Shown here piece after piece: positions 1-64,000 of a stretch of DNA of 64,000 nucleotides; positions within the stretch are counted from its first letter, which is position 1; each line of letters starts with the position of its first letter. The translations under genes were made by a program, and so were the position numbers. The stretch covers positions 30,134 to 94,133 of the IMG/VR virus record IMGVR_UViG_3300042453_004683; one strand, 5' to 3'. Source of the stretch: a virus. The notes below the pieces were generated by a model. The model searched no databases. It had not been told where the DNA came from and worked only from the letters and a program-made list of their open reading frames with translations.

Positions 1-2
1 CA

Positions 3-404
3 GTGAACCTACTTACCTCCACCTTCGTTCCCTCGTACGCCGTGCTCGCGCGCCCGAAGACCCGGCAGGCGTGTGCCGAGTACGTCCGGCGCCTCGCGGG
101 CTTCCCGCCGAACCCGGCCGTCGTCGTGAAGTTGCAGACGGTGGAGAAGCTGGTCTCCCACGGCGCGCTGGGCGAGGAGCCGCCTCACCACGTCCGCCCG
201 TTCGGCCTCTACCTGCTCGCCCGCGTGTTCTACCCGACGGAGTTCAAGGAGCTGCTGGAGGAGGCGGAGGCCGCCGGCGTCTACGGCGAGGTCGCGCCGG
301 ACTTCCACGAGAGGGTGTACGCGGAGTTACGCCTCGTGGTCGCCGCCAAGCAGGGGGCTTGCCCGCCGGACGACTACGGGGTAGATGTCATCGTCATCGA
401 CTAA
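3..404 (+). CDS. Hypothetical protein (133 aa, may be 5'-truncated)
   Basis: I do not recognise this protein. The first in-frame start is a GTG two bases from the window edge, so the true start may lie upstream. It is a soluble, mixed-charge protein without a membrane segment. An imperfect hairpin (GTGGC/GCCAC, 409-423) follows the stop, just before the ribosome-binding site of the methyltransferase gene downstream. The gene runs in the same direction as that methyltransferase with a 30-base gap, so the two could share a transcript. Confidence 0.6.
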   Translation: MNLLTSTFVPSYAVLARPKTRQACAEYVRRLAGFPPNPAVVVKLQTVEKLVSHGALGEEPPHHVRPFGLYLLARVFYPTEFKELLEEAEAAGVYGEVAPDFHERVYAELRLVVAAKQGACPPDDYGVDVIVID

Positions 405-434
405 CACCGTGGCGTTAGGCCACAAGGAGGCACA

Positions 435-1301
435 TTGGATCCATTGCACACCGACGAGCGCGGATGGACGCTCTACCACGCCGACTACCGCGACACCCTC
501 GGGGCTGTCGCTGCGTCCGGCGGCGCTGACCTCATCGCCTTCAGCCCGCCCTATTGTGACGCACGCTCCTACGGGATGAGCGTCTCGTGGTGCATGGCCG
601 ATTACGCTTCACTCGGTGATGCGGTATTCGCCGCGCTCAAGCCCGGAGGTCACGCGCTGGTCAACGTCGACGCGCCGGTGCGGGAGTGGCGGCCGGGCTT
701 CGGCACGGAGCGCGGCTTTCACCCGTGGCGCCTGATGCTCGACTGGGCCGAGCGCATCGGCTTCCGAGTGCCCGACAGGCTGGCGTTCGAGCGTTTGGGC
801 AGTCCTGGCGCCTATAGCGGTCGCTTCCGAAACGACTGGGAACCTTTGATCTGGTTCCAGCGCCCAGGTGCGAAGGGGTTCTTCGATCGCTGGCCTCTCG
901 CGGAAGATGCTGTCGGTGGCGCGTACGCGGGAAAGAGCGCGAAAGCGCGGAAGGTTGACGGCAGCCAGAACGTACGAGAGGCGTCGGGGCGCGCAGCCGA
1001 AGAAGGAAAGAAGCATCGCGGCACTGTGTGGCACGTCGGACGCGGCCATTCCGGCGCGCCTGACATCGAGGCTGCCGGGCACCCCGCTCGGTGGCCATAC
1101 AAGCTCGCCTCCGACATTGTGCTGTGCTTCTCAACTCCTGGTGCGCTTGTCTGCGATCCCTTCGTCGGTGCGGGGACTACTGCGGCGGCCGCGCTGGCGC
1201 ATGGGCGACGCTTCGTCGGCGGCGACCTCGGGCTTCGGCAGACCGACGGCGTGCCGTGGGTAACCGTGGCCGACCGGTTGATGCGGCAAAGGCTCGCCTG
1301 A
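435..1301 (+). CDS. DNA methyltransferase, beta-class (N4-cytosine or N6-adenine)
   Basis: This is an S-adenosylmethionine-dependent amino-methyltransferase of 288 aa. The catalytic motif IV, SPPY (residues 37-40), comes before the AdoMet-binding motif I, DPFVGAGT (241-248), which is the beta-class order. The conserved HPARWP segment sits near residue 216. SPPY rather than DPPY is the form commonly seen in N4-cytosine enzymes, but N6-adenine enzymes also use it. The start is a TTG with an AAGGAGG ribosome-binding site at 424-430; no ATG in this frame is better placed. There is no restriction gene beside it, so it is probably an orphan anti-restriction methylase. The next gene is convergent and begins two bases after the stop. 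Confidence 0.9.
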   Translation: MDPLHTDERGWTLYHADYRDTLGAVAASGGADLIAFSPPYCDARSYGMSVSWCMADYASLGDAVFAALKPGGHALVNVDAPVREWRPGFGTERGFHPWRLMLDWAERIGFRVPDRLAFERLGSPGAYSGRFRNDWEPLIWFQRPGAKGFFDRWPLAEDAVGGAYAGKSAKARKVDGSQNVREASGRAAEEGKKHRGTVWHVGRGHSGAPDIEAAGHPARWPYKLASDIVLCFSTPGALVCDPFVGAGTTAAAALAHGRRFVGGDLGLRQTDGVPWVTVADRLMRQRLA

Positions 1302-1302
1302 T

Positions 1303-1875
1303 TTACGCCTCCCAGTAGACCCGCTCGCCGCGGCGGTAGTGCTTCACCCGGATGTCGTTCGCGGTGAAGTGCTTGTCGCTGAGCGTGAAGTAGTTGTTCG
1401 GCAGCAGCGCGAAGCGGCCGCTGTCGAGCGCGACCAGGCTGAGCGGCTTGTGCTCCTGTGGGTAGCGCGAGAACCCGTCCGACCAGTCGACCCCGATCCC
1501 GGTGTGCCTGAGCGGGACCGCGACGGTGCCCTCACCTGACCCGTCATCAAGGCGCCGTCGCTGACGCACGCTCCCGGGCAACCCCTCCAGGTACTCGGCG
1601 TGCCAGACCTCGACGTGGGCGCCCATGCACCCCCACGGCATCAGCTCGGCGGCGTCACCGGACGCGGCCCCCTCGCGCCACGCCAGCGCGTGCACAGGAA
1701 GGCCGCTCCAGTGCGCCCCGGACTGAAGGAGGACGTGGCAGGCCAGGACCTGGCCCTCGCGGCCGTAGACGCCGTGCCAGATGCCCTGCGTGGTGCCCTC
1801 CGGCATCGCGGGGCCGAGGAAGGCGTTGTCGACGTGGACGTACAGGTGGAACGGGAGGCTGGTGTGGCGGGGCAT
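1303..1875 (-). CDS. Hypothetical protein (190 aa)
   Basis: I do not recognise this soluble protein. It is rich in His, Trp and Tyr and has no signal peptide or membrane segment. It is the only minus-strand gene in the first 5 kb, convergent with the methyltransferase on its left and divergent from the DUF262 gene on its right. The 104-bp gap to the latter holds a plus-strand promoter, but I found no convincing promoter for this gene. Confidence 0.65.
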   Translation of the reverse strand: MPRHTSLPFHLYVHVDNAFLGPAMPEGTTQGIWHGVYGREGQVLACHVLLQSGAHWSGLPVHALAWREGAASGDAAELMPWGCMGAHVEVWHAEYLEGLPGSVRQRRRLDDGSGEGTVAVPLRHTGIGVDWSDGFSRYPQEHKPLSLVALDSGRFALLPNNYFTLSDKHFTANDIRVKHYRRGERVYWEA

Positions 1876-1918
1876 CGACGACGATCCTCTGGTGAGGGGA
1901 GCCGTTGCCTAACCCGGC

Positions 1919-1947
1919 TTGACGCCCGGCGCCTCCCGCGGTAGTCG
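1919..1947 (+). promoter_or_regulatory. Sigma70-like promoter upstream of the DUF262 gene
   Basis: The -35 TTGACG (1919-1924), a 17-base spacer and TAGTCG (1942-1947) match the promoter series of this genome. The bases after the -10, TGTGGT, also resemble the TGTGGA seen in other copies. Confidence 0.6.
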
Positions 1948-1979
1948 TGTGGTGTTCCTGTCCAGGAGGATCTACGTCG

Positions 1980-2852
1980 ATGTCCCGCCGCCGAAACACC
2001 AAGTACTCGCCCGCACATGCTCCCCCGCCGCCTTCTCCAGAGGCGATCGCGGCGCAGGAGGCGCGCGTCGCTGAGATCTCGGCCGCAGCGTCCGCCGCGA
2101 AGGCGATCTACGACCGTGGTCCCCTCGCCGTCAGTGAAGGGATGTTCGAGTCGCCTCAGACGCGTGTGGATCAGGTCGCGCACTTCGCACGGTCGCGGAC
2201 GTTGTTCCGCATCCCGAACTACCAGCGCGAGAGCGTGTGGACCGCCGAGCAGGCGCGGCATTACGTCTCGGACGTGTTCTGCGGCAACCGCCCTGCGGGA
2301 GTGTTCGTCTTCCGCGAGCGGTCGATCCGCTACAAGGACAACCCGAACAGCGTCCGTGTGCTCGACGTGCTGGACGGCCAGCAGCGGCTCCTGGCGATGG
2401 GCGCGCCGTGCTTCCGCGGGACGGTGGAGGACATCGCCAACCTCCGCGCTCAGCCAGTGTTCGGGCCCGCGCCGTGGTTCGACTTCGAGGCGACAGACTA
2501 CGACAAGTCCTGGCGTGCGACGCCGGCAGACGCGCAGCACGATCTGTCTCGGCTCCTGGACGAGAATATTCGCGACCACACGTTCGTGCCCAGTTGCGTG
2601 CCACTGTTCTACCTCGGCCACCACGCCTGGCGGAAGGCCGTGCGCAAGGACGGCGCTGCGTCGAACGCCCCGCTGGAGATGCGCGCCGCGCACGCATCCT
2701 CCGTGGTCAGCCGCATCAACCTGCTCCTGATCGTCCTCCCGCCGTCGATGCCGCTCGACGCGCTGCGGCTCTGGTTCCGCGCCATCAACAGCGGCGGCAC
2801 GCCGATGTCCGCCGAGGACCTGGAGCGCGCGTTGGCGGCCGACGGCGATTGA
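1980..2852 (+). CDS. DUF262-domain protein (GmrSD N-terminal type)
   Basis: The 290-aa protein carries the two hallmarks of the DUF262 (ParB/Srx-like) fold: IPNYQRESVW at residues 78-87 and DGQQR at 132-136. In GmrSD-type enzymes this domain is linked to nucleotide-dependent cleavage of modified DNA. Here it stands alone, without the C-terminal HNH nuclease domain (DUF1524) of complete enzymes, so an intact restriction function is not shown. The ATG at 1980 has an AGGAGGA site at 1964-1970; an earlier in-frame start at 1947 lacks one. The N-terminus (residues 1-45) is Pro/Ala rich. The gene lies between two DNA methyltransferase genes, which hints at a role in recognising modified DNA. Confidence 0.8.
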   Translation: MSRRRNTKYSPAHAPPPPSPEAIAAQEARVAEISAAASAAKAIYDRGPLAVSEGMFESPQTRVDQVAHFARSRTLFRIPNYQRESVWTAEQARHYVSDVFCGNRPAGVFVFRERSIRYKDNPNSVRVLDVLDGQQRLLAMGAPCFRGTVEDIANLRAQPVFGPAPWFDFEATDYDKSWRATPADAQHDLSRLLDENIRDHTFVPSCVPLFYLGHHAWRKAVRKDGAASNAPLEMRAAHASSVVSRINLLLIVLPPSMPLDALRLWFRAINSGGTPMSAEDLERALAADGD

Positions 2853-2909
2853 CGGGTTGCCCGCCGTGGGCGGCCGCGTTACGGGTGATGCGAGGAGATA
2901 CCTTCTACA

Positions 2910-3335
2910 ATGAGCCGCGCCCCTTCATTCCCGACGAACGCCTGGTGGGGCGCCGACGAGCTGACGCCGGACGGCCGCGAGCCGAAAGGTCGGATCGACG
3001 CGCCCTTCCTGATCACGCAGGACCACATGCGCGACCGGAAGCCGCTACCGCTCCCAGACGAGGTGCACGCCATCGTCGGCATCGTCCGCGAGTTCATGCG
3101 CCTGGAGCGCCAGCTCTTGAACGAGTCGCCCCTCGCGCGTCCGTCCGCCGCGCTCGACCTGGTGAAGCGTGGCTACATGGTCAAGGGACCTACAGGGCGG
3201 CTGTCGCTGACGCCGCTCGGGCGGATGATCCAGTGGCGCCTCGCGCAGCTCCGTGCGTACCAGCTCGGCCAGGAGATGCAGCAGGCGCCCGCCGACGTGG
3301 AAGCGTTCATGTCCGATGATGAGGAGAATATCTAA
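2910..3335 (+). CDS. Hypothetical protein (141 aa)
   Basis: I do not recognise it. It is a soluble, mainly helical protein with an acidic C-terminus (SDDEENI). A GAGGAG ribosome-binding site lies at 2891-2896. Its TAA stop overlaps the ATG of the C5-methyltransferase gene (TAATG at 3333-3337), so the two are translationally coupled. Confidence 0.75.
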   Translation: MSRAPSFPTNAWWGADELTPDGREPKGRIDAPFLITQDHMRDRKPLPLPDEVHAIVGIVREFMRLERQLLNESPLARPSAALDLVKRGYMVKGPTGRLSLTPLGRMIQWRLAQLRAYQLGQEMQQAPADVEAFMSDDEENI

Positions 3336-4210
3336 TGCGTTGCCTTGAACTCTTTGCCGGCGCCGGCGGCGCAGCCATCGGTCTGGAGCGAGCCGGGCTG
3401 ACCCACGCTGCCCTCTGCGAGTGGGACCGCGCTGCATGCGCCACGCTGCGCGCTGCGGGGTTCGGCCCCGTCGTCGAGGGCGACGTGCGCGACATTGACG
3501 CCATCGCCGCCGCGGCGGGGCCCGAACCTATCGGGGCGATCTGGTCCTCTTTCCCCTGCCAAGCCTTCTCCGCCGCCGGGAAGCGCCTCGGCGCCGCCGA
3601 CGAGCGCAACGGGTGGCCGTGGACGGTGGACGCGATCGACCGCTTCCGCCCGACGTGGTTCCTTGGGGAGAATGTTCGCGGGCTGTTGTCGCCTCCTGGC
3701 AATTACCTTGCGCGTGTCATCCTGCCCGACCTGCACGCCCGGTTCGCGTGCGTCGGCTGGTGGCTACTCGACGCCGCCGACTACGGCGTGCCACAGCATC
3801 GGCGGCGGGTCATCCTCTGGGCAGGCCCGCGGCCGTTGGCGATGCCGGCGCCGACGCATGGGCTGGGTCGGCCGCTGCCGTGGGTGGGTGTCAGCGCCGC
3901 TTTGAGCGTCCCTCCTGGTGCGTTCGTTCAGTCAGGTATCTGCCGCTCGGACAAAGGCGGCAGAGGCGCCCCTCGCGAAGTCACTCGTCCGAGTCCGACA
4001 GTGTCAAGTTCCTCGCGGATCTACCTCCAGCGCGATAATGTCATCCGCGCACTGACTCCAAGCGAACACGCGGTGCTTCAGGGCTTTCCTCCGTCTCATC
4101 CATTCAAGGGCACAAAGGCGCGCGTGCACCGGCAGATCGGGAACGCTGTGCCGCCTCTGCTCGCAGAGATGGTCGGGCGCGCTCTCTTGGAGGCTGATTG
4201 TGCGGTCTGA
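3335..4210 (+). CDS. DNA (cytosine-5-)-methyltransferase
   Basis: The protein (291 aa) has the C5-methyltransferase motifs in order: motif I LFAGAGG (residues 6-12), motif IV FPCQ with nucleophile Cys75, motif VI ENV (112-114), motif VIII QHRRR and the terminal GNAVPP motif X. The variable region between motifs VIII and IX is short for the family, which suggests a short target. The gene is translationally coupled to the one before it and overlaps the next one by 11 bases. No cognate endonuclease is visible. A second enzyme of this family, with quite different sequence, is encoded at 47303-48250. Confidence 0.95.
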   Translation: MRCLELFAGAGGAAIGLERAGLTHAALCEWDRAACATLRAAGFGPVVEGDVRDIDAIAAAAGPEPIGAIWSSFPCQAFSAAGKRLGAADERNGWPWTVDAIDRFRPTWFLGENVRGLLSPPGNYLARVILPDLHARFACVGWWLLDAADYGVPQHRRRVILWAGPRPLAMPAPTHGLGRPLPWVGVSAALSVPPGAFVQSGICRSDKGGRGAPREVTRPSPTVSSSSRIYLQRDNVIRALTPSEHAVLQGFPPSHPFKGTKARVHRQIGNAVPPLLAEMVGRALLEADCAV

Positions 4211-4595
4211 CATACCTTCTATCCGCCATCGTATCCGCCAGCGCGTCGCCGATGGCCTGTACCGCGTGGCCGACGCCATCGGCGATCTCGCCGACCGCCT
4301 CGACGTGGAGGTCGACGACGAAGACGCCGATGGCGCTGAAGCCGCTGACGGCGATGCCCACGACAAGGACCCGATCGCGATCGCGCTGAAGGGTTGCGTC
4401 GAGATCCCGCACCCGTTACCGAAGGTGATGAGGGACCTCAACAAGCACTACACAGCCATGCAGATCGAAGGCTTCGTCGGCGCCTGGCGCCGGGCGAACG
4501 GGAAGATCCACATCGCCTTCGCCGCGCACGACGAGGCCCTCCTCGATCACCTCAACCGCCACCTCGGCCAAGCCATCGCAGGAATATACGAATGA
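4200..4595 (+). CDS. Hypothetical protein with basic N-terminus and acidic linker (131 aa)
   Basis: I do not recognise it. A basic helical N-terminus is followed by a strongly acidic stretch at about residues 35-58 and then a small C-terminal domain. The GTG start lies inside the end of the methyltransferase gene, and its own stop overlaps the next ATG (ATGA at 4592-4595). It therefore sits in a coupled chain with both neighbours. Confidence 0.65.
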   Translation: MRSDIPSIRHRIRQRVADGLYRVADAIGDLADRLDVEVDDEDADGAEAADGDAHDKDPIAIALKGCVEIPHPLPKVMRDLNKHYTAMQIEGFVGAWRRANGKIHIAFAAHDEALLDHLNRHLGQAIAGIYE

Positions 4596-5017
4596 CCTCC
4601 GAGCGCCTCTCCCTCCTTCCCTCTGCCATCCGTGATCGCCGCCGGCTCTCCACGACGAGCACGCTGGACACGCTCCCGGACGCGAACGTGCTGGCGGCGA
4701 TGCTCCGCGACGACCTCCGCGACGCGGGCCTCTTTGTCCGCGTCGGCGTGTGGCAGCCTGATGCGTCGTTGTACGGCAACTACCTGGTGCCGCCGGCGTT
4801 CGGCGGCGTCCACATCTACGCCAGTGACGCCAAGGACAGCCAGCCGGTCGCCTCCATTCTCCTCTGCACGGCCATTGTCATCGTGGTGACGCGGGCCGAC
4901 AACGTGACGACCCGCATCCCGTACGCCGGCCGCGGCTGGCTCGCGGCGACGAAGGCGGCCCTCGTGGCCGAGCACGTCGTCGACGCCCTGGCGACGATCA
5001 AGCCGGCGGGTGTGTGA
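4592..5017 (+). CDS. Hypothetical protein (141 aa)
   Basis: The function is unknown. I chose the ATG at 4592 because it overlaps the preceding stop (ATGA), the usual coupling in this genome; an open frame extends further upstream but only as a shadow of the previous gene. A hydrophobic stretch near residues 88-100 (ILLCTAIVIVV) could be a buried strand or a single membrane segment. A GCCGGG/CCCGGC hairpin at 5037-5056 follows the gene and may end the transcript. Confidence 0.65.
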   Translation: MTSERLSLLPSAIRDRRRLSTTSTLDTLPDANVLAAMLRDDLRDAGLFVRVGVWQPDASLYGNYLVPPAFGGVHIYASDAKDSQPVASILLCTAIVIVVTRADNVTTRIPYAGRGWLAATKAALVAEHVVDALATIKPAGV

Positions 5018-5078
5018 TGGTGGACTGCCGCGCCTCGCCGGGTTAGGCTGCCCGGCAGCGGAGGTAGGCCGCCCGCCC

Positions 5079-5378
5079 GTGTCCGACTTCACACGCTCTG
5101 TTGCCGCCGCCGTCCGGGAGCTCGAAAGCCCGGACGGCTGGTGCCGTTGTGAAGCGGCCGTACCGGCCGAGGACCGCATCGTCGCTCGCCTCGCCGCGCT
5201 CCTCGACCAGGAGGTGACGCCAGAGCTGGACCTGAACGCGCGCCGCGTCCTGGTCCGGCTGGCCTCCTACAGGGCGCTCCTCCACGAGGACGGTGCCTGG
5301 TCAAAGTCGCGCGCCGACGCGGGGAGGCGTCGGCGGCAACGTGAAGTCGAGGTGGTGGTCGTCAGGCGAAGAAGGTAG
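5079..5378 (+). CDS. Hypothetical protein (99 aa)
   Basis: I do not recognise it. The GTG at 5079 is preceded by a GGAGG site at 5060-5064. The protein is helical and ends in an Arg-rich tail. The tail is compositionally odd and the start is not certain. The gene is convergent with the long minus-strand block that begins at 5392. Confidence 0.45.
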   Translation: MSDFTRSVAAAVRELESPDGWCRCEAAVPAEDRIVARLAALLDQEVTPELDLNARRVLVRLASYRALLHEDGAWSKSRADAGRRRRQREVEVVVVRRRR

Positions 5379-5391
5379 AGGCGCCCCACAT

Positions 5392-5955
5392 CTACCGCAT
5401 GTAGCGCGCCTGAAGCGCGCCGACGGCGCCGAGCAGGAACAGCAGCGCCTCGCCGAAGGGCGCGGGGCAGACCGTCCGCGTGAGCGTCTCCCCGGTGCGC
5501 GCCAGGTCCTTCGGCGCCCACTCCAAGGGCAACGGCACCTCGGAGTGCAGCAGTTGCCTCCCGAGCGTGTCCGCGTGGTGGGTGAAGTGGACGCGGCCAA
5601 CGGGCGCGCGGCCCGCCGCCGACTGCCAGGTGATGGACACAGACAACGGCCAGTCGCCGTCGTCGTCGGGGTCGGTCGTGGCGACGTTCTCGCGGAACCA
5701 GTAGGCGATCAACTCGACCAACTGGCCGGTCGTGAGCCACAGCGTCGTGTGGTCGAGGTAGTCGTGCGCCTTGACCTCGCCATCCTCGTCCGCCAGATCC
5801 ACCCGCAGGAGCGTCTGCGCGAGGGTGCTGTCGGGCGCACACGACAGCCGGGCGAGGTTGCCGTCGTCGCAGCCGACCACAATCAGCACGCAGTCAGGCA
5901 CGGCGAAGCAGTCGCTGGCCTCGTACCGGACGGTGACTTCGATGACGCGCGGCAT
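5392..5955 (-). CDS. Hypothetical protein (187 aa)
   Basis: I do not recognise it. The N-terminal half looks strand-rich (MPRVIEVTVRYEAS) and the rest is mixed. It is the last gene of the minus-strand chain that starts near 11 kb and lies two bases downstream of the HU-like gene, so the two are almost certainly on one transcript. Confidence 0.7.
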   Translation of the reverse strand: MPRVIEVTVRYEASDCFAVPDCVLIVVGCDDGNLARLSCAPDSTLAQTLLRVDLADEDGEVKAHDYLDHTTLWLTTGQLVELIAYWFRENVATTDPDDDGDWPLSVSITWQSAAGRAPVGRVHFTHHADTLGRQLLHSEVPLPLEWAPKDLARTGETLTRTVCPAPFGEALLFLLGAVGALQARYMR

Positions 5956-5957
5956 GT

Positions 5958-6275
5958 TCAGGCCCCCACGCGGGTGACGTGGCGACGAAGGGCCGTCGCG
6001 GCCGAGAACTTGATGTTGGCGCCGACGGTCGAGCCTTCGTCGGCGTCGACGAGGATGCGCGCGGCGCGCTGGAAGGTGCCGAAGCCGCGGAAGGTGACCG
6101 CCGCCTCGGCGATGTCCGGCTTCTGGAGTTGGGTCGAGATGATGCCGTGCTCGGGGTCGAACAGCGCCTCGACGATCTCGCTCGCGGCCGCGAGGTTGAG
6201 GTCGGGGATCCGCTCGGTCAGGAGGCGTGCGACGTCGCGCGCCATCAGGGACGTCGCGCCGGGGAGGCTGCTCAT
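5958..6275 (-). CDS. HU/IHF-like DNA-binding protein
   Basis: The 105-aa protein fits the histone-like HU family: an N-terminal helical pair (ARDVARLLTERIPDLN), the conserved hinge GFGTFQ near residue 65, and a C-terminal IKFSAATALRRHV segment in the position of the usual KIPASK...FKPGKALKDAV region. HU dimers bend and compact DNA. The usual Arg-Pro DNA-intercalating arm is not obvious, so DNA binding may differ. ATG at 6275 is preferred because it overlaps the stop of the upstream gene (ATGA). Phages often use such proteins for DNA packing or replication. Confidence 0.75.
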   Translation of the reverse strand: MSSLPGATSLMARDVARLLTERIPDLNLAAASEIVEALFDPEHGIISTQLQKPDIAEAAVTFRGFGTFQRAARILVDADEGSTVGANIKFSAATALRRHVTRVGA

Positions 6276-6739
6276 GTGGGGGTGTCCTGGATCTGGAGGC
6301 TGTGGACGCGGACGCCGATGGGCAGCAGGCGCGCGTCGTCCAGACGCACGCCCGGCTGCTCGGACTGGATGATATAGATGCGCAGGTCCTGGTCGACCTC
6401 GCCGACGCACCAGATACCGCGCCGGGTGAACTGCCAGTGGCTCACCGCGCGGCGCATCCCGAACGTGCCGGGCGAGATGCCGAGCACGTCGCGGTGCTCG
6501 TCCTGGATCTGCGGGTCGTAGCAGTTCGCGTCGACGAAGCCGATCGGGGAGACGAAGTACCGCAGCGCACGCGCCGTCTTCGGGTGGCGGATCAGGTCGT
6601 ACATCGTCCAGGTCGCGTACGGCAAGAGCGCCTTGCGGATGTCGTCCTCCGTGAGGAGGCGCCCGTCGACGACCAGCTTCAGCAGGTCCTCCGGGACCTC
6701 GTGGTCGACCGGGATCAGGCGCTTGCGAGACGGCTGCAT
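6272..6739 (-). CDS. Hypothetical protein (155 aa)
   Basis: I do not recognise it. I start it at the ATG at 6739 (MQPSRKRL), since a promoter -10 lies just upstream at 6768-6773 and a longer frame would run back through it. It has no membrane segment. It is coupled by a 4-base overlap to the HU-like gene downstream. Confidence 0.7.
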   Translation of the reverse strand: MQPSRKRLIPVDHEVPEDLLKLVVDGRLLTEDDIRKALLPYATWTMYDLIRHPKTARALRYFVSPIGFVDANCYDPQIQDEHRDVLGISPGTFGMRRAVSHWQFTRRGIWCVGEVDQDLRIYIIQSEQPGVRLDDARLLPIGVRVHSLQIQDTPT

Positions 6740-6767
6740 CTGGCTTCCGTGTCTGTGGGGCACGCCT

Positions 6768-6796
6768 CCGCTATCCCGCGTCGTCCTCGGCGTCAA
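6768..6796 (-). promoter_or_regulatory. Sigma70-like promoter for 6739-5392
   Basis: Read on the minus strand: TTGACG at 6796-6791, 17-base spacer, TAGCGG at 6773-6768. The TAG of the -10 is also the stop codon of the 18-codon reading frame that overlaps it. Confidence 0.65.
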
Positions 6797-6827
6797 GCGC
6801 CTGGATGTTCCGCTTGAAGTCGTTCAT
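6771..6827 (-). CDS. Possible 18-aa peptide
   Basis: The ATG at 6827 overlaps the TGA of the upstream gene, as in other coupled pairs here. The frame reads MNDFKRNIQALDAEDDAG and then stops. The last 10 codons coincide with a promoter, so the sequence is constrained for another reason. It may be only a spacer. Confidence 0.25.
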   Translation of the reverse strand: MNDFKRNIQALDAEDDAG

Positions 6828-7405
6828 CAGGTGACCACCTTGGCGAGCAGGTCGATCATCTCGTTGAGCGACACGCGCTTCGCGGGCAGCGAGTTGTCGG
6901 CGAGGATGGCGTCGATGTCGTCGGCGACCCCGTAGGCGCTGTCGAACGCGCCGCACGCGATCGTCTTGCGCAGTTCGATCAGGGCACGATGCACGTCGAA
7001 CAGCGTGGACAGGGCGACTACGCCCGCCTTGTCGAGCTGCCGCGCCTTGTCCGCCTTGGCGCCCTCCTCGTCGGCCATCCGCCAGACGTCGAGGAGCGCG
7101 TGCACGAGGGCGCGGCCGACGGTGGTGCCGTAGTACTCCTTTGGCGCGCGGTTGTAGGGGCGCACCAGGAACAGGTAGAGCCCCGCGCCGTCCACGGGAA
7201 ACACGCCGTCGACATCACGGGCGTGCGTTTCCAGGTGGCGCATCAGCGTGCAGTTGGCGTCGTAGCGGGCATAGTCCGCATCACGCATGTCCACCTGGTC
7301 GAGCGTCAGGGCGTCACCGCCCCAGCGCACGTCGGCGTTCAGCCGGTCGAGGTGCGCGTCCATGTCGGCCTCGAAGGCGGCGACGTCATCGGCGATGGTG
7401 CCCAT
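6827..7405 (-). CDS. Hypothetical protein (192 aa)
   Basis: The function is unknown. It is helical at both ends with a short strand-rich middle (VDGAGLYLFLVRPYNRAPKEYYG, about residues 72-94). It starts at an ATG that overlaps the stop of the gene upstream (TGATG at 7403-7407), so translation is coupled. Confidence 0.7.
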   Translation of the reverse strand: MGTIADDVAAFEADMDAHLDRLNADVRWGGDALTLDQVDMRDADYARYDANCTLMRHLETHARDVDGVFPVDGAGLYLFLVRPYNRAPKEYYGTTVGRALVHALLDVWRMADEEGAKADKARQLDKAGVVALSTLFDVHRALIELRKTIACGAFDSAYGVADDIDAILADNSLPAKRVSLNEMIDLLAKVVT

Positions 7406-7788
7406 CAGGCACCGCCCTTAGCGGAGGTGCAGCCGCGCCAGGTGGCCTCGACGTGGGCGTCACCGTCCGCGTCGGTGTAGGCGTGCGTCTCGTAGAGGTG
7501 CTTGCCGTCCCACGCCGCGAGCTGGTAGGTGCACTCGGCGTCGCTGGGGGCCAGCGTGTTCGCGTCTTCGCTGTACTCGAAGACGCAGTTCGCGAACACC
7601 TCGATGACGACGCCGTTGGCCGTGGCGAGCTGCTCGTTGTCGTCGTCATCCCAGGAGACGTGATCCGCGATGGCGGCGCAGATGGCGTCGACGGCGGCCT
7701 GCGCGGTGAGGCCGCTGAAGCCGCCCACCTCGTCGAAAGCGTCGCACCAGGCGAAGAACATGTCGTCAGTGACGTAGGTACGGGGCAT
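7405..7788 (-). CDS. Hypothetical protein (127 aa)
   Basis: I do not recognise this acidic, soluble protein with several cysteines. It has its own promoter at 7823-7851 and a CAGGAG site just upstream of the ATG, so it opens a short operon with the gene after it. Confidence 0.7.
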   Translation of the reverse strand: MPRTYVTDDMFFAWCDAFDEVGGFSGLTAQAAVDAICAAIADHVSWDDDDNEQLATANGVVIEVFANCVFEYSEDANTLAPSDAECTYQLAAWDGKHLYETHAYTDADGDAHVEATWRGCTSAKGGA

Positions 7789-7822
7789 CGAGGGGCTCCT
7801 GGTCGTTTGAGGTTACTCCACA

Positions 7823-7851
7823 CACGTATCCGGATCGCCCGCCGCCGTCAA
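7823..7851 (-). promoter_or_regulatory. Sigma70-like promoter for 7788-6827
   Basis: Minus strand: TTGACG (7851-7846), 17 bases, TACGTG (7828-7823), followed by TGTGGAG. This is almost identical in its -10 region to the promoters at 26292 and 35204 on the other strand. Confidence 0.75.
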
Positions 7852-7862
7852 CGCCTCGCCAG

Positions 7863-7900
7863 CAAAGAACAAGGGCCGGAGGCGTCGCCACCTCCAGCCC
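7863..7900 (-). terminator. Rho-independent terminator after the exported-protein gene
   Basis: Minus strand: GGGCTGGAGG, 8-base loop, CCTCCGGCCC (10 pairs, one T-G), then the T-rich tail TTGTTCTTTG. It lies 23 bases after the stop at 7923. Confidence 0.75.
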
Positions 7901-7922
7901 TGTCACAAGCGCGCCCCGAGAG

Positions 7923-8801
7923 CTACAGCTCCAGGCAGTTGCCGAGCGTGACCTCGTAGCTGTCGACGTTCCAGCCGCCGTCGAGGCCGCCGTCCCACCG
8001 CTGGCGCGCGCCGAAGCAGAGCGGGCCCTCGCCGCCGACGTCGACCGGTACGGTGACGTGCAGCCAGACCGAGCCGTCGACCAGCGAGTTCGGGAGCGGC
8101 TGCGTGTCGTAGGGGTCGCCGACCTCGCCGTACTCGACGTTCCAGATGTCGAGCGGGCGGTAGCCGCCGAGCGGGCCGGTGCCCTCCTCGCCGACGCCGC
8201 CGTCGGGGTCGCCCATCGGCCCCTCCTCGGGCATGTACTCCAGCAGCTCCTCCGCGGTCAGCGGGTCGCACTCCTCGGACCAGACCTCCAGGTCGAGGTC
8301 GGGGTCGCACTCCCCGAGCGGGTCGCTCGCGTCGCCGGACGCCCACCGCTCGACGTAGCGGTCCATCGGCGCGATGCTGATCATGCCGGGCTGGATGTTC
8401 TCGCCGTAGGGGTCGGCGAGGTAGTCCCACGGCGTCACCAGCAGGACCGCGGCCGGCCAGGCCACCTTGCCGCCGTGGAGCGCCATCCGCTCCATCCACG
8501 CCTTCGCGGCGGGCATGGAGGTGGCGGTGATCATCCGCGAGACGATGTGCTGGAGGGGCGACCGCAGGGCGGCCGGCGCGCGGCGGATCACCATGTTCAT
8601 CTCGGTGATCGCCATCGTGGCGCCGACGACGCGACCTTCCTTGAGGGCCTCCAGCGCCTTGCAGAAGATGGAGGACGTCTGTCCCGCCAGGCGGGCCAGC
8701 TCGGCCTCCTCGGCGGGCGTGATGGCGTGGGCGTCGCGCGGGACGATGGCTGCCGCGGTGAGGGTGATGGCGAGGGCCAGGGAGGGGATGATGGAACGCA
8801 T
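7923..8801 (-). CDS. Exported protein of unknown function (292 aa)
   Basis: The N-terminus is a good Sec signal peptide: MRSIIPSLALAITLTAAAIV followed by a likely cleavage site after DAHA (residue 26). The mature protein has a helical part to about residue 105, then an acidic, Asp/Glu/Gly-rich region (about 155-225), and a C-terminal domain ending in GNCLEL. I do not recognise the family. It has its own promoter (8868-8896) and terminator, so it is a single-gene unit. A secreted phage protein could act in the cell envelope, in lysis or as a moron-type gene altering the host. The sequence does not say which. Confidence 0.7.
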   Translation of the reverse strand: MRSIIPSLALAITLTAAAIVPRDAHAITPAEEAELARLAGQTSSIFCKALEALKEGRVVGATMAITEMNMVIRRAPAALRSPLQHIVSRMITATSMPAAKAWMERMALHGGKVAWPAAVLLVTPWDYLADPYGENIQPGMISIAPMDRYVERWASGDASDPLGECDPDLDLEVWSEECDPLTAEELLEYMPEEGPMGDPDGGVGEEGTGPLGGYRPLDIWNVEYGEVGDPYDTQPLPNSLVDGSVWLHVTVPVDVGGEGPLCFGARQRWDGGLDGGWNVDSYEVTLGNCLEL

Positions 8802-8867
8802 GGGTGAGTACGTCTCCGGTTGGGTGTTCTACTGAGCCTGTTGGTCGCCCGACGTCCGGGCGGGTGC

Positions 8868-8896
8868 ATCGTAGCCGGGCGGCTGTCAGCCGTCAA
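8868..8896 (-). promoter_or_regulatory. Sigma70-like promoter for the exported-protein gene
   Basis: Minus strand: TTGACG (8896-8891), 17 bases, TACGAT (8873-8868). A CGCCCG/CGGGCG hairpin with a 5-base loop follows in the leader. Confidence 0.65.
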
Positions 8897-8903
8897 CGGT
8901 CGA

Positions 8904-9389
8904 TCAGGTCATCTCGACGCGGGGGTCGAAGGCGGCGTTCCACACGCGCATGAGCGCCCGCGCGAGTGCGACGCCCTCGATCGGGTGCCTGCTCAGCAGC
9001 TCGCCGGCATCGCCGAGGGCGTCGCGCACGATGAACGCGCGGAACTCGCCGTCCTCGAACACAGGCAGGCAGACGTACCGCGGGCTCGCGCGGCGGAGCA
9101 TCGCGGCGACGTGTCCCGTCGAGGCGGGGCAGAGCAGATCGGGGTAGGTGCCGGGCTTGACCCATCCGCCTCGGCCGTTGACGTGGAGCGCGTGGGCGAG
9201 TTCGACGCCAACGTACATGCAGTGGATGCGCACCTGCTCGCGTAGCACCTCCAGCGCGCCGTCGCGGGTGTCCGCCGCATCTGCGCCGCTCACGGCGATC
9301 TCTCCAACGGACGCAGCCCATCGCCCGCGGCCGTCCTCCCACACGTCGATGAAGGGCGGGTCGGTGTCATCCGTGCGTACATCATCCAT
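8904..9389 (-). CDS. Hypothetical protein (161 aa)
   Basis: I do not recognise it. The N-terminal part (FIDVWEDGRGRWAASV) looks like a small strand-rich domain, followed by helices. The ATG at 9389 overlaps the preceding stop (TGATG) and is preferred to the in-frame GTG at 9401. Confidence 0.65.
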   Translation of the reverse strand: MDDVRTDDTDPPFIDVWEDGRGRWAASVGEIAVSGADAADTRDGALEVLREQVRIHCMYVGVELAHALHVNGRGGWVKPGTYPDLLCPASTGHVAAMLRRASPRYVCLPVFEDGEFRAFIVRDALGDAGELLSRHPIEGVALARALMRVWNAAFDPRVEMT

Positions 9390-9625
9390 CAGTCCCTCCA
9401 CTGAGCCGTCTGGAAGATGCCTGCCACGTAGTCACCCGCGGGCGCGAGGTCACCGACCTGGTGAAGCCCGTACTTGGCGAACTCGGTGAGAACCCGCGGC
9501 ATGTTGTGCTTCGGCGCGATCAACGCGACGCGCCACTGATCGACCGCCTTGTGGGTGACGCTGCACGAGAACGCCAGTTCCTTGCTGAGGTCTTCGATGG
9601 CGTCGTGCAGGTTCCCGAACGACAT
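9389..9625 (-). CDS. Hypothetical protein (78 aa)
   Basis: This is a small unknown protein with no membrane segment. Its start overlaps the stop of the SAP-like gene and its stop overlaps the next start, so it is a middle member of a coupled chain. Confidence 0.6.
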   Translation of the reverse strand: MSFGNLHDAIEDLSKELAFSCSVTHKAVDQWRVALIAPKHNMPRVLTEFAKYGLHQVGDLAPAGDYVAGIFQTAQWRD

Positions 9626-9861
9626 CAGGCACCCCGCTTGGCGAGCTGGGCGCGGAGCCTGGCGACCTCGGCCTCCAACTCGGTCACGCGGTTGATGGAG
9701 GCGACGGACCAGACGCGCTCCTGCCGCGCGTCGTTGTCGACGAGGCGCTGCTTCAGGTCGAGCCAGGACGACTTGCGGTCGCCCGAGTTCGTCGGGAGGT
9801 CACGCTTGCGGCAGATCGCCGCCAGTTCCAGCCAGTTCATGCCATCGTAGATGCTTTCCAT
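9625..9861 (-). CDS. Small SAP-like protein with C-terminal coiled coil (78 aa)
   Basis: Residues 9-45 (LELAAICRKRDLPTNSGDRK, then WLDLKQRLVDND) have the shape of a SAP helix-extension-helix motif, which binds DNA or RNA. A heptad-like segment, VTELEAEVARLRAQLA, closes the protein. ATG at 9861 has GAGG at good spacing upstream; GTG at 9864 is an alternative. The SAP assignment is by eye only. Confidence 0.5.
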   Translation of the reverse strand: MESIYDGMNWLELAAICRKRDLPTNSGDRKSSWLDLKQRLVDNDARQERVWSVASINRVTELEAEVARLRAQLAKRGA

Positions 9862-9870
9862 CACAGTACC

Positions 9871-10134
9871 TCAGTCCTTGTCGATGTTGTAGACGGTCTC
9901 GGTCGTCACGGTGTAGCTGGTGACCGACTTGTCGGGCGCGAGCACCCACACGCGGACCGCCTCGGCTTCGTACATGCCGACGAGGTAGTCCTGCGCGGCC
10001 TGGAGGGCCAGGTCCTGGACGCTCTGGCCGGAGGCGCGGTGCTCGCGCTCGCCGAGCCGGCAGATGTCCACCCCGTCGAGGGTGCAGGCGGTGTTGTCGG
10101 TCACGAAGATGAAGTAGGTGTTGTCCGTGATCAT
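9871..10134 (-). CDS. Hypothetical protein (87 aa)
   Basis: This small soluble protein has strands at both ends (TYFIFVTDNTACTL; SVTSYTVTTETVYNI) and is not recognised. The ATG at 10134 is preferred to a start at 10203 because a promoter (10205-10234) and GC-rich leader hairpin arms (GGCGGC/GCCGCC) lie upstream. Confidence 0.6.
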   Translation of the reverse strand: MITDNTYFIFVTDNTACTLDGVDICRLGEREHRASGQSVQDLALQAAQDYLVGMYEAEAVRVWVLAPDKSVTSYTVTTETVYNIDKD

Positions 10135-10204
10135 GGCGTTCCAGGGCTCCTTCTCGGTTGTTGCAGGGCGGCGGCTTTGTTGTTCACGCCGGCCGCCTGC
10201 CACA

Positions 10205-10234
10205 GCAGTAACCGGGCGGCGCCCCAGGCGTCAA
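10205..10234 (-). promoter_or_regulatory. Sigma70-like promoter (18-bp spacer) for 10134-8904
   Basis: Minus strand: TTGACG (10234-10229), 18 bases, TACTGC (10210-10205), followed by TGTGGCAGG. The TGA inside the -35 is the stop codon of the preceding gene. Confidence 0.55.
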
Positions 10235-10455
10235 GGTTCCTTCGCGATCCCAGCCAACTTCGCGTCCAGCGCGACCTTCCCGTGCATCCGCGCGCGGATG
10301 AGGAGAACGCCCTCCGGCAGCGTCGGCGTCCGCGCCACCTGCTCGTGGAGGGACGCGAGCTGATGCGCCAGGAGACGCAGGCGGTAGTGCGTCTCCTTGA
10401 TCCAGTGGTAGGTGGACAGCAGCGTCAGGTAGATAGCAAGGCGGATGAACAGCAT
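10231..10455 (-). CDS. Small membrane-anchored protein (74 aa)
   Basis: The N-terminus MLFIRLAIYLTLLSTYHWI is a plausible single membrane segment, followed by a basic, helical cytoplasmic part. The ATG at 10455 overlaps the upstream TGA. Its own stop lies in a promoter -35. The function is unknown; small one-segment proteins in phages include lysis and superinfection-exclusion factors. Confidence 0.55.
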   Translation of the reverse strand: MLFIRLAIYLTLLSTYHWIKETHYRLRLLAHQLASLHEQVARTPTLPEGVLLIRARMHGKVALDAKLAGIAKEP

Positions 10456-10802
10456 CAACCATCCATGCGCTTGCGGGCGCGGTTGTAGGCAGCGGTCACC
10501 TTGGCCTCGAAGGTGCCACGGCCGATGACGATGGGGCTGCGGATGGCGACGTTGCTCCGCGCGTACTTGGCGATGTACGTCGCGAGCACGTTGGCGTCGT
10601 CAATGGCCTGCACGGCACGCTCACGCCACAGGTCGCGCTCGCGGGCGAGGAAAGCCACCTCATCCTGCAAGCGCCGCACGTCGGCGTCCGTAGGGGACAC
10701 GCCGATCACGCCCGGGATCGCGCCCAGGTCGGCCATCACGGGCCGGTTGTGATCGACGGCGCCGAGGTCGCGCACCTGGTCACGGCCGATGGCGACACTC
10801 AC
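10455..10802 (-). CDS. Hypothetical protein with coiled-coil segment (115 aa)
   Basis: It starts at a GTG that overlaps the previous stop (GTGA). A helical, heptad-like stretch (DADVRRLQDEVAFLARERDL) occupies about residues 38-57, and a basic C-terminus ends in NRARKRMDG. The function is unknown. Confidence 0.6.
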   Translation of the reverse strand: MSVAIGRDQVRDLGAVDHNRPVMADLGAIPGVIGVSPTDADVRRLQDEVAFLARERDLWRERAVQAIDDANVLATYIAKYARSNVAIRSPIVIGRGTFEAKVTAAYNRARKRMDG

Positions 10803-10990
10803 TTGTCACCTCCGGCGATCAGCGCCTCAAGCTCGGCGACACGAGCCTCCAGCGCGCGGACCTGCGCCGCACGCTCGCGTGCGAGGTTGAGGTAGGTCAC
10901 CGCGTCGTCGCGCGCGGCCGCCTGGGCGCGGATGGCCTTGGCGAGGCGCCGGTGCAGACGAGCGACTTCGAGCAGTTCTTCCACGGTCAT
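10799..10990 (-). CDS. Small coiled-coil protein (63 aa)
   Basis: The whole protein is predicted helical, with heptads near the C-terminus (VRALEARVAELEALIAG). I start it at the ATG at 10990, downstream of the promoter at 11037-11065 and close to a GGAGA site. It is the first gene of the minus-strand chain. Confidence 0.65.
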   Translation of the reverse strand: MTVEELLEVARLHRRLAKAIRAQAAARDDAVTYLNLARERAAQVRALEARVAELEALIAGGDK

Positions 10991-11036
10991 CGGGCTCTCC
11001 TGTGTGAGCGGCGTTGAGTGCCGCGACCACGCCAAC

Positions 11037-11065
11037 GACGTAGCAAGGTGCCCGCCAGCCGTCAA
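11037..11065 (-). promoter_or_regulatory. Sigma70-like promoter for 10990-10231
   Basis: Minus strand: TTGACG (11065-11060), 17 bases, TACGTC (11042-11037). A GGCGT/ACGCC hairpin follows in the leader. Confidence 0.65.
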
Positions 11066-11274
11066 GCAGCCCAGCTCGTCCAGGTGCGGTAGCCACATAC
11101 CAACGCCGTCAGGTGGTCCTCCATCAGTATGTTTACCACCCCCTCCGCTGCTCTTTGGCCGGAAAGAGTCAACGCGCCACTACGCACGCCGCTACGCATT
11201 ACACGCCGCCCGCCGTACGCGCGAGTACGGTGAACACGCCAGCCGCTACAAACCGCAACACGGCCAAAGAAGGC

Positions 11275-11298
11275 TGGGCAGCGGCGAAAGTTGACAGG
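11275..11298 (-). repeat. Dispersed repeat, box 2 (copy at 11.3 kb)
   Basis: On the minus strand this reads TGTCAACTTTCGCCGCTGCC. Near-identical sequence occurs at 29909-29930 and 53739-53756, in both cases near a box-1 element. There is no coding explanation. Confidence 0.7.
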
Positions 11299-11410
11299 TG
11301 GGCGCAGGATACCGCTCATGTTCTGCGAGAATGCGTCAGGGGTCTATCGTAGGGTATATAATCGAAATCGCCGAGAACGTGGTAACGAGCGGCGATCTCA
11401 CCGCCGGGGG

Positions 11411-11432
11411 TGATCCACTATCCTCCTAAGAT
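11411..11432 (-). repeat. Dispersed repeat, box 1 (copy at 11.4 kb)
   Basis: This 22-bp sequence, containing GGAGGATAGTGGATCA on the minus strand, is identical base for base to 29881-29902 on the plus strand. A 15-bp part of it recurs at 53616-53630. Confidence 0.85.
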
Positions 11433-11901
11433 CCTATAGACCCGTGCGCCCTGGATCGCGTCCGGCGTGGACCCCGTAGGGCGGGAGCCGGGAGGCTACC
11501 GGGCTATGACCTGGCCGGCTGGGTCATGTGCAAGCGGTAGAAGGGGCGGCTGAGACATAGGACATGAAGTCAACTGGTGCAAGGGGTGTAAGTCAGAAGA
11601 AGGGGTCGGGGTGGTGCGCGGCAGCGCACCGGGGGGCGCGACCGGGGGGCCTGGTGGCGGCGCGGCAGGCGGCGGGCGCGCTTGTGGGTGGGGTGCGGGG
11701 TTGTGCGGGGGGCGCCCGCTACCCGGCGGGGGGTGCGCGCTTCCCCTCCCGTCAGGCGGTGTGGCGCGTGGTAGACCGTGCCCCGTCTCACCCACGGTCG
11801 GCGGGCGCGCGGCGGCGGCCCGGACCCGCGGGGTCCTACGCTGCTCACCCCGTGAGGGACCGCGGGGCAGGGCAGGGGAAGAAGGGGTCAGGGTCGGCGG
11901 C

Positions 11902-11916
11902 GGGCGGGCGGGCGGG
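11902..11916 (+). repeat. G-quadruplex-type tract GGGC x4
   Basis: Four GGG runs spaced by single C residues on the plus strand. A second, longer tract lies at 12166-12185. Confidence 0.6.
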
Positions 11917-12099
11917 CGCCCCGGGCCCCGGGCCTGCGGGCGGACGTGGCCCGTGCTCGCACGCTACGGGCCCCAGGAGGCGCGTTGCCCCGGCGGGCGG
12001 GCCAGCGGTCGGGCCCCGGCGGGCGGCGCCTGGAAAGGGGCTTCCCGTGCAAGCGCGGGCGTCGGTGGTAGCCCCTACGTCAGACGGCTACCCGGAACG

Positions 12100-12131
12100 C
12101 GAGAAAGCCCCGACGGGCGGACCGTCGGGGC
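12100..12131 (-). terminator. Rho-independent terminator of the membrane-protein gene
   Basis: A perfect 10-bp stem (GCCCCGACGG with CCGTCGGGGC, 5-base loop) is followed on the minus strand by TTTCTC. It lies 66 bp after the stop of the gene at 12197. Confidence 0.7.
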
Positions 12132-12165
12132 AGGCGGGGCAGGCGAGGTCAGGCGGGCGCGCGGC

Positions 12166-12185
12166 GGGCGGGCGGGCGGGCGGGC
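12166..12185 (+). repeat. G-quadruplex-type tract GGGC x5
   Basis: Five tandem GGGC units on the plus strand, immediately before the end of the minus-strand membrane gene. Such tracts can stall polymerases or fold into quadruplexes. Confidence 0.6.
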
Positions 12186-12196
12186 GCCCGCGGCGG

Positions 12197-12691
12197 CTAC
12201 GGGCGACGGGCGGCGGGCGACGGGCCCGGGGTCTCAGCAACCCACGTCAGGAGGGCCAGCCCGACAAGCGCGGCGGCGCCAGCGCCCGACCCTGCGAGGG
12301 CGAACCACGGGATCGCGATCGCAAGGGCCAGCGTGCACGCTGCCCCGACGGCGGGCCCGGCGGCATCGGCCATCGTCGCGCCCGCGGCATCGGCCCAGCG
12401 CCCGAAGGCGCGGCGGGCCAGCGCCAGCGCCCCGACGACACCCCCCGCGGCGGCCCCGGCGGTCCGGGCGGCGGCCCCGATCGCCTTGCGGGGCGTGGTC
12501 CGGGCGGACGCGATCACGCGCTGACCGCGGGCCCCGTTCGGGCGGCGGCGGGAGATGACGATCGCGCACTCGATGTCAGCGCAGACGGTCCAGAGCCCGA
12601 CGACGGCGGCAACCGCGAGGGCCAGCGGCGCCAGCGCGAGACAGGCGAGGGAGGCGAGGGTCAAGGCGAGGGCGGCGGGGACGAGCAGCAT
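12197..12691 (-). CDS. Ala-rich membrane protein (164 aa)
   Basis: Two hydrophobic N-terminal segments (within residues 1-40, MLLVPAALALTLASLACLAL and on) and one near the C-terminus (ACTLALAIAIPWFALAG, then a further short segment) suggest three or four membrane passes around a basic, Ala/Gly-rich middle. The ATG at 12691 follows TTGGAGTGCCTACA, the same leader type (GGAGTG...ATG) as the plus-strand array at 13.4-16.5 kb. This supports the start and links this gene to that array. A strong terminator follows. The function is unknown; a lysis or envelope role is possible. Confidence 0.65.
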   Translation of the reverse strand: MLLVPAALALTLASLACLALAPLALAVAAVVGLWTVCADIECAIVISRRRPNGARGQRVIASARTTPRKAIGAAARTAGAAAGGVVGALALARRAFGRWADAAGATMADAAGPAVGAACTLALAIAIPWFALAGSGAGAAALVGLALLTWVAETPGPSPAARRP

Positions 12692-12902
12692 TGTAGGCAC
12701 TCCAAGTTGAGGGGCGGCGGCGCGCCCCGGGGGAACACTCGCCACGTAATGCGGCATCGGATCCGGGCAAGGCGAGATTAGCGCACAAGCGACGGAAAGT
12801 TGAAAGCGTCGGGCGGGCGGGCGCTTTCGACGATCGGCGGGCGGAGTGTTCACCGCTTTCACCGTTATATCTGTAGGGCCCGACGGCGGGCGGCGGGTGG
12901 TC

Positions 12903-12971
12903 CTCGAGAAGCTCGAGCCTATCGGCATTCTCGAGAATGGGATCCTCGAGCGGCGCGCGGCTGGGCTCGAG
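12903..12971. repeat. Cluster of five CTCGAG hexamers
   Basis: CTCGAG occurs at 12903, 12912, 12930, 12945 and 12966. Related CTCGACA repeats continue to about 13055. Five copies of a 6-bp palindrome in 69 bp is far above chance. Confidence 0.75.
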
Positions 12972-13104
12972 CGGCGGCGGGGTCAGCTCGCGAGCGGGTC
13001 AGCTCGACAGACGGGCGGGCGGAACTCGACACTCGACACGGGCGGGCGGGCTCGACACTCGGATCGCCCCCAAGTACTGCGACCAGGTTGTGTACCTGTA
13101 TCTT

Positions 13105-13243
13105 ATGCTGCAACGCAGCATGACCATAAACGATGGATCACCTTGCTCTATGGATCGCGCTGATCGGCATTCTCGACAATCGAGGGTCGGCCCTATGCTG
13201 CAACGCAGCATGACGGGCCAGGTCCTATGCTGCACCGCAGCAT
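13105..13243. promoter_or_regulatory. Three operator-like palindromes ATGCTGC-N3-GCAGCAT
   Basis: Perfect 7-bp arms around a 3-base centre occur at 13105-13121 (centre AAC), 13195-13211 (AAC) and 13227-13243 (ACC). Each is flanked by T before and GA after. Centres are 90 and 32 bp apart. The last two are preceded by CCTATG-type sequence, and GTCGGCCCTATGC itself recurs at 13267-13279. The arrangement resembles dimeric-repressor operators or replication iterons. Confidence 0.8.
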
Positions 13244-13327
13244 GACGGCTGGAAGGTCGAGAACGTCGGCCCTATGCGGATCGTAGCGGTTTCTATCGCT
13301 TGCCTACAAATATCTGCCCCGCTCCCC

Positions 13328-13356
13328 TTGGCGGCGGCGAGCGCCCGCCATATGAT
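13328..13356 (+). promoter_or_regulatory. Sigma70-like promoter of the small-gene array
   Basis: TTGGCG (13328-13333), 17 bases, TATGAT (13351-13356). The -10 is closer to TATAAT than elsewhere in this window. It lies 73 bp before the first ATG and 85 bp after the third palindrome. Confidence 0.65.
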
Positions 13357-13428
13357 GTCTGTGCCACCCAGCGGCGCGCCCGACGCGCCCGCTCCCCTCC
13401 CCTCCCCTCCCCCTCCGGAGTGTGCCCC

Positions 13429-13740
13429 ATGACCGATCCCGCGCTTGACCCCCGCTGCTCCTCCTGGACCTTCAATGCGGACGGTACGCTGACCGTCCGG
13501 GCCCCCGCGGGGCAGGAGCGCCCCATTCGGGCCCTCATGGCGGCTATGGGCTACGTCTGCCCCATCGTGGAAGACATGCCCGATGGTAGCGTGCTCATGC
13601 ACGATTCCCGCGCGATTGTCGAGATCTTCAATGACTGGCCCGTCAGCGGCCGCCGGTGCGACCCCGACCCCGAGGCCCCCGGCGGGCCGTGGTATGACGG
13701 CCCGGATCGCTGCGTGGTCGACGTGCTCAACCGCTACTGA
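13429..13740 (+). CDS. Small-array protein 1 (103 aa)
   Basis: The function is unknown. It is acidic and soluble, with a strand-rich N-terminal half and several Asp-Pro pairs. The start is fixed by the GGAGTGTGCCCC leader directly before the ATG, shared in type with the genes that follow. A GC-rich inverted repeat (CCCCC...GGGGG, about 13749-13763) and stem-loop A follow the stop. Confidence 0.7.
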   Translation: MTDPALDPRCSSWTFNADGTLTVRAPAGQERPIRALMAAMGYVCPIVEDMPDGSVLMHDSRAIVEIFNDWPVSGRRCDPDPEAPGGPWYDGPDRCVVDVLNRY

Positions 13741-13771
13741 CCTGCCCGCCCCCTTGCGGGGGCCCCGCGTT

Positions 13772-13832
13772 TGCCCTATCGGTATGCGTACTGGTAGGGC
13801 ATACCCGGCGCCCCGGCCCGGATTGTGCGTTT
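13772..13832 (+). repeat. Spacer element A: stem-loop plus constant 29-bp block
   Basis: The stem TGCCCTATC (13772-13780) pairs with GGTAGGGCA (13793-13801, one T-G pair) across a 12-base loop. It is followed at 13804-13832 by a 29-bp block that is repeated exactly at 14120-14148. Confidence 0.75.
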
Positions 13833-13852
13833 CACCTATTGGAGTGTTCCCG

Positions 13853-14062
13853 ATGTCCCGTCGAACGATGGTTGAGATTGTTGATTGCTACGAGGATCCC
13901 GCGCTTGCTGCGGGGCGCGCGTGGCTTGAGGCCCGCCGGGAAGCGGATCGCCTCAGCGCGATCGCGCGGCATACCCCGTCCTATGCGGACCGGGCCCGCC
14001 GGGCCCGTGAGGATGTCGCCTTGCTTGAGGCCCTCATCCACCAGAAGTACGGTACCCCGTAG
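13853..14062 (+). CDS. Small-array protein 2 (69 aa)
   Basis: This small helical protein of unknown function is rich in Ala and Arg and ends in HQKYGTP. The leader TTGGAGTGTTCCCG sits directly before its ATG. The spacers on both sides contain the constant 29-bp block. Confidence 0.7.
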   Translation: MSRRTMVEIVDCYEDPALAAGRAWLEARREADRLSAIARHTPSYADRARRAREDVALLEALIHQKYGTP

Positions 14063-14087
14063 CCCGCCCCCTTGCGGGGCCCCGCGC

Positions 14088-14148
14088 TTGACGGATCGGC
14101 GTCGTGTCGATCCGTCAACCCCGGCGCCCCGGCCCGGATTGTGCGTTT
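14088..14148 (+). repeat. Spacer element B: 11-bp perfect stem-loop plus constant block
   Basis: TTGACGGATCG (14088-14098) pairs perfectly with 14108-14118 around a 9-base loop. The 29-bp block at 14120-14148 is identical to 13804-13832. The stem sequence is unrelated to that of element A. Confidence 0.8.
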
Positions 14149-14175
14149 GCTTTCAACCTGTATGGAGTGTTCCCT

Positions 14176-14664
14176 ATGTCCACCGACACCCGTTACCGCG
14201 TCCTCTGCGCCGATGTCTCCCCCCTCGACCACGGCGGTACGTTCTACCGCGGCAACCTGACCGATGGGTTTGACGTGTTTGAAGTACAGCCCGTCGTCGC
14301 CTTTGTGGGCGAAGACGAGGCGGCCGATGTCGGTTTCCCCTTCTGGAGCCGTGAGTCCTTCCACGATCGGGAGGACATCGCCGCTACCCTGTCCGATCGG
14401 CTCACTCTCGGGTACGTCGGCGCCGATCGGCTGCTCGGTCGCGATGTCGACAGCCTGACGGACGCTGAGATCCTTGAGGTTGTGTACGCTCGCCATGCGG
14501 TCGGCTGCGGTACCGACGAGGGCCCCGCGGGGTGGAGCGCGGATCTCCCCCTTGAGGATCTCGGGATCGATCCCGCTGACGGCGCGGCGGCCGATGATGA
14601 CTTTCGGCGCGATGTCCTCGGGGAAGACGACGACACCGACGACGACACCGACGACGGCGAATAG
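14176..14664 (+). CDS. Small-array protein 3, acidic (162 aa)
   Basis: The function is unknown. The N-terminal 90 residues look like a small mixed fold. The C-terminus is strongly acidic and ends in the repeat DDDTDDDTDDGE, encoded by GACGACACC-type units also found in the SMC-like gene at 45.2 kb. The leader ATGGAGTGTTCCCT precedes the ATG. Confidence 0.7.
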   Translation: MSTDTRYRVLCADVSPLDHGGTFYRGNLTDGFDVFEVQPVVAFVGEDEAADVGFPFWSRESFHDREDIAATLSDRLTLGYVGADRLLGRDVDSLTDAEILEVVYARHAVGCGTDEGPAGWSADLPLEDLGIDPADGAAADDDFRRDVLGEDDDTDDDTDDGE

Positions 14665-14700
14665 CAGCCCCGCCCCCGCCCACCGTCGGCGGGTCGCCCC

Positions 14701-14730
14701 GATGACACCGGCTTAGCCGCTGGTGTCATC
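14701..14730 (+). repeat. Spacer stem-loop C
   Basis: GATGACACC (14701-14709) pairs perfectly with 14722-14730 around a 12-base loop that itself contains GGC/GCC. It has the same position and size as elements A and B but different arms, and no constant block follows. Confidence 0.7.
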
Positions 14731-14817
14731 CGGCCGGCTCACCCTGAACGGTTGTTCATGGCCCGGATCCGTCAGTCAACCTGGCGCCGTTGCGCGCCTA
14801 TGCCCGGAGTGTTCCCT

Positions 14818-15144
14818 ATGTCCGATGTCAAGCCGCCCCGCCTCCCCCCGATCGATACCCTCGCCCGCATCGTGGCCGATGTCCGGCGGGATCTCTACCG
14901 CTACGACGCTGACGACGTGCCCTATATCCAAGTCACGATCGGGATCGACGGCCGCGGCGGGTGGGGCTACCAGACGGGCGATAACTCGTATTCCGGCGCG
15001 GCCTACCACTACCCGTACTGGGGTGTCGCCGAAGTCTACCGCCGGCGCGACGTGCGCGAGACCGCGCGAGACGTGGCCCGTCAGCTCCGCAACGATGCCG
15101 CAGAAGCGTACTGGGCCAGCGAACCCTACGCCCCCCGCGAGTAA
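14818..15144 (+). CDS. Small-array protein 4 (108 aa)
   Basis: The central part (YIQVTIGID, then GWGYQTGDNSYSG and YHYPYWGV) is unusually aromatic and resembles small conserved proteins I associate with other phages, but I cannot name a function. The leader CCGGAGTGTTCCCT lies directly before the ATG. Confidence 0.7.
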   Translation: MSDVKPPRLPPIDTLARIVADVRRDLYRYDADDVPYIQVTIGIDGRGGWGYQTGDNSYSGAAYHYPYWGVAEVYRRRDVRETARDVARQLRNDAAEAYWASEPYAPRE

Positions 15145-15240
15145 GCCCCCGCTGGCGCCCGCCGTCCCCTCCCGTTCCCCTCTCAACCCGCCCGCCCCGG
15201 CGCCGTCAGCCGGCGGGCCCCTCAATACGGAGTGTTTCCT

Positions 15241-15636
15241 ATGCCCTACCGCCCCGCGCCGTTCACCGGCTACCGCAAGGCCCTCTATGTCTATGTCCGC
15301 ACGACGTTCAATGGCGCGCCCGCCGTCGTCTGGGGCGGCTACCCGCCCGCCGGCGCGGGCGTGGCGAGCGTCAACGTCCCCGACCCCGCCCGCTGGACCG
15401 GCAAGCGGCGGGTCAACGTCCCCTATCTGGGGCTGCCCCTCAAGCTACAGGCGCTGTTCATCGGCCGGATCGTCTGGGCCCGCGCGCTTCACCGGCGCCG
15501 GCACGCCCTCCCCTGTCTGTCCTGCTACAACCCCGGCCCCGCGCCCCGCCCGCGTGACAGCCGGGGCCGGTTCGCCCCGCTCCCCGACGCGCCGCCCGTG
15601 GCCTACTGGCAACCGCCCCGCCCGTGGAACGGGTAG
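15241..15636 (+). CDS. Small-array protein 5, basic and Pro-rich (131 aa)
   Basis: The protein is basic, rich in Pro, Arg and Tyr, with a CLSC pair near residue 91. I do not recognise it. The leader ACGGAGTGTTTCCT precedes the ATG, one more variant of the shared leader. Confidence 0.65.
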   Translation: MPYRPAPFTGYRKALYVYVRTTFNGAPAVVWGGYPPAGAGVASVNVPDPARWTGKRRVNVPYLGLPLKLQALFIGRIVWARALHRRRHALPCLSCYNPGPAPRPRDSRGRFAPLPDAPPVAYWQPPRPWNG

Positions 15637-15677
15637 CCCCGCCCGGTAGCTTCCCCGCCCCGTCGGGGCGCCCCGCC

Positions 15678-15709
15678 GGTACCACGGCTGACCCGCCGAT
15701 CGTGGTACC
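15678..15709 (+). repeat. Spacer stem-loop E
   Basis: GGTACCACG (15678-15686) pairs perfectly with CGTGGTACC (15701-15709) around a 14-base loop. It has the same design as A-C, with unrelated arms. Confidence 0.7.
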
Positions 15710-15779
15710 CGCCGGCCGCTGGCCCGATGTCTCTCCCTCAACCCCCGGCGCCGCCGCGCGCCTCCCTCAGGAGCGTTCC

Positions 15780-15977
15780 ATGCGCAACCGCCCCGCCCAT
15801 TCGGGCTTGCACGTTCTCGACTACTACAACCCCGCCCGGACCACGGCCGACCCCGACGGCTGGCGCGACCGCGAGACCGCCCGCGGCCGCCGCGCCCGCC
15901 GCCGCGGGTACGCCCGCGCGGAGCGGATCGATCGCGCCCTCGCCGCCGCCGACGCGGCCGCCGGGGGTGCCCGGTGA
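15780..15977 (+). CDS. Small-array protein 6, Arg-rich (65 aa)
   Basis: This short, very basic protein has an RRARRRGYARAE core and a helical Ala-rich tail. It might bind nucleic acid, but this is composition only. The leader is AGGAGCGTTCC. Its stop overlaps the GTG of the next gene. Confidence 0.6.
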   Translation: MRNRPAHSGLHVLDYYNPARTTADPDGWRDRETARGRRARRRGYARAERIDRALAAADAAAGGAR

Positions 15978-16381
15978 GCGCCCGTGTAACCGTCGGCGGC
16001 CCCTCCCCCGCCGCGCCCCCCGAGCTGGGGCCCTACGCCCAGCGGATCGCCGTCATCCGCCCGCTGCTCACCGGGGAGCGCGCCGAGGTCTGGACCTATG
16101 GCGGCGACGGGATCGCGATCGTCAGCGTCGACAAGCCGCGCGGCCGGTCCGCCGGTGGGCGCGTGGTCTTCGCCGCCACCGGCTACCCGCAGAGCGTCAG
16201 GCGCTTCGGCGACATTGGGATCGCGGGTAACGTGTTTGACTATGGTCTTTACTGGGCCGACGAGTCCGCCGATCTCGCGGCCGCCGAGGATGTCACGATC
16301 GATCGCGCGTGGTGGGGCTCTGCCCTCGCCGACGCGGCCGCCGGCGCCGTATTCGCTGCGGCTGAGCGCGCCGGCCGGTAG
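15974..16381 (+). CDS. Small-array protein 7 (135 aa)
   Basis: Unknown soluble protein. The GTG start overlaps the preceding stop (GTGA), so it depends on coupled translation and lacks the array leader. It has a strand-rich core (AEVWTYGGDGIAIVSVDKPR) and an Ala-rich C-terminal helix. A terminator-like hairpin follows at 16393. Confidence 0.65.
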   Translation: MSARVTVGGPSPAAPPELGPYAQRIAVIRPLLTGERAEVWTYGGDGIAIVSVDKPRGRSAGGRVVFAATGYPQSVRRFGDIGIAGNVFDYGLYWADESADLAAAEDVTIDRAWWGSALADAAAGAVFAAAERAGR

Positions 16382-16392
16382 CTGCCCCGGCA

Positions 16393-16421
16393 CGGGGGAA
16401 AGATTAGAAATATCTCCCCCG
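16393..16421 (+). terminator. Hairpin preceding a promoter
   Basis: CGGGGGA pairs with TCCCCCG, with an inner GAT/ATC and a 2-base bulge, around an AT-rich loop. It ends five bases before the -35 at 16426, the hairpin-then-promoter arrangement seen repeatedly here. Confidence 0.5.
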
Positions 16422-16425
16422 GCCC

Positions 16426-16454
16426 TTGACCCCCTCCCCTCAGTCAGATATAAG
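16426..16454 (+). promoter_or_regulatory. Sigma70-like promoter within the small-gene array
   Basis: TTGACC (16426-16431), 17 bases, TATAAG (16449-16454). It has the most classical -10 of the set. Confidence 0.75.
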
Positions 16455-16514
16455 AGTGTATCACCCGGCGGGCAGACAACCCCCCGCCGCTTCCCCTCCC
16501 CGGAGTGTGTCATC

Positions 16515-16850
16515 ATGGCGTTCCCTTCCGTAAAGACCCTTACCACGCGCCTCCCCCTGTCCGCCGATCAGGCCGCCGAGCTTCGGAAACTCGCCGCCGA
16601 CGGGCGCAAGCCCGGGGTCATCCTCGCCGCCGCCGATCGGATGCTCGGCGCGCATGGTGTGGAGCGTATCGTGCCCGACCGGGCCATGAATGACCCGTGG
16701 TGCGCGGACCGTGGGATCCGCTACGTCAACCGCGGCGATAGCTACGATGACACCCTGATCCACGACACCCGCCGGGATACGTGGCGCGTCTGTAGCTGGG
16801 CGGGCATCATCGAGGCGCAGCCCGCCCGGTTCAACGGCGCCGGCTTCTAA
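16515..16850 (+). CDS. Small-array protein 8 (111 aa)
   Basis: A helical N-terminal part (LSADQAAELRKLAADG) is followed by a compact aromatic C-terminal part. The function is unknown. The leader CGGAGTGTGTCATC precedes the ATG. A perfect 8-bp GCCGGGCG/CGCCCGGC hairpin (16874-16894) follows. Confidence 0.7.
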   Translation: MAFPSVKTLTTRLPLSADQAAELRKLAADGRKPGVILAAADRMLGAHGVERIVPDRAMNDPWCADRGIRYVNRGDSYDDTLIHDTRRDTWRVCSWAGIIEAQPARFNGAGF

Positions 16851-16873
16851 CGCTGTAGCTGGCTCCCTCCCCC

Positions 16874-16894
16874 GCCGGGCGCGGTCCGCCCGGC
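16874..16894 (+). terminator. GC hairpin after small-array protein 8
   Basis: A perfect 8-bp stem with a 5-base loop. No T-run follows, so termination is not assured. Confidence 0.4.
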
Positions 16895-16926
16895 CTGTCC
16901 CTGTAACTCTGTCCCTATGGTGACCT

Positions 16927-17175
16927 ATGGTGATCTTCATTGTCGCGCGTGAGTACTTCCGTTCCGCCGGGCACACTGTCCAGGGCATCACTTGGGCGGC
17001 CTACCTTGACGGTGAGCGCGTCGGCGGCGGCTACCTGCCCCCCGACGCGGTGAGCGGGAACCACGCTGCGCGGTATCGCGTCAATCAGGCGGCCGTGGCG
17101 GCCGGTCTCGGCGACATCGCCGCCGCAGCGTGCGAGATCGTGCGCGTCCCCGTCAACCGGTTGCGCGACGCTTAG
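16927..17175 (+). CDS. Small-array protein 9 (82 aa)
   Basis: Unknown small protein with an N-terminal strand (MVIFIVAREYF) and an Ala-rich helical C-terminus. The start region has the duplicated sequence CTATGGTGA (16915 and 16925); the second ATG is in frame. No clear Shine-Dalgarno is present. Confidence 0.6.
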   Translation: MVIFIVAREYFRSAGHTVQGITWAAYLDGERVGGGYLPPDAVSGNHAARYRVNQAAVAAGLGDIAAAACEIVRVPVNRLRDA

Positions 17176-17213
17176 GCCCCTCCGTCTCAACGTCCACACT
17201 TGGAGTACGCATC

Positions 17214-17633
17214 ATGCCCCGCCCCCGTCTCGTGCCCGCCCACGCCCTCCGCGCCGCCGTCCCCGGCGCGGCGCTCCCCGAATGGGCCCGCCGCCACAAC
17301 CGCGCCGTGTTCGATCCGCAGGGCTTCGAGCTGCCGATCGTGTTGCTCTGGCGCGCGATCGTGTCGGCCCCCGACCTGCCCGTCAGCCGGCAGACGGCAA
17401 CCACGATCCGCGCGCGCTACGCCGCCGAGCACCGGCACCGCTACGGCTCCCCCGTCACCGATGATTGCGTCATCGGGGAGGCGCTGGCCGCCGCCCTCGC
17501 CCCGGACGGCACCGCCGCCGAGCGGCTCAACGCCGCCGCCGACCTGCTCAACGGGGAGATCGGCCGCCTCGACGGCGGTACCCTGTCCGGCCTGCTCGTG
17601 GCCGCCGCGGCCCGCGCGGGCGTGACCCTGTAG
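17214..17633 (+). CDS. Small-array protein 10 (139 aa)
   Basis: Unknown, mainly helical, Ala- and Arg-rich protein. The start follows TTGGAGTACGCATC, a variant of the array leader. The 184-bp gap after it carries several GC-rich inverted repeats but no gene that I can support. Confidence 0.65.
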   Translation: MPRPRLVPAHALRAAVPGAALPEWARRHNRAVFDPQGFELPIVLLWRAIVSAPDLPVSRQTATTIRARYAAEHRHRYGSPVTDDCVIGEALAAALAPDGTAAERLNAAADLLNGEIGRLDGGTLSGLLVAAAARAGVTL

Positions 17634-17817
17634 CAGGGCCGCCCGACGGCGAACGGCGCCCGCCGACAACGGCGCCGGCATCGAGTGCATTAGCCGTGGC
17701 AGTACGGGTAACCCGCATGGGGCGGGTGACCTGGCCGCCTATGGCTACACGCCCGACCCTTCCGGCTGCAATGATGCCGGACAGCGCCCCGGGGAATGGG
17801 GAGACAGGGAACGCACA

Positions 17818-18456
17818 ATGTCTGACCGTAGCAGCACCACGCTCACCCGTCAGGGTTTCCACGTCACCATCATGGCGGAGGTTGACCCCTTCGCCTGCGC
17901 CGTGTCCGAACTGGCCGACCGGGGGCACGTCGTCCAGACGTGGCAGGGCCCGTATCACGGGTGGGCGACCTTCACCCCCGGCCAGCCGCGCCGGGACGAT
18001 CGGGGCGTGACCCACAACCGCCCGCCCCGCCCCTCCTCGTGCGGGGGGAACTGGCGCGTCGTCAAGGCCGCCGGCCCGTCTCAGGGTGACAGCTACCGGA
18101 TCTGGTACAACGCCGACGAGATCCCCGCCGACGAGCGCGCCGCCTTCGCCGACAACGCGGCGGCCATGATGAACGGTACGGTGTCCGCCTATGGGCTGAC
18201 CGTCGAGATCCGCGCGACGCCCGGCGGCTCGGTACTCGCGGAGTCGGCCCTGTTCGGGTTCTGGATCGAGTACCGCCCCGACGGTGCCACCCTCATTCAG
18301 GAGGCCGACGGCGCCGGCATGATCGACGAGGCGATCCACAAGGCCCGCCGCAACGCAGCCGCCGCCGTCACCCGCCTGCGCGCCGAGGCCGACACGATCG
18401 CCGCGGCCATGCGCCGGGACGCCGACGCGATCGCCGCGGTCTGCGCGGGCGTGTAG
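17818..18456 (+). CDS. Small-array protein 11 (212 aa)
   Basis: Unknown. It has a mixed N-terminal half and a long C-terminal helix rich in Ala, Arg and Asp (about 160-212) that could form a coiled coil. It is preceded by GGGAACGCACA; the same ACGCACA-ATG motif precedes the gene at 18603. Confidence 0.65.
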   Translation: MSDRSSTTLTRQGFHVTIMAEVDPFACAVSELADRGHVVQTWQGPYHGWATFTPGQPRRDDRGVTHNRPPRPSSCGGNWRVVKAAGPSQGDSYRIWYNADEIPADERAAFADNAAAMMNGTVSAYGLTVEIRATPGGSVLAESALFGFWIEYRPDGATLIQEADGAGMIDEAIHKARRNAAAAVTRLRAEADTIAAAMRRDADAIAAVCAGV

Positions 18457-18602
18457 CCCCTCGGGGCGGGTGCCCCTTCTTCGCGCCCGTCCCCGGCCGG
18501 CCTCGTCGCACGTCGATCCGGCCGGACGGCGGGCGCTGTCTGACCCCCTCTCCCCTTGCCTGCTGCCCTCCTCCCCTCCCGCAAACACTACAGGTACGCA
18601 CA

Positions 18603-19091
18603 ATGACCGCCGCCGCTGACCGTCAGCCCGACTTCGCGATCGTCCTCGCCCCCGCCGAGAGCGCAGACGGCTGGCCCGTCCCGCCGCCCGGCCTCGTCGG
18701 CGTGAGGCCCGTTCTGGCGGTCGACCGCCGCGGGTGCTTCCGGTGGTGCTCGCCCGAAGTCCTGACCGCCGCTGAAGTCGTGGCCTATCTCCCGGTCATG
18801 GGCGAGGGCTCCACCGCCGAGCAGAGGAAGGCCGCCGCTGAATACCTGCTCCGGGCGGTGTCGGGTCTCCACCCGGACCGGGAGGGGATCGATATGGCGA
18901 TCCCCGCGGATCGCGTCGTCGCCGAGCGCCGCAAGGGAACGCACGACATCGCCGCCTTCACCCCGGCGTACCCCGTGCTGCTCAACCGCTGGCGCCCCTA
19001 CGGCGCGCGCCCCTCGTGGCCCGCCGTCCGCCGATGGGGTCGCGGTCCCCGGACCTACGCGCGCCTGCTCAAGCTGGCCGCCGCTGTCTGA
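18603..19091 (+). CDS. Small-array protein 12 (162 aa)
   Basis: Unknown soluble protein with a basic, Arg/Pro/Trp-rich C-terminal third. The leader GGTACGCACA precedes the ATG, as for the previous gene. Confidence 0.6.
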   Translation: MTAAADRQPDFAIVLAPAESADGWPVPPPGLVGVRPVLAVDRRGCFRWCSPEVLTAAEVVAYLPVMGEGSTAEQRKAAAEYLLRAVSGLHPDREGIDMAIPADRVVAERRKGTHDIAAFTPAYPVLLNRWRPYGARPSWPAVRRWGRGPRTYARLLKLAAAV

Positions 19092-19192
19092 CGTAGCTCT
19101 CAACGGCGCCGGCCGGTCTGACGGTCGGCGGCCCTCCCCTCCCCTGTCTGCTCCCCGCTCAACGACCGCCGTCGCGGCCGAAGGATCCCGCC

Positions 19193-19468
19193 ATGTCTGA
19201 GCCTGAGATCATCATCGTCGCGGGCCTCGGCCTGAAGGCCGTGCACGCCCGCAGCACCACACGCGATGGGCGGCCCCGCGTCGAGTACGCGCCCCACGGC
19301 CACCCCATCGCCGCGCCCGTCGCGGGGTGCTGGGCGTACACCGCGAGTACCCGCACGCTCACCCCCGACGAGGCGCGCGAGGCGATCGCGTTCGAGCGCG
19401 CGCAGGCGATCCCTCGTGGTGTGGGTTGCGCCGACCCCTCGTGCTGGTGCCGCGGCATCGTGCCTTAG
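19193..19468 (+). CDS. Small-array protein 13 (91 aa)
   Basis: Unknown. The C-terminus contains CADPSCWC, a cluster of three cysteines that could bind a metal, although no fourth ligand is obvious. The leader is AAGGATCCCGCC. Confidence 0.6.
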   Translation: MSEPEIIIVAGLGLKAVHARSTTRDGRPRVEYAPHGHPIAAPVAGCWAYTASTRTLTPDEAREAIAFERAQAIPRGVGCADPSCWCRGIVP

Positions 19469-19614
19469 TCTCTCCCCTCCCCCTCCCGCCGCCGGGAGGG
19501 TGCAACCCGCCGACGGTCGGCGGCGCGCCGAAGCGTACCCCGGTCGCGCCGTGTCTGAAGTCGTCGGCGGCTTTCACCCTGTCGGGATTGTCCCTCACAA
19601 TGTCAGGAGCTGCC

Positions 19615-20181
19615 ATGTCCGCCGATGTCCTGCCCGAAGTCGCCGCTGCAATCGTTTGTTTGTCCCGCGCCGCCGGGATCGCGCGCCCGCCCGTCACCTT
19701 CCGCCCCGTGCCGGGGCTGCCCCTCGTCGTCTTCGATCTGACGGCCGCCGCCTTTCCCGTCGATCGTCGCGAATGGTACGCGGTCCCCGTCAACGATGCC
19801 GCCGCCGTCGCCGCGTGGGTTGAGGCGGGGACGCTGACGCCGGACGAGATCGCGAGCGCCTTGTGCGAGTACCACGTACAGGGCGAGGCCGCCGAGCAGG
19901 CCGCCGTCGCACTTGGTATGGTGATCTTCCATCTCGACGAGGGTACCGCCGAAACGCTCACCGCCCACCCCTGCGCCGCTGCCCTCGCCGCCGCGTGCGA
20001 GGCGGGCCGTCTGCTTGGATGGATCGCGGACGGCTACGCGCTGGGCGTCACCGTCCCCGCCGAGCACCCCGACGCGGCGCGGGAGATCTTGGCCCCGCTC
20101 GGCTACGTCCTGCGCGCCGAGCGCCCCGCCGAATGGTGTCCCGCTGGCACCACCCGGCAGTCGTGGATCTTCGGATACTGA
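19615..20181 (+). CDS. Small-array protein 14 (188 aa)
   Basis: Unknown. It is Ala-rich, with alternating helices and strands. The start follows TGTCAGGAGCTGCC, almost the same leader as the next gene (TGTCAGGAGCTACC), so the pair may be a duplication at the leader level. Confidence 0.65.
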   Translation: MSADVLPEVAAAIVCLSRAAGIARPPVTFRPVPGLPLVVFDLTAAAFPVDRREWYAVPVNDAAAVAAWVEAGTLTPDEIASALCEYHVQGEAAEQAAVALGMVIFHLDEGTAETLTAHPCAAALAAACEAGRLLGWIADGYALGVTVPAEHPDAAREILAPLGYVLRAERPAEWCPAGTTRQSWIFGY

Positions 20182-20224
20182 CTCAGACGTTTCGATCCCT
20201 CGCCTCACCCTGTCAGGAGCTACC

Positions 20225-20878
20225 ATGCCCGCCGACGCCCTTTCCATCGTGGTCCGCCTCACCGCCGCCGCTCTCCAGTACGGTGAGCGGATCGCCTTCC
20301 GCGCCGTCGTCCTGCCGTTGCTTGACGGCACCTTCATCCTCGCCACGTTCGACCGGCGGACCGTGGCGCTCACCCTCGCCGACGCCGAGCAGGCGGCCCT
20401 TGCCGCCGAGGGTGACGGCGCATGGCAGGACATCCCCGACGCCGAGCGTGACCCGGACAGCCTCCCGCTGGACAGCCTGCTCGGCATGGTCCGCGCCTCC
20501 GCCGTGGCCGACTGGGACGTGCTTTCGCGCGTGGCCGTGGCCGCCGGTCGTGCGCTCGTTATCCCCGGCGCGCTGGTCGGCGCGGATGACTGGGCCCACC
20601 CGTGCTGGCCCGACCTGCGCGCGCTGCTCGTCGACGCGGTGACGGTGGAGACGCCGAGCGGGTACACCTACGCCACCCCCGGAACGCCGGTCGCCGACAA
20701 GCCGATCGCCAGCGTCAGCGCGTGCGACGAGGGCGGCGTCGACATCTGGCACACCGTCGCCGGCAAGGCCGCCGTCGTCCGCATCATGGCGCTGCGCGGC
20801 TACGCGCCCTGCTACGAGCACGCGCCCGCCTCCCGCGCGGACGGTCTGATCATGACCGCGTGGCGCTGGATCGGCTGA
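20225..20878 (+). CDS. Small-array protein 15 (217 aa)
   Basis: Unknown. The leader is TGTCAGGAGCTACC. Its N-terminal 60 residues (AFRAVVLPLLDGTFILATFD) resemble in pattern the corresponding part of the previous protein (RPVPGLPLVVFDLTAAAF), so they may be diverged paralogues. The stop is 15 bases before a hairpin that overlaps the next promoter. Confidence 0.65.
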   Translation: MPADALSIVVRLTAAALQYGERIAFRAVVLPLLDGTFILATFDRRTVALTLADAEQAALAAEGDGAWQDIPDAERDPDSLPLDSLLGMVRASAVADWDVLSRVAVAAGRALVIPGALVGADDWAHPCWPDLRALLVDAVTVETPSGYTYATPGTPVADKPIASVSACDEGGVDIWHTVAGKAAVVRIMALRGYAPCYEHAPASRADGLIMTAWRWIG

Positions 20879-20892
20879 AGAATAACAGCACA

Positions 20893-20937
20893 ATCTCCCT
20901 TGCCGGTCGGCGGTGAGGGAGATACAAGAATGGAAAC
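20893..20937 (+). repeat. Hairpin-promoter-tag element 1
   Basis: ATCTCCCT (20893-20900) pairs with AGGGAGAT (20916-20923). Downstream lies the constant tag ATGGAAACCCCGCC, which recurs after the hairpin at 21858. The arms of the two hairpins differ while the design and tag are kept. Confidence 0.75.
20900..20928 (+). promoter_or_regulatory. Sigma70-like promoter overlapping a hairpin
   Basis: TTGCCG (20900-20905), 17 bases, TACAAG (20923-20928). The -35 lies in the hairpin loop and the -10 begins at its last paired base. Confidence 0.65.
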
Positions 20938-20967
20938 CCCGCCCCCACCGCCGGCGCTGGAGATACG

Positions 20968-21318
20968 ATGCTCACCATTGACGACTACCGCCGCACCGTC
21001 GGCTTCATCGCAGGAAACCTGCGGCATATCTGCCGCGGCGGTTTCATCCGCAGCACCGAGGGGTTGCGCGAGGCTGCCGAGCACGCGGTTCAGATGTCCC
21101 GCTGCTTCCACAACCCCGACAACGCGATCAAGGTCCTCGGCTTCTCCGGCAACGCGGACGCCGCCGAGGACGCGCTCGGCTGGAGCGGACTGGTCGCGGG
21201 CTGCCGCTCCTTCGACGAGCTGGTACACCGCAAGGCATACTATGCCTTGCTCGCCGATGTCGAAGCTCTGCTCGTGGACATCACCTTCGACGAGGAGGCG
21301 GCCGATGCCTCCGCGTAA
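20968..21318 (+). CDS. Hypothetical protein (116 aa)
   Basis: Unknown helical protein with a central His/Cys-containing segment (MSRCFHNPDNAIK). ATG at 20968 follows CTGGAG. It overlaps the next gene by 14 bases. Confidence 0.7.
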   Translation: MLTIDDYRRTVGFIAGNLRHICRGGFIRSTEGLREAAEHAVQMSRCFHNPDNAIKVLGFSGNADAAEDALGWSGLVAGCRSFDELVHRKAYYALLADVEALLVDITFDEEAADASA

Positions 21319-21853
21319 GAAGAAGCCAGCGGCACCGCCGCCCGCACCTGCCCCGCCCCCCGCTGTCCAGCGGCCCGCCGCGCCGAAGCCGCCCGCCTTC
21401 ATCCCGCCCTCCCCGTGGCGGCGGTTCGACCCGCTCTGCCACGTCACCCTCGGCCTCGACCGGCTGACCTTCGGGTCGGCGGCCGATGCCTCCTGGGCGG
21501 CCGAGCGGGTGGTGTCAGCGCACCCCGACCTCCCCGCCGACGTGGTGGATCTCCTCCGCACGCTGGCCGATGACATCGGCCGGTGGGATGCGGCCCTCGT
21601 CGACGCCGCCGAGGCTGTCAACGAGGCAGAGGACCGGGCGGAGAAGGCCAACGACGCTGCGGCGATCCACGCCGCCGCTTCGAGCAGCACGATCGATGAA
21701 CTGAACGAGGAGATCGGTAAGCTCCGCAGCGCCGAAGACAGGTACGGTGAGCAGATTGACGACCTCGCCGAGCAGGTCGACACCCTGCGCGCCGAGCGTG
21801 ACGCCGCCCGGCAGGTCCTCGCAGACATGCTTCGCCACGCCGGCCTCGTGTGA
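21305..21853 (+). CDS. Pro-rich, coiled-coil protein (182 aa)
   Basis: The N-terminus (residues 1-40) is Pro/Ala/Lys rich and disordered. Residues 100-180 form heptads (IDELNEEIGKLRSAEDRYGE; DDLAEQVDTLRAERDAARQV). It could be a structural or scaffolding-like adaptor, but this is inferred from shape only. The ATG at 21305 lies inside the preceding gene. Confidence 0.65.
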   Translation: MPPRKKKPAAPPPAPAPPPAVQRPAAPKPPAFIPPSPWRRFDPLCHVTLGLDRLTFGSAADASWAAERVVSAHPDLPADVVDLLRTLADDIGRWDAALVDAAEAVNEAEDRAEKANDAAAIHAAASSSTIDELNEEIGKLRSAEDRYGEQIDDLAEQVDTLRAERDAARQVLADMLRHAGLV

Positions 21854-21857
21854 GATT

Positions 21858-21915
21858 ATCTGGTCCAGGTACTTGCGGGTTTCGCCCGGACCAGATACAA
21901 CGATGGAAACCCCGC
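21858..21915 (+). repeat. Hairpin-promoter-tag element 2
   Basis: ATCTGGTCC (21858-21866) pairs perfectly with GGACCAGAT (21888-21896). The tag ATGGAAACCCCGCC follows, as in element 1 at 20893. Confidence 0.75.
21873..21901 (+). promoter_or_regulatory. Sigma70-like promoter overlapping a hairpin
   Basis: TTGCGG (21873-21878), 17 bases, TACAAC (21896-21901). It is built like the promoter at 20900. Confidence 0.65.
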
Positions 21916-21929
21916 CTGGAGTTCTCGCC

Positions 21930-22220
21930 ATGCAGACCGACACCCCGGCCGTCCCCGCCGATGTCCTCGACCGCGCCCGCGCCCTCGCGCGTGGCAGCTA
22001 CCAGCGCAGCCTCCTCGACGGCTACGCCCGCTGGTCGGGCGCCGACCTGCGCGGCGCCGCGAAGCGGTGGAGCGGGCGGTACGCCGCCTCCCGCTCCGGC
22101 CTGTTCCGCCGCCTGCGCAAGGCGGGCCTCGACGTGGCCGTGCGCTACGTCACCACGTCCAACAACCGGCAGGCCGTCGCGCTCTGCCTGGCGGGCGTGC
22201 CCGTCAGCGCGGTACCGTAG
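21930..22220 (+). CDS. Hypothetical basic protein (96 aa)
   Basis: A basic, helical protein, with RSLLDGYARWSGADLRGAAK in the first half and further Arg/Lys-rich helices. It may bind nucleic acid; the family is not recognised. ATG at 21930 follows CTGGAG. Confidence 0.65.
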   Translation: MQTDTPAVPADVLDRARALARGSYQRSLLDGYARWSGADLRGAAKRWSGRYAASRSGLFRRLRKAGLDVAVRYVTTSNNRQAVALCLAGVPVSAVP

Positions 22221-22221
22221 C

Positions 22222-22416
22222 ATGGCACCCGCGTGGTACACCTCCGCCAACCTGGCGGGGCTGGCTCTGGCCGCGCTGGTCTGCGCCATCGCAAACGTCG
22301 GGCTCGGCGTCGTGCTCGGACACGGCGACGAGCACTACCCCGCCGCCGTGGTCTGCGCGGTGGTCGGGTTCTTCCTGACACTGCTCGCCAAGGCGGCGAG
22401 CAACGACGGCCTGTAG
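22222..22416 (+). CDS. Small two-segment membrane protein (64 aa)
   Basis: Two hydrophobic segments, about residues 9-32 (LAGLALAALVCAIANVGLGV) and 41-58 (AAVVCAVVGFFLTLLA), are separated by an HGDEHY turn. This is holin-like in size and topology, but it is far from the endolysin gene and any small membrane role is possible. It starts one base after the preceding stop. Confidence 0.6.
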   Translation: MAPAWYTSANLAGLALAALVCAIANVGLGVVLGHGDEHYPAAVVCAVVGFFLTLLAKAASNDGL

Positions 22417-22465
22417 CGGGCTGCCGCGCCCCGCTGTGCTGTTCCCTTCACCTCTGGAGTCTCCA

Positions 22466-22873
22466 ATGACCGCCGCCCCCGCCGCCTTCGACCCCTCCGC
22501 CGACAACACCCTTCCGCCTCCCCCGGAGACCATCGTGCTCGACTTCTACGTCATCGACAACATCCGCCGCCTCCCCCTCACCGTCGGCCCCAACGGTACC
22601 CCGTGCCCGACGGTGGGCTTCACGGACGATCCGCCCCAGGTCTTCCAGTCCCCCGACATCGACGGCGACCTCACCGTCCGCGTGGTCCGCCGCCACGTCG
22701 GCGCCACGGGCGACGTGGAGTGGGTCGACGTGGGCGACCCCGCCTACTCCCTCAAGGAGTTCCGCGCCATCACCGCCGGGCTGGTGTGCGACGGTGCGCT
22801 GACCCGCGCCGAGGCCGACGCGCTGGTCAACGAGGCGGCGGCGCTGATCGCCCGCCCGCAGGTGAGCGAGTGA
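22466..22873 (+). CDS. Hypothetical protein (135 aa)
   Basis: Unknown acidic protein with a strand-rich centre and a helical C-terminus. The leader CTGGAGTCTCCA precedes its ATG. Its TGA overlaps the GTG of the next gene. Confidence 0.65.
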   Translation: MTAAPAAFDPSADNTLPPPPETIVLDFYVIDNIRRLPLTVGPNGTPCPTVGFTDDPPQVFQSPDIDGDLTVRVVRRHVGATGDVEWVDVGDPAYSLKEFRAITAGLVCDGALTRAEADALVNEAAALIARPQVSE

Positions 22874-23163
22874 GGCTCGCCCGCGCCCGCCGGCGGCTGA
22901 CGCTACGCGGGCTGGTCGCCCTGCGGCCCACCGGGTTCGTCCGGCTGCCGATGGTGGCCGGCACCGTGCCGCGGCTGGTCCATCGGAGCAACGGGATGTT
23001 GTTCCTCGTGGTCCGCGAGGACCGCGTGTTCCCCGACATCGGCCGCTTCGGCCTGTCCATCGTCGACTACGTGCCCCGCCTCGACGGGCGGGCCAGCATC
23101 CGGCTGACCCGCCGCTGGCGCGGCTGCGCGGCCGATGGTACTGGTGTCGAGCTGCCCTTCTGA
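22870..23163 (+). CDS. Hypothetical basic protein (97 aa)
   Basis: Unknown. The N-terminus is Arg-rich and the rest strand-rich. The GTG start overlaps the upstream stop (GTGA), and translation is likely coupled. Confidence 0.6.
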   Translation: MRLARARRRLTLRGLVALRPTGFVRLPMVAGTVPRLVHRSNGMLFLVVREDRVFPDIGRFGLSIVDYVPRLDGRASIRLTRRWRGCAADGTGVELPF

Positions 23164-23199
23164 TTGTGTGATGACACTCACCCCTGGAGCACTGACACC

Positions 23200-23469
23200 A
23201 TGCCCCTCGCCCCCTACAACACGTCCCTCGACCTGCCCACCCTGTCCGGCATCCTGCCCGCCGACTTCGACCCGACCCTCTGGTCGACGCCGGAGCTGCG
23301 CGAGTACCCCGCCGACCCGACCTCGCCGGCCATCTGCGACGTGATGCTCTACTCGATCCACCTGGACACGCGCCGCTACGTCAACGTCGCCTTCGGGCGT
23401 GACCTCGCGGACATCATCGACCGGAACCCAGCGCACGCCGCCTGGATCAAGTCGGCGGTGAAGAAGTGA
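23200..23469 (+). CDS. Hypothetical protein (89 aa)
   Basis: Unknown small soluble protein. It follows a CTGGAG site. The GTGA at its end starts the next small membrane gene. Confidence 0.65.
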   Translation: MPLAPYNTSLDLPTLSGILPADFDPTLWSTPELREYPADPTSPAICDVMLYSIHLDTRRYVNVAFGRDLADIIDRNPAHAAWIKSAVKK

Positions 23470-23618
23470 GCGAGTTCCTGGTGCTCACCGGCATGGCGTG
23501 CTACGTCGTGGCCGGCGTCTGGTGGTCCGAGTTCGCTCGGATCACGCTCGACCAGCGGGTCGCGCGCCGGTTGGTGTGGGCAGTCATCGTCCCCGTCATC
23601 CTCTGCAATCTTCCCTGA
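23466..23618 (+). CDS. Small membrane protein (50 aa)
   Basis: GTG at 23466 overlaps the preceding TGA. The frame encodes two hydrophobic segments, FLVLTGMACYVVAGVWW and VWAVIVPVILCNL, separated by a basic loop (ITLDQRVARR). Coupling and composition suggest a real gene. It lies directly before thyA. Confidence 0.55.
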   Translation: MSEFLVLTGMACYVVAGVWWSEFARITLDQRVARRLVWAVIVPVILCNLP

Positions 23619-23632
23619 CAGGATCCCCGCTT

Positions 23633-24520
23633 ATGTTGACCATCGAACTCGACTACCTCGGCGTCCTCGGCAACCTCGTCGAACTGGCAGGGTCCGGTCA
23701 CGTCCGCCGCGGGCGAACCTCGACCCCGTGGGTGTCATTGTCGGCGCCCATCTTCATCGACTTCTACGTCGGCGCCGGCTGCCGGCTGCCGCTCCTGACC
23801 ACCAAGAAGATGCACACGCGCAGCATCCTCGCCGAGCTGGTCTGGTTCCTGCGCGGCGACACCAACGTGCGCTGGCTCCAGGCGCACGGCGTCACCATCT
23901 GGGACGAGTGGGCCGACGCCGCCGGCAACCTCGGCCCCGTCTACGGCCACCAGTGGCGGCGCTGGCGCGACGAGCGCAGCGGCACCAGCATCGACCAGGT
24001 GCAGCGCGTCATCGACGGCTGGCTTCGCGACCCCTACGACCGCGGCCTGGTCGTGTCCGCCTGGAACGTGGCCGACCTCGGCTCGATGGCGCTCCGTCCG
24101 TGCCACTACGCATGGCAGATCACCTGCCCGGAGCCGGGCGTGATGGACATCCACGTTCAGCAGCGCAGCGCCGACTGGTTCCTCGGCGTGCCGTACAACC
24201 TGGCCTCGTACTCGGCGCTCCTGATCCTGCTCGCCAAGGCGGTCGGCGTCACGCCAGGCACCGTCTGGTGGAGCGGGGCCGACTGCCACCTGTACCTGAA
24301 CCACGTCGAGGCCGCGCAGCGGCAGTTGGCGGTGCGGGCTGCGGCGCTGGAGAGCGCGTTCACGGGCACGGACAGGTACACCGCCCCGTGCCTCGTCGTC
24401 TCGGACGAGGCCGACATCTACTACGCCGTCACCGACGAGGGCGCGTTGACGCTGGACATGTTCGAGGTGACCGGCTACAACCCCGTGGGCCCGGTGATCC
24501 GTGCGCCCGTCGCCGTGTAG
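23633..24520 (+). CDS. thyA: Thymidylate synthase (ThyA family)
   Basis: ThyA makes dTMP from dUMP with methylene-tetrahydrofolate. The 295-aa protein has the folate/dUMP motif RSILAELVWFLRGDTN (63-78), the catalytic Cys157 in LRPCHYAWQ, the QRSADWFLGVPYN signature (177-189), the GADCHLYLNH segment (GDxH in most enzymes) and the canonical C-terminal IRAPVAV. Length is normal. It fits with the dihydrofolate reductase at 25861, which regenerates the folate this enzyme oxidises, and with dUTPase and ribonucleotide reductase elsewhere in the window. ATG at 23633 is 15 bases after the previous stop; the ribosome-binding site is weak (CAGGA). Confidence 0.97.
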   Translation: MLTIELDYLGVLGNLVELAGSGHVRRGRTSTPWVSLSAPIFIDFYVGAGCRLPLLTTKKMHTRSILAELVWFLRGDTNVRWLQAHGVTIWDEWADAAGNLGPVYGHQWRRWRDERSGTSIDQVQRVIDGWLRDPYDRGLVVSAWNVADLGSMALRPCHYAWQITCPEPGVMDIHVQQRSADWFLGVPYNLASYSALLILLAKAVGVTPGTVWWSGADCHLYLNHVEAAQRQLAVRAAALESAFTGTDRYTAPCLVVSDEADIYYAVTDEGALTLDMFEVTGYNPVGPVIRAPVAV

Positions 24521-24531
24521 GAGACTTGACC

Positions 24532-24630
24532 ATGAAGCCGTCTGACCTACTGCTGTCGCTCATGCCGAGCGTGATGTCCCTCGACGAACTCGCCGGCACG
24601 GTTGCGCACAACGTCCGCATCCGTTACTGA
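24532..24630 (+). CDS. Possible 32-aa peptide, or first part of a TGA-interrupted gene
   Basis: ATG at 24532 follows TAGGAG. The frame encodes MKPSDLLLSLMPSVMSLDEL and 12 more residues, then TGA at 24628-24630. The same frame continues open for 50 codons to 24783, so this and the next entry may be one gene. Confidence 0.4.
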   Translation: MKPSDLLLSLMPSVMSLDELAGTVAHNVRIRY

Positions 24631-24783
24631 TTGATCGTCAGCGGCTTCACCTACACCACCACGAGACACCACGTCATCGAATACTGCGGCGTCGGTGGCT
24701 TCTACATCAAGACGCCCGACTTCGCGATCAACCTCGACTTCACCCCGCGCTGGATGCGCACAACCACGACCGGAGGATACTGA
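24631..24783 (+). CDS. Open frame directly after an in-frame TGA (50 aa)
   Basis: The reading frame TTG ATC GTC AGC GGC continues without a break after the TGA at 24628. It encodes a strand-rich, aromatic sequence (SGFTYTTTRHHVIEYC; GGFYIKTPDFAINLDF) and ends with TGATG, overlapping the next gene. No ribosome-binding site supports a separate TTG start. The composition is that of real coding sequence, which suggests readthrough, a nonsense mutation or a second coupled gene. Confidence 0.4.
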   Translation: MIVSGFTYTTTRHHVIEYCGVGGFYIKTPDFAINLDFTPRWMRTTTTGGY

Positions 24784-25238
24784 TGGACAGCATCAAGAAC
24801 GAACTCATCCGTCTGCGGAACGAGGGCCGGATCGTGGCCGGCACCTGGAACGACACCCAGGTCATCCTCGTGATGGCGCCCGACCGCGTGGCCGACATCG
24901 ACGCCGAGATGCGGCGGCTGCACCTCAACCCCGTCGGCGAGCCCGAGCCTGAGTACGGCAACGTCACGCGCAGCTATGTCGCCGCTGACGCGGACGCGGC
25001 CTTGCCGGTTCCGGGGCTCGCCAACGCCTCCATGCGGCTGCTGAAGGCGGGCCTCGTCCGCAGCGTCTACCTCGACGTGCAGAATGGGCGCCTGCACGTC
25101 CTCTGCTACGTCAAGGAGGGCGACATCGCGGAGGTGAGCAGCGCCCTCGAAGACATCGGACTGCGCGTCGCTCCGGCCTACAGCGGCTGGGGCAGCACCG
25201 GGACCGAGTACGGCTGGGTCGGCTACCACCCCGCCTAA
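24783..25238 (+). CDS. Hypothetical protein (151 aa)
   Basis: Unknown soluble protein. It appears to hold two halves of similar pattern (helix, then strands), around residues 1-60 and 80-140. A GGAGG site lies at 24772-24776. It is convergent with, and overlaps by 4 bases, the minus-strand gene. Confidence 0.65.
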   Translation: MDSIKNELIRLRNEGRIVAGTWNDTQVILVMAPDRVADIDAEMRRLHLNPVGEPEPEYGNVTRSYVAADADAALPVPGLANASMRLLKAGLVRSVYLDVQNGRLHVLCYVKEGDIAEVSSALEDIGLRVAPAYSGWGSTGTEYGWVGYHPA

Positions 25239-25813
25239 TCTGCGGACACGTCGATGATGCCGTAGTCCTGGCCGGCAGCCCCGGCCGGGACGCTCACACC
25301 ACCAGCGCCACCAGCGCCACCAGCGCCGCCTCGCCCGGACACGATCGCCTCGGTGACGAGGCGGCCGATCTCGGCGAGGCGCTCGGCGTCCGTCGCCTCG
25401 ACCTTCTCGCCCGCGTACTTGCGCTCGGCGTCTGCGGCCTCCTTGCCGAACATGCCAGCGACAGCGAGTACCTCCTTCGCGGCCGCGACGCGCGCGTTCG
25501 CTGGAGCGTCCTCGTTCCCGGCGATGTCCATCAGCGTGTTCAGCGCGCTCTCGGCCAGGTCTACGGCGGTCGAGCGCAAGGCGAACCGCTGGCGGTTGAC
25601 ACCGTGCGCGTGCGCGGCGGCCAGCTCGCGGGTCACGCTGGTGCCGATGGCGATGTCCGCCTCCGTCAACCCCGTCTCGCTGGCGATGACGGCCATCGGG
25701 ACCGACGCCACCAGCATGTCGCGGACGCGCTGCACGAGCGCGAGGTCGGCAGTCCACGAGGCGGCGGCGGTGGCGTCGGCGGCTCGGGTGAGATAGGCGG
25801 TCCGCGGCGGCAT
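25235..25813 (-). CDS. HTH protein, possible small terminase subunit (192 aa)
   Basis: A helix-turn-helix-like segment (VIASETGLTEADIAIG, about residues 42-57) is followed by helices (ALRSTAVDLAESALNTLM and onward, 78-120) of the sort seen in small terminase subunits and related packaging adaptors. A flexible Gly/Ala linker (about 160-173, encoded by CACCAGCGC repeats at 25297-25328) precedes the C-terminal tail. It is an isolated minus-strand gene inside a plus-strand block and no large terminase is in the window, so the assignment is tentative. Confidence 0.5.
   Translation of the reverse strand: MPPRTAYLTRAADATAAASWTADLALVQRVRDMLVASVPMAVIASETGLTEADIAIGTSVTRELAAAHAHGVNRQRFALRSTAVDLAESALNTLMDIAGNEDAPANARVAAAKEVLAVAGMFGKEAADAERKYAGEKVEATDAERLAEIGRLVTEAIVSGRGGAGGAGGAGGVSVPAGAAGQDYGIIDVSAD
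25297..25328. repeat. Tandem 9-bp repeat CACCAGCGC (coding)
   Basis: About three and a half copies encode the Gly-Gly-Ala linker of the minus-strand HTH protein. Confidence 0.7.
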
Positions 25814-25860
25814 CTTTGTGGGCGTCTCCTACCCACCCCCATAACACGCGGGAGGTCCCT

Positions 25861-26289
25861 TTGCACCGCGACATCACGCTCATCCTGGCCTCAACGCTCG
25901 ACGGCTGCATCGCCCGCCCGGACGGTGCGCTGCCGATGCGCGACCCGGAGGACCTCCGCCACTTCCGCGCGCTGACGATGGGCACCGACTGCGTTGTTGG
26001 GCGTGTCACGGCTGACACACTGCCCGTGCTGAAGGGACGTCGCCTGCTGGTGATGAGCGGCGGCTGGACGACGGCCTACCGCGGCGAGCACGTCATCGTC
26101 GGCAGCGTCGAGGAGGCCATCAGCGAGCGGTACGTCGGCGAGCCGCTTCACGTCATCGGCGGCGCCCAGGTCTACGAGCTGTGGGCCGACATCGCCGACG
26201 GCGTGTCCGTCACCTGGCTCCCGATCGTGGGCGGCCCCGGCTGGATCCGGCTCGGACCGAAGATGCGGGAGAGATTATTGGTGGATTGA
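25861..26289 (+). CDS. folA: Dihydrofolate reductase
   Basis: The enzyme reduces dihydrofolate with NADPH, needed after ThyA. The 142-aa protein has the family pattern: the N-terminal ITLILASTLDGCIAR, the substrate segment ALPMRDPEDLRHF (most enzymes have LPW, here Met replaces Trp), the NADP-binding MGTDCVVGR, and VIGGAQVYELW near residue 110. It is somewhat shorter than typical 160-aa enzymes. The TTG start at 25861 follows GGGAGGT; an upstream frame to 25816 has no ribosome-binding site. It is divergent from the HTH gene. Confidence 0.88.
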   Translation: MHRDITLILASTLDGCIARPDGALPMRDPEDLRHFRALTMGTDCVVGRVTADTLPVLKGRRLLVMSGGWTTAYRGEHVIVGSVEEAISERYVGEPLHVIGGAQVYELWADIADGVSVTWLPIVGGPGWIRLGPKMRERLLVD

Positions 26290-26291
26290 GG

Positions 26292-26320
26292 TTGACGGCG
26301 GTGGAGGGCCGAGGTACTTG
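26292..26320 (+). promoter_or_regulatory. Sigma70-like promoter of the nuclease-methyltransferase gene
   Basis: TTGACG (26292-26297), 17 bases, TACTTG (26315-26320), followed by TGTGGA. The 20 bases from the spacer end through TGTGGA match those at 35204. A CGGCGGG/CCCGCCG hairpin (26329-26349) forms the 5' leader. Confidence 0.8.
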
Positions 26321-26382
26321 TGTGGAAGCGGCGGGCAGCGAACCCGCCGGGCACCCGACCCCGCAACACCAGGAGAACACGC

Positions 26383-28866
26383 ATGAGCAAGACCCTGACC
26401 GCCAGCCTGTCCCGTGCCGTCAACGAGAAGGACGTCGAGAACGCCTACCGCGCGGCCGTCACCGACGTGGTGGGACCGTCCGTCGCCTGGACGTCGCCGC
26501 ACCAGACCGACGGCGTGGCGACCTGGACGACCGCGCCCGCCACCGTCCGGCTGCTGCTGGAGGCGAAGTTCCAGCAGGACCTGAAGTCCCGCGTCGGCGC
26601 GTGCAACGTCCTCGGCCAGATGATCCTCTACCTCAAGCGGTTCGAGGCGGCCGGCGACGCCGTGCCGAACGTGCTCCTGGTCGGCGACAAGGACGAGTGC
26701 TTCGTCCTCTCCACCGACGCCGTGCGCGGCTTCCTGGCCCTCGACATCGACTGGTCCGTGGCGCCCAGCAAGGGCAACCCCGACCTCACCCGCGCGCTCG
26801 TCCAGGGCGTCAACCTCATGCCCTACGTCTACGACACGACCGGCGCCTTCAACTTCCGCGACGTCATCGCCAAGGTCGACGCGCTCGCCCAGGGCGTCGC
26901 GCACCAGGTCCGCGCCACGCCCTCCAACATCAGCGCCATCTTCGCCTACTGGCGTGACCGCGTGTTCCGCAAGGGCGACGGCAAGCACGCGCTCACCGCG
27001 ACCGAGCAGGTCGACGTGTTCCTGCGCTGCCTGTTCCTGCCGACCGACGTGGCGCTGCACCCCACCAAGAAGGGCGTCCTCATCGTCCCTGGCTACCAGG
27101 ACGGCGTGCTCGTGAACGCCGACCAGTACGCATCCTTCTTCAGCCACTTCGTCCAGGGCTACAAGCCCGCCGAGGTCGAGCACTTCTACGCCAACAAGGA
27201 CCGCCTCGTCGACGAGGACGACCGGCGCCGGCAGGGCGCGTTCTTCACGCCCGCGCTGTGGGTCGCGGAGGCGCACCGCGAGATGGACCGCGTGCTTGGC
27301 GAGGGCTGGCGGCGTGACTGCGTGGTGTGGGATCCGGCTGCCGGGACCGCCAACCTCACCCGGGACTACACGGACTGGGGCTGCCTGATCTCCTCGACGG
27401 CTGAGAAGGCCGACGTCAAGGTGATGCGCGAGAACCGCTGGGGCGGGCAGGTGTTCCACTACGACTTCCTGAACGACGACGCGCCCTCGCCGTTCTTCGG
27501 CCCCGACGACGGCGACAACCGCATCCCGTCCGCCGTGGACCGCGTGCTCCGCGAGGCTGCGAAGGCGGGCAAGCGGCTGGTGTTCCTGGCGAACCCGCCG
27601 TACGGTACTGCGGGTGTTCTGGGCAAGGACAGCAAAGAGGGGATTGCGACCAACGCCACGAACGGTCACATGAAGAAGGCAAAGATGGGCAAGGCGGCAA
27701 GCCAGCTCTACGCGCAGTTCATGTTCCGGTTCATGCAGATCGCGCAGCAGTACGGGTTCACGCGCACGACGGTCGGCCTGTTCAGTCCGCTGAACCACAT
27801 GTGCAGCGGCTCCTACGCCAGGTTCCGCCAGTGGTGGTACGCGCGGAACGCCTACCAGGGCGGCTTCATGTTCCAGGCGTCGCACTTCGCCGACGTGTCC
27901 GGCGCGTGGGGCATCTCCTTCACCGTCTGGTCGGAGGGCACGACGCCCCTCAACCGCGACATCGAGATCGACCTGCGTGACGTCGCCGACTTCCAGGTGC
28001 GGAGGATCGGCGGGAAGATGCTCGCCGCCCCTGATGGTCGAGGGGCGACGGACTGGCTGGCTGAAAGTGCTTCAAGCCCCAACGCGGACGCACCAAAGTT
28101 CTCCAGCGGGCTGAACCTGTCCGATGCGTGGGACGGCGGCTGGCGCTCTGACGCGATCTGCGGCTTCGTCGCAAAGGCCAACTGCCCGCAGCAGCAGCAG
28201 ATTGTGTTCTGGCTGTCGGGACCGTTGACCGACAAGCGTACGAAGACGTCGATCGTCTGCGACAACCGGGCGTGGCGCCGTGCCGTCGCCCTGTTCGGTG
28301 CGCGGAAGCTGGTGACCGGCAACTGGATCAACGACAAGGACGAGTACCTCGCCCCCGACGAGGCCGCCGCCGGCTACGACCAGTGGGTCAACGACTGCCA
28401 CATCTACGCCCTGCTCCACCCGTCCAACAACTGCACGGCCATGCGCGACGTGCAGTACAAGGGCAAGTCCTGGCGCATCAAGAACAACTGGTTCTGGCGC
28501 ACCCGCACGGACACGCTCGCCGCCACCAACACCGTCAACACCGGCGGGCTCTACCGCGACGCGCGTGCCGAGAACGAGGACGCCTACTTCGCCAAGGTGA
28601 TCGACGGGCTGGCGCTTAGCGACGACGCCCGGCGCGTCCTCGACCTGGTGGACACGCTCTGGCTCAAGAGCCTCGACGTCAGGGAGGACTTCGCCGCGGG
28701 CCACCCCGACCTCCACCTGATGGCGCACGACGCCGGCGTCTACCAGCTCAAGCAGCTCTGGAAGGCGCTGTACCCGACGGAGTGGGAGGAGATCCGCGCG
28801 GCGCACAAGGCGCTCGCCGACCGCCTCCGGGATGGCGTCTACGACTACGGCTTCCTCCGCCGGTAG
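26383..28866 (+). CDS. Nuclease-N6-adenine methyltransferase fusion (type IIG/PglX-like)
   Basis: This 827-aa protein combines an N-terminal PD-(D/E)XK-type segment with a gamma-class amino-methyltransferase. In the N-terminal part Asp43 and the Glu60-Ala-Lys62 pair (LLLEAKF) are followed by a helix (VLGQMILYLKRF), the usual layout of such nucleases. The methyltransferase has motif X RRRQGAFFTP (281-290), motif I DPAAGT (317-322) and the catalytic NPPY (404-407). The remaining 400 residues would hold target recognition. This is the architecture of type IIG restriction-modification enzymes. Whether the nuclease is active in the phage is not shown. The gene is monocistronic-looking, with its own promoter and leader hairpin. 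ATG at 26383 follows CCAGGAGA. Confidence 0.85.
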   Translation: MSKTLTASLSRAVNEKDVENAYRAAVTDVVGPSVAWTSPHQTDGVATWTTAPATVRLLLEAKFQQDLKSRVGACNVLGQMILYLKRFEAAGDAVPNVLLVGDKDECFVLSTDAVRGFLALDIDWSVAPSKGNPDLTRALVQGVNLMPYVYDTTGAFNFRDVIAKVDALAQGVAHQVRATPSNISAIFAYWRDRVFRKGDGKHALTATEQVDVFLRCLFLPTDVALHPTKKGVLIVPGYQDGVLVNADQYASFFSHFVQGYKPAEVEHFYANKDRLVDEDDRRRQGAFFTPALWVAEAHREMDRVLGEGWRRDCVVWDPAAGTANLTRDYTDWGCLISSTAEKADVKVMRENRWGGQVFHYDFLNDDAPSPFFGPDDGDNRIPSAVDRVLREAAKAGKRLVFLANPPYGTAGVLGKDSKEGIATNATNGHMKKAKMGKAASQLYAQFMFRFMQIAQQYGFTRTTVGLFSPLNHMCSGSYARFRQWWYARNAYQGGFMFQASHFADVSGAWGISFTVWSEGTTPLNRDIEIDLRDVADFQVRRIGGKMLAAPDGRGATDWLAESASSPNADAPKFSSGLNLSDAWDGGWRSDAICGFVAKANCPQQQQIVFWLSGPLTDKRTKTSIVCDNRAWRRAVALFGARKLVTGNWINDKDEYLAPDEAAAGYDQWVNDCHIYALLHPSNNCTAMRDVQYKGKSWRIKNNWFWRTRTDTLAATNTVNTGGLYRDARAENEDAYFAKVIDGLALSDDARRVLDLVDTLWLKSLDVREDFAAGHPDLHLMAHDAGVYQLKQLWKALYPTEWEEIRAAHKALADRLRDGVYDYGFLRR

Positions 28867-28869
28867 CTG

Positions 28870-28898
28870 TTGACGTCGGACGGATCAACAGATACACC
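28870..28898 (+). promoter_or_regulatory. Sigma70-like promoter of the cupin gene
   Basis: TTGACG (28870-28875), 17 bases, TACACC (28893-28898). A CCTGGCG/CGCCGGG hairpin (28906-28926) follows in the leader. Confidence 0.7.
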
Positions 28899-28959
28899 AA
28901 CAGTGCCTGGCGCCATCGACGCCGGGCGCCCCCAACCCACCAGCAGGAGAACCACCACC

Positions 28960-29622
28960 ATGTTCCTCAACCCGACCGCGCTCAACAACTTCATGGCCGC
29001 CCTGGCCGACGCCCGCCGCACCATCGAGGAGCGCGCCGTTGCGCTCGGGACGACGCTCAGCGACGACGACCTGAAGGCGCTCGCCACCGGCGGCAGCACC
29101 AACACCGGCTGGCTCGGCAGCATCCCCGTCCACATCCCCGACGGGAAGGGCGGCGCCTACAAGACCGAGTGGACGCTGTTCGACCACCCGCAGATCGGCA
29201 CCGTCAAGCTGAACTTCTGGCACGCGCCCGACCCGCGGCGCATCCCGCACAACCACCCGTGGCGGTACGAGTACCAGTCGTTCGAGTCGCGCATCATCTC
29301 GGGCGGCTTCAAGGAGACGTGCTACCGCGAGTCGCCGACCGGGCTCTACTACTCGTTCGAGAAGTACGTCTACCCGGATGGCCTCTACAACGTGAACTCC
29401 ACTGATGACGGCATCTACCACACCGTCGATGAGGTCGAGCCCGGCACCATCACGCTGATGGTCTGCGGGCCCCGCAAGCCGGAGTGGGGCTACCTCTTGC
29501 TCGGTGAGCGTGATGAGAACGGCTACTTCACCGGCGAGGAGGTCCGCTTCGACGACCCGCGCGTCGCCGACCCGGGCTTCCGCGAGGCGTTCCTGGTGCT
29601 CAACCCGATGAAGCGGAAGTAG
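28960..29622 (+). CDS. Cupin-like protein (220 aa)
   Basis: Residues around 95-165 carry a cupin-type metal signature: HNHPW, a Glu in SFESRIISGGF, and a later His in YHTVDEVEPGTITLMVCGP. The first 55 residues are helical. Cupins include oxygenases, isomerases and simple binding proteins, and the substrate here is unknown. It has its own promoter and is followed by a strong terminator, so it forms a single-gene unit. ATG at 28960 follows CAGGAGA. Confidence 0.65.
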   Translation: MFLNPTALNNFMAALADARRTIEERAVALGTTLSDDDLKALATGGSTNTGWLGSIPVHIPDGKGGAYKTEWTLFDHPQIGTVKLNFWHAPDPRRIPHNHPWRYEYQSFESRIISGGFKETCYRESPTGLYYSFEKYVYPDGLYNVNSTDDGIYHTVDEVEPGTITLMVCGPRKPEWGYLLLGERDENGYFTGEEVRFDDPRVADPGFREAFLVLNPMKRK

Positions 29623-29661
29623 ATACAGGCCACACACGCGCCAGCGCGTCCAGACGCCGCC

Positions 29662-29702
29662 AGGCCAGGCCGGGTTCACAGCCCGCCCTGGCCTTCGCCT
29701 TT
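29662..29702 (+). terminator. Rho-independent terminator after the cupin gene
   Basis: AGGCCAGGCCGGG pairs with the CCCGCCCTGGCCT arm (one C-C mismatch) around a 7-base loop, followed by TCGCCTTT. Confidence 0.8.
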
Positions 29703-29880
29703 GGGGCGAGCGCGCCTTCCCGGCCCCGTTCTGTGCAACGGCGGCCCCGTCCTGCCCCGCCCTCGCCCGCCCCTCGCCCGCCCCTCCTGTAGTATTCCAG
29801 GAGCACGGAGGACGACTGCCCCTCGCGAGGTACGGCTGCCGCTCGGACCCACGGTGCCACGCGCCACGTCTCTCTCTACG

Positions 29881-29902
29881 ATCTTAGGAGGATAGTGGAT
29901 CA
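29881..29902 (+). repeat. Dispersed repeat, box 1 (copy at 29.9 kb)
   Basis: Identical over 22 bp to the minus strand of 11411-11432; it includes GGAGGATAGTGGATCA. Confidence 0.85.
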
Positions 29903-29908
29903 GGCGGT

Positions 29909-29940
29909 TGTCAACATTCGCCGCTGCCCACGGCGTTCTC
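29909..29940 (+). repeat. Dispersed repeat, box 2 (copy at 29.9 kb)
   Basis: Starts TGTCAACATTCGCCGCTGCC and ends ACGGCGTTCTC. CGCCG and CGGCG form a 5-bp dyad. The second half recurs almost exactly at 53642-53666. Confidence 0.8.
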
Positions 29941-30159
29941 ATGCGGTCGAGGGCAGTCCTGTACGGTATCAACCCGATACGTTTCGGCCTCCCTTTGGCG
30001 CGTCGCGCATAGTGGATCGGACGCCGAGCCACCATCGTAGCCGACCGGCAACCGGCGAGAACACCGTAACCGCAGGCGAAAGTGGAAACCGTGCGGGCCA
30101 ACATCGCACCGGAAGCGGCTTGCTCCAGCGCGCCGACACGCCATCCGCGAGGAACATCC

Positions 30160-30188
30160 TTGCACGGTTACGTCCGGCGTGTTACTGG
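30160..30188 (+). promoter_or_regulatory. Sigma70-like promoter of the winged-helix gene
   Basis: TTGCAC (30160-30165), 17 bases, TACTGG (30183-30188). A GCCGC/GCGGC hairpin follows in the leader. Confidence 0.65.
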
Positions 30189-30269
30189 AGGGGCGGCCGC
30201 ATCGTGCGGCATGTTCACCCCCCGCTGCCGGCGCCTCCGCCGCCAGCCCCTTCACACTGGAGACCCGCC

Positions 30270-30626
30270 ATGTCCGACACCGAGACCTCCGCCGTCGACA
30301 CCGAGACCGCCGCCACCTCCACGCGGAAGACGCTCGCCCTGAGCCTCCGCATCCTCGCCCGCGAGCTGGGCGACAACGTGTTCGACATCAACACCGCCGC
30401 CGCCACGCTCAGCATCGGCCGCAACGGCATCAACGCGAAGCTCAACGCGCTGATGCGCTCCGGCGCCGTCGAGCGCGTCGAGCGCGGCCGCTACCGCATC
30501 AGCACCTGCCTCAGCATCGACGAGATCGCCGACGCCCTCGACGCCTCCGACGGCCGCCGGAAGTCCTGGACCGACGAGCGCCGGCAGAAGGCGAGCGAGA
30601 CCCGCAAGGCCCGCAGCGCCGCGTGA
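30270..30626 (+). CDS. Winged-helix DNA-binding protein (118 aa)
   Basis: Residues 20-80 read as a winged helix-turn-helix: LSLRILARELG, then DINTAAATLSIGRNGINAKL as recognition helix region and AVERVERGRYRIS as the wing. The first 18 residues are acidic Thr/Ser-rich and the C-terminus is basic (SETRKARSAA). It is the best candidate for a transcription regulator in the window. It lies directly downstream of the dispersed repeat at 29.9 kb, which it might bind; that is only inferred from position. Confidence 0.65.
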   Translation: MSDTETSAVDTETAATSTRKTLALSLRILARELGDNVFDINTAAATLSIGRNGINAKLNALMRSGAVERVERGRYRISTCLSIDEIADALDASDGRRKSWTDERRQKASETRKARSAA

Positions 30627-30662
30627 TGCGAGGTGGCGGGCGTGGAGGTCGCAAGCCCTCCC

Positions 30663-32051
30663 CTACCCGCTGCCGAACAGCGCCCCGCGGAAGCTGTAGC
30701 CGAGGATCGCCGTCTGCCGGCCCCCGATGATGAACTCACGGGCGGTCTGGCAGGCGGCGATCCAGTCGTTTCCGGCGGCGGCGCGCTTGCCCGTGGCGGA
30801 CACGTCCACCAGGACGAGCCCCTCCTCCGCCCACTGGCGGAGCAGGACGTTGGCGTTGTTGCCCGTCTCGCGCGCCCACTGGAGCATCTTCGGCGCGGTG
30901 ACGAACCCGTCCTCGCCAGGCGACACGGGCCACGCCCCAACGAGCGTCTCCTGCCCGCTGTAGCCGAGGCCAAGCACCCGGCTCGGCTGGCTCGCCATCC
31001 AGGACAGCAGGCCCGCGAGGGCGTGCGCGCCCCGGTCTGTGGCGCCCGCGGTCACCGCGACGCAGGACCGCAGCTCCTCGATGAGCGCGAGAGTGTCGAC
31101 GGGAGCAGCGATCGTGGCGTCGGCGTTCACCATCTCGGCTGCCAGCGCGATGAGCGCGGCGTACCGCGCGACCCGCCGGACGGTCGCATCCGTCTCGGCT
31201 GTACCACCGGCAAACACCGTATGCCACTTGGCGAACTGCCCGACCAGGCGGTTGAGCCCGCCGTCCTTCGACCGGACGATGCGAACTGCGGCGACGGCGA
31301 AACGCTGCCCGATGTGCCCGCTGCCGGCGGCGATCTGCACCTTCAGCGCGGCGACGTCCCGGCCGGCCTCGGCGGATACGCCCCCGAAAGGCGACCGCGG
31401 CAGTGGCAGCAGGCGCGCCTTGGCCCCCGTCCGCGTGCGGGTGAGGTTGAGCAGCAGCTCCTCGTTGGTCGAGGCCGCGATGGAGTGCCACTCGCGGACG
31501 CCTCCCGTCGCGTCGTGCGTGAACCTCCCCTCCTGGAAGGCGTACACGAAGTCGAGGAACGTGGCCGCGCCGCCCTTGTCGGTGCGCGCCTGCCCCTCGT
31601 TGACCAGGAGCGGCAGGTTGCGGAGGACGGCCGCGTGCCGGAGGAGCGCCGCGTCCTTGGTGCGCCAGCTCTCGCGGAGGCAGCCGGGCGCGCCCCACAT
31701 GCTCTCCATCGCGGAGAGCGCCACGGTCTTCCCGGTGCCGGACGGTCCGCCGATGTCGAGCACGAAGGGCTCGATGTCCGCCCCGGCCTCGCGGAGCGGC
31801 TCGATGAGGATGGACGCGAGGCTGGCGAGGCACGCGACCTGGAGGCCCGGGTAGCGGCGGACGATCTCCCAGGCGGCGACCGACGCGGACGGGTCGCCCG
31901 TCGGGCGGATCTTGCTGTACGGGAACGTCGACCGCGCCGGCGGGATGAACTTCGGCGCGTGCGGCATCGCCGGTCCGAGGCGAAGCGCGGGCAGCATGAA
32001 GTGGCCGGTCGGCTGGAACCCGTAGTGGTGCGTCTTGCTTTGATCTGCCAT
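30663..32051 (-). CDS. DUF927-family ATPase (putative helicase)
   Basis: The 462-aa protein has a Walker A motif GGPSGTGKT (101-109) in the DUF927 setting: the ATPase core is followed by MWGAPGCLRESWRTKDA and a Walker-B-like strand LPLLVNEGQ (146-154). DUF927 proteins occur in phages and plasmids, often with primase domains, and are thought to be helicases. Here no primase domain is fused. The gene is on the minus strand between plus-strand replication genes and diverges from 32147. Confidence 0.75.
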   Translation of the reverse strand: MADQSKTHHYGFQPTGHFMLPALRLGPAMPHAPKFIPPARSTFPYSKIRPTGDPSASVAAWEIVRRYPGLQVACLASLASILIEPLREAGADIEPFVLDIGGPSGTGKTVALSAMESMWGAPGCLRESWRTKDAALLRHAAVLRNLPLLVNEGQARTDKGGAATFLDFVYAFQEGRFTHDATGGVREWHSIAASTNEELLLNLTRTRTGAKARLLPLPRSPFGGVSAEAGRDVAALKVQIAAGSGHIGQRFAVAAVRIVRSKDGGLNRLVGQFAKWHTVFAGGTAETDATVRRVARYAALIALAAEMVNADATIAAPVDTLALIEELRSCVAVTAGATDRGAHALAGLLSWMASQPSRVLGLGYSGQETLVGAWPVSPGEDGFVTAPKMLQWARETGNNANVLLRQWAEEGLVLVDVSATGKRAAAGNDWIAACQTAREFIIGGRQTAILGYSFRGALFGSG

Positions 32052-32080
32052 ACCCGGAGCATAACCTGTTCGATTGCCCC

Positions 32081-32109
32081 TTGCACGGTTGGTGGCTTAG
32101 TGGTATGTG
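32081..32109 (+). promoter_or_regulatory. Sigma70-like promoter for 32147-35220
   Basis: TTGCAC (32081-32086), 17 bases, TATGTG (32104-32109). A GCGGC/GCCGC hairpin follows before the AAGGAGA site. Confidence 0.65.
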
Positions 32110-32146
32110 ATTGGCGGCGGTCCGCTGGCCGCAAGGAGAACAGAGC

Positions 32147-32506
32147 ATGAGCCCTCACCGATCCGATGATCCGCACTACAACTCCGTGGTCTTCGTCAGC
32201 ACGTCACCTTCGAGGATGTGGGGTCTGGACAACTACGCACAAGCGGTCGCGCGTAGACTGCGTGACGCCGGATACGTAGTAGTGCTTGACGAAACGGCGC
32301 CTCAGCCGCGTGGTGTCTGCTACCGCCGCCACAAGAGTCTGCCCCCGCGCCATCGGATCTTGGAGATCCTCCTCGACGAGTTCGAGGCGGGCGTCCATGT
32401 GGTGAACGAGGTCTTCAATGATGGTCACCATCACATCACCATAGGGCACGAGGGCGACTGCCCCAGCGGCGAGCACCATTACATCACCCCTTCCAAGCGT
32501 CGCTAA
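32147..32506 (+). CDS. Hypothetical protein (119 aa)
   Basis: Unknown. It is His-rich near the C-terminus (DGHHHITIGHEGDCPSGEHH), with enough His, Cys and acidic residues to bind a metal, but no known motif. ATG at 32147 follows AAGGAGA. Confidence 0.65.
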   Translation: MSPHRSDDPHYNSVVFVSTSPSRMWGLDNYAQAVARRLRDAGYVVVLDETAPQPRGVCYRRHKSLPPRHRILEILLDEFEAGVHVVNEVFNDGHHHITIGHEGDCPSGEHHYITPSKRR

Positions 32507-32517
32507 GGAGAACCACC

Positions 32518-33222
32518 ATGCCCTACAATCGCACCCGCCATCAGGAACTCACCGACGTCCTCAACAATGGTCTCGCCCGCGTGGCTGGACCGCAGCTCGT
32601 GGACGACTTCACGGACTCCTCCGATGAAGCCTTCGCCTCCATGCTGGATGACGTGCTCGACATCATCAAGGACCGCCTCAACAACGGGCGCAACTCGGCC
32701 GTGGTCGACCTCCTGTTCACGCCCGCGAACATCCTCATGGCCGGCCGCCTCGTCGAGGCGCTGGAGGAGCGGGGCTTCTACTGCTCCGACATGCGGCACA
32801 AGAGCGAGGAACTCCGGGCGGACTACCTGACCTTCGAGGCAGTCCTGCTGCCGCTGAAGGAGGAGGCTGTCGATGGGCCGGGCGTGATGGAGGCCCAGAT
32901 GCACGAGGCGGACGTCACCTCCGCAGTGGGCACCACCAACGACATCACGCCCGGGACCGTGGTGAAGGTCTCCTCGCCCAAGGGGTCGCGTCGGGCGGAG
33001 CAGGCGCGAAACGCTCTGCGTACCGCCGGCTACGACGTCATCGCTGATGTGTTTCACCTGACGAACTGCGCGATCCCCGTGCTGGGCTATCGTGAGGGCG
33101 CTCCCGAGGCGGAACGTATCAAGAGGCTTCTCATCGATCTGTTTGGAAGCGCGCGCTCCAATCTCCACAACCCCCGCACGGATCTGACGCCGGACACCTA
33201 CTACGTCCACATCAACGACTGA
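32518..33222 (+). CDS. Hypothetical protein (234 aa)
   Basis: Unknown. The N-terminal two-thirds is helical and acidic, and the C-terminal third is mixed. It lies 11 bases after the previous gene with an AAGGAGA site and just before the helicase, so it probably belongs to the replication operon. Confidence 0.7.
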   Translation: MPYNRTRHQELTDVLNNGLARVAGPQLVDDFTDSSDEAFASMLDDVLDIIKDRLNNGRNSAVVDLLFTPANILMAGRLVEALEERGFYCSDMRHKSEELRADYLTFEAVLLPLKEEAVDGPGVMEAQMHEADVTSAVGTTNDITPGTVVKVSSPKGSRRAEQARNALRTAGYDVIADVFHLTNCAIPVLGYREGAPEAERIKRLLIDLFGSARSNLHNPRTDLTPDTYYVHIND

Positions 33223-33243
33223 CGCACCAGGACGAACCGCACC

Positions 33244-35220
33244 ATGATCCCCCTCTACGGCAACCCGCACGCGACCTTCACCGTCCGGGCGTCACCGACT
33301 TCGCTGATCGACCTGCGCTCCCTGGTCCCTGGCGTCCTCGTCCACGGCAAGGGCGCCCGGCGGTGGGTCAACGTGACGGCCCTTCGGCCGTGGGATCACC
33401 GTGCGGACGGCCCCGAGCCGTTGACGTCGCGCCTCACGGTCGCGGCGCCTGGCGTCACGCTGATCGAGGGGCACCTCCGCGCCCGCGGCCTCGCCTTCGA
33501 CGTCAAGGTGAGCGGCGACCTGGAGCCGCTGTCCCGCGGCGGCAAGGACGTCAGCGACGCCATCGTCGGCCCGCTCATCGAGCGAGGCCGCACCGGCATC
33601 CGACGTCTCGCGGACGAGGGCTGGGTCCGCACCGGTCTCGCCGAGCGGGTCTACCCGATGCAGGCCGAGTTGGTCGGCCGCATCGAGGGCGGCGCGCGGG
33701 CGCTCCTGCTCGTCTGGCCCGGCGGCTCGGGCAAGACCTGGGCTGCGCTGCTGGCGGCGTTCACGGCGATGTCACTCACCCGGGCGCCCATCGTCTGCGT
33801 CGTCCCCTCGAATGTCCGCCCCGGCTGGGCGCGGGACGCGGCGCGGATCACCGACACGGAGATCCATGTCTGCCTCCCGTCGTCGAAGGGTGGCGGCGCG
33901 ATCGGGCTGCACGCTTACCTGGAGCGGATGGCGGAGGCCGGCCGGCCGCCCATCCTGGTCGTCGGCCAGGAGCACCTCGCGTACTGGATGAACTTCATCC
34001 CCGACGTCAAGCCCGGCGTCGTCATCTTCGACGAGATCGACACCATCGCCAACCGCTCGCTGTACGACGTCAAGTACCGCGCGGACGGCGAGGTCGACAT
34101 CAGCTTCAAGACCACGGCTGGTGGTGTGGCCGCCCGCGGCGCGGCTGCGGTGGCGCTCACCATGCTACCGTCAGTGAAGGTCCGCGTGGGCCTGACCGCC
34201 ACGCCCTTGTGGAACGGCATCCCCGAGAAGCTGTGGGGCGTCGCGCACCTCGTCTGGCCCGGCGTCTTCGGCTTCGGCTTCTACGACTACGGGCTGCGGT
34301 ACTGCGGCGGCGCGGTGCCCGAGGGTGGCTTCGGCGTCACCTACGACAAGCCCACCAACCTCGCCGAGCTGAAGCGGCGGTGTACGTGGTTCGTCCACTA
34401 CGTCTCCTACGCGGAGAGCCACGGACACCTCCAGCCCCTGGTCTACAAGGTGTCCACCGTGCCGGTCGAGGAGCAGGACAAGTCGGTCCGCTTCTCGGAG
34501 GACCTGACCTGGGGGCAGGCCATCAAGGCGGCGGCCAAGGGCGCGGTCACGGATGACACCGGCGCGGTCTACGGCGTCGATGGTGGAGACACCAACCCTG
34601 GGGCGTCCACCTACGAGCTGACCCTCGCGCACGCCTGCGCGCTGAAGCGGTCGGCGGTCGTCGAGCGTGCGGTGTCGACCGCGATGGGCGGCGGCAAGGT
34701 GATCGTGGCGGTCGGCCGCATCGCCGAGGCGCGGGCGTGGACGCTGGCGATCGAGACGGCGCTGACGCGGCGGACGCCGAAGGGCGCGGCGCACCCGCCT
34801 CGGACCTGGATGATGATCGGCGACGGCTCCACCGTCGAGGACCGGATGGCTGCGCTCGACGCCTGGATCGCCTACGAGGGCGGTGCTGTCGGCATCATCA
34901 CCTACCAGGCGATGGGCGCTGGCGTGAACGGGATGCAGGTGGCGGACCACTTCATCATCGCGCAGCTCCCGCCCACCGGGCGCGACCTGGAGCAGCTCAT
35001 CAAGCGCGCCGACCGCGCCGACCGGAAGAAGTCGATCTTGTTGGAGATCGTGATCGCCGAGAACACCCGCGAGGTCGACCACCTGAAGCGGCAGGCGGAG
35101 AACTACAAGGCGTTCGCCGCGTTCCTGGGCGACGCCAACTTCGAGGCGGTCGCCGACATCCTGGCGCCGAAGCGGTCGTACGAGGAAACATTGAGCAGCT
35201 TCCTTGACGGCCTGTTCTAA
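33244..35220 (+). CDS. Superfamily 2 helicase/ATPase (658 aa)
   Basis: An N-terminal domain of about 130 residues precedes the helicase core. Motif I is GGSGKT (160-165), motif II DEID (263-266), motif III GLTATP (316-321), motif V GAGVNG and motif VI QLIKRADRADR near residue 590. The order and the DEID box fit SNF2/RapA-like or phage DEAD-like SF2 translocases. It may unwind or remodel DNA at replication forks. It is followed by a separate promoter whose -35 lies in its last codons. Confidence 0.88.
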   Translation: MIPLYGNPHATFTVRASPTSLIDLRSLVPGVLVHGKGARRWVNVTALRPWDHRADGPEPLTSRLTVAAPGVTLIEGHLRARGLAFDVKVSGDLEPLSRGGKDVSDAIVGPLIERGRTGIRRLADEGWVRTGLAERVYPMQAELVGRIEGGARALLLVWPGGSGKTWAALLAAFTAMSLTRAPIVCVVPSNVRPGWARDAARITDTEIHVCLPSSKGGGAIGLHAYLERMAEAGRPPILVVGQEHLAYWMNFIPDVKPGVVIFDEIDTIANRSLYDVKYRADGEVDISFKTTAGGVAARGAAAVALTMLPSVKVRVGLTATPLWNGIPEKLWGVAHLVWPGVFGFGFYDYGLRYCGGAVPEGGFGVTYDKPTNLAELKRRCTWFVHYVSYAESHGHLQPLVYKVSTVPVEEQDKSVRFSEDLTWGQAIKAAAKGAVTDDTGAVYGVDGGDTNPGASTYELTLAHACALKRSAVVERAVSTAMGGGKVIVAVGRIAEARAWTLAIETALTRRTPKGAAHPPRTWMMIGDGSTVEDRMAALDAWIAYEGGAVGIITYQAMGAGVNGMQVADHFIIAQLPPTGRDLEQLIKRADRADRKKSILLEIVIAENTREVDHLKRQAENYKAFAAFLGDANFEAVADILAPKRSYEETLSSFLDGLF

Positions 35221-35232
35221 CCGAGGTACTTG
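35204..35232 (+). promoter_or_regulatory. Sigma70-like promoter for 35289-37973
   Basis: TTGACG (35204-35209), 17 bases, TACTTG (35227-35232), then TGTGGA. It matches the 26292 promoter in both boxes. A GCCGGCGC/GTGCCGGC hairpin (35239-35259) forms the leader. Confidence 0.8.
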
Positions 35233-35288
35233 TGTGGAGCCGGCGCTGATGGTGCCGGCGGCGAGAGACACCAACCAGGAGGTACCCA

Positions 35289-35780
35289 GTGACCAGTGAC
35301 GAGATCCGCGAGAGGGCGCGTATGCACCGCATCATCGCCGACCTGATGGACGAGGTGGTCGACCTGCGCGCCAAGTACTCGGCGATGTGCAGCGACGCGG
35401 GCGACGCCATCGCGAAGCAGCGCGCCGCCGAGCAGGCGCTGGAGCGCGAGCGCGCCGCAGTCGTGCGCATGGACAAGGAGATCGCCGACTGGACGTGGAT
35501 CTGCGACCAGCGCGATGCGGCACGCAACCGCGCCGACGCCGCCGAGGATCGCGTCGCCGAGTTGGAGGCCGCCGCCGAGAGCGCCGTCCTCGCCGCCATC
35601 CCCGGCATCATGGCGAAGGTCGCCAAGCGCATCGACCTGGCGTGCATCGCGGAGACGTGCGAGGGGCACCTGCCCTACGCCGAGAGGACCGGCTTCGCCA
35701 TCGCCAACCGAGCGGCCATCGCCGCCGTCGAGTACCTGAGCGAGCACCCGAAGGACGCGCTGCCCGAGGGCACCCCATGA
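35289..35780 (+). CDS. Coiled-coil protein (163 aa)
   Basis: The first 110 residues are almost wholly helical with heptads (EQALERERAAVVRMDKEIAD; DAAEDRVAELEAAAES). A small globular tail contains two cysteines. GTG at 35289 follows CAGGAGG. Its stop overlaps the ATG of the nuclease gene, so the product may be a partner of that enzyme. Confidence 0.65.
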   Translation: MTSDEIRERARMHRIIADLMDEVVDLRAKYSAMCSDAGDAIAKQRAAEQALERERAAVVRMDKEIADWTWICDQRDAARNRADAAEDRVAELEAAAESAVLAAIPGIMAKVAKRIDLACIAETCEGHLPYAERTGFAIANRAAIAAVEYLSEHPKDALPEGTP

Positions 35781-36853
35781 CCAACTTCTTCGACAAGATG
35801 CGTGCGCGGATCGTCGAGCCCGACATCGCGCAGCACGCCGGCGCTGTCGGAGCCGGCACCACCGTGCTCAACGCCTCCACCAGCCTCCGCGGCTGGTCCT
35901 ACTACGGCCCGTTCATGGCCTGCCCGTACCTGTGGGCGATGACGCGGCTCGGCGGCGCGCGGGAGGAGGAGACGACGCCGCTCGCCCGCGGGAGCATGGG
36001 CCACCTGCTCCTCGCCCACCTCGCCATCCACGAGGAGGCCGAGAAGAACATCGGCCCTGTTCGTGCGAACAACGTGCTCGTCGGCGCGGCGGAGGCGGCG
36101 GACTACGCCTCGCCCGTGGCCGCGCTGCGGACGGCGAGCAAGGGCAACCCCGCGTGGAGCCGCGAACTGGTCCACATGCTCCGCGTGTTCGACGGCTACC
36201 TCCGCACGCGCGAGCTGCCCGAACACAACACCATCGAGGTCGAGAGCGAGCTGGTCGGCGTCGTCGGCACCCGCGGCAAGCGCCCCGGGCTCTACCTGGT
36301 CGCGCCGTCCGAGTGGGACGCGCTGAAGGCGGGCGCGCCGCTCGACCGCTACCGCGCCTTCGACGGCGGCACCATCGAGGTCGCCCCCGAGCAGCGGGCC
36401 GGCGGCAAGACCGTCTACATCTCGCGGCGGCTGGACGCGGTGTGGCTCACGCCCGATGGCGTCGAGGTCGTCGACCACAAGCACAAGTCGAAGATCCACG
36501 GCGCGACCGCGGTGTCCGGCTACCTCACCGACGGCGGCTTCACCGCGATGGCGGTCCTGGCGGCGCAGGCGTGGCCCGACCGCTTCCGGTCGATCACGCT
36601 CAACCTGGTTAGCACCAACGACGACAACCTCGGCCACAACCGGATCGTGCGCCTGCCGCGCGACCCGCAGCAGGAGGCCCGGTTCTGGCGCGACCTGCTG
36701 ATGACGGCCGTCCAGATGGAGGCCGTGGCGGCCGTGGCGGCGCGCCCCGACGACTACCCGCGGAAGCGGTTGGAGGAGGTTGGCGGCGCGTGCAACTCGC
36801 GTTATGGGCGCTGCGGTCTGTACGACCGCTGCCACCCAATCAAGACGCCATAG
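35777..36853 (+). CDS. RecB/Cas4-like PD-(D/E)XK exonuclease with Fe-S cysteines
   Basis: The 358-aa protein has His76 in RGSMGH, an Asp in SRRLDAVW, and the catalytic DHK in VEVVDHKHK, then a helix with a YLTDGGF segment in the QxxxY position. One cysteine near the N-terminus (Cys49 in ACPYLW) and three at the C-terminus (Cys339, Cys346, Cys352) match the four ligands of the [4Fe-4S] cluster in AddB and Cas4 nucleases. Such enzymes resect DNA ends. It is coupled to the genes on both sides, including a RecA-fold protein, which supports a recombination module. Confidence 0.88.
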   Translation: MTNFFDKMRARIVEPDIAQHAGAVGAGTTVLNASTSLRGWSYYGPFMACPYLWAMTRLGGAREEETTPLARGSMGHLLLAHLAIHEEAEKNIGPVRANNVLVGAAEAADYASPVAALRTASKGNPAWSRELVHMLRVFDGYLRTRELPEHNTIEVESELVGVVGTRGKRPGLYLVAPSEWDALKAGAPLDRYRAFDGGTIEVAPEQRAGGKTVYISRRLDAVWLTPDGVEVVDHKHKSKIHGATAVSGYLTDGGFTAMAVLAAQAWPDRFRSITLNLVSTNDDNLGHNRIVRLPRDPQQEARFWRDLLMTAVQMEAVAAVAARPDDYPRKRLEEVGGACNSRYGRCGLYDRCHPIKTP

Positions 36854-36866
36854 GAGGGCAACGCCG

Positions 36867-37973
36867 ATGAGCACCGCCCCTGAGTACGGATACGTCAGCA
36901 ACCGCACGCGCAACGGCAACGTCGACGCGCTGATCATCTACGGCCCGCCCGGCGTGGGCGGGACCACCGCCGCCGTCCTGGCCGACCCGAGCGCGCTCGT
37001 GTTCGGCGCGCCCCAGCACGTCCTGCCGGCCTTCAGGCTGGCGGGCAACGACCGCCCGCGGCTCGCCTCCTACTCCAAGCTGGAGGCGTGGAAGGACCGG
37101 GCGAACTGGAACCTGGTCGATCTGAAGGGCGCGCTGGAGATGCTGGCGCGCACGCGCCACAAGGAGCCCGGCTTCGTCACCATCTACTGCGACGACTTCA
37201 GCGAGATGGGCGCGAACACGATGGACTTCCTGGAGGTGCTCGCGCTCAGCAACTCCGAGGCAGGCAAGCCCTTCCGCACCAACGCCGGCAAGGTCCACAC
37301 GGACTCCATCTTCCGTGAGGTCGGTGCGCTCGCCCGCGGCATCATCAAGCAGGCGGCCGACGTCGGCGTGAACCTCATCCTGCGCTGCCACGAGCGGCAG
37401 CCGGGCGAGGGCAAGAACAGCCAGACCAACAAGGCGACCTGGTACCCGGGCGGACCGAAGCTGCCGAGCCGGAACATGGGCACCTCGCTCCAGCCCTACG
37501 TCTCCACGCAGCTCCGCGTCACCCGCAACCGGGACTTCACCGACCCGCTCAGCCTGCCCGGCCGGCCGTACAGCAGCCTGATGTCCTGCTACCCGCCCGA
37601 CGCGGCCTACGCGACGCGGGACCGCTGGGACATCCTGCCCGGCTCGGCGCCGCTCAGCCTCGTCGCGTACATGTACGAGGCTGGCACGCTCCCGGTGATC
37701 GCCGGCCGCGAGTGGATGATCGAGGAGATGCTCAAGGTGAGCGACACCTTGACGGCCCGGCTCGGCAGCGGTTACACCCAGGACGTGATCGCCGCCACCG
37801 CCAACGAGCACCTCGCCACCGCGACCGCCTCCGGGCTGACGCGGACGCAGGCGCGCCTGACGTGGCAGGCCGGCTGGTCGCTCGCGGTCATGCGGGCGCA
37901 GCGCGACGCGATCATCCCGCCTTTCGACTTGCCGATCCCCGGCGAGGCGGATAGCGGGGCAAGCGACTACTGA
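36867..37973 (+). CDS. RecA-fold ATPase-like protein lacking the Walker A lysine
   Basis: The fold pattern is that of phage AAA/RecA-like proteins of recombination modules: ALIIYGPPGVGGTT (21-34) in the P-loop position and VTIYCDDF (104-111) as Walker B, then helices and a GAxxRGIIKQAADVGVNLIL-type segment. The P-loop has Gly32 where all active enzymes have Lys, which should abolish ordinary ATP hydrolysis. The gene sits between the nuclease and the SSB-like gene. A promoter for the latter lies in its last codons. Confidence 0.75.
   Translation: MSTAPEYGYVSNRTRNGNVDALIIYGPPGVGGTTAAVLADPSALVFGAPQHVLPAFRLAGNDRPRLASYSKLEAWKDRANWNLVDLKGALEMLARTRHKEPGFVTIYCDDFSEMGANTMDFLEVLALSNSEAGKPFRTNAGKVHTDSIFREVGALARGIIKQAADVGVNLILRCHERQPGEGKNSQTNKATWYPGGPKLPSRNMGTSLQPYVSTQLRVTRNRDFTDPLSLPGRPYSSLMSCYPPDAAYATRDRWDILPGSAPLSLVAYMYEAGTLPVIAGREWMIEEMLKVSDTLTARLGSGYTQDVIAATANEHLATATASGLTRTQARLTWQAGWSLAVMRAQRDAIIPPFDLPIPGEADSGASDY
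37929..37957 (+). promoter_or_regulatory. Sigma70-like promoter of the SSB-like gene
   Basis: TTGCCG (37929-37934), 17 bases, TAGCGG (37952-37957), inside the end of the preceding gene. A perfect GCCGGCGG/CCGCCGGC hairpin (37983-38012) forms the leader. Confidence 0.65.
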
Positions 37974-38065
37974 CACCTGGATGCCGGCGGCAAGCGGGCC
38001 GCCACCGCCGGCGAACCAGAACACCAACAGCAAGGCGGCCCACAACAACCGAGAGGACACAGCAG

Positions 38066-38782
38066 ATGAGCAACTTCTTCAACAAGGCCAAGGGCAACGC
38101 GGTCAAGGGCATCGGCAGCCAGTCGGCGATCGGCGTCGGCGGCGGCAACGTGCCGCAGTCCGGCTACTACGAGGGCGTGGTGGTCGGCGGGAGCAAGGCC
38201 AAGAACGGCAGCATGTGGCTCGACGTGCTGCACAACGGCATGGACCGGCCGTCCCGCACGCCGTTCTTCAACGACCCCCGCAACACCGCGAACGGCGCCA
38301 AGCCGCAGTACGCCGAGCGCGACGCCGACAAGCTCGGCGCCCTGGTCGTCATGCTCGGCGTCGCCGACGAGGTGGAGGCGATCCTCGTCAAGCGCAAGGT
38401 CAACTTCGATGACCCCATCGCCGTCGGCGGGGCCATCATCGACCTGCTCTGCGAGGACAAGTTCTTCAAGACCGGGCCGGGCGCCGGCGCCAAGGTGACG
38501 ATCCAGTGGCGGTACGCGCCCAACGGCGCGGTGCAGGCCAAGAAGCCGACCGAGCGCCAGTGGTCCGAGATCGTGGCCGTCCTGCCGATCGACCAGCTCG
38601 ACGACCTGCGCACCAACGGCCCCGTCGTCGAGGACTTCCCCCTGCCCACCATCGGCCACCGCGCCGTCAGCGACGGCGACGACGCGCCCCGCGGCGACTA
38701 CAGCGGCTACACCGGCCGCGCGCCCACCAACGGCGCCACCGGCGGCGGCTCGCAGGCCGAGGACGAGGACATCCCCTTCTAA
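38066..38782 (+). CDS. Putative single-stranded DNA-binding protein (238 aa)
   Basis: The C-terminus is the hallmark: a Gly/Asp-rich flexible linker ending in EDEDIPF, nearly the DDDIPF tip by which bacterial SSBs recruit replication partners. The N-terminal 150 residues contain strand-rich segments (YYEGVVVGGSKAKNGSMWLD) that could be an OB-like fold, but I cannot confirm it by eye. It has its own promoter, leader hairpin and terminator, consistent with high expression. Confidence 0.7.
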   Translation: MSNFFNKAKGNAVKGIGSQSAIGVGGGNVPQSGYYEGVVVGGSKAKNGSMWLDVLHNGMDRPSRTPFFNDPRNTANGAKPQYAERDADKLGALVVMLGVADEVEAILVKRKVNFDDPIAVGGAIIDLLCEDKFFKTGPGAGAKVTIQWRYAPNGAVQAKKPTERQWSEIVAVLPIDQLDDLRTNGPVVEDFPLPTIGHRAVSDGDDAPRGDYSGYTGRAPTNGATGGGSQAEDEDIPF

Positions 38783-38802
38783 GGGGCTGCCCCTGCACGC
38801 CA

Positions 38803-38840
38803 GGCCCTCGCGGTTCCACGACCGCGGGGGCTTCGTCTTT
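38803..38840 (+). terminator. Rho-independent terminator after the SSB-like gene
   Basis: GCCCTCGCGGT pairs with ACCGCGGGGGC (11 pairs, one T-G) around a 6-base loop, followed by TTCGTCTTT. Confidence 0.85.
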
Positions 38841-38856
38841 GTGGCGATCTGTCTAC

Positions 38857-38885
38857 TTGCCCTCGCGCGGCGGACGGGATACCAG
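38857..38885 (+). promoter_or_regulatory. Sigma70-like promoter for the Dam-like gene and polymerase
   Basis: TTGCCC (38857-38862), 17 bases, TACCAG (38880-38885), 16 bases after the terminator. Confidence 0.65.
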
Positions 38886-38941
38886 CGGGAGGCCATCGGC
38901 GACAACGCCACGGGCAACCGCATCAAAGGAGTACAACGTAC

Positions 38942-39871
38942 ATGGCATCCGCCTCCACTCACAACGGCGTCCCGCTACTGTTCCGCTACCCTGGGGCCAA
39001 GGGCCGCGCCATCATGGCGTACGGCGCCGCCTACAAGGCGCAGGCCGCCGGCGTCAACCACCTCATCATCCCGTTCGCCGGGTCGCTGGCGGAGCCACTC
39101 TGGCTGCTCGCCGAGGGCGCGCTCCAGGACGACGTGACGCTCGACGTCAACGACGCGAACCCGCACGTCGCCAACCTCTGGCGAGCGGTCACGACCGACG
39201 GCGCCCTGCTCGCCGAGCTGACGCGCGACCTCGTGTGCGAGTGGAACGAGATGCCGATCGACCGTGACACGCGCGTGGCCGCCTTCAAGGCGCTCCGCGG
39301 GCAGGTCAACCAGACGGTGTTCGGGGCGGCCCCGACGGCGGGCCTCTACGGCAGCACGCTCCAGGCGGCGAGGTTCCTTCTGTTCCAGGCCACCGGCTAC
39401 AACGGTCTGTTCCGCGTGAACAGCGCCGGGAAGATCAACACGCCCTACGGCACCGAGAAGGACAAGACCCCGCGGCAGCTCAACGTCGAAGCCCACGTCC
39501 AGAGCATCCAGGCGGCGGTGCGGCTGCTCGACAGGTGCAGCGTGCGGGTCACCTGCAAGGACTGGCGCGACACGCTGGTGTTCGACCCCGGCAGAGCCGC
39601 CGAGGACACCCTCGTCATCGCGGACCCTCCGTATCATGGTACGTTCAGCACCTACACGGCCGACGGCTTCGCCGACACGGACCACATCGAGCTGGTCCAG
39701 ACGCTCGCCGACGCGCCCTGCCGGGCCATCGTGACCAACAGCCCGTCGGCGCGCTCGCTGTTCGACGACCGCTGGGACGTCAGCGACCACGAGGTCCGGC
39801 GGTCCATCGCGCCGACGGCGAAGGGCCGCGGCGACGCGGGCGAGATCCTGGCCGTCAAGCGGGTGGGGTAG
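38942..39871 (+). CDS. DNA N6-adenine methyltransferase (Dam/D12 family)
   Basis: The 309-aa protein shows the D12-class pattern: FRYPGAKGR (14-22) near the N-terminus as AdoMet motif, PFAGSLAEP, the conserved segment ATGYNGLFRVNSAGKINTPY, and the catalytic DPPY (228-231). This alpha-class enzyme methylates adenine, commonly in GATC, but the target cannot be read from sequence. ATG at 38942 follows AAAGGAG. It lies four bases before the polymerase gene, so modification and replication are expressed together. Confidence 0.92.
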   Translation: MASASTHNGVPLLFRYPGAKGRAIMAYGAAYKAQAAGVNHLIIPFAGSLAEPLWLLAEGALQDDVTLDVNDANPHVANLWRAVTTDGALLAELTRDLVCEWNEMPIDRDTRVAAFKALRGQVNQTVFGAAPTAGLYGSTLQAARFLLFQATGYNGLFRVNSAGKINTPYGTEKDKTPRQLNVEAHVQSIQAAVRLLDRCSVRVTCKDWRDTLVFDPGRAAEDTLVIADPPYHGTFSTYTADGFADTDHIELVQTLADAPCRAIVTNSPSARSLFDDRWDVSDHEVRRSIAPTAKGRGDAGEILAVKRVG

Positions 39872-39875
39872 CCCG

Positions 39876-42824
39876 ATGACGTGCTCCTTCAACGGCGCGA
39901 AGTGTGACGTCTGCCCGCTCGGCCCGAAGGGCCCGCTCCGGGACGCCGACCGCCCCTGGCAGCCCGTCGCCCACGAGGATCACCGCATGAGCGGCGCGGA
40001 GATCATCGCGGTGCATCAGGCGCCCGAGATCGAGGACGAGAAGCGAGGCAGCCTGCTGTCCGGCCGGAACGGCGGCACCTGGGCGCGCGGCCTCAACAAC
40101 GCGGGCCTCCGCCGCGTGGACGTCAGCTCGACCACGGTGATCGCGTGTGCACCGCCCGGCGCGCCAGGCGGCGCCTACCGCCGGATGGAGGACATGCTCC
40201 GGCGGCTCAACAAGCGGGCCGCCAAGGAGGGGCTGCCGTCCTGGCCGCACCCGCGGGACTGTTGCCGACCGCGCCTGGAGATCGACCTGCTCGGCTACAA
40301 GAACGTCCTGCTCATGGGCAAGACCGCGGCGGTCGCGCTCGCGGGCCTCAACCGCGACATCAAGAAGACCCGCGGCGCGCCCATCGGCATCGACGAGGGT
40401 TGGCAGGCGGTCCCGCACGACAGCGACCGGGCGGTCCACCTCGCGCTGCCGACGCTCGACGTCTCCTTCGTCGCCAAGAACGGACACTTCGTGTCCGTGT
40501 GGGTGCGCGACATCGCCAAGGCGCGGCGGCTGTTCGAGGGCGCGTTGCGCTGGCGCGACCCCGAGATGCTCTGGCGGCCGACGCCGGACGAGCTGCGCTT
40601 CTGGCTCCGCGGCTTCAACGGCTGTCCCGACAAGACCGCCGTGTTCGACGTGGAGACGTCCCGCCACCACCAGGGGATGCGGCCCCGCGCGCTGAAGCTC
40701 TACACGCTGTCCATCGCGCGTTGGAGCAAGCACGGCGAGGGCTCCACGATGGAGGCCGTCGGCATCGAGTTCATGGACCCGTCGACCGGCGTGAGGTGGT
40801 ACACGCCGGAGGCGGAGGCGGAGATCAAGGACCTGCTCCGGCGGTTCTTCACCGAGCAGCGCATCCCGAAGATGGGCCACAACGCCGGGATGTTCGACCG
40901 CGCCGTGATCGAGGAGCACTTTGGCGTCACGCCCGTGCCGCTGATCGACAGCATCTTCGCCACGCGGGCGGCGAACCCGGGGCTGCCGAAGGGCCTCAAG
41001 CCGACGGGGCGGACGTTCACGGACGTCGGCGAGTGGGACAGCGACGACAAGGACGAGGACGGCGGCGGCGCGGACAGCAAGAACGCGACCACGCTGTTGC
41101 GGTACAACATGATGGACTGCGCGGTCAACCTCGCGCTGTGGCCCACCGTCCGCGACATCGCCGCCCGTGCGGGCTACTACACGCCCATCCGGCAGGACCT
41201 GGCGGACATGATGCTCCCGCCCGAGCGGCGGGGGCAGCCGCTCACGCTCAACGAGATCGACCACGCGGCGCAGGACCGCGGCCTCCGCATGACCGACGCC
41301 GGGCTCTGGATCGACCAGCGCCTCCGGGCGGCGATGCAGGAGGACGCCGAGAAGCAGGCGGCCACCATCCTCCGGCTCCTCCAGGCGCGGCTGAAGGCAG
41401 CGGGCGCGGCCGTCCTTGCCGATGCCGACCTCGACATCGAGGAGGACGACGATGGCGTCGAGATGAACCCGAACTCGACCGCGAGGTTGCGCGCGCTCTA
41501 CTTCGGTCCGCCGGACGAGGGCGGGTGGGACCTCCCGTTCCTGCCCAGCGAGGGCGGCGTGGACAGCGCGGGCAAGCCCCTCTACAGCCGCAAGGACTTC
41601 CTGACGGGCACAGGGGACATGTCCACGTCGGACGCGGTGCACCGCGCGTACCTCGCCAGCGGCGTGCTCCGGCCGGACCAGTTCGAGATCATGTACCTGG
41701 TCCGCGTGTACCGGCGGATCAAGACCAAGATCGTCGGCACCACGCTCCGGCCACTGGCGCCCGAGCAGCCCATCTACAAGGCAGGTGTCCTCCGCGGCTT
41801 CACGAAGTCGTGGGTCCACGGCGACAACCGCGTCCACAGCATCTTCTCGGCGCACGTCACCAATGTGGGACGTTACGCAAGTAGTTCGACAAACGTCATG
41901 AACGTCGGCAACAAGAAGGGGCAGGGGCTCCTCAAGACCGTGTTCGCTGCGCCGCCGGGCTACTTCTTCGTCGGCGCGGACCTGAACCAGGCGCACCTGT
42001 TCATCATCGCCAACGTCTGGCAGATCCCCGCGCTGTGCGAGGCCATCGCCAACGGCTACGACCCGCACAACTTCAACGCCTCGACCACGTTCGGGCGGAC
42101 CTTCACGGAGGCGCCCGGCTACAACGGCCTCAAGGACAAGCCCTCCAAGGGCACTCCCGCAGAGGCCATGCGGAACGTCATCAAGACGTTCATCTACGCT
42201 TCCGTCTACGGCGCCATGCCCGAGACCATCTGGCGCGTGCTCACCTCGACGGAGACGGACCCTCCCCCGGCGTGGCTTGACCGAGTGCTCTCGCGCGACG
42301 ACCAGCTCAACATCAAGGAGCTGGTCCGGCAGACGATGCCCTACCTGCTGAAGTCGCTGGACGACGTGAGGATGATCCACGAGAACTGGCTCAAGGGCCA
42401 GCCCGAGTGGCTGGACGCCTGGCAGCGGGAGATCGACTTCTACTCCAAGCACGGCTACGTCCAGTCCTACCTGTTCGGGCGGCGGTCGGGCGACCTCGGC
42501 GAGGACCAGAACAAGGTCACGAACTTCGGCGTGCTTGCGACGGAGAGCGACATCATGCGGATCGTCGAGAGCCGCATCGACCGCGAGTTCCCGGGCAAGA
42601 TCGTCTACCAGTGCCACGACAGCGCGGCGATCTGCCTCCCGCTGCCCGCGGGCTACGCGCCCGACTGGCGGCCGGCGAAGGACGCCAAGGGCAAGTACGT
42701 GTGGCCGGCCGAGTTCGAGGAGGTGCGCCGGCGGTTCGAGGCGTGCTTCCACGTCCAGGTCCCGGGCTGGCGCTTCCCGATCAGCGGTGAGGCGGCCCTC
42801 GGCTTCAACCTCCACGAGGTTTGA
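39876..42824 (+). CDS. Family A DNA polymerase with N-terminal uracil-DNA-glycosylase-like domain
   Basis: Residues 1-200 resemble family-4 uracil-DNA glycosylases: a CDVCPL cysteine cluster at the start, VIACAPPG, and later DCCRPRLEIDLLG and NVLLMGKTAAVALAG, with cysteines that could hold an Fe-S cluster. Residues 245-430 are a 3'-5' exonuclease (Asp258 and Glu260 in FDVETS, GHNAGMFD, YNMMD). The polymerase domain follows: motif A GADLNQAHL (Asp702), motif B Arg766 and Lys770 with Tyr774, and motif C CHDS (Asp915). Phage SPO1 has a comparable glycosylase-like/polymerase fusion. Motif A has His707 where Klenow has Glu710, and motif C has Ser after His-Asp instead of Glu. It is the replicative polymerase of this phage. 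Confidence 0.92.
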   Translation: MTCSFNGAKCDVCPLGPKGPLRDADRPWQPVAHEDHRMSGAEIIAVHQAPEIEDEKRGSLLSGRNGGTWARGLNNAGLRRVDVSSTTVIACAPPGAPGGAYRRMEDMLRRLNKRAAKEGLPSWPHPRDCCRPRLEIDLLGYKNVLLMGKTAAVALAGLNRDIKKTRGAPIGIDEGWQAVPHDSDRAVHLALPTLDVSFVAKNGHFVSVWVRDIAKARRLFEGALRWRDPEMLWRPTPDELRFWLRGFNGCPDKTAVFDVETSRHHQGMRPRALKLYTLSIARWSKHGEGSTMEAVGIEFMDPSTGVRWYTPEAEAEIKDLLRRFFTEQRIPKMGHNAGMFDRAVIEEHFGVTPVPLIDSIFATRAANPGLPKGLKPTGRTFTDVGEWDSDDKDEDGGGADSKNATTLLRYNMMDCAVNLALWPTVRDIAARAGYYTPIRQDLADMMLPPERRGQPLTLNEIDHAAQDRGLRMTDAGLWIDQRLRAAMQEDAEKQAATILRLLQARLKAAGAAVLADADLDIEEDDDGVEMNPNSTARLRALYFGPPDEGGWDLPFLPSEGGVDSAGKPLYSRKDFLTGTGDMSTSDAVHRAYLASGVLRPDQFEIMYLVRVYRRIKTKIVGTTLRPLAPEQPIYKAGVLRGFTKSWVHGDNRVHSIFSAHVTNVGRYASSSTNVMNVGNKKGQGLLKTVFAAPPGYFFVGADLNQAHLFIIANVWQIPALCEAIANGYDPHNFNASTTFGRTFTEAPGYNGLKDKPSKGTPAEAMRNVIKTFIYASVYGAMPETIWRVLTSTETDPPPAWLDRVLSRDDQLNIKELVRQTMPYLLKSLDDVRMIHENWLKGQPEWLDAWQREIDFYSKHGYVQSYLFGRRSGDLGEDQNKVTNFGVLATESDIMRIVESRIDREFPGKIVYQCHDSAAICLPLPAGYAPDWRPAKDAKGKYVWPAEFEEVRRRFEACFHVQVPGWRFPISGEAALGFNLHEV

Positions 42825-42842
42825 TCGGTTTCGTGCTTGTTT

Positions 42843-42865
42843 GTCCTTGCGGCTGCCGCAGGGAC
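42843..42865 (+). terminator. Hairpin after the polymerase gene, overlapping a promoter
   Basis: GTCCTTGCGG pairs with CCGCAGGGAC (10 pairs, one T-G) around a 3-base loop. The -35 of the following promoter lies in its left arm. No T-run follows. Confidence 0.55.
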
Positions 42866-42875
42866 CAGATACTCC
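42847..42875 (+). promoter_or_regulatory. Sigma70-like promoter for 42921-45757
   Basis: TTGCGG (42847-42852), 17 bases, TACTCC (42870-42875). A GGGGGC/GCCCCC hairpin (42885-42900) follows in the leader. Confidence 0.65.
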
Positions 42876-42920
42876 TGGTGTGCTGGGGGCCGGAGCCCCC
42901 GCCACACAGGAGAGCAACCG

Positions 42921-43409
42921 ATGCCGAAGTCCCTGGTCCTCAACAGCAAGCAGGCGTCCGACCTCGCGGGCGACGCCCTGCGCATCCACATCCACCGCGC
43001 GATGGTCGACATCCCGGGCGAGTACGACATCGCCGGCGAGGTCTTCCTCAGCAAGGCCGGCGAGTTCGGCGGCTTCAAGGGCTGGCTGCCCTGGGTGCTC
43101 GGCCACGACGCCTTCGGCCAGCCGCGCTACGACCGCTTCGTCCTGGTGGACGAGGGGCAGGTCGCTGGCGTCGGCGACGCCACGGCCGTCGTCCGGGTGG
43201 ACATGGCGGAGGGCTGCCGGATCATCCTGCCCGACGTCACGCACAAGCTGGTGCTGGCGGCGCAGGAGGCGGGCCGCGAGGTCAACGTGATCATCGGCGG
43301 CTCCCCGCTCCTCATCGGCAAGCACATCGACACCATCTCCATCCCGAGCGGCAAGACCACGAAGGCCGGCAAGGACATCCTCAACACCATCCACCTCTGG
43401 AGCTTCTGA
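42921..43409 (+). CDS. Hypothetical protein (162 aa)
   Basis: Unknown soluble protein, strand-rich in the middle (YDRFVLVDEGQVAGVG; TAVVRVDMAEGCRIIL). It is placed between polymerase and the SMC-like ATPase and is first in their operon, so a replication role is likely by context. ATG at 42921 follows CAGGAGAG. Confidence 0.65.
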   Translation: MPKSLVLNSKQASDLAGDALRIHIHRAMVDIPGEYDIAGEVFLSKAGEFGGFKGWLPWVLGHDAFGQPRYDRFVLVDEGQVAGVGDATAVVRVDMAEGCRIILPDVTHKLVLAAQEAGREVNVIIGGSPLLIGKHIDTISIPSGKTTKAGKDILNTIHLWSF

Positions 43410-43414
43410 TCACC

Positions 43415-45757
<2,343 letters not shown>

Positions 45758-45806
45758 GCGGGCGGCTGGCGGGTGGATGCGCTTCCACCTCGCCAGCCGC
45801 GGCCGG

Positions 45807-46274
45807 CTACCGCCCCGTCGACCCGAAGCCCCCGGACCCCCGGGGGCTCTTGGCGTCCTGGACCAGCCCGTCGATGTCGATGTCGGCGACCTGGGCGAAC
45901 ACGACCTGGGCGATGCGGTCGCCCGGCTGGATGTAGTGACTGGGAAGGAGGAGGTGGTTGAAGCGCACCCGCTGGAGGATCACGCCGACCTCGCCTTCGT
46001 AGTCGCTGTCGATGGTGCCGGGCGCGTTGAGGACGGTGATGCCGTGCTTGGCGGCGAGGCCAGAGCGGGGGCGGATCTGCGCCTCGTAGCCGGGCGGGAT
46101 GCTGAAGCGGAGGCCGGTGCGGATGACGCGGACGTCGCCGGTGAACATCTCGGCACCCTCGGCCGCGCAGATGTCGAAGCCGGCGGCGCCGGCGGTCGCG
46201 CGCACCAGCGGGAAGGCGGCGCGGCCCTCGGCCAGCGCGTCGGGGTGCTGCTCGATGATGAACTGCGGAAGCAT
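45807..46274 (-). CDS. dut: dUTP pyrophosphatase (trimeric dUTPase)
   Basis: The enzyme hydrolyses dUTP to dUMP, protecting DNA from uracil and feeding ThyA. All five motifs of the 155-aa trimeric type are present: AGAAGFDICA, PRSGLAAKHG, the central GTIDSDYEGE, GDRIAQVVF and the C-terminal RGSGGFGSTG. ATG at 46274 is preferred to the upstream frame because the promoter region of the divergent gene begins there. It is on the minus strand, convergent with the SMC-like gene. A possible minus promoter (TTACGC, 16 bases, TACCAT) lies upstream. Confidence 0.95.
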   Translation of the reverse strand: MLPQFIIEQHPDALAEGRAAFPLVRATAGAAGFDICAAEGAEMFTGDVRVIRTGLRFSIPPGYEAQIRPRSGLAAKHGITVLNAPGTIDSDYEGEVGVILQRVRFNHLLLPSHYIQPGDRIAQVVFAQVADIDIDGLVQDAKSPRGSGGFGSTGR

Positions 46275-46275
46275 G

Positions 46276-46304
46276 TTGACGTTCTCCAGGCGCCGAGGTA
46301 GAAG
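46276..46304 (+). promoter_or_regulatory. Sigma70-like promoter for 46354-47296
   Basis: TTGACG (46276-46281), 17 bases, TAGAAG (46299-46304). A perfect GCTGGCG/CGCCAGC hairpin follows in the leader. Confidence 0.7.
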
Positions 46305-46353
46305 GATGGTAGCTGGCGCCGCTGGAAGCGTAACCCGCCAGCAGGAGAACGGC

Positions 46354-46740
46354 ATGGACAACGACATCGAGAAGCGCCTCGCGAGCCTCACCCCCTTCGC
46401 CCGCGAGCAGGTCGACAGCACCTGGCTCGGCGGCACGCCGAAGCGGGACTGGCTGATCGTCGGCCTGCTGCTGGAGACGCTGGAGGACCTGCTGGTGCGG
46501 TTCTGCGAGCGGTTCCATGACAAGGGGCACGGCGAGTGGGAGTACGACGTGATCTTCATGGACGACGGGAACGTGCGCGTGCGCGTTGTCCTCAGCGACA
46601 CCTACTCCGAGGGGCGTCAGACCTACGACAAGGGGAACCCCATCGACGCACTCGTCGACCAGATCAACGCCTTCGCCCTCCGCCTGGAGCCGACCGACCA
46701 GGAGAAGCGGGACGACGCAGAGGTGTCCGCGGCGTGTTAG
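46354..46740 (+). CDS. Hypothetical protein (128 aa)
   Basis: Unknown acidic protein: N-terminal helices, a strand pair (EYDVIFMDDGNVRVRVVLSD) and a C-terminal helix. It precedes the RNase H gene by 25 bases and shares its promoter. ATG at 46354 follows CAGGAGA. Confidence 0.65.
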   Translation: MDNDIEKRLASLTPFAREQVDSTWLGGTPKRDWLIVGLLLETLEDLLVRFCERFHDKGHGEWEYDVIFMDDGNVRVRVVLSDTYSEGRQTYDKGNPIDALVDQINAFALRLEPTDQEKRDDAEVSAAC

Positions 46741-46765
46741 ACTGACCTCCTCCAAGGGGCGCCTC

Positions 46766-47296
46766 ATGGGCCGACGCTCAGCGTTTCCACGCAAGAGCCA
46801 GTGGGCAACCGCGTTCACCGACGCGAGCTACGACTGGCGGACTGGAACGGGGGGCGTCGGCATCGTCCTGATGCTCTACGACGCCGACGGCCGGACGCAC
46901 ACGGAGACGTTCACGGCGCCGGTGCCGCTGTCGCACGCCAAGAGGCGGCACCAGATCGACCCGCTGTACGCCGAGATGTACGGCTGCGTCCTCGGCATCC
47001 AGGTCGCGCTCGACCTGTGGTGGCACGACATCCAGGGCGTCCACCTCCGGTGCGACAACAAGAACGCCATCGACCTGCTCACGCGGGCCGAGCGCCTGTG
47101 CCGCAAGGGGCCGAGCGTGCCGTGCGCCGCCTTCGACGCGCTCACGCCCCGGCCCGACATCCAGGAGCTGCTGATCTGGCGCGCGTCGCTACCGACCCTG
47201 GTGTCGCCCCGCTGGGTTCCAGGTCACCAGAAGTCGGCGTCGAAGGCGGCCAAGGCGAACCGGATGGCCGACCGCCTCAGCCGCATGGCCGGGTAG
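46766..47296 (+). CDS. Ribonuclease H-like protein
   Basis: The 176-aa protein has the RNase HI active-site order: Asp19 in FTDASYD, Glu70 in YAEMYGC, Asp97 in RCDNKNA and a C-terminal Asp169 with His154 in VPGHQKSASK and NRMADRLSR. It would remove RNA primers from RNA-DNA hybrids. The middle contains an insertion relative to standard enzymes (about 105-145). It is convergent with the C5-methyltransferase gene. Confidence 0.85.
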   Translation: MGRRSAFPRKSQWATAFTDASYDWRTGTGGVGIVLMLYDADGRTHTETFTAPVPLSHAKRRHQIDPLYAEMYGCVLGIQVALDLWWHDIQGVHLRCDNKNAIDLLTRAERLCRKGPSVPCAAFDALTPRPDIQELLIWRASLPTLVSPRWVPGHQKSASKAAKANRMADRLSRMAG

Positions 47297-47302
47297 GCCC
47301 GC

Positions 47303-48250
47303 TCACCGGAGCAGGGCCTCGGCAACGTAGGAGGCCAGCGCCTCGGCCATCGGCGGGGGGACGGCGTTGCCGATCTGGCGGTAGACGGACTCCTTGTTGC
47401 CGACGAACTTGCGGCCGGGCGCGAAGCCCTGGAGCGCGGCGCACTCGTCCGGCGTCAGCCGGCGGCGCCCGACGGCCAGGAAGGCAGCGTCGGCCGCCCG
47501 GTCGGGCCCGCCGTTGAACGTCCAGTTCGTGATCGCCGAGGCCCGCGTGCCCTTGCCTTCCGTCGTCATCACGGTGGGCGCGGGAAGGTAGAGGCGGTGC
47601 GGCTCGCTGCCCGCGCGGCCGTAGCCGCGAGAGTAGACGATCTCGCCCGTCACGCGGCAGCGGCCGTCGACGGGCGCGTCCGCGAGGTACGGGATCGCGT
47701 CGAGAAGGTTGCGGCGGCGCGCGCACATCTGCGGACCGTCGGTGAACGCAGGCGGGTCGCGGACGTCCTCGTGGAAGGCGATCAGGATGCTCCGGTTGCG
47801 GTGCTGCGGCACGCCGAAGTCGGCGGCGTCGTAGACGCGCACGTCGGTCCAGGTGTAGCCGAGCGGCTTGAGTGCCGCCTGCCACCGGCACATCACGTCG
47901 TACGCGGCCTTGACGTTCTCGATGATCACCGCCTTCGGGCGGAGGCGCTCGATCACCGCCAGCGTCGCCGGCCAGCCGTCGAACGCCTCGTGGCGCCGTC
48001 GGCTGTTCGCCCGGCTGTGGAGCTGGCACGGCGGGCTTGACCACAGCAGGTCGGGCGGCAGCACGTCGCCGAAGTCTACCGGCTGCGCCAGGTCGGCCAG
48101 CCGCGCCGTGTGACCGTTGGCCGCCAGCGTCATCACACAGTCAGGGTTGTTGTCGATGGCGAGCTGCCCGTGGAAGCCGGCGGCGCGGATCCCGTCGGAC
48201 GCGCCACCGCCGCCGGCGAACAGCTCGATGGAGGTGAGGCGGGGCGGCAT
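47303..48250 (-). CDS. DNA (cytosine-5-)-methyltransferase (second copy of the family)
   Basis: The 315-aa protein has motif I IELFAGGGG (8-16), motif IV PPCQ with Cys75, motif VI ENV (111-113), motif VIII QHRNR and motif X GNAVPP. It differs strongly from the enzyme at 3335, including the target-recognition region, so a different target is likely. Its ATG overlaps the stop of the upstream membrane-protein gene (TGATG), and both come from the promoter at 48607. Confidence 0.95.
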   Translation of the reverse strand: MPPRLTSIELFAGGGGASDGIRAAGFHGQLAIDNNPDCVMTLAANGHTARLADLAQPVDFGDVLPPDLLWSSPPCQLHSRANSRRRHEAFDGWPATLAVIERLRPKAVIIENVKAAYDVMCRWQAALKPLGYTWTDVRVYDAADFGVPQHRNRSILIAFHEDVRDPPAFTDGPQMCARRRNLLDAIPYLADAPVDGRCRVTGEIVYSRGYGRAGSEPHRLYLPAPTVMTTEGKGTRASAITNWTFNGGPDRAADAAFLAVGRRRLTPDECAALQGFAPGRKFVGNKESVYRQIGNAVPPPMAEALASYVAEALLR

Positions 48251-48576
48251 CAGGTGCTCAGCCAGAAGTAGAGGGCGTAGAAGGCGCCGAAGGCGGGCCA
48301 GCCGATGAAGGCGACGAAGGCGGTCACGAGGAAGCTGATCGAGACGAAGACCAGCGACAGGCGCTTCCAGGGCTGGACGATGCGGTTGTATTCCTCGAAG
48401 GCGCTCAGCAGGAAGCCGGAGATGCCGCAGATGGTGAGCAGCGCCATGTGGACGGAGACGAAGCCCTTGTAGAGCGAGGTCGGCACACCGGCGAAGTAGA
48501 GCGCCAGCATGACGCCGGCGATGATGAGGATGTTGTTGATGATGAAGTTGCGGCGAGACAGGACTTTGAGGGACAA
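48250..48576 (-). CDS. Membrane protein, three to four segments (108 aa)
   Basis: Hydrophobic segments at about residues 10-30 (FIINNILIIAGVMLALYFAG), 40-60 (MALLTICGISGFLLSAF), 73-90 (LVFVSISFLVTAFVAFI) and 95-106. The TTG start at 48576 is fixed by a CAGGAGG site. It is coupled to the C5-methyltransferase gene. The function is unknown; size and topology allow a holin or an exclusion protein. Confidence 0.7.
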   Translation of the reverse strand: MSLKVLSRRNFIINNILIIAGVMLALYFAGVPTSLYKGFVSVHMALLTICGISGFLLSAFEEYNRIVQPWKRLSLVFVSISFLVTAFVAFIGWPAFGAFYALYFWLST

Positions 48577-48606
48577 GGCGGCCTCCTGTGTTGAGCAGCC
48601 GACCAC

Positions 48607-48635
48607 CTTGTACCTCGTCAACGCACGCCCGTCAA
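48607..48635 (-). promoter_or_regulatory. Sigma70-like promoter for the membrane protein and C5-methyltransferase
   Basis: Minus strand: TTGACG (48635-48630), 17 bases, TACAAG (48612-48607). The spacer contains a second TTGACG. Confidence 0.7.
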
Positions 48636-48641
48636 CCCCCG

Positions 48642-51600
48642 CTACACGATCGAGCAGGCGCCGGAGGTGCAGGCGAACGTCTGTTGGCCCTCGGCGAAGC
48701 CGTTCTCGAACGACGCCATCCGCGACCAGTCCACCTCCGGCAGCGACGCCAGCCGGGCCTCGTACTCGGCCTCGGTGATCTCCTCCAGCGGGGCGCCGTA
48801 GTAGACGTGATCGTCGTACGGGAAGAACGACAGGCCGCCGATCTTGTCCAGGTGCTCGAACACCCACGCGCCCACCTCGTCCCACTCGTGCTCGCGGACG
48901 TTGACGGTCGCGGACTGGTTGTGGCCCTTGACCGCCAGCCAGGAGCGGTTGAGCAGGTCGATGCGCTCCAGCATCTGGATCGCCGTCTCGTCCTCGCGCG
49001 TGAAGGCCCCTTCCGGCGCTCGGACCGGGACCTCGAACGTCCACCCTCCCACGGCCTCCGGGGCCAAGGAACCGGCCTCCAGAGCCGCGGCGACACCCTC
49101 CCCGGTCGGGATGCACGGGACGCCCGCCGCGCGCAGGAGCGCGCACACCGGCGACCGCGCCGACACCTGGAAGCGTCGGATGTAGAACAGCGCGTGGTGC
49201 GCGTGGACGCCCGACGAACAGCCCAGGAACACGCTGCTGTTGCCGTCCGGCTTGCCGCAGGTGAGCCCGGCCGCCTCGTTGATCCCGAAGCGCGCCGCCC
49301 AGGTGAGGTTCGCGCGCTCGACGCAGGCGTTCATCAGCGTGAGCGTGGCCTCGTTCGTGCTGATGTGCAGCGCGTCCACCTGGCCGGCGAGGCCGACGCC
49401 GAGGAGCGCGTCGCGGCGGGTGACCTCCTCCCAGCCCTTGCGCACGCCCGGGAAGTTGGTGAGGCACGCCTGCATGGTGCCGATGAAGGCGGCGAGGTCG
49501 GCCTTCCGCAGCGCGGTGACACCGTTGTCGTGCGGCCGGAGGACGATGTTGCTGAGATTGCACTGGAACGTGAGCGTGTTGTTGAACACGCCCATGTGGC
49601 GCTCGCTCTCCTCGAAGCAGTATGTGTCATGCAGCCCGGGGAGCGCCTCGATCGACCGGATGGTCTGGTACTTCGACTTGAACTTCGGCGCGTGACCTCC
49701 GCTGGTGTCGAGGCGCTTGCACGGGATGTCGGCGCAGTCGGTGATGCAGATGTAGTAGAGGTTCCGCGAGCGGGTGCCGTAGTTCGTGACGGCGCCCTCC
49801 TCGGCGAACAGGCTGATCGACGAGCGGATGCCGCACCGGGTCAGAAGAAGCTGCACCTTCTTGGCGTGCTCCTCGCCGCTCAGGTAGAGCCGGACGCCGC
49901 CCTTGCCGTTCTTGCTGCCATCGGTGTCCAACCAGCCCGCGATGAAGGCCAGGATCGACTCGCGGCTCCAGGTGAACATGGCATCGAGCGCGCTCGCGTC
50001 AGCGCGGATCGCCGCCATCTCGGCAACTGGAACGGTGACGCAGCGAACGGTCTGCTTGTCAACGGCGTAGCCCGCAGGGCGGCGGCGCTTGTGGCGGACA
50101 CCCTCCAAGGGGATCTTGTCGATCTTCGCGCCCATCAGAGCGACGTGGACCGACTCTGAGGTGAAGTTCTTGCGCGCACGCCGCTGAATGTAGCCGTCAC
50201 CGATGGCGACTCCGAGATCGTAGGCGTACGGCACCGAGGTTCCGTCGGCGAGATCCATACGGAACTGAGGGGTGGCCCAGGTCTTGTCGCCGACGCTGGC
50301 CGCCAGTTCCGCCGTGGTCATCTCGCGCCACGCCTGCTTCGTGTTCCGCGTGTAGATGTTCGACACGAGGAAGCGATGCCCGCCCGTGCAGTCCAGGTGG
50401 GAGCCGTCCGAGAACTTGACACGGAACAGCGGCTGATCCGTCCCGGTCTGGAACGGCTGGACCTTCGCCCACTTCTCGCCGTTCCAGATGTGGACGGGCT
50501 TGCCGACGGCATCCTTGATCGTCGTCAGACCTTCACGGGTAATCAGCGGCGTGTCGCCGGCGACGCACAACTGGCCCCCGCCCGAGGAGTAGTCGCCGGT
50601 GCGAGACGCCATCTCCAGCGCGTCCAGCCACGCCAGCCAGATCTCCATGCACGGGTTCCCGCGCACGGGGACGCCGCGGTACAGCGCCCGCGTCGTGTTC
50701 ACGATGCCGCGCTCGCCCGCGCCGCTGGAGCGGAGGATCTCCCACTCGCGGCTGAAGTCCGTCCACGTCACCTCGTCGCCCGGCTCGATGACCCAGGAGT
50801 TGTTCGCCTGGTACCGCTGCTCGGGGATGGTGGTGCCGTTGGCCGCCGCCGACGGGTAGTGCTTGGCCCACCGCATGTCGTCGTCGTCGCGGTCGCTGAA
50901 CGAGATCATCGCCGACCGGCGGACGCCTCCGACCTGGACGATGCTGCCCGCGAGGCAGAGGAGGTCGTGGACCTCGACCGGCGCCAGCTTCCGCTTCTCG
51001 TAGCCGGCCGTGCGGATCGCCTCGCGGAGCGCCATCAGGTACTTGCGCAGCGGCTCCGGCCCGCTCGCCTCACCGCCCTTGGTCTTGAGCGGCGTCCCCT
51101 CGGCGCGGACGCGGCTGTAGTCGAAGTCCACGTCGCCGCCCATGAACCACGCCCGGACGCCGACGGCGGTCGCGCGCCGCCAGCCATCGGTGCTGTCCTC
51201 GATGACGTGCCGCGGGATCGCGCAGACCTGCGGGACCGCCGGCTGGGGCAGCTTGCTGACGAACTTCCGCTCGACGCTGAAGCCGAAGCCGGTGCCCTGC
51301 ATCAGCACGAACAGCGCCTCGGAGAAGATGGCGGGGCTGTCGGCGGGCGCGAAGGCACAGTTTCCGGTGACGAGGCCGGACGGCAGCACGAAGGAGTGGT
51401 CGTCCTCGACAACAAGGCACCACACGGGCTCCACGGCGTCCTCGACGATCTCCCGCGCGCGGAAGTTGCCGCTGGTGCCCGGGTAGAAGCCCTGGCTGAG
51501 GCCGAAGAACGACGTGGTGGGCCGCGTTCCGTAGTTGGTCGTCTGCCCGGTCAGGTCACGCTCCGCGGTGACGTAGCAGCCCACCGACGGGAACATCGAC

Positions 51601-52694
51601 CGGATGAACTCGATCCCGTCTTCGTTGCTGGACTGGATCGAAAGGAAGCGGCCCTCGCGCCCCTCCTTGTAGTTGACGGCGCCGTCGGCGTCCAAGTAAC
51701 CACGGATGAACGCGGTCAACTCGGCGATGTTCTCGGCGCCACCTTCGGGGAGGGTCTTGAGGTAGGATCCGAAGTAGAGGAGCGCATCACCGTTGAAGGA
51801 GGGCGGCGAGCAGTGACCGCACCCGAGCGCCTTGAAGCGGTCGAAGAAGCGCATCTTGTTGCCGCACAGGCGCACCGCGGACTGATGGTACTCCCCTCTG
51901 GAGTTCTTGAGCAGGGTGCCGTCGCCATACACGAAGCCCCGGGCCCACGCGATCTTCTCGTTCTCGGGTGCGGTAGCGTAGTCCCACCGGGAGACGATCT
52001 CGGGCGGAGGGAGGATGGCGTCGCCCACGCGGAGGTTCGTGGTGCGGCTGCCATCCGCCAGGAGCCACTGGTGATCGGCCGTCGCTCGCACGGTGACGGT
52101 TCCGCGGCCACGGGAGAAGCGGATCTTGTAGAGGCGCTGCTCGCCGAAGCAGCGGACGACGGCGGGCTTGTACGCTCCAGTGTGCGTCAGGACGCGCACC
52201 GTGTCACCGTCGTTGAAGTCGGCGAAGCTACGCACGCCCTGGTCGGTGATGAACTCCGTCTCAACCCCCAGACAGTTGTAGCTCGCCAGGTCGTTGACCT
52301 CCAGGACGTCGCCGGCGGCCCACAGGCCGCGCATCGACGGCATCACGTCGCGCAGGAACACGGCGCGGATGGCCTCGACCACCTTCTCGTCGAAGGCGTC
52401 GAGCATGATCAGCCGGGCGGACTTGTTGTCGTGCGCCCCGGCGATCTGCTGGTACATGCGGTGGCGCATGTACGCGCCCCACCGGATGACCGTCTCGCGC
52501 CAGGTCTCGCGGGCACCATCGCTCTTGATCCGGGCGTAGGTCCGCAGCCGGACCGCCTCGCTGGCGAGCCGAGCGCCCGGCGAGAGCGACGCGAGCGCGT
52601 CACCATCGGCGAGATCGGAGAGGGCGTTGGCGACGAACGCCTCGTGAGAGGCGCGGGAGTGGGCCCACTGGAGCCCGATCAGGTCGATGGTCAT
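48642..52694 (-). CDS. nrdJ: Class II (B12-dependent) ribonucleoside-triphosphate reductase with two inteins
   Basis: The precursor is 1350 aa; without inteins the enzyme is 710 aa, normal for the monomeric adenosylcobalamin-dependent type. Family marks are YN-CAFAPADSP and LMQGTGFGFSVE (after intein 1), NPCMEI with the expected thiyl-radical Cys682, QL-CNLSN (after intein 2), a GCSSGVHAH segment, and the C-terminal reducing pair CTSGAC. It converts ribonucleoside triphosphates to deoxy forms without an NrdB subunit, independent of oxygen. The cysteines following each intein correspond to the redox-active pair of the active site, so neither can work before splicing. ATG at 52694; the frame extends upstream but with poor composition. 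Confidence 0.93.
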   Translation of the reverse strand: MTIDLIGLQWAHSRASHEAFVANALSDLADGDALASLSPGARLASEAVRLRTYARIKSDGARETWRETVIRWGAYMRHRMYQQIAGAHDNKSARLIMLDAFDEKVVEAIRAVFLRDVMPSMRGLWAAGDVLEVNDLASYNCLGVETEFITDQGVRSFADFNDGDTVRVLTHTGAYKPAVVRCFGEQRLYKIRFSRGRGTVTVRATADHQWLLADGSRTTNLRVGDAILPPPEIVSRWDYATAPENEKIAWARGFVYGDGTLLKNSRGEYHQSAVRLCGNKMRFFDRFKALGCGHCSPPSFNGDALLYFGSYLKTLPEGGAENIAELTAFIRGYLDADGAVNYKEGREGRFLSIQSSNEDGIEFIRSMFPSVGCYVTAERDLTGQTTNYGTRPTTSFFGLSQGFYPGTSGNFRAREIVEDAVEPVWCLVVEDDHSFVLPSGLVTGNCAFAPADSPAIFSEALFVLMQGTGFGFSVERKFVSKLPQPAVPQVCAIPRHVIEDSTDGWRRATAVGVRAWFMGGDVDFDYSRVRAEGTPLKTKGGEASGPEPLRKYLMALREAIRTAGYEKRKLAPVEVHDLLCLAGSIVQVGGVRRSAMISFSDRDDDDMRWAKHYPSAAANGTTIPEQRYQANNSWVIEPGDEVTWTDFSREWEILRSSGAGERGIVNTTRALYRGVPVRGNPCMEIWLAWLDALEMASRTGDYSSGGGQLCVAGDTPLITREGLTTIKDAVGKPVHIWNGEKWAKVQPFQTGTDQPLFRVKFSDGSHLDCTGGHRFLVSNIYTRNTKQAWREMTTAELAASVGDKTWATPQFRMDLADGTSVPYAYDLGVAIGDGYIQRRARKNFTSESVHVALMGAKIDKIPLEGVRHKRRRPAGYAVDKQTVRCVTVPVAEMAAIRADASALDAMFTWSRESILAFIAGWLDTDGSKNGKGGVRLYLSGEEHAKKVQLLLTRCGIRSSISLFAEEGAVTNYGTRSRNLYYICITDCADIPCKRLDTSGGHAPKFKSKYQTIRSIEALPGLHDTYCFEESERHMGVFNNTLTFQCNLSNIVLRPHDNGVTALRKADLAAFIGTMQACLTNFPGVRKGWEEVTRRDALLGVGLAGQVDALHISTNEATLTLMNACVERANLTWAARFGINEAAGLTCGKPDGNSSVFLGCSSGVHAHHALFYIRRFQVSARSPVCALLRAAGVPCIPTGEGVAAALEAGSLAPEAVGGWTFEVPVRAPEGAFTREDETAIQMLERIDLLNRSWLAVKGHNQSATVNVREHEWDEVGAWVFEHLDKIGGLSFFPYDDHVYYGAPLEEITEAEYEARLASLPEVDWSRMASFENGFAEGQQTFACTSGACSIV
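49563..50567 (-). other. Intein 2 of the ribonucleotide reductase (335 aa)
   Basis: It begins with Cys710 (CVAGDTPLITREG) and ends with Gln1044, followed by extein Cys1045. Splicing block B (LDCTGGHRFLV) and two LAGLIDADG endonuclease motifs (DLGVAIGDGYI and IAGWLDTDG) are present. The final residues are TLTFQ instead of the usual His-Asn, so it belongs to the rarer Gln-ending type or the boundary needs testing. Confidence 0.85.
51360..52274 (-). other. Intein 1 of the ribonucleotide reductase (305 aa)
   Basis: It begins with Cys141 (CLGVETEFITDQG) and ends with Asn445, followed by extein Cys446. Block B (VRATADHQWLL), two LAGLIDADG motifs (RGFVYGDGT and RGYLDADGA) and a C-terminal SGLVTGN are visible. 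The terminal Asn is preceded by Gly rather than His. Confidence 0.9.
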
Positions 52695-52786
52695 GGTGCG
52701 CGGGGGTCCTTGCGGTTGGTGGGATCGTCGGCATGGCCGGCTGGCGGGCGTCGGACGGCGCCCGCTGGCTGCCGTCCCGCACACAC

Positions 52787-52984
52787 CTACAGGCCCTTGT
52801 GCTCTAACAGTCGGAGAGCGGCCTGCCAAGGCCGGAGGGCGCGGTGGAGATCGTCGGCCGCCAGCCGAAGGTCGGCGCGTCGGATGATCTCCGCATGGAG
52901 CTTCGCCTGCTCGGTCTGGAGCGTCGCCTCCTCGGACGGGTCCACCAGTCGGAGGGGTGATGCGGCGAGCGCAGGGCTACCCAT
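52787..52984 (-). CDS. Small helical protein (65 aa)
   Basis: Unknown. After a short N-terminus it is fully helical and mixed-charge. The ATG at 52984 lies inside the end of the upstream gene (8-base overlap). It precedes the reductase gene by 92 bases. Confidence 0.55.
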   Translation of the reverse strand: MGSPALAASPLRLVDPSEEATLQTEQAKLHAEIIRRADLRLAADDLHRALRPWQAALRLLEHKGL

Positions 52985-53297
52985 TGGTGCCTCCGACAGA
53001 GCGGATCCGGGCCAGGAGGTCCATGATCTTGTCGAGCGGCGGCTGCGACGCCAGGAGGGTGCGGACGTCGCCGCGCAGGTCGGACAGGGCACGCTCCGCC
53101 TCCCGGACGTACTCCTGAACCCGCTCGACGTCCGCCTCCACGCGCGTCAGCCGGTCGCGCAGCGCGGCCACGTCCTTGTCGTTGCCGCTGTTCTTCTGGT
53201 CCATCACCAGCTTGTAGATGAGCTGGAGGAGCATGGACATGACCGCCCCGCCGGCGAGGCCGGCTCCGGTGTCACTGAACACGGGGAAGCCCTCCAT
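52977..53297 (-). CDS. Single-segment membrane protein with coiled coil (106 aa)
   Basis: The hydrophobic stretch GAGLAGGAVMSMLLQLIYKL (about 11-30) is followed by a long heptad helix (VAALRDRLTRVEADVERVQE and on). This layout is found in some phage holins or anchor proteins. It is near the endolysin-type amidase but separated from it by the repeat region, so a lysis role is only a suggestion. Confidence 0.6.
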   Translation of the reverse strand: MEGFPVFSDTGAGLAGGAVMSMLLQLIYKLVMDQKNSGNDKDVAALRDRLTRVEADVERVQEYVREAERALSDLRGDVRTLLASQPPLDKIMDLLARIRSVGGTNG

Positions 53298-53312
53298 GCA
53301 CCACCTCCTCGG

Positions 53313-53567
53313 CTACTTCGCCAGCTTGCGGACGGGAGCCGCCGACCACATCCGGCAGGAGTGGTAGCGCGCCTTGTTCGGCGGGCCGGGATCGTCGCAG
53401 CCGTGCCGCGCCCGGAAGTTCTTGCGCCGTTCGGGATCGTCCCGCCGGATCTCCATGTCGGGGTCGCCGAACCGCACGGTGTACGGCTTGCCTTCGTAGT
53501 TGCCGGTCGCCACGAACTTCTTGCGGCCGTAGCCGGGCTCACCAGGACGGATGCGGCGGGTGGACAT
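53313..53567 (-). CDS. Small basic conserved-looking protein (84 aa)
   Basis: The sequence GDPDMEIRRDDPERRKNFRA and then HGCDDPGPPNKARYHSCRMW is distinctive, and I associate it with a small protein found in many phages, function unknown to me. Two cysteines and a His could bind metal. The ATG at 53567 is preceded by AGGAG. Confidence 0.65.
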   Translation of the reverse strand: MSTRRIRPGEPGYGRKKFVATGNYEGKPYTVRFGDPDMEIRRDDPERRKNFRARHGCDDPGPPNKARYHSCRMWSAAPVRKLAK

Positions 53568-53599
53568 CGAGGGCTCCTGGGGCGTGCGATCCACGTCGG

Positions 53600-53612
53600 T
53601 AGTAGTCTACTA
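53600..53612. promoter_or_regulatory. 13-bp palindrome TAGTAG-T-CTACTA
   Basis: Perfect dyad immediately before box 1 of the third dispersed-repeat copy. Confidence 0.6.
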
Positions 53613-53615
53613 ATC

Positions 53616-53630
53616 GAGGATAGTGGATCA
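53616..53630 (+). repeat. Dispersed repeat, box 1 (copy at 53.6 kb)
   Basis: GAGGATAGTGGATCA is a 15-bp exact match to the box at 29881 and, inverted, at 11411. Confidence 0.8.
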
Positions 53631-53641
53631 GTGGATTTCGG

Positions 53642-53666
53642 TTTCGCCGCTGCCTACGGCGTTCTC
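53642..53666 (+). repeat. Dispersed repeat, box 2 second half (copy at 53.6 kb)
   Basis: TTCGCCGCTGCC, T, ACGGCGTTCTC differs by one base from 29917-29940. Confidence 0.8.
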
Positions 53667-53738
53667 GTCAATCGTGGTGTTCGGCTGTCGGCGCGTTTGG
53701 CGCGTTGGAGCAAGCGGTTTCGGGCTGTTCGGAGGCGA

Positions 53739-53772
53739 CCTGTCAACTTTCGCCGCGAACCACGGCGTTCTC
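53739..53772 (+). repeat. Dispersed repeat, further box 2 copy at 53.7 kb
   Basis: CCTGTCAACTTTCGCCGC matches 11275-11298 (inverted), and it ends ACGGCGTTCTC like the other copies. Confidence 0.75.
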
Positions 53773-53779
53773 GTCGTCG

Positions 53780-54364
53780 CTACCCGCAGGCTGCCACGAT
53801 GGCACGCGCCACGCGGCGGAGGGTGTCCTCCGTGTAGAGCCGCGCGCAGGCGGGGTTGCTGATGAAGCCCAGCTCGATCAGCCCGGCGTGAACCCCGGCC
53901 GGCGCGGTGAAGGTGGGCTCGACCAGGTTGGCGGCGTGGCTCCAGGTCGGGCGGGCGGCGGCCACGGGGCGGACGTCGCTCACGCTGGCGGACGCGAGGG
54001 CGAGGGACAGGCGCTCGGCGGTCTTGCGCCCGGCGGCAGACCGCGGGTCGTACATCGCCATCGAGTACGCGGCGGTCGAGGAGCCGGCGTTGACGTGGAG
54101 GTGGAGGACGATCCCCGCCTTCGTCGGACCTTCGGCGATCCAGGCTTGCGCGGCGTCGCGCCGCGCGGTATAGGTGTGGGGCCCGCCCTCGGGGCTGTCG
54201 AAGATCCGAGCCTCCACCGGGAACTGCTCGACGACGTAGCGAGCCAGCTCGCGCACGATGTCAGCCTCCCGGAGCCCGTGTCCGCCGGCGCCAGGGTCGA
54301 AGCGACCGGGCCCTCGCCAACCGTGGCCGGGGATGATAGCGATACGCTTGGACGGCGATGGCAT
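53780..54364 (-). CDS. N-acetylmuramoyl-L-alanine amidase (Amidase_3), endolysin candidate
   Basis: A zinc hydrolase that cuts the amide bond between N-acetylmuramic acid and L-alanine in peptidoglycan. The 194-aa protein is only the catalytic domain: zinc ligands His14 (PGHGW), Glu33 (LREAD) and His88 or His90 (LHLHVNAG), with catalytic Glu164 (GLIELGFISN). There is no signal peptide and no wall-binding domain, so it would need a holin to reach the wall. Confidence 0.92.
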   Translation of the reverse strand: MPSPSKRIAIIPGHGWRGPGRFDPGAGGHGLREADIVRELARYVVEQFPVEARIFDSPEGGPHTYTARRDAAQAWIAEGPTKAGIVLHLHVNAGSSTAAYSMAMYDPRSAAGRKTAERLSLALASASVSDVRPVAAARPTWSHAANLVEPTFTAPAGVHAGLIELGFISNPACARLYTEDTLRRVARAIVAACG

Positions 54365-54428
54365 GGCGTGGCCTCCCGTCCGACCATCCTAACACGCCGC
54401 GGGCCCTGACGCCCGCAGGAGGGACGTC

Positions 54429-54989
54429 ATGGCTGATGTGAAGCTGTCCGCGGCGCAGAAGCGCGCGCTGGAGAAGTTCACCCCGGGCGAGGTGCGGACG
54501 ACGGTGGGCCTCAACAGCAGTACGCTGGAGGCCCTGGAGACGCGGTGTCTGGTGGTCCGCGGGAAGGCGGCGCTTGACACGTCATGGTCGAACCGCGCCA
54601 AGCACATCCTCGTCGAAGCCGTCGCCATCACCGTCGCCGGCTACAAGGCACTCACTGGCGAGGCCGCATCGGCGGAGGTGATCGAGGCGTGCGAGAAGGC
54701 CGCGCTCCGGCTCTCCCTCGGGCTGAAGGCGGATCCTGCCCGTCTGCGGTCCGTGCGCCGCATCCTGAACAACGACATCACGGATGTCCGCGAGCGCGAG
54801 CGGCGGATCGCCGCCCTCCTCAAGCGGATCGCGGAGGAGGAAGCGCACCTCGCCTACGCGAAGCAGACGTGCGACGAAGCACTGGCGAAGTTCAACGAAG
54901 TCAAGAACGAGCGCACTGAGGCCGCCCGCCAGTACGAGGCGCTCACCGGGCTCACGCTGCTTGCCGGCCCCGGCGAGGACGAGCCGTAG
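54429..54989 (+). CDS. Hypothetical helical protein (186 aa)
   Basis: Unknown. The N-terminal 45 residues have a winged-helix flavour (LSAAQKRALEKFTPGEVRTT, then STLEALETRCLVV). The rest is helical and ends with a coiled coil (IAALLKRIAEEEAHLAYAKQ and on). It is divergent from the amidase and convergent with the phosphoesterase. Confidence 0.65.
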   Translation: MADVKLSAAQKRALEKFTPGEVRTTVGLNSSTLEALETRCLVVRGKAALDTSWSNRAKHILVEAVAITVAGYKALTGEAASAEVIEACEKAALRLSLGLKADPARLRSVRRILNNDITDVRERERRIAALLKRIAEEEAHLAYAKQTCDEALAKFNEVKNERTEAARQYEALTGLTLLAGPGEDEP

Positions 54990-54997
54990 CCCTCCGC

Positions 54998-55867
54998 CTA
55001 CCGCGCCGCGCGGAGGAGCCGGAGCAGACGCGCGGCGTGCTGGACGTTCTGGACGTAGAGCACCTTGGCGTCCTCCGACTCCGCGTCCGGGTTGATGATG
55101 ACGACGGCGGCACGCCCGTACTTCGCCTCGGCGAGGTTGAGGTCCCGCCCGTACGGGTCGAACCGTTTGTAGCTCCCGACCTGGAGGACGTGGACGAGGC
55201 TCGTGTCCGGTCGCTCGATCAGGGCGTAGCCGTGCTGGTGCGTGTGCCCGCACGCCAGCACGTCGGCCTTCCAGGCGCCGCGGACGGCTGCCTTCTGCGG
55301 TCCGTGGTTGACGTTCCACTCGCTCCGTCCCGGGAAGCTGTGCCGGACGTGCAGCCGCACCGGCGCCTTCCACCCGGGTCCGCTGATCTTGAGCCGCGCG
55401 TCCGAGTGACGGATCCGCTGGACGCCGGTGATCCGGCCGAGCAGCTCGACGATGGTGCCGCGGCGCCCCCAGGTGTCGTGGTTGCCGAGCACCCACAGCA
55501 GCCACTTGTCGCCGAGGGCCTTGCCGTACCACTCCAGGAGCCGCCAGCCTTCCGCGACGGTTCCCTCGTTGTCGGCGTAGAGGTCGGCGAGGCGGCCGAC
55601 CCAGTTGTCCGTCATGTCACCGAGCGACACGGCGAACATCCCCTCCGTCTCCGCGACGGTCGCCAGGTCGGCGCGCATGGCGGGCAGGTCGCACCCGTCG
55701 TTGTCGAGGTGCGGGTCGCCGCCGAAGTAGATGGCGATGGGCCCGCGGACGTTGAGGCTGATGACCTCGCCGTCCTCGGGCGGCTGCGCGGCGGCGCGGC
55801 GCTTGAAGGCGGCGGTGCGCCGCTCGACAAGCGCGTCGAGCGTCTCCTCGCTCGGGTCGTTGCTCAT
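54998..55867 (-). CDS. Calcineurin-like metallophosphoesterase (289 aa)
   Basis: All metal-binding motifs are in place: GDPH (Asp51, His53), GDMTD (83-87), GNHD (128-131), a later His in HVRHSFPG and GHTH (207-210). The family includes nucleases, nucleotidases and protein phosphatases. The substrate here is unknown. The size and the early position of the first motif do not fit Mre11 or lambda phosphatase clearly. It stands between the lysis gene and virion genes. Confidence 0.88.
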   Translation of the reverse strand: MSNDPSEETLDALVERRTAAFKRRAAAQPPEDGEVISLNVRGPIAIYFGGDPHLDNDGCDLPAMRADLATVAETEGMFAVSLGDMTDNWVGRLADLYADNEGTVAEGWRLLEWYGKALGDKWLLWVLGNHDTWGRRGTIVELLGRITGVQRIRHSDARLKISGPGWKAPVRLHVRHSFPGRSEWNVNHGPQKAAVRGAWKADVLACGHTHQHGYALIERPDTSLVHVLQVGSYKRFDPYGRDLNLAEAKYGRAAVVIINPDAESEDAKVLYVQNVQHAARLLRLLRAAR

Positions 55868-55905
55868 GGGTGCGTCTCCGATGTGGGTGTGCTTCTCTGG
55901 CGCGA

Positions 55906-56127
55906 CTACGGCGCTTGTCCCACGCCCGCTGCCTTGAGCGAGGCGACGATGGGCCTTGCGATTGCACGGCAGTCGGCCGCGCTTGGGGACGTCGCGCTGT
56001 TCTCGTCGAACACGTTGATGATGGCGTCCATCTCAGCGACAGTGAGGCGAACGGTGACGACGTAGACCTGCTGCCCGTCGATGGTCGCGCCGGTGCCGTG
56101 GTGGGTCGCGTCAAGGGTTGCGCTCAC
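55906..56127 (-). CDS. Hypothetical protein (73 aa)
   Basis: Unknown small protein. The GTG at 56127 overlaps the stop of the virion protein upstream, so it is translated with it. It may belong to the virion module. Confidence 0.55.
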   Translation of the reverse strand: MSATLDATHHGTGATIDGQQVYVVTVRLTVAEMDAIINVFDENSATSPSAADCRAIARPIVASLKAAGVGQAP

Positions 56128-57509
56128 ACGGCCTCCAGACGAGAGACGCGCACGCGGGAGATGGTGCCCGCGCAGGTGTGCTTCACGCTGCAAAGCAGGT
56201 TGAAGTTCGAGCCGAAGATCTGCGACGAGGCGGCGGACTGGAGCGCGGAGCCCGGGTGTGACATGCTGGTCACGTCGGCGGGGTCGGAGAACGTGGTGGT
56301 GCCGGCGGTCACCTTGGCGCGCGCAAAGCGGCCGTTCATAATGCGCAGGTCCAGCACAAATGAGCTAAGGGTGGACCCGGCCGTGAACACAGACCCTGAC
56401 GTCGCATCGTAGTACCACGAGAGGTCCGCCGTGCCGGCGCTGGCGTGGTTGAGGAACAGCCCGACGAATCCGGCGCCCTGGATGGTCAGCGGCGACACCC
56501 CAATCAGCAGGTATCCCGACGTGGAGACCGCGAAGCCCGTGATGGCCACCTGCACAAGCACGTCGCCGGCGGCGAAGAAGGCGTCATCCGTCGAGAGCAG
56601 CGTGTCGAGGTTGATCGCGGCGTTGACGTTGCCGGTGCCGGCAACCCCCGTGGTCGTGAGCCCGTCGGCGGTCACCTGCACGTTGCCGCTGGTCGACCCG
56701 GACCGCGTGGTGGTCACCGTGGCGATGGTGGTCGCACCGCCGCCGGTCGTGATGTTGTTGGTGCCCGTGCTCCACGGCCCGGCGATGTCCGCTGCCGAGA
56801 GGTCGAGGTCGGCCTTCGTCACCCAGTCGTAGGCCCCGCCAGACGATGCCACCTGGACGCCGTGGACCGCCGTCGCCAGCGGGTTGTTGCTCGCGTCACG
56901 CGCCGTCAGCGTGTGGACGAACGCGGTGCCGTCCGCGGTTCCGCTGTAGCTGTACGCGCCGAGTCCCGTACCTGTCGCGGTCGTGGTTCCGCTGACGTTG
57001 GTGACGGCCGAAACGTAGTTGTCGATCAGCCCGTCCGGGTCGGTGAACGCGCTGAACGTCTTGTTTGCTGGCGTACCGCCGCTGGCGACGCTCTCCGAGG
57101 TGGCCGCCGGCGGGGTGACCGCCGACGGCGGCGACGGCATGATGTCGACGCCGTGTGCCGCGGTGGCGAGCGGGTTGTTGCTCGCGTCACGCGCGGTGAG
57201 GAGGTGGACGAACGCGGTGCCGGGGCCGGCGCCGCTGTAGGTGTAGGGGCCGAGGCCGCTACCGCTCGCGGTCGTGGTGCCGACGATGTTGAGGATCGAG
57301 GAGGCGTAGTTGTCGATCAGCCCCTCGGTGTCCGTGAACGCGCTGAACGTCTTGGCCGTCGGCGTGTCCGTGTCGGGCAGATCTTCCGACGTCGCCGCCG
57401 GCGGGGTGACCGTCCCGCCACCGCCACCGCCACTCGCCGGCGGGTCGAACGCCGACGCCGCCAGCGCGCCGAGGCGGGGGCGGATCGCGTACCAGCCCTG
57501 GTTGCTCAC
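56124..57509 (-). CDS. Putative virion surface protein with two Ig-like repeats (461 aa)
   Basis: After a Gly-rich linker (27-33) two tandem repeats of about 98 residues follow, each starting VTPPAATSE and containing KTFSAFTD, GLIDNY and LTARDASNNPLATA. The pattern is that of Ig/PKD-like beta-sandwich domains on phage heads and tails. The C-terminal 230 residues are Thr/Ser/Gly rich and strand-rich, like a carbohydrate-binding or trimerising tail-fibre part. Overlaps with genes on both sides show a coupled operon. Confidence 0.7.
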   Translation of the reverse strand: MSNQGWYAIRPRLGALAASAFDPPASGGGGGGTVTPPAATSEDLPDTDTPTAKTFSAFTDTEGLIDNYASSILNIVGTTTASGSGLGPYTYSGAGPGTAFVHLLTARDASNNPLATAAHGVDIMPSPPSAVTPPAATSESVASGGTPANKTFSAFTDPDGLIDNYVSAVTNVSGTTTATGTGLGAYSYSGTADGTAFVHTLTARDASNNPLATAVHGVQVASSGGAYDWVTKADLDLSAADIAGPWSTGTNNITTGGGATTIATVTTTRSGSTSGNVQVTADGLTTTGVAGTGNVNAAINLDTLLSTDDAFFAAGDVLVQVAITGFAVSTSGYLLIGVSPLTIQGAGFVGLFLNHASAGTADLSWYYDATSGSVFTAGSTLSSFVLDLRIMNGRFARAKVTAGTTTFSDPADVTSMSHPGSALQSAASSQIFGSNFNLLCSVKHTCAGTISRVRVSRLEAV

Positions 57510-57931
57510 GAGCCGCCCTTGCGGTTGTAGGTGAGGAAGGACTGGACGGTGGCCGTGCCAGCGTCGAGCTTGACATGCAGCCAGACGGCGGGCTCGTTGG
57601 CACCGAAGGCGCCGCTGCCGGCCACGACGAACGGGGCCTCCGCATCGATCGCACCGGCGAACCAGTTGCTGCTGTCCTTGTGGGCGCTCCAGACCGCGCC
57701 GGTCTGGACGGCCGTGATCGGGGCGCCGCCCGCTGCGTCGCTGGACAGGTACCAGGAGAAGGACACGGCGGTCACGATCGAGGTGAACTTGATGTGGACC
57801 TGCCCGAAGGTGGCGTGCGACGGCCTGTCGCCGAGCGTGAAGTCCGTGTACTGCACGGACTTCCAGGTGTTGTCGGCGGCCAGCGTGGAGGTCTTGGCCG
57901 AGTCAGGGACGTATTGCCAGGTCGGCGGCAT
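57506..57931 (-). CDS. Putative virion protein (141 aa)
   Basis: A strand-rich protein starting MPPTWQYVPDSAKTSTLAAD. Short strand-rich proteins of this composition often accompany tail or decoration proteins, and it is coupled (4-base overlap) to the Ig-like gene. No specific family is recognised. Confidence 0.6.
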   Translation of the reverse strand: MPPTWQYVPDSAKTSTLAADNTWKSVQYTDFTLGDRPSHATFGQVHIKFTSIVTAVSFSWYLSSDAAGGAPITAVQTGAVWSAHKDSSNWFAGAIDAEAPFVVAGSGAFGANEPAVWLHVKLDAGTATVQSFLTYNRKGGS

Positions 57932-57978
57932 GGGGCTACACTCCTCGCGTGCCCCAGCCTAACACGATCCGGCCCGCC

Positions 57979-58008
57979 TTGCCAGCGGGGCGGCTGATGG
58001 GTTACCGG
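57979..58008 (+). promoter_or_regulatory. Possible sigma70-like promoter for 58046-58609
   Basis: TTGCCA (57979-57984), 18 bases, TACCGG (58003-58008). Confidence 0.45.
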
Positions 58009-58045
58009 AGCGGGTGCACAGCAACCCTCAAAGGAGCGCAACACC

Positions 58046-58609
58046 ATGAGCCTCGCCGCAAAGCTTCACGCCATCTACGTCGACAACATCACCGCCTTCG
58101 AGCGGGACTACCCGGAACTCGCCGGCGCCATCCGTCAGTTCGTGATGGACACCTTGGAGGGTTGCGCCAAGCACGCGCAGTCCGCGACCATCAACGTCAA
58201 TATCGCCGCGTCGACCGCGATCATGGCCGTCAACGGGCACAGTGGGATGACCGTCAGCGCGCGCCTGTACGTCCAGCACTTCTGCCGGAGCCTGGAGGGT
58301 GATGGTGTGTACGTGTACGAGCCCGGGCCCGTCGGCGGCGGTGAGACCATCACCATCGCGTGGCCGTACCGGGTCCCGCAGTCCGACACCAGCGGCGCCG
58401 CCCCGGAGGGCTCCACCGACGATCCGACCGGCCGCGGCGCCCGCGCCATCACGACGCTGGACGACATCGTGAACGACAACCTGGCCGAGTTCGATGCGGA
58501 CTTCCTCATCAAGCACGGCGGTCTTCCGGCGAACTGGCGCGACGACCCCGAGACGGAGGCGCGCCTCCTGGTTCGCGCCCTGATCAACTGCGACTGGCGC
58601 CCCCGCTGA
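58046..58609 (+). CDS. Hypothetical protein (187 aa)
   Basis: Unknown soluble protein with a mixed N-terminal domain and acidic C-terminal helices. It is the only plus-strand gene in the last 8 kb and is flanked by minus-strand virion genes. AAAGGAG precedes its ATG. Confidence 0.65.
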   Translation: MSLAAKLHAIYVDNITAFERDYPELAGAIRQFVMDTLEGCAKHAQSATINVNIAASTAIMAVNGHSGMTVSARLYVQHFCRSLEGDGVYVYEPGPVGGGETITIAWPYRVPQSDTSGAAPEGSTDDPTGRGARAITTLDDIVNDNLAEFDADFLIKHGGLPANWRDDPETEARLLVRALINCDWRPR

Positions 58610-58613
58610 CCGG

Positions 58614-61600
58614 CTACTCCCGCGCGGCTGCGTCCGCGTCCCGGCGCTCTGCGCCGAGGCGCTCGTCGGCGCCGCGGCGGATCGGGTAGCCGAGCAGCGT
58701 GATCATAGTCTCGAAGGCCGTCGCGGCCGCCGCCCGGTCGCCGGCCTTGGAGGCGATGTAGTACGCCTGCGCGGCCATCTCGAACTCGCGCTTGACGTCC
58801 GCGAGCGCGAACTGCGAGAGGATGTTGACGGCCGCCCAGGTGCCGGCGCTGACGTAGTAGGTGTAGCGCCCCTCGACGGTCGCGCCCTCCTCGTTCGCCT
58901 TCTCCAGCGGAACGTCGTCGCGGCGGATCGTGACGAGGCTGGCCGGGAGCATCGCGCCGATCCACTCGGGGATGCGGACCTTGCCGTCGGCCTCCTTTGC
59001 GGCGAGCGCCTGGTACGTTTGGATGACCTGCCCAGCCAGCGGCGACCGCTCGGCGTCCTCCGGCGAGAACGCCGTCTCGTCGATGTTGATGATCGGGGCT
59101 TCCACGCCGGCGGCGGAGAGCCCCGCGTTGAAGACACCGCCGGCGATGGAGCCCAGCAGCCCCATCACGTTGACGGCGGTGGCGATCATCGAAGCCGTCT
59201 CCGACTCCTGCATGATCAGGGCGGCGATCTGGAACGGCGAGGCCGTGTCCAGGTCCTGCTGGAGCATCCGGATCTGCGACCGCCCGCGGGAGTAGCGGAC
59301 GTACCGCTCGTCGGCGATGCCCGGCGCGACAAGCATCGGGTTGCGGCTGTCGCCCGCCCGGAGGAACTTCGCCGCGAGCTGCGTCGCGCCGGTGTTCGGG
59401 CGACCGCTCACGCTGAACAGGTCCTGCCCCACCGGGATCTTCGTGCCGACCCGGTTGGAGACGATCGCCCGGAGGGCGGCCACCTTGTCGGCGGGCAGCG
59501 GGTAGCCGTGCTCGCGCTCCAGCGCGCCGACCATGCCGTAGTACATCTCGCGCTGCTCAGGCGTCATCTGGTCCGTGTCGATGCCGTACTCGTCGGACGT
59601 GTAGGCGTCGATGAGGGACTGCGCGCCGGCGAAGATGCCGGCCTGCGCCCGGCGCGCCCGCATGAGCGCCACGCGACCGCGGTTGGTGAACAGCAGGTCG
59701 AGCACGGCGCGGTTGTTGTTCTTGCGCCAGGCCCAGAAGGGCAGGAACAGCGACACAAACAGGCTACGGTCATTCCCGTGGACCGTACGGCCGTAGTTGT
59801 AGAGGATCGCCGACGTCGAGCGCGCGGCGCTCACGGGGTCGAACCCGTCCTCCAGGAGCGTCACGTACAGCGACAGGCGCTCCATCGACGAGAACTGCTC
59901 CATCGTCGCGGACGTCACCTCGCGGGACCACTGGACGACATCCAGCGCGTTCGCCGCGAGCTGCCGCGCGGTCTCCACGGGGATGCGCGGATACCGACGG
60001 AGCAGGTTGGAGACGGCGAGGCTGGGGTTCGCCTCGGCCTCGCGCATGGTCATGCCGAACATGTCGCGCAGGCTGGCCTCGACGCGCTGGCTGGTGTCGA
60101 AGCTGGACAGGACGCCGTACTGCTGGGCGACGTCGCGGGCCTCGCGGGCGGTGGTCTGCCCAATCGAGGTGGGGATGATCGTGTTCTCGCCTCGCCACAC
60201 GCTGAGGACGCTGGGACGCTGCATCCCGAGCGCGAGCATCTCCTCCACCCGAGCGTGGTGGGCCGCGAGGCCGGCGTCGTCGAGGCCGCGCACGAACCGC
60301 TCGATGGCGGCGGCGGCAGCCTGCCCGCCGTCCGCGAGGCGGCCCACGACGTCCACCTCCGTCCCCTGCTGGCGCGCCATCTGGATCGCCGGGGCGAGCC
60401 CGGGGATGAGGCCGTAGATCCCGCCCGCCGCGGTGCGCGCGGTGTACCGCGCGGTCACGGACGGGTTGGTCATGGTGAGGACGCGGAAGAAGCCGTCCAC
60501 CGTGTCCTGGACCATCTTCTTGTTGTACAGGAACAGGTTGCCGCGGACGATCGAGGTGCTCGCCGCGCGGCCGATCAGCTTGGCGCGCTCGATGTCGGCG
60601 GAGGTGCCGCGCTCGAAGGCCGCGATCTCGATCGGCTTGGCCTTGCTGAACGCCTGCGCCAGGATGGCGGCGGCGGAGCGCGGCACGTAGATGTCCTCGC
60701 CGGTGAGGTCGATGCGCTCCATGTCGCCGCGCTCGGCCAGGCCGAACACGCGGATCAGCCGCTCGGCCTCAGCGCGCTCGGCGTCCTCCAGGTACTCGCC
60801 GCTGATCGCCTTGGAGATCAGGCTGTACTGGTCGGGCGAGATGGCGGCGCCGGTGCGGGAGAGCCGGATGGTGCCGTGCGTGGTCTGGGAGTACGCGGTC
60901 AGGTGAACCACGAGGTTGACGGCGCGCCGGTTGAGGGCGATGTCGTCGAGCGAGGTGGTCTTGACGATGCCGATCAGGCGCTGCACGAAGCCCTTGATCT
61001 GGTCGGGATCGCCGAAGTCGGGGTCGGGGTCGGTGAGGATCTCCAGCAGCGGGATGTCGATCGCGGCGCTCGCCCCGGGCACCGTGTCGCCCTGGCCGAA
61101 GGCGATCTTGCGCATGTCGCCCATGAAGTCGGGCGCGAGCTGCATGGAGATCTGCTCGGCCTGCTTCGACGCCTTCGCGTCCCGCAGCGCCCGCGCCTGC
61201 ACGAGGTCGGCGACCGCCTTGGACAGCGCGTCGTTGGCCTCGCCCATCTTCTCGCGGCTGATCGGGCGCCCCTTCGGGTCCTCGGGCAGCAGGAAGTGGG
61301 TGTTGAGCCACTGGATGGCGTCGAACCGGCGGCCGTCCTTCCGCGCGACGCGGGCCGCGTCGATGGCACCGCCGACCAGCTCGGCGGCCGTGACGGTGCT
61401 CTCGTTGCTGCGGCGGCGCACGCCAGCGATCACCTTGCCACCGGGCGTGCCCTCGCCGCCAGCGCGGAAGTCGTCGACGATCCGCGTCATCATGGCGCGC
61501 GCGTTCTCGGCGGCGTTGATCCGACCGGAGGAGGAGACGGGCACGCCGAACGGCGTCACCAGCCCTGGCTCGCCCGTGAGGTAGCGGTAGATCAGGTCGC

Positions 61601-64000
61601 TGTTCGGGGCCTGCCGGAGGAGGACCACCATGTCGCCGATGCCCTGCTCGACCTCGTTGGCGAGGGGCGCCAGGAACGGACGCAGCGGCGGCGGGTTGCG
61701 CACGAACGGAGCGGCGGAGGCATCGCCGATGACGGGCAGGGACAGGTACTTGAGGATGGTGCGGGTGACGCCAGGACCGCCGCCGTCCAGCAGGTACGGA
61801 GCGTGGAGCGCCTGGTCGATCGCCTCGGTGAGCGACCGGGTGGCGATGGTGGCGCCACGGCGGCGGGTGGTGGCGCGGGGGAAGGCGGCCTCGGTGTCGA
61901 TCGCTTCCGCGCCCGACAGATCGGTGCGGATGCCGGGGATCGCCTCCGGGGTCAGGGCCTCCGCCTTGAGGACCGGCACCGGCGCCCGGACGAAGGCGAA
62001 GCCGTCCCGCGGGGTGGCGCCGGTGGCGTCGCCGTACATCGTGTTGATGTTGACCTCGTGCGGCTTCCAGGTGGGGCGCCCGCCGGCCAGAGCCGCGGCG
62101 ATGGTGTCGTCATCCTCGCCAACCACGCTCTCTGGGATCTCGACCGCCCGCCGCTCGATGAGGGCGACGCCGAGGTCCTTCTTGGCCTGGTTGAGCCGCT
62201 TGTTGAGGGCGTACCCGGACAGACCTTCCGCGCGGGCGGCCTGCTCGACCTTGGCGTACTCGGCGACAGCGCGGTCCAAGATCTCCTCGTACGCCTCCGG
62301 CGAGTAGTACTGCTCCTCGCCCATGAAGCGGATGAGGACGGCGTGCTGGTCCGGGGTGGCGTTGACGGCGATCTTGACCTTCGAGGAGATCACCTTGTCA
62401 ACCTCGCTGCTCACCTGCCGCGAGAGCGCCCGCGCCTGCGAGGTGGCGGCGGTGTCGATGATCAGCGGGACGCTGCCCTGGTCGCCGTAGGCGACGCGGG
62501 CGATGGGGGCAGCCGGGTTGACGTTGCCACGCGCCTTGTTGACCACGCGGCGGAGGTTGGGCGCGAAGCCGCCCTTGTCGAGCAGCGCCTCGGTGATGGC
62601 GCGCACCTCGGGGACGTCGCCGAACAGCGGGGTCGCCGCGCCGGCGCGGAGGGCCGCGGCCGTGCGCATCGCCGCCAGCCCGCGGACTTCGGCCGCCACG
62701 AGCGTCGCGTCGATGAGCGAGTCGATCTCCTCCAGCGCCTCCTTCTCGCCGCGGGCCTCGCGGTACTTGCGCGCCTGCTGGTGAAGGTCGGTCACGCCCT
62801 TGTAGAAGTCGTCGAGGGCGGCGGCCGCCTCGCCGACGCTCTCCTCGTCCTTGGTGAGCGCCGAGGAGGCTCGCTGGTTGATGGGGGTGAAGATCGCGTT
62901 GGCGGCGCGCTTGTTGGCGGCGAGGTCGGCGGCGATGTCGAAGGGGATGTCCGCCGCGTTCACGTCGTCCTTGCCGGCCTCGACGGCCTTCAGCCGGTTG
63001 TAGAGCGCGCGCAGGTCGGCCAGGTCGGCCTTGCCGACGATCTCGGCGATGTCAACGTCGCCGTCCTTGTTGGCCTTGATGCGCGCGATCAGCTTGAACG
63101 GCTTCCTCGGAGCCGGTGCGGCGGGAGCGGGCGGCGCGGGGGCAGCGGCGGGCGTCGGGGCGGGCGCGGCGGGCGTCGGAGGAGCAGTCGGGCGCGCCGG
63201 CGCGATCACGGTCGGCGCGTCAACGTCGTCGACCACCGCGGCGGGCGTGGGCGTCGGGGTCGCAGCCGCGGCCGGCGCGGGCGTAGCAGCAGCGGCCTTG
63301 GCGTCCACCACGTTGCCATCATAAACGCGCGCGACGGTGACCTTGGTCTTGTCCTTGTCCTTGGCGGCCTGCGCCTTGATGGCGTCCGCCACCTTGGCGC
63401 CGTGAGCGCGGGTAGCCGCCTCGTCGAGGCCGGTGGCGTCGGTGAAGAACTTCAGGTACTCGGCCGCATCCTCCGGCTTCGTGACGCGGGTGAGGACGTA
63501 GGCGGCGCGGTCCAGGTCGGACGCGAACGACACGTTCACCTTGCCCACCCGAAGCGGCGCGGAGGCAAGCACCTTGGGCAGCTTCGGGTGCTCGACCTTG
63601 GGCGCGGGAGCCGGCTTCGCGGCGGGCGGCGCGACCTCGATGGCGCCCTCGGCGATGCGCTCCTTGACGAAGTACGCGAAGTTCGTCGTGTTGTTGTAGC
63701 GGAACTCCAGCGTCAGGCCGGCGGGGGCGAGGCTCTCGTCGACGGCAGCGGCGATGGCCTTGATGTCCTCGGGGGTGTCGCCCGCGATGATGATCGACGA
63801 CTTGCCCTGGTTGGCCTTGCCGCCCTTGTTGAACGCCTGCACCGCCGCGTCGCGGTAGCCATTCACCTTGGCGACCACCTGGTCGGCCTCCAGGTTCGCC
63901 TTCATCCGCTCGGTGAGCGCGAGCAGCGCGGGGCCGGCGCCTTCCAGCGCACGGCGCTCCTTGCTGGCGATCTTCCAGCCGTCGAAGGCGGTGCCCTCGA
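58614..64000 (-). CDS. Giant polyvalent-type virion protein (partial, over 1790 aa)
   Basis: The frame is open through the right window edge (in-frame residues upstream of the internal ATG at 63905 read EGTAFDGWKIASKERR), so the N-terminus is missing. Near the visible N-terminal part, a segment (VNVSFASDLDRAAYVLTRV, about 63530) matches the short domain I know from giant phage proteins of the large-polyvalent type. A Pro/Ala-rich linker follows, then a long helical region. The C-terminal part (LFLPFWAWRKNNNRAVLDLL, near 59730) resembles the LPD38-type domain. Such proteins are packaged in the head and enter the cell with the DNA. No enzymatic motif was recognised in the visible part. Confidence 0.75.
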   Translation of the reverse strand, partial: EGTAFDGWKIASKERRALEGAGPALLALTERMKANLEADQVVAKVNGYRDAAVQAFNKGGKANQGKSSIIIAGDTPEDIKAIAAAVDESLAPAGLTLEFRYNNTTNFAYFVKERIAEGAIEVAPPAAKPAPAPKVEHPKLPKVLASAPLRVGKVNVSFASDLDRAAYVLTRVTKPEDAAEYLKFFTDATGLDEAATRAHGAKVADAIKAQAAKDKDKTKVTVARVYDGNVVDAKAAAATPAPAAAATPTPTPAAVVDDVDAPTVIAPARPTAPPTPAAPAPTPAAAPAPPAPAAPAPRKPFKLIARIKANKDGDVDIAEIVGKADLADLRALYNRLKAVEAGKDDVNAADIPFDIAADLAANKRAANAIFTPINQRASSALTKDEESVGEAAAALDDFYKGVTDLHQQARKYREARGEKEALEEIDSLIDATLVAAEVRGLAAMRTAAALRAGAATPLFGDVPEVRAITEALLDKGGFAPNLRRVVNKARGNVNPAAPIARVAYGDQGSVPLIIDTAATSQARALSRQVSSEVDKVISSKVKIAVNATPDQHAVLIRFMGEEQYYSPEAYEEILDRAVAEYAKVEQAARAEGLSGYALNKRLNQAKKDLGVALIERRAVEIPESVVGEDDDTIAAALAGGRPTWKPHEVNINTMYGDATGATPRDGFAFVRAPVPVLKAEALTPEAIPGIRTDLSGAEAIDTEAAFPRATTRRRGATIATRSLTEAIDQALHAPYLLDGGGPGVTRTILKYLSLPVIGDASAAPFVRNPPPLRPFLAPLANEVEQGIGDMVVLLRQAPNSDLIYRYLTGEPGLVTPFGVPVSSSGRINAAENARAMMTRIVDDFRAGGEGTPGGKVIAGVRRRSNESTVTAAELVGGAIDAARVARKDGRRFDAIQWLNTHFLLPEDPKGRPISREKMGEANDALSKAVADLVQARALRDAKASKQAEQISMQLAPDFMGDMRKIAFGQGDTVPGASAAIDIPLLEILTDPDPDFGDPDQIKGFVQRLIGIVKTTSLDDIALNRRAVNLVVHLTAYSQTTHGTIRLSRTGAAISPDQYSLISKAISGEYLEDAERAEAERLIRVFGLAERGDMERIDLTGEDIYVPRSAAAILAQAFSKAKPIEIAAFERGTSADIERAKLIGRAASTSIVRGNLFLYNKKMVQDTVDGFFRVLTMTNPSVTARYTARTAAGGIYGLIPGLAPAIQMARQQGTEVDVVGRLADGGQAAAAAIERFVRGLDDAGLAAHHARVEEMLALGMQRPSVLSVWRGENTIIPTSIGQTTAREARDVAQQYGVLSSFDTSQRVEASLRDMFGMTMREAEANPSLAVSNLLRRYPRIPVETARQLAANALDVVQWSREVTSATMEQFSSMERLSLYVTLLEDGFDPVSAARSTSAILYNYGRTVHGNDRSLFVSLFLPFWAWRKNNNRAVLDLLFTNRGRVALMRARRAQAGIFAGAQSLIDAYTSDEYGIDTDQMTPEQREMYYGMVGALEREHGYPLPADKVAALRAIVSNRVGTKIPVGQDLFSVSGRPNTGATQLAAKFLRAGDSRNPMLVAPGIADERYVRYSRGRSQIRMLQQDLDTASPFQIAALIMQESETASMIATAVNVMGLLGSIAGGVFNAGLSAAGVEAPIINIDETAFSPEDAERSPLAGQVIQTYQALAAKEADGKVRIPEWIGAMLPASLVTIRRDDVPLEKANEEGATVEGRYTYYVSAGTWAAVNILSQFALADVKREFEMAAQAYYIASKAGDRAAAATAFETMITLLGYPIRRGADERLGAERRDADAAARE

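Follow-up and report, generated by a model that had tools for sequence, protein, structure and literature searches.

The early genes of phage T7 are separated by RNase III sites, which are imperfect RNA hairpins of ~60 nt in a polycistronic transcript, with R1.1, also ~60 nt in length, providing a model substrate (PMC4858673). In the cluster K mycobacteriophages, the SAS/ESAS system places a Shine-Dalgarno leader at many non-structural gene starts, and upstream of about half of these sites lies an inverted repeat whose spacer varies; the ESAS repeats follow a 17-bp consensus, and the differences among them do not support RNA pairing (PMC3203893). The promoter early stem-loops (PeSLs) of the T4-type phages are described, at second hand, as composite promoter-terminator motifs, and a similar motif is mentioned there for the haloarchaeal virus HGTV-1 (PMC4503421, PMC3950731). 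In phages, small accessory genes come and go quickly, and how the newcomers gain correct expression is poorly understood.

The locus analyzed here lies in a window of 64,000 nucleotides, which corresponds to positions 30134-94133 of the IMG/VR virus record IMGVR_UViG_3300042453_004683, totalling 94,133 bases. The virus has a GC content of 69%, and the window codes for a DNA polymerase, a helicase, a primase/helicase, a ribonucleotide reductase, a terminase, and a major head protein. Searches with three baits (the DNA polymerase, the terminase, and a 701-aa structural-region protein) recovered one full-length relative, IMGVR_UViG_3300034072_001395 (96,570 bases, DNA polymerase identity 74%), whose positions are prefixed L016 below. 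The same baits also recovered a 24-kb fragment, whose terminase is near-identical and which has no match to the array; beyond these two records, they found remote terminases only. The two viruses are broadly syntenic, and in both of them an array of small genes separates the structural half from the half with thymidylate synthase and replication functions. The first genes of the array in the window are:

13429..13740, + strand: gene A, 103 aa, no Pfam or PHROG match
13853..14062, + strand: gene B, 69 aa
14176..14664, + strand: gene C, 162 aa
14818..15144, + strand: gene D, 108 aa
15241..15636, + strand: gene E, 131 aa, preceded by the D-E spacer, which lacks a strong hairpin
15780..15977, + strand: gene F, 65 aa, with a homologue in the relative's array
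15974..16381, + strand: gene G, 135 aa, the final gene ahead of the next promoter

Four of the five spacers among genes A-F (window 13.4-15.9 kb) hold inverted repeats well above shuffled sequence, in the form of extended, imperfect hairpins of about 52-63 nt each, which begin 12-31 nt past the stop codon and end 37-74 nt ahead of the next start codon:

13756..13817, + strand: hairpin S1 (A-B spacer), arm of 29 positions with 23 Watson-Crick and 2 G-U pairs, loop of 4 nt
14075..14131, + strand: hairpin S2 (B-C spacer), CGGGGCCCCGCGCTTGACGGATCGGCG / ...CGATCCGTCAACCCCGGCGCCCCG
14688..14743, + strand: hairpin S3 (C-D spacer), arm of 25 positions, loop of 6 nt
15668..15719, + strand: hairpin S5 (E-F spacer), arm of 23 positions, loop of 6 nt, degenerate base

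The number of Watson-Crick pairs is 19-25 in S1-S3 and the relative's elements, and 17 in S5. An earlier, sequence-only reading had reported four stem-loops with variable arms, and all four were recovered, the pairs TTGACGGATCG/CGATCCGTCAA (14088-14118), GATGACACC/GGTGTCATC (14701-14730), and GGTACCACG/CGTGGTACC (15678-15709) being exact, while TGCCCTATC/GGTAGGGCA, from 13772, pairs with one T.G. The same reading had placed such hairpins between successive genes in general, which is borne out by four of the spacers but not by the D-E spacer (15145-15240), where a strong hairpin was absent (p=0.19, shuffle test).

Exact short hairpins are common at such a GC content, and extended imperfect hairpins were therefore scored. 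Exact hairpins of 9 bp or more number 34 in 94 kb, and are thus not rare on their own, while S2 (51) and S1 (49) have the top two imperfect-hairpin scores across the whole 94-kb record. A genome-wide scan of the relative placed five of its six hairpins scoring 49 or more in the array. When each spacer was compared with 400 dinucleotide shuffles, for which the lowest attainable value is p=0.0025, S1, S2, and S3 each exceeded all of the shuffles (p=0.0025), S5 gave p=0.0125, and spacers S1-S4, S7, and S9 of the relative again gave p=0.0025.

The “constant flanks” of the earlier description mostly pair with each other, forming the base of a hairpin of 57-62 nt. This base has the form GGGGC-c-CCG-c-G-c-TT / AA-c-C-c-CGG-c-GCCCC, with recurring 1x1 C/C mismatches; the hairpin starts with GGGGCCCCGCGCTT and ends with AACCCCGGCGCCCC, and the variable arms stand above the single C/C mismatches, which lie at fixed places. 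The 29-bp block reported after two of the hairpins, followed by a shared leader, was confirmed as identical in both copies:

13804..13832, + strand: identical 29-bp block, copy 1, its first part being the 3' basal arm of S1
14120..14148, + strand: identical 29-bp block, copy 2
13841..13855, + strand: start leader GGAGTGTTCCCGATG, a Shine-Dalgarno sequence plus conserved bases

The block largely represents the 3' side of the base, and its remainder pairs partly further out in one folding. The block is found in only two of the four elements. The start leader, of the GGAGTGTTCCC type, occurs at 13417, 13841, 14164, 14806, and 15229. In the form GGAGTGT(TCCC)-ATG (13417-15784 and 16502), it is concentrated at array gene starts, with few occurrences in the rest of the genome, and the relative uses a similar leader. 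A conserved start leader together with an upstream inverted repeat recalls the SAS/ESAS system, but the 13-bp SAS, GGGATAGGAGCCC, differs from the leader of the window, which places the latter outside the SAS. Membership of the ESAS was rejected as well, given that these repeats follow a single 17-bp consensus, whereas the arms in the window differ among sites and yet pair.

The distribution of the element is narrow. A covariance model, which scored S1 at 72.7 bits and S2 at 76.5 bits, recovered its four training elements and one further spacer of the relative with a partial base (L016:9091-9148, E=0.0012); nothing else fell below E=0.1, reverse-strand images aside. Scans of viral collections for the hairpin base, a pattern that does not use the tops, returned the known relative only, plus one chance match in an unrelated contig; these scans were not exhaustive, given that L016:10124 was reported and L016:9546 was missed, though it fits the pattern by eye. 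The base pattern had 15 matches in 257 Gb of genomes, none of them with the full hairpin, and these are chance matches. Nothing in the 11000-26500 region approached the gathering score of any of 4227 Rfam models, and the array stretch and spacer block had no convincing match in phage and plasmid records.

The relative offers the comparison that the sequence-only reading had proposed. Two of its spacers, L016:9546-9613 and L016:10124-10184, carry the same base with different tops, and L016:8743-8805 has a long hairpin of its own. The genes flanking these hairpins differ from those of the window virus, and the array genes of the two viruses are almost all non-homologous, F being the only clear match in this stretch (L016:10214-10438, E=5e-10 in a 30-protein search); a hairpin precedes this gene in both viruses, with a different base and top. 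The absence of homologues for genes K, L, M, O, P, and R rests on blastp runs, which detected a weak homologue of gene T in the relative. Searches of Pfam and PHROGs with ten array proteins (13.4-17.6 kb) found no match, and an IMG/VR search found no relative of gene D. The hairpin fold persists where genes and arm sequences do not, and the virus seems to keep the fold while its neighbouring genes turn over. Two distantly related viruses thus retain the same intergenic punctuation, while their genes almost all differ.

This arrangement is also what a portable regulatory frame similar to the PeSLs would leave behind, where the base offers a short homology for the swapping of small genes by general recombination and the hairpin has a regulatory role besides. 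Such a frame has been proposed for the T4-type PeSLs and the HGTV-1 motif (PMC4503421, PMC3950731), and it would account for an array at the same syntenic place with nearly all of its genes different and a matching hairpin base, as well as for the exact 29-bp block shared by S1 and S2, whose tops differ at most pairs. The same base stands between different genes in the relative, as exchange would predict, but no exchange event can be traced with two genomes. Identity between the genomes ends where the stem ends, which is the expectation from selection on structure, and the shared runs are only ~17-18 bp per side. The array hairpins (class 1) also lack the promoter of the PeSLs, and no tyrosine recombinase was found in either virus. 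This frame is unlikely on balance, albeit a serious contender, and were the hairpins also exchange points, the PeSL idea would extend past the T4-type phages to a different element.

The pairing itself indicates the level at which the element is read. In an alignment of four elements, 94% of the cells are paired and seven pairs are altered on both sides, with a covariation score of 0.405 vs 0.155 in shuffled alignments (0/500), falling to 0-0.06 once the partners are slid. This set comprises four elements from two genomes, S1 and S2 having been found through looking like hairpins, and the independent supports therefore weigh more. One of them is that the matches of the base pattern in 257 Gb of genomes lack the hairpin. 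Within the array spacers, G-U exceeds C-A by 30:12 (strand-symmetric score; p=0.003 against composition), in comparison with 326:293 in hairpins outside the array in both genomes. Nothing in an inverted repeat acting only as DNA would favor G-T over C-A on a single strand, and the excess of G-U points to RNA of the transcribed strand. The reading of the spacers as coding for hairpin RNA is well supported by these patterns. The suggestion of gene-specific regulatory hairpins holds as far as structure is concerned, with arms that differ yet pair and a preference for G-U on the transcribed strand.

Dimeric proteins can bind to perfect inverted repeats, and the attC sites of integrons retain their structure despite a variable sequence, so that the repeats might instead be operators, or attC-like recombinase sites read as folded DNA. 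Simple operators were rejected, given that the different arms would demand a different protein for each site and that the G-U excess lies on one strand. Cassettes of the attC type were rejected for want of an integron-type tyrosine recombinase in both records, where no PF00589 match passed the cut-off and the relative had a single sub-threshold hit, of 13.6 bits; the host may supply such an enzyme. A reading at the DNA level is very improbable overall. Recombination-cassette ends, raised by the sequence-only reading, are a possibility with which the same base between different genes in the relative, and the gene turnover between conserved frames, are compatible; no tyrosine recombinase was found in either genome.

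The hairpins may also be placed in relation to transcription. Sites resembling sigma70 promoters number five in 13 kb, against 0.45 expected from shuffles, and two of them frame the genes A-G:

13328..13356, + strand: putative sigma70-like promoter TTGGCG-17-TATGAT, ahead of operon A-G, by consensus only
16426..16454, + strand: predicted sigma70-like promoter TTGACC-17-TATAAG, opening the next operon, by consensus only

Upstream of the 13328 promoter, a palindrome (ATGCTGCAACGCAGCAT) occurs in three copies, one of them with CACC, at 13105-13243; it is likely an operator, and is missing from the relative. Between A and G, the only promoter-like site is a weak one at 14702 in S3, made of the palindromic arms. 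With one promoter before A and the next clear one after G, the hairpins are probably inside one transcript, and a single polycistronic transcript is the most likely setting for A-G. Membership of the PeSLs, which combine the stem-loop with an early promoter, was rejected, as S1, S2, and S5 have no promoter-like sequence and the weak site in S3 is its own arms.

GC-rich hairpins soon after stop codons invite the explanation that they are transcription terminators, or attenuators, which lack a U-run. Each of eight hairpins has only 0-2 T in the 10 nt that follow it, and ordinary intrinsic (rho-independent) terminators were therefore rejected; full termination would, in addition, silence the later genes, which have no promoter-like site of their own within A-G save the weak one in S3. 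Termination or attenuation is thus improbable.

The hairpins are comparable with the T7 RNase III sites in their size of ~60 nt, their placement after the stop codon, the free sequence of the stem, and the internal mismatches, and a role in mRNA processing or stability is favored for this reason. They form a double helix of ~20 bp between cistrons of what is probably a single transcript, as is typical of intercistronic RNase III sites. They differ from the T7 sites in the C/C-mismatched base common to sites and viruses, and in the GC-rich virus that carries them, and cleavage would be a matter of analogy here. The statement that such a design is known from no described phage element was too strong, as SAS/ESAS, PeSLs, and the T7 sites each share part of it. 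With the PeSLs, compared by second-hand description, the likeness lies in repeated intergenic stem-loops among small, fast-changing genes, and the difference lies in the lack of both promoter and U-run in the class-1 hairpins. These hairpins recur at gene borders in a region where the two viruses differ in gene content, and the element is regarded as a variant of the intercistronic phage hairpins which stands outside the SAS/ESAS, PeSL, and T7 families, none of which it matches fully.

The preferred reading, which is plausible at a little under even confidence, is that the intergenic RNA hairpins of one operon mark boundaries of mRNA processing or stability. The hairpins would fold in the mRNA and act as boundaries between cistrons, with RNase III of the host, or a comparable enzyme that cuts double strands, as the likeliest actor; neither virus has an RNase III gene. 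The nuclease would divide the early transcript, giving distinct mRNAs with structured ends, as in T7. For such a nuclease, a fixed sequence would matter less than a double helix of RNA, and the tops may drift provided that the pairing stays. The shared base, with its mismatches, could place the cut or bind a protein, which is a guess. The one spacer of the five without a hairpin counts against the boundary reading. If the boundaries are real, they would provide a simple, testable means of insulating each cistron.

RNase III needs no conserved base, and the base shared by the two viruses suggests a more specific reader. It calls for more than cutting that is blind to sequence, and a protein-binding site or a frame similar to the PeSLs stays live for this reason. 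The hairpins might thus be sites for an RNA-binding protein of the phage or the host, or control the translation of the next gene through folding, with the base being recognized and the top serving as a spacer or label. What the two viruses have in common is the base, with its conserved 1x1 C/C mismatches, and the array genes have the conserved GGAGTGT leader downstream of the hairpin and ahead of the ATG; nevertheless, the full base is present in only two of the four window elements and two of the relative's, and the start codons are 37-74 nt away, outside the hairpin, which makes this explanation rather unlikely. A more speculative and distinctly doubtful proposal is that the two-part element, with its constant mismatched base and gene-specific top, is a conserved regulatory skeleton of the accessory-gene region, into which unrelated genes are fitted and exchanged, the tops acting as labels for a dedicated reader.

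A second class of hairpins in the same array, at 20893-20943 and 21857-21916 of the window, has unique arms (ATCTCCC/GGGAGAT and TATCTGGTCC/GGACCAGATA) which overlap, by eye, the promoter-like sequences TTGCCG-17-TACAAG and TTGCGG-17-TACAAC, and are then followed by an identical ATGGAAACCCCGCC. In the hairpin at L016:10442-10479 of the relative, the loop is the TTGACG of a promoter-like site. These second-class hairpins are closer to the PeSLs than those of class 1.

A stretch of ~38 bases, at 17647-17677 of the window and L016:10952-10983, is 95% identical between the two viruses, and lies just past a stop codon, amid genes that are not homologous. No viral contig apart from the relative's was found to share it. 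The stretch begins 13 and 10 nt past a UAG followed by CAG, and can form an H-type pseudoknot (CGGCG/CGCCG plus CGGCGCC/GGCGCCG) with an A-rich third loop.
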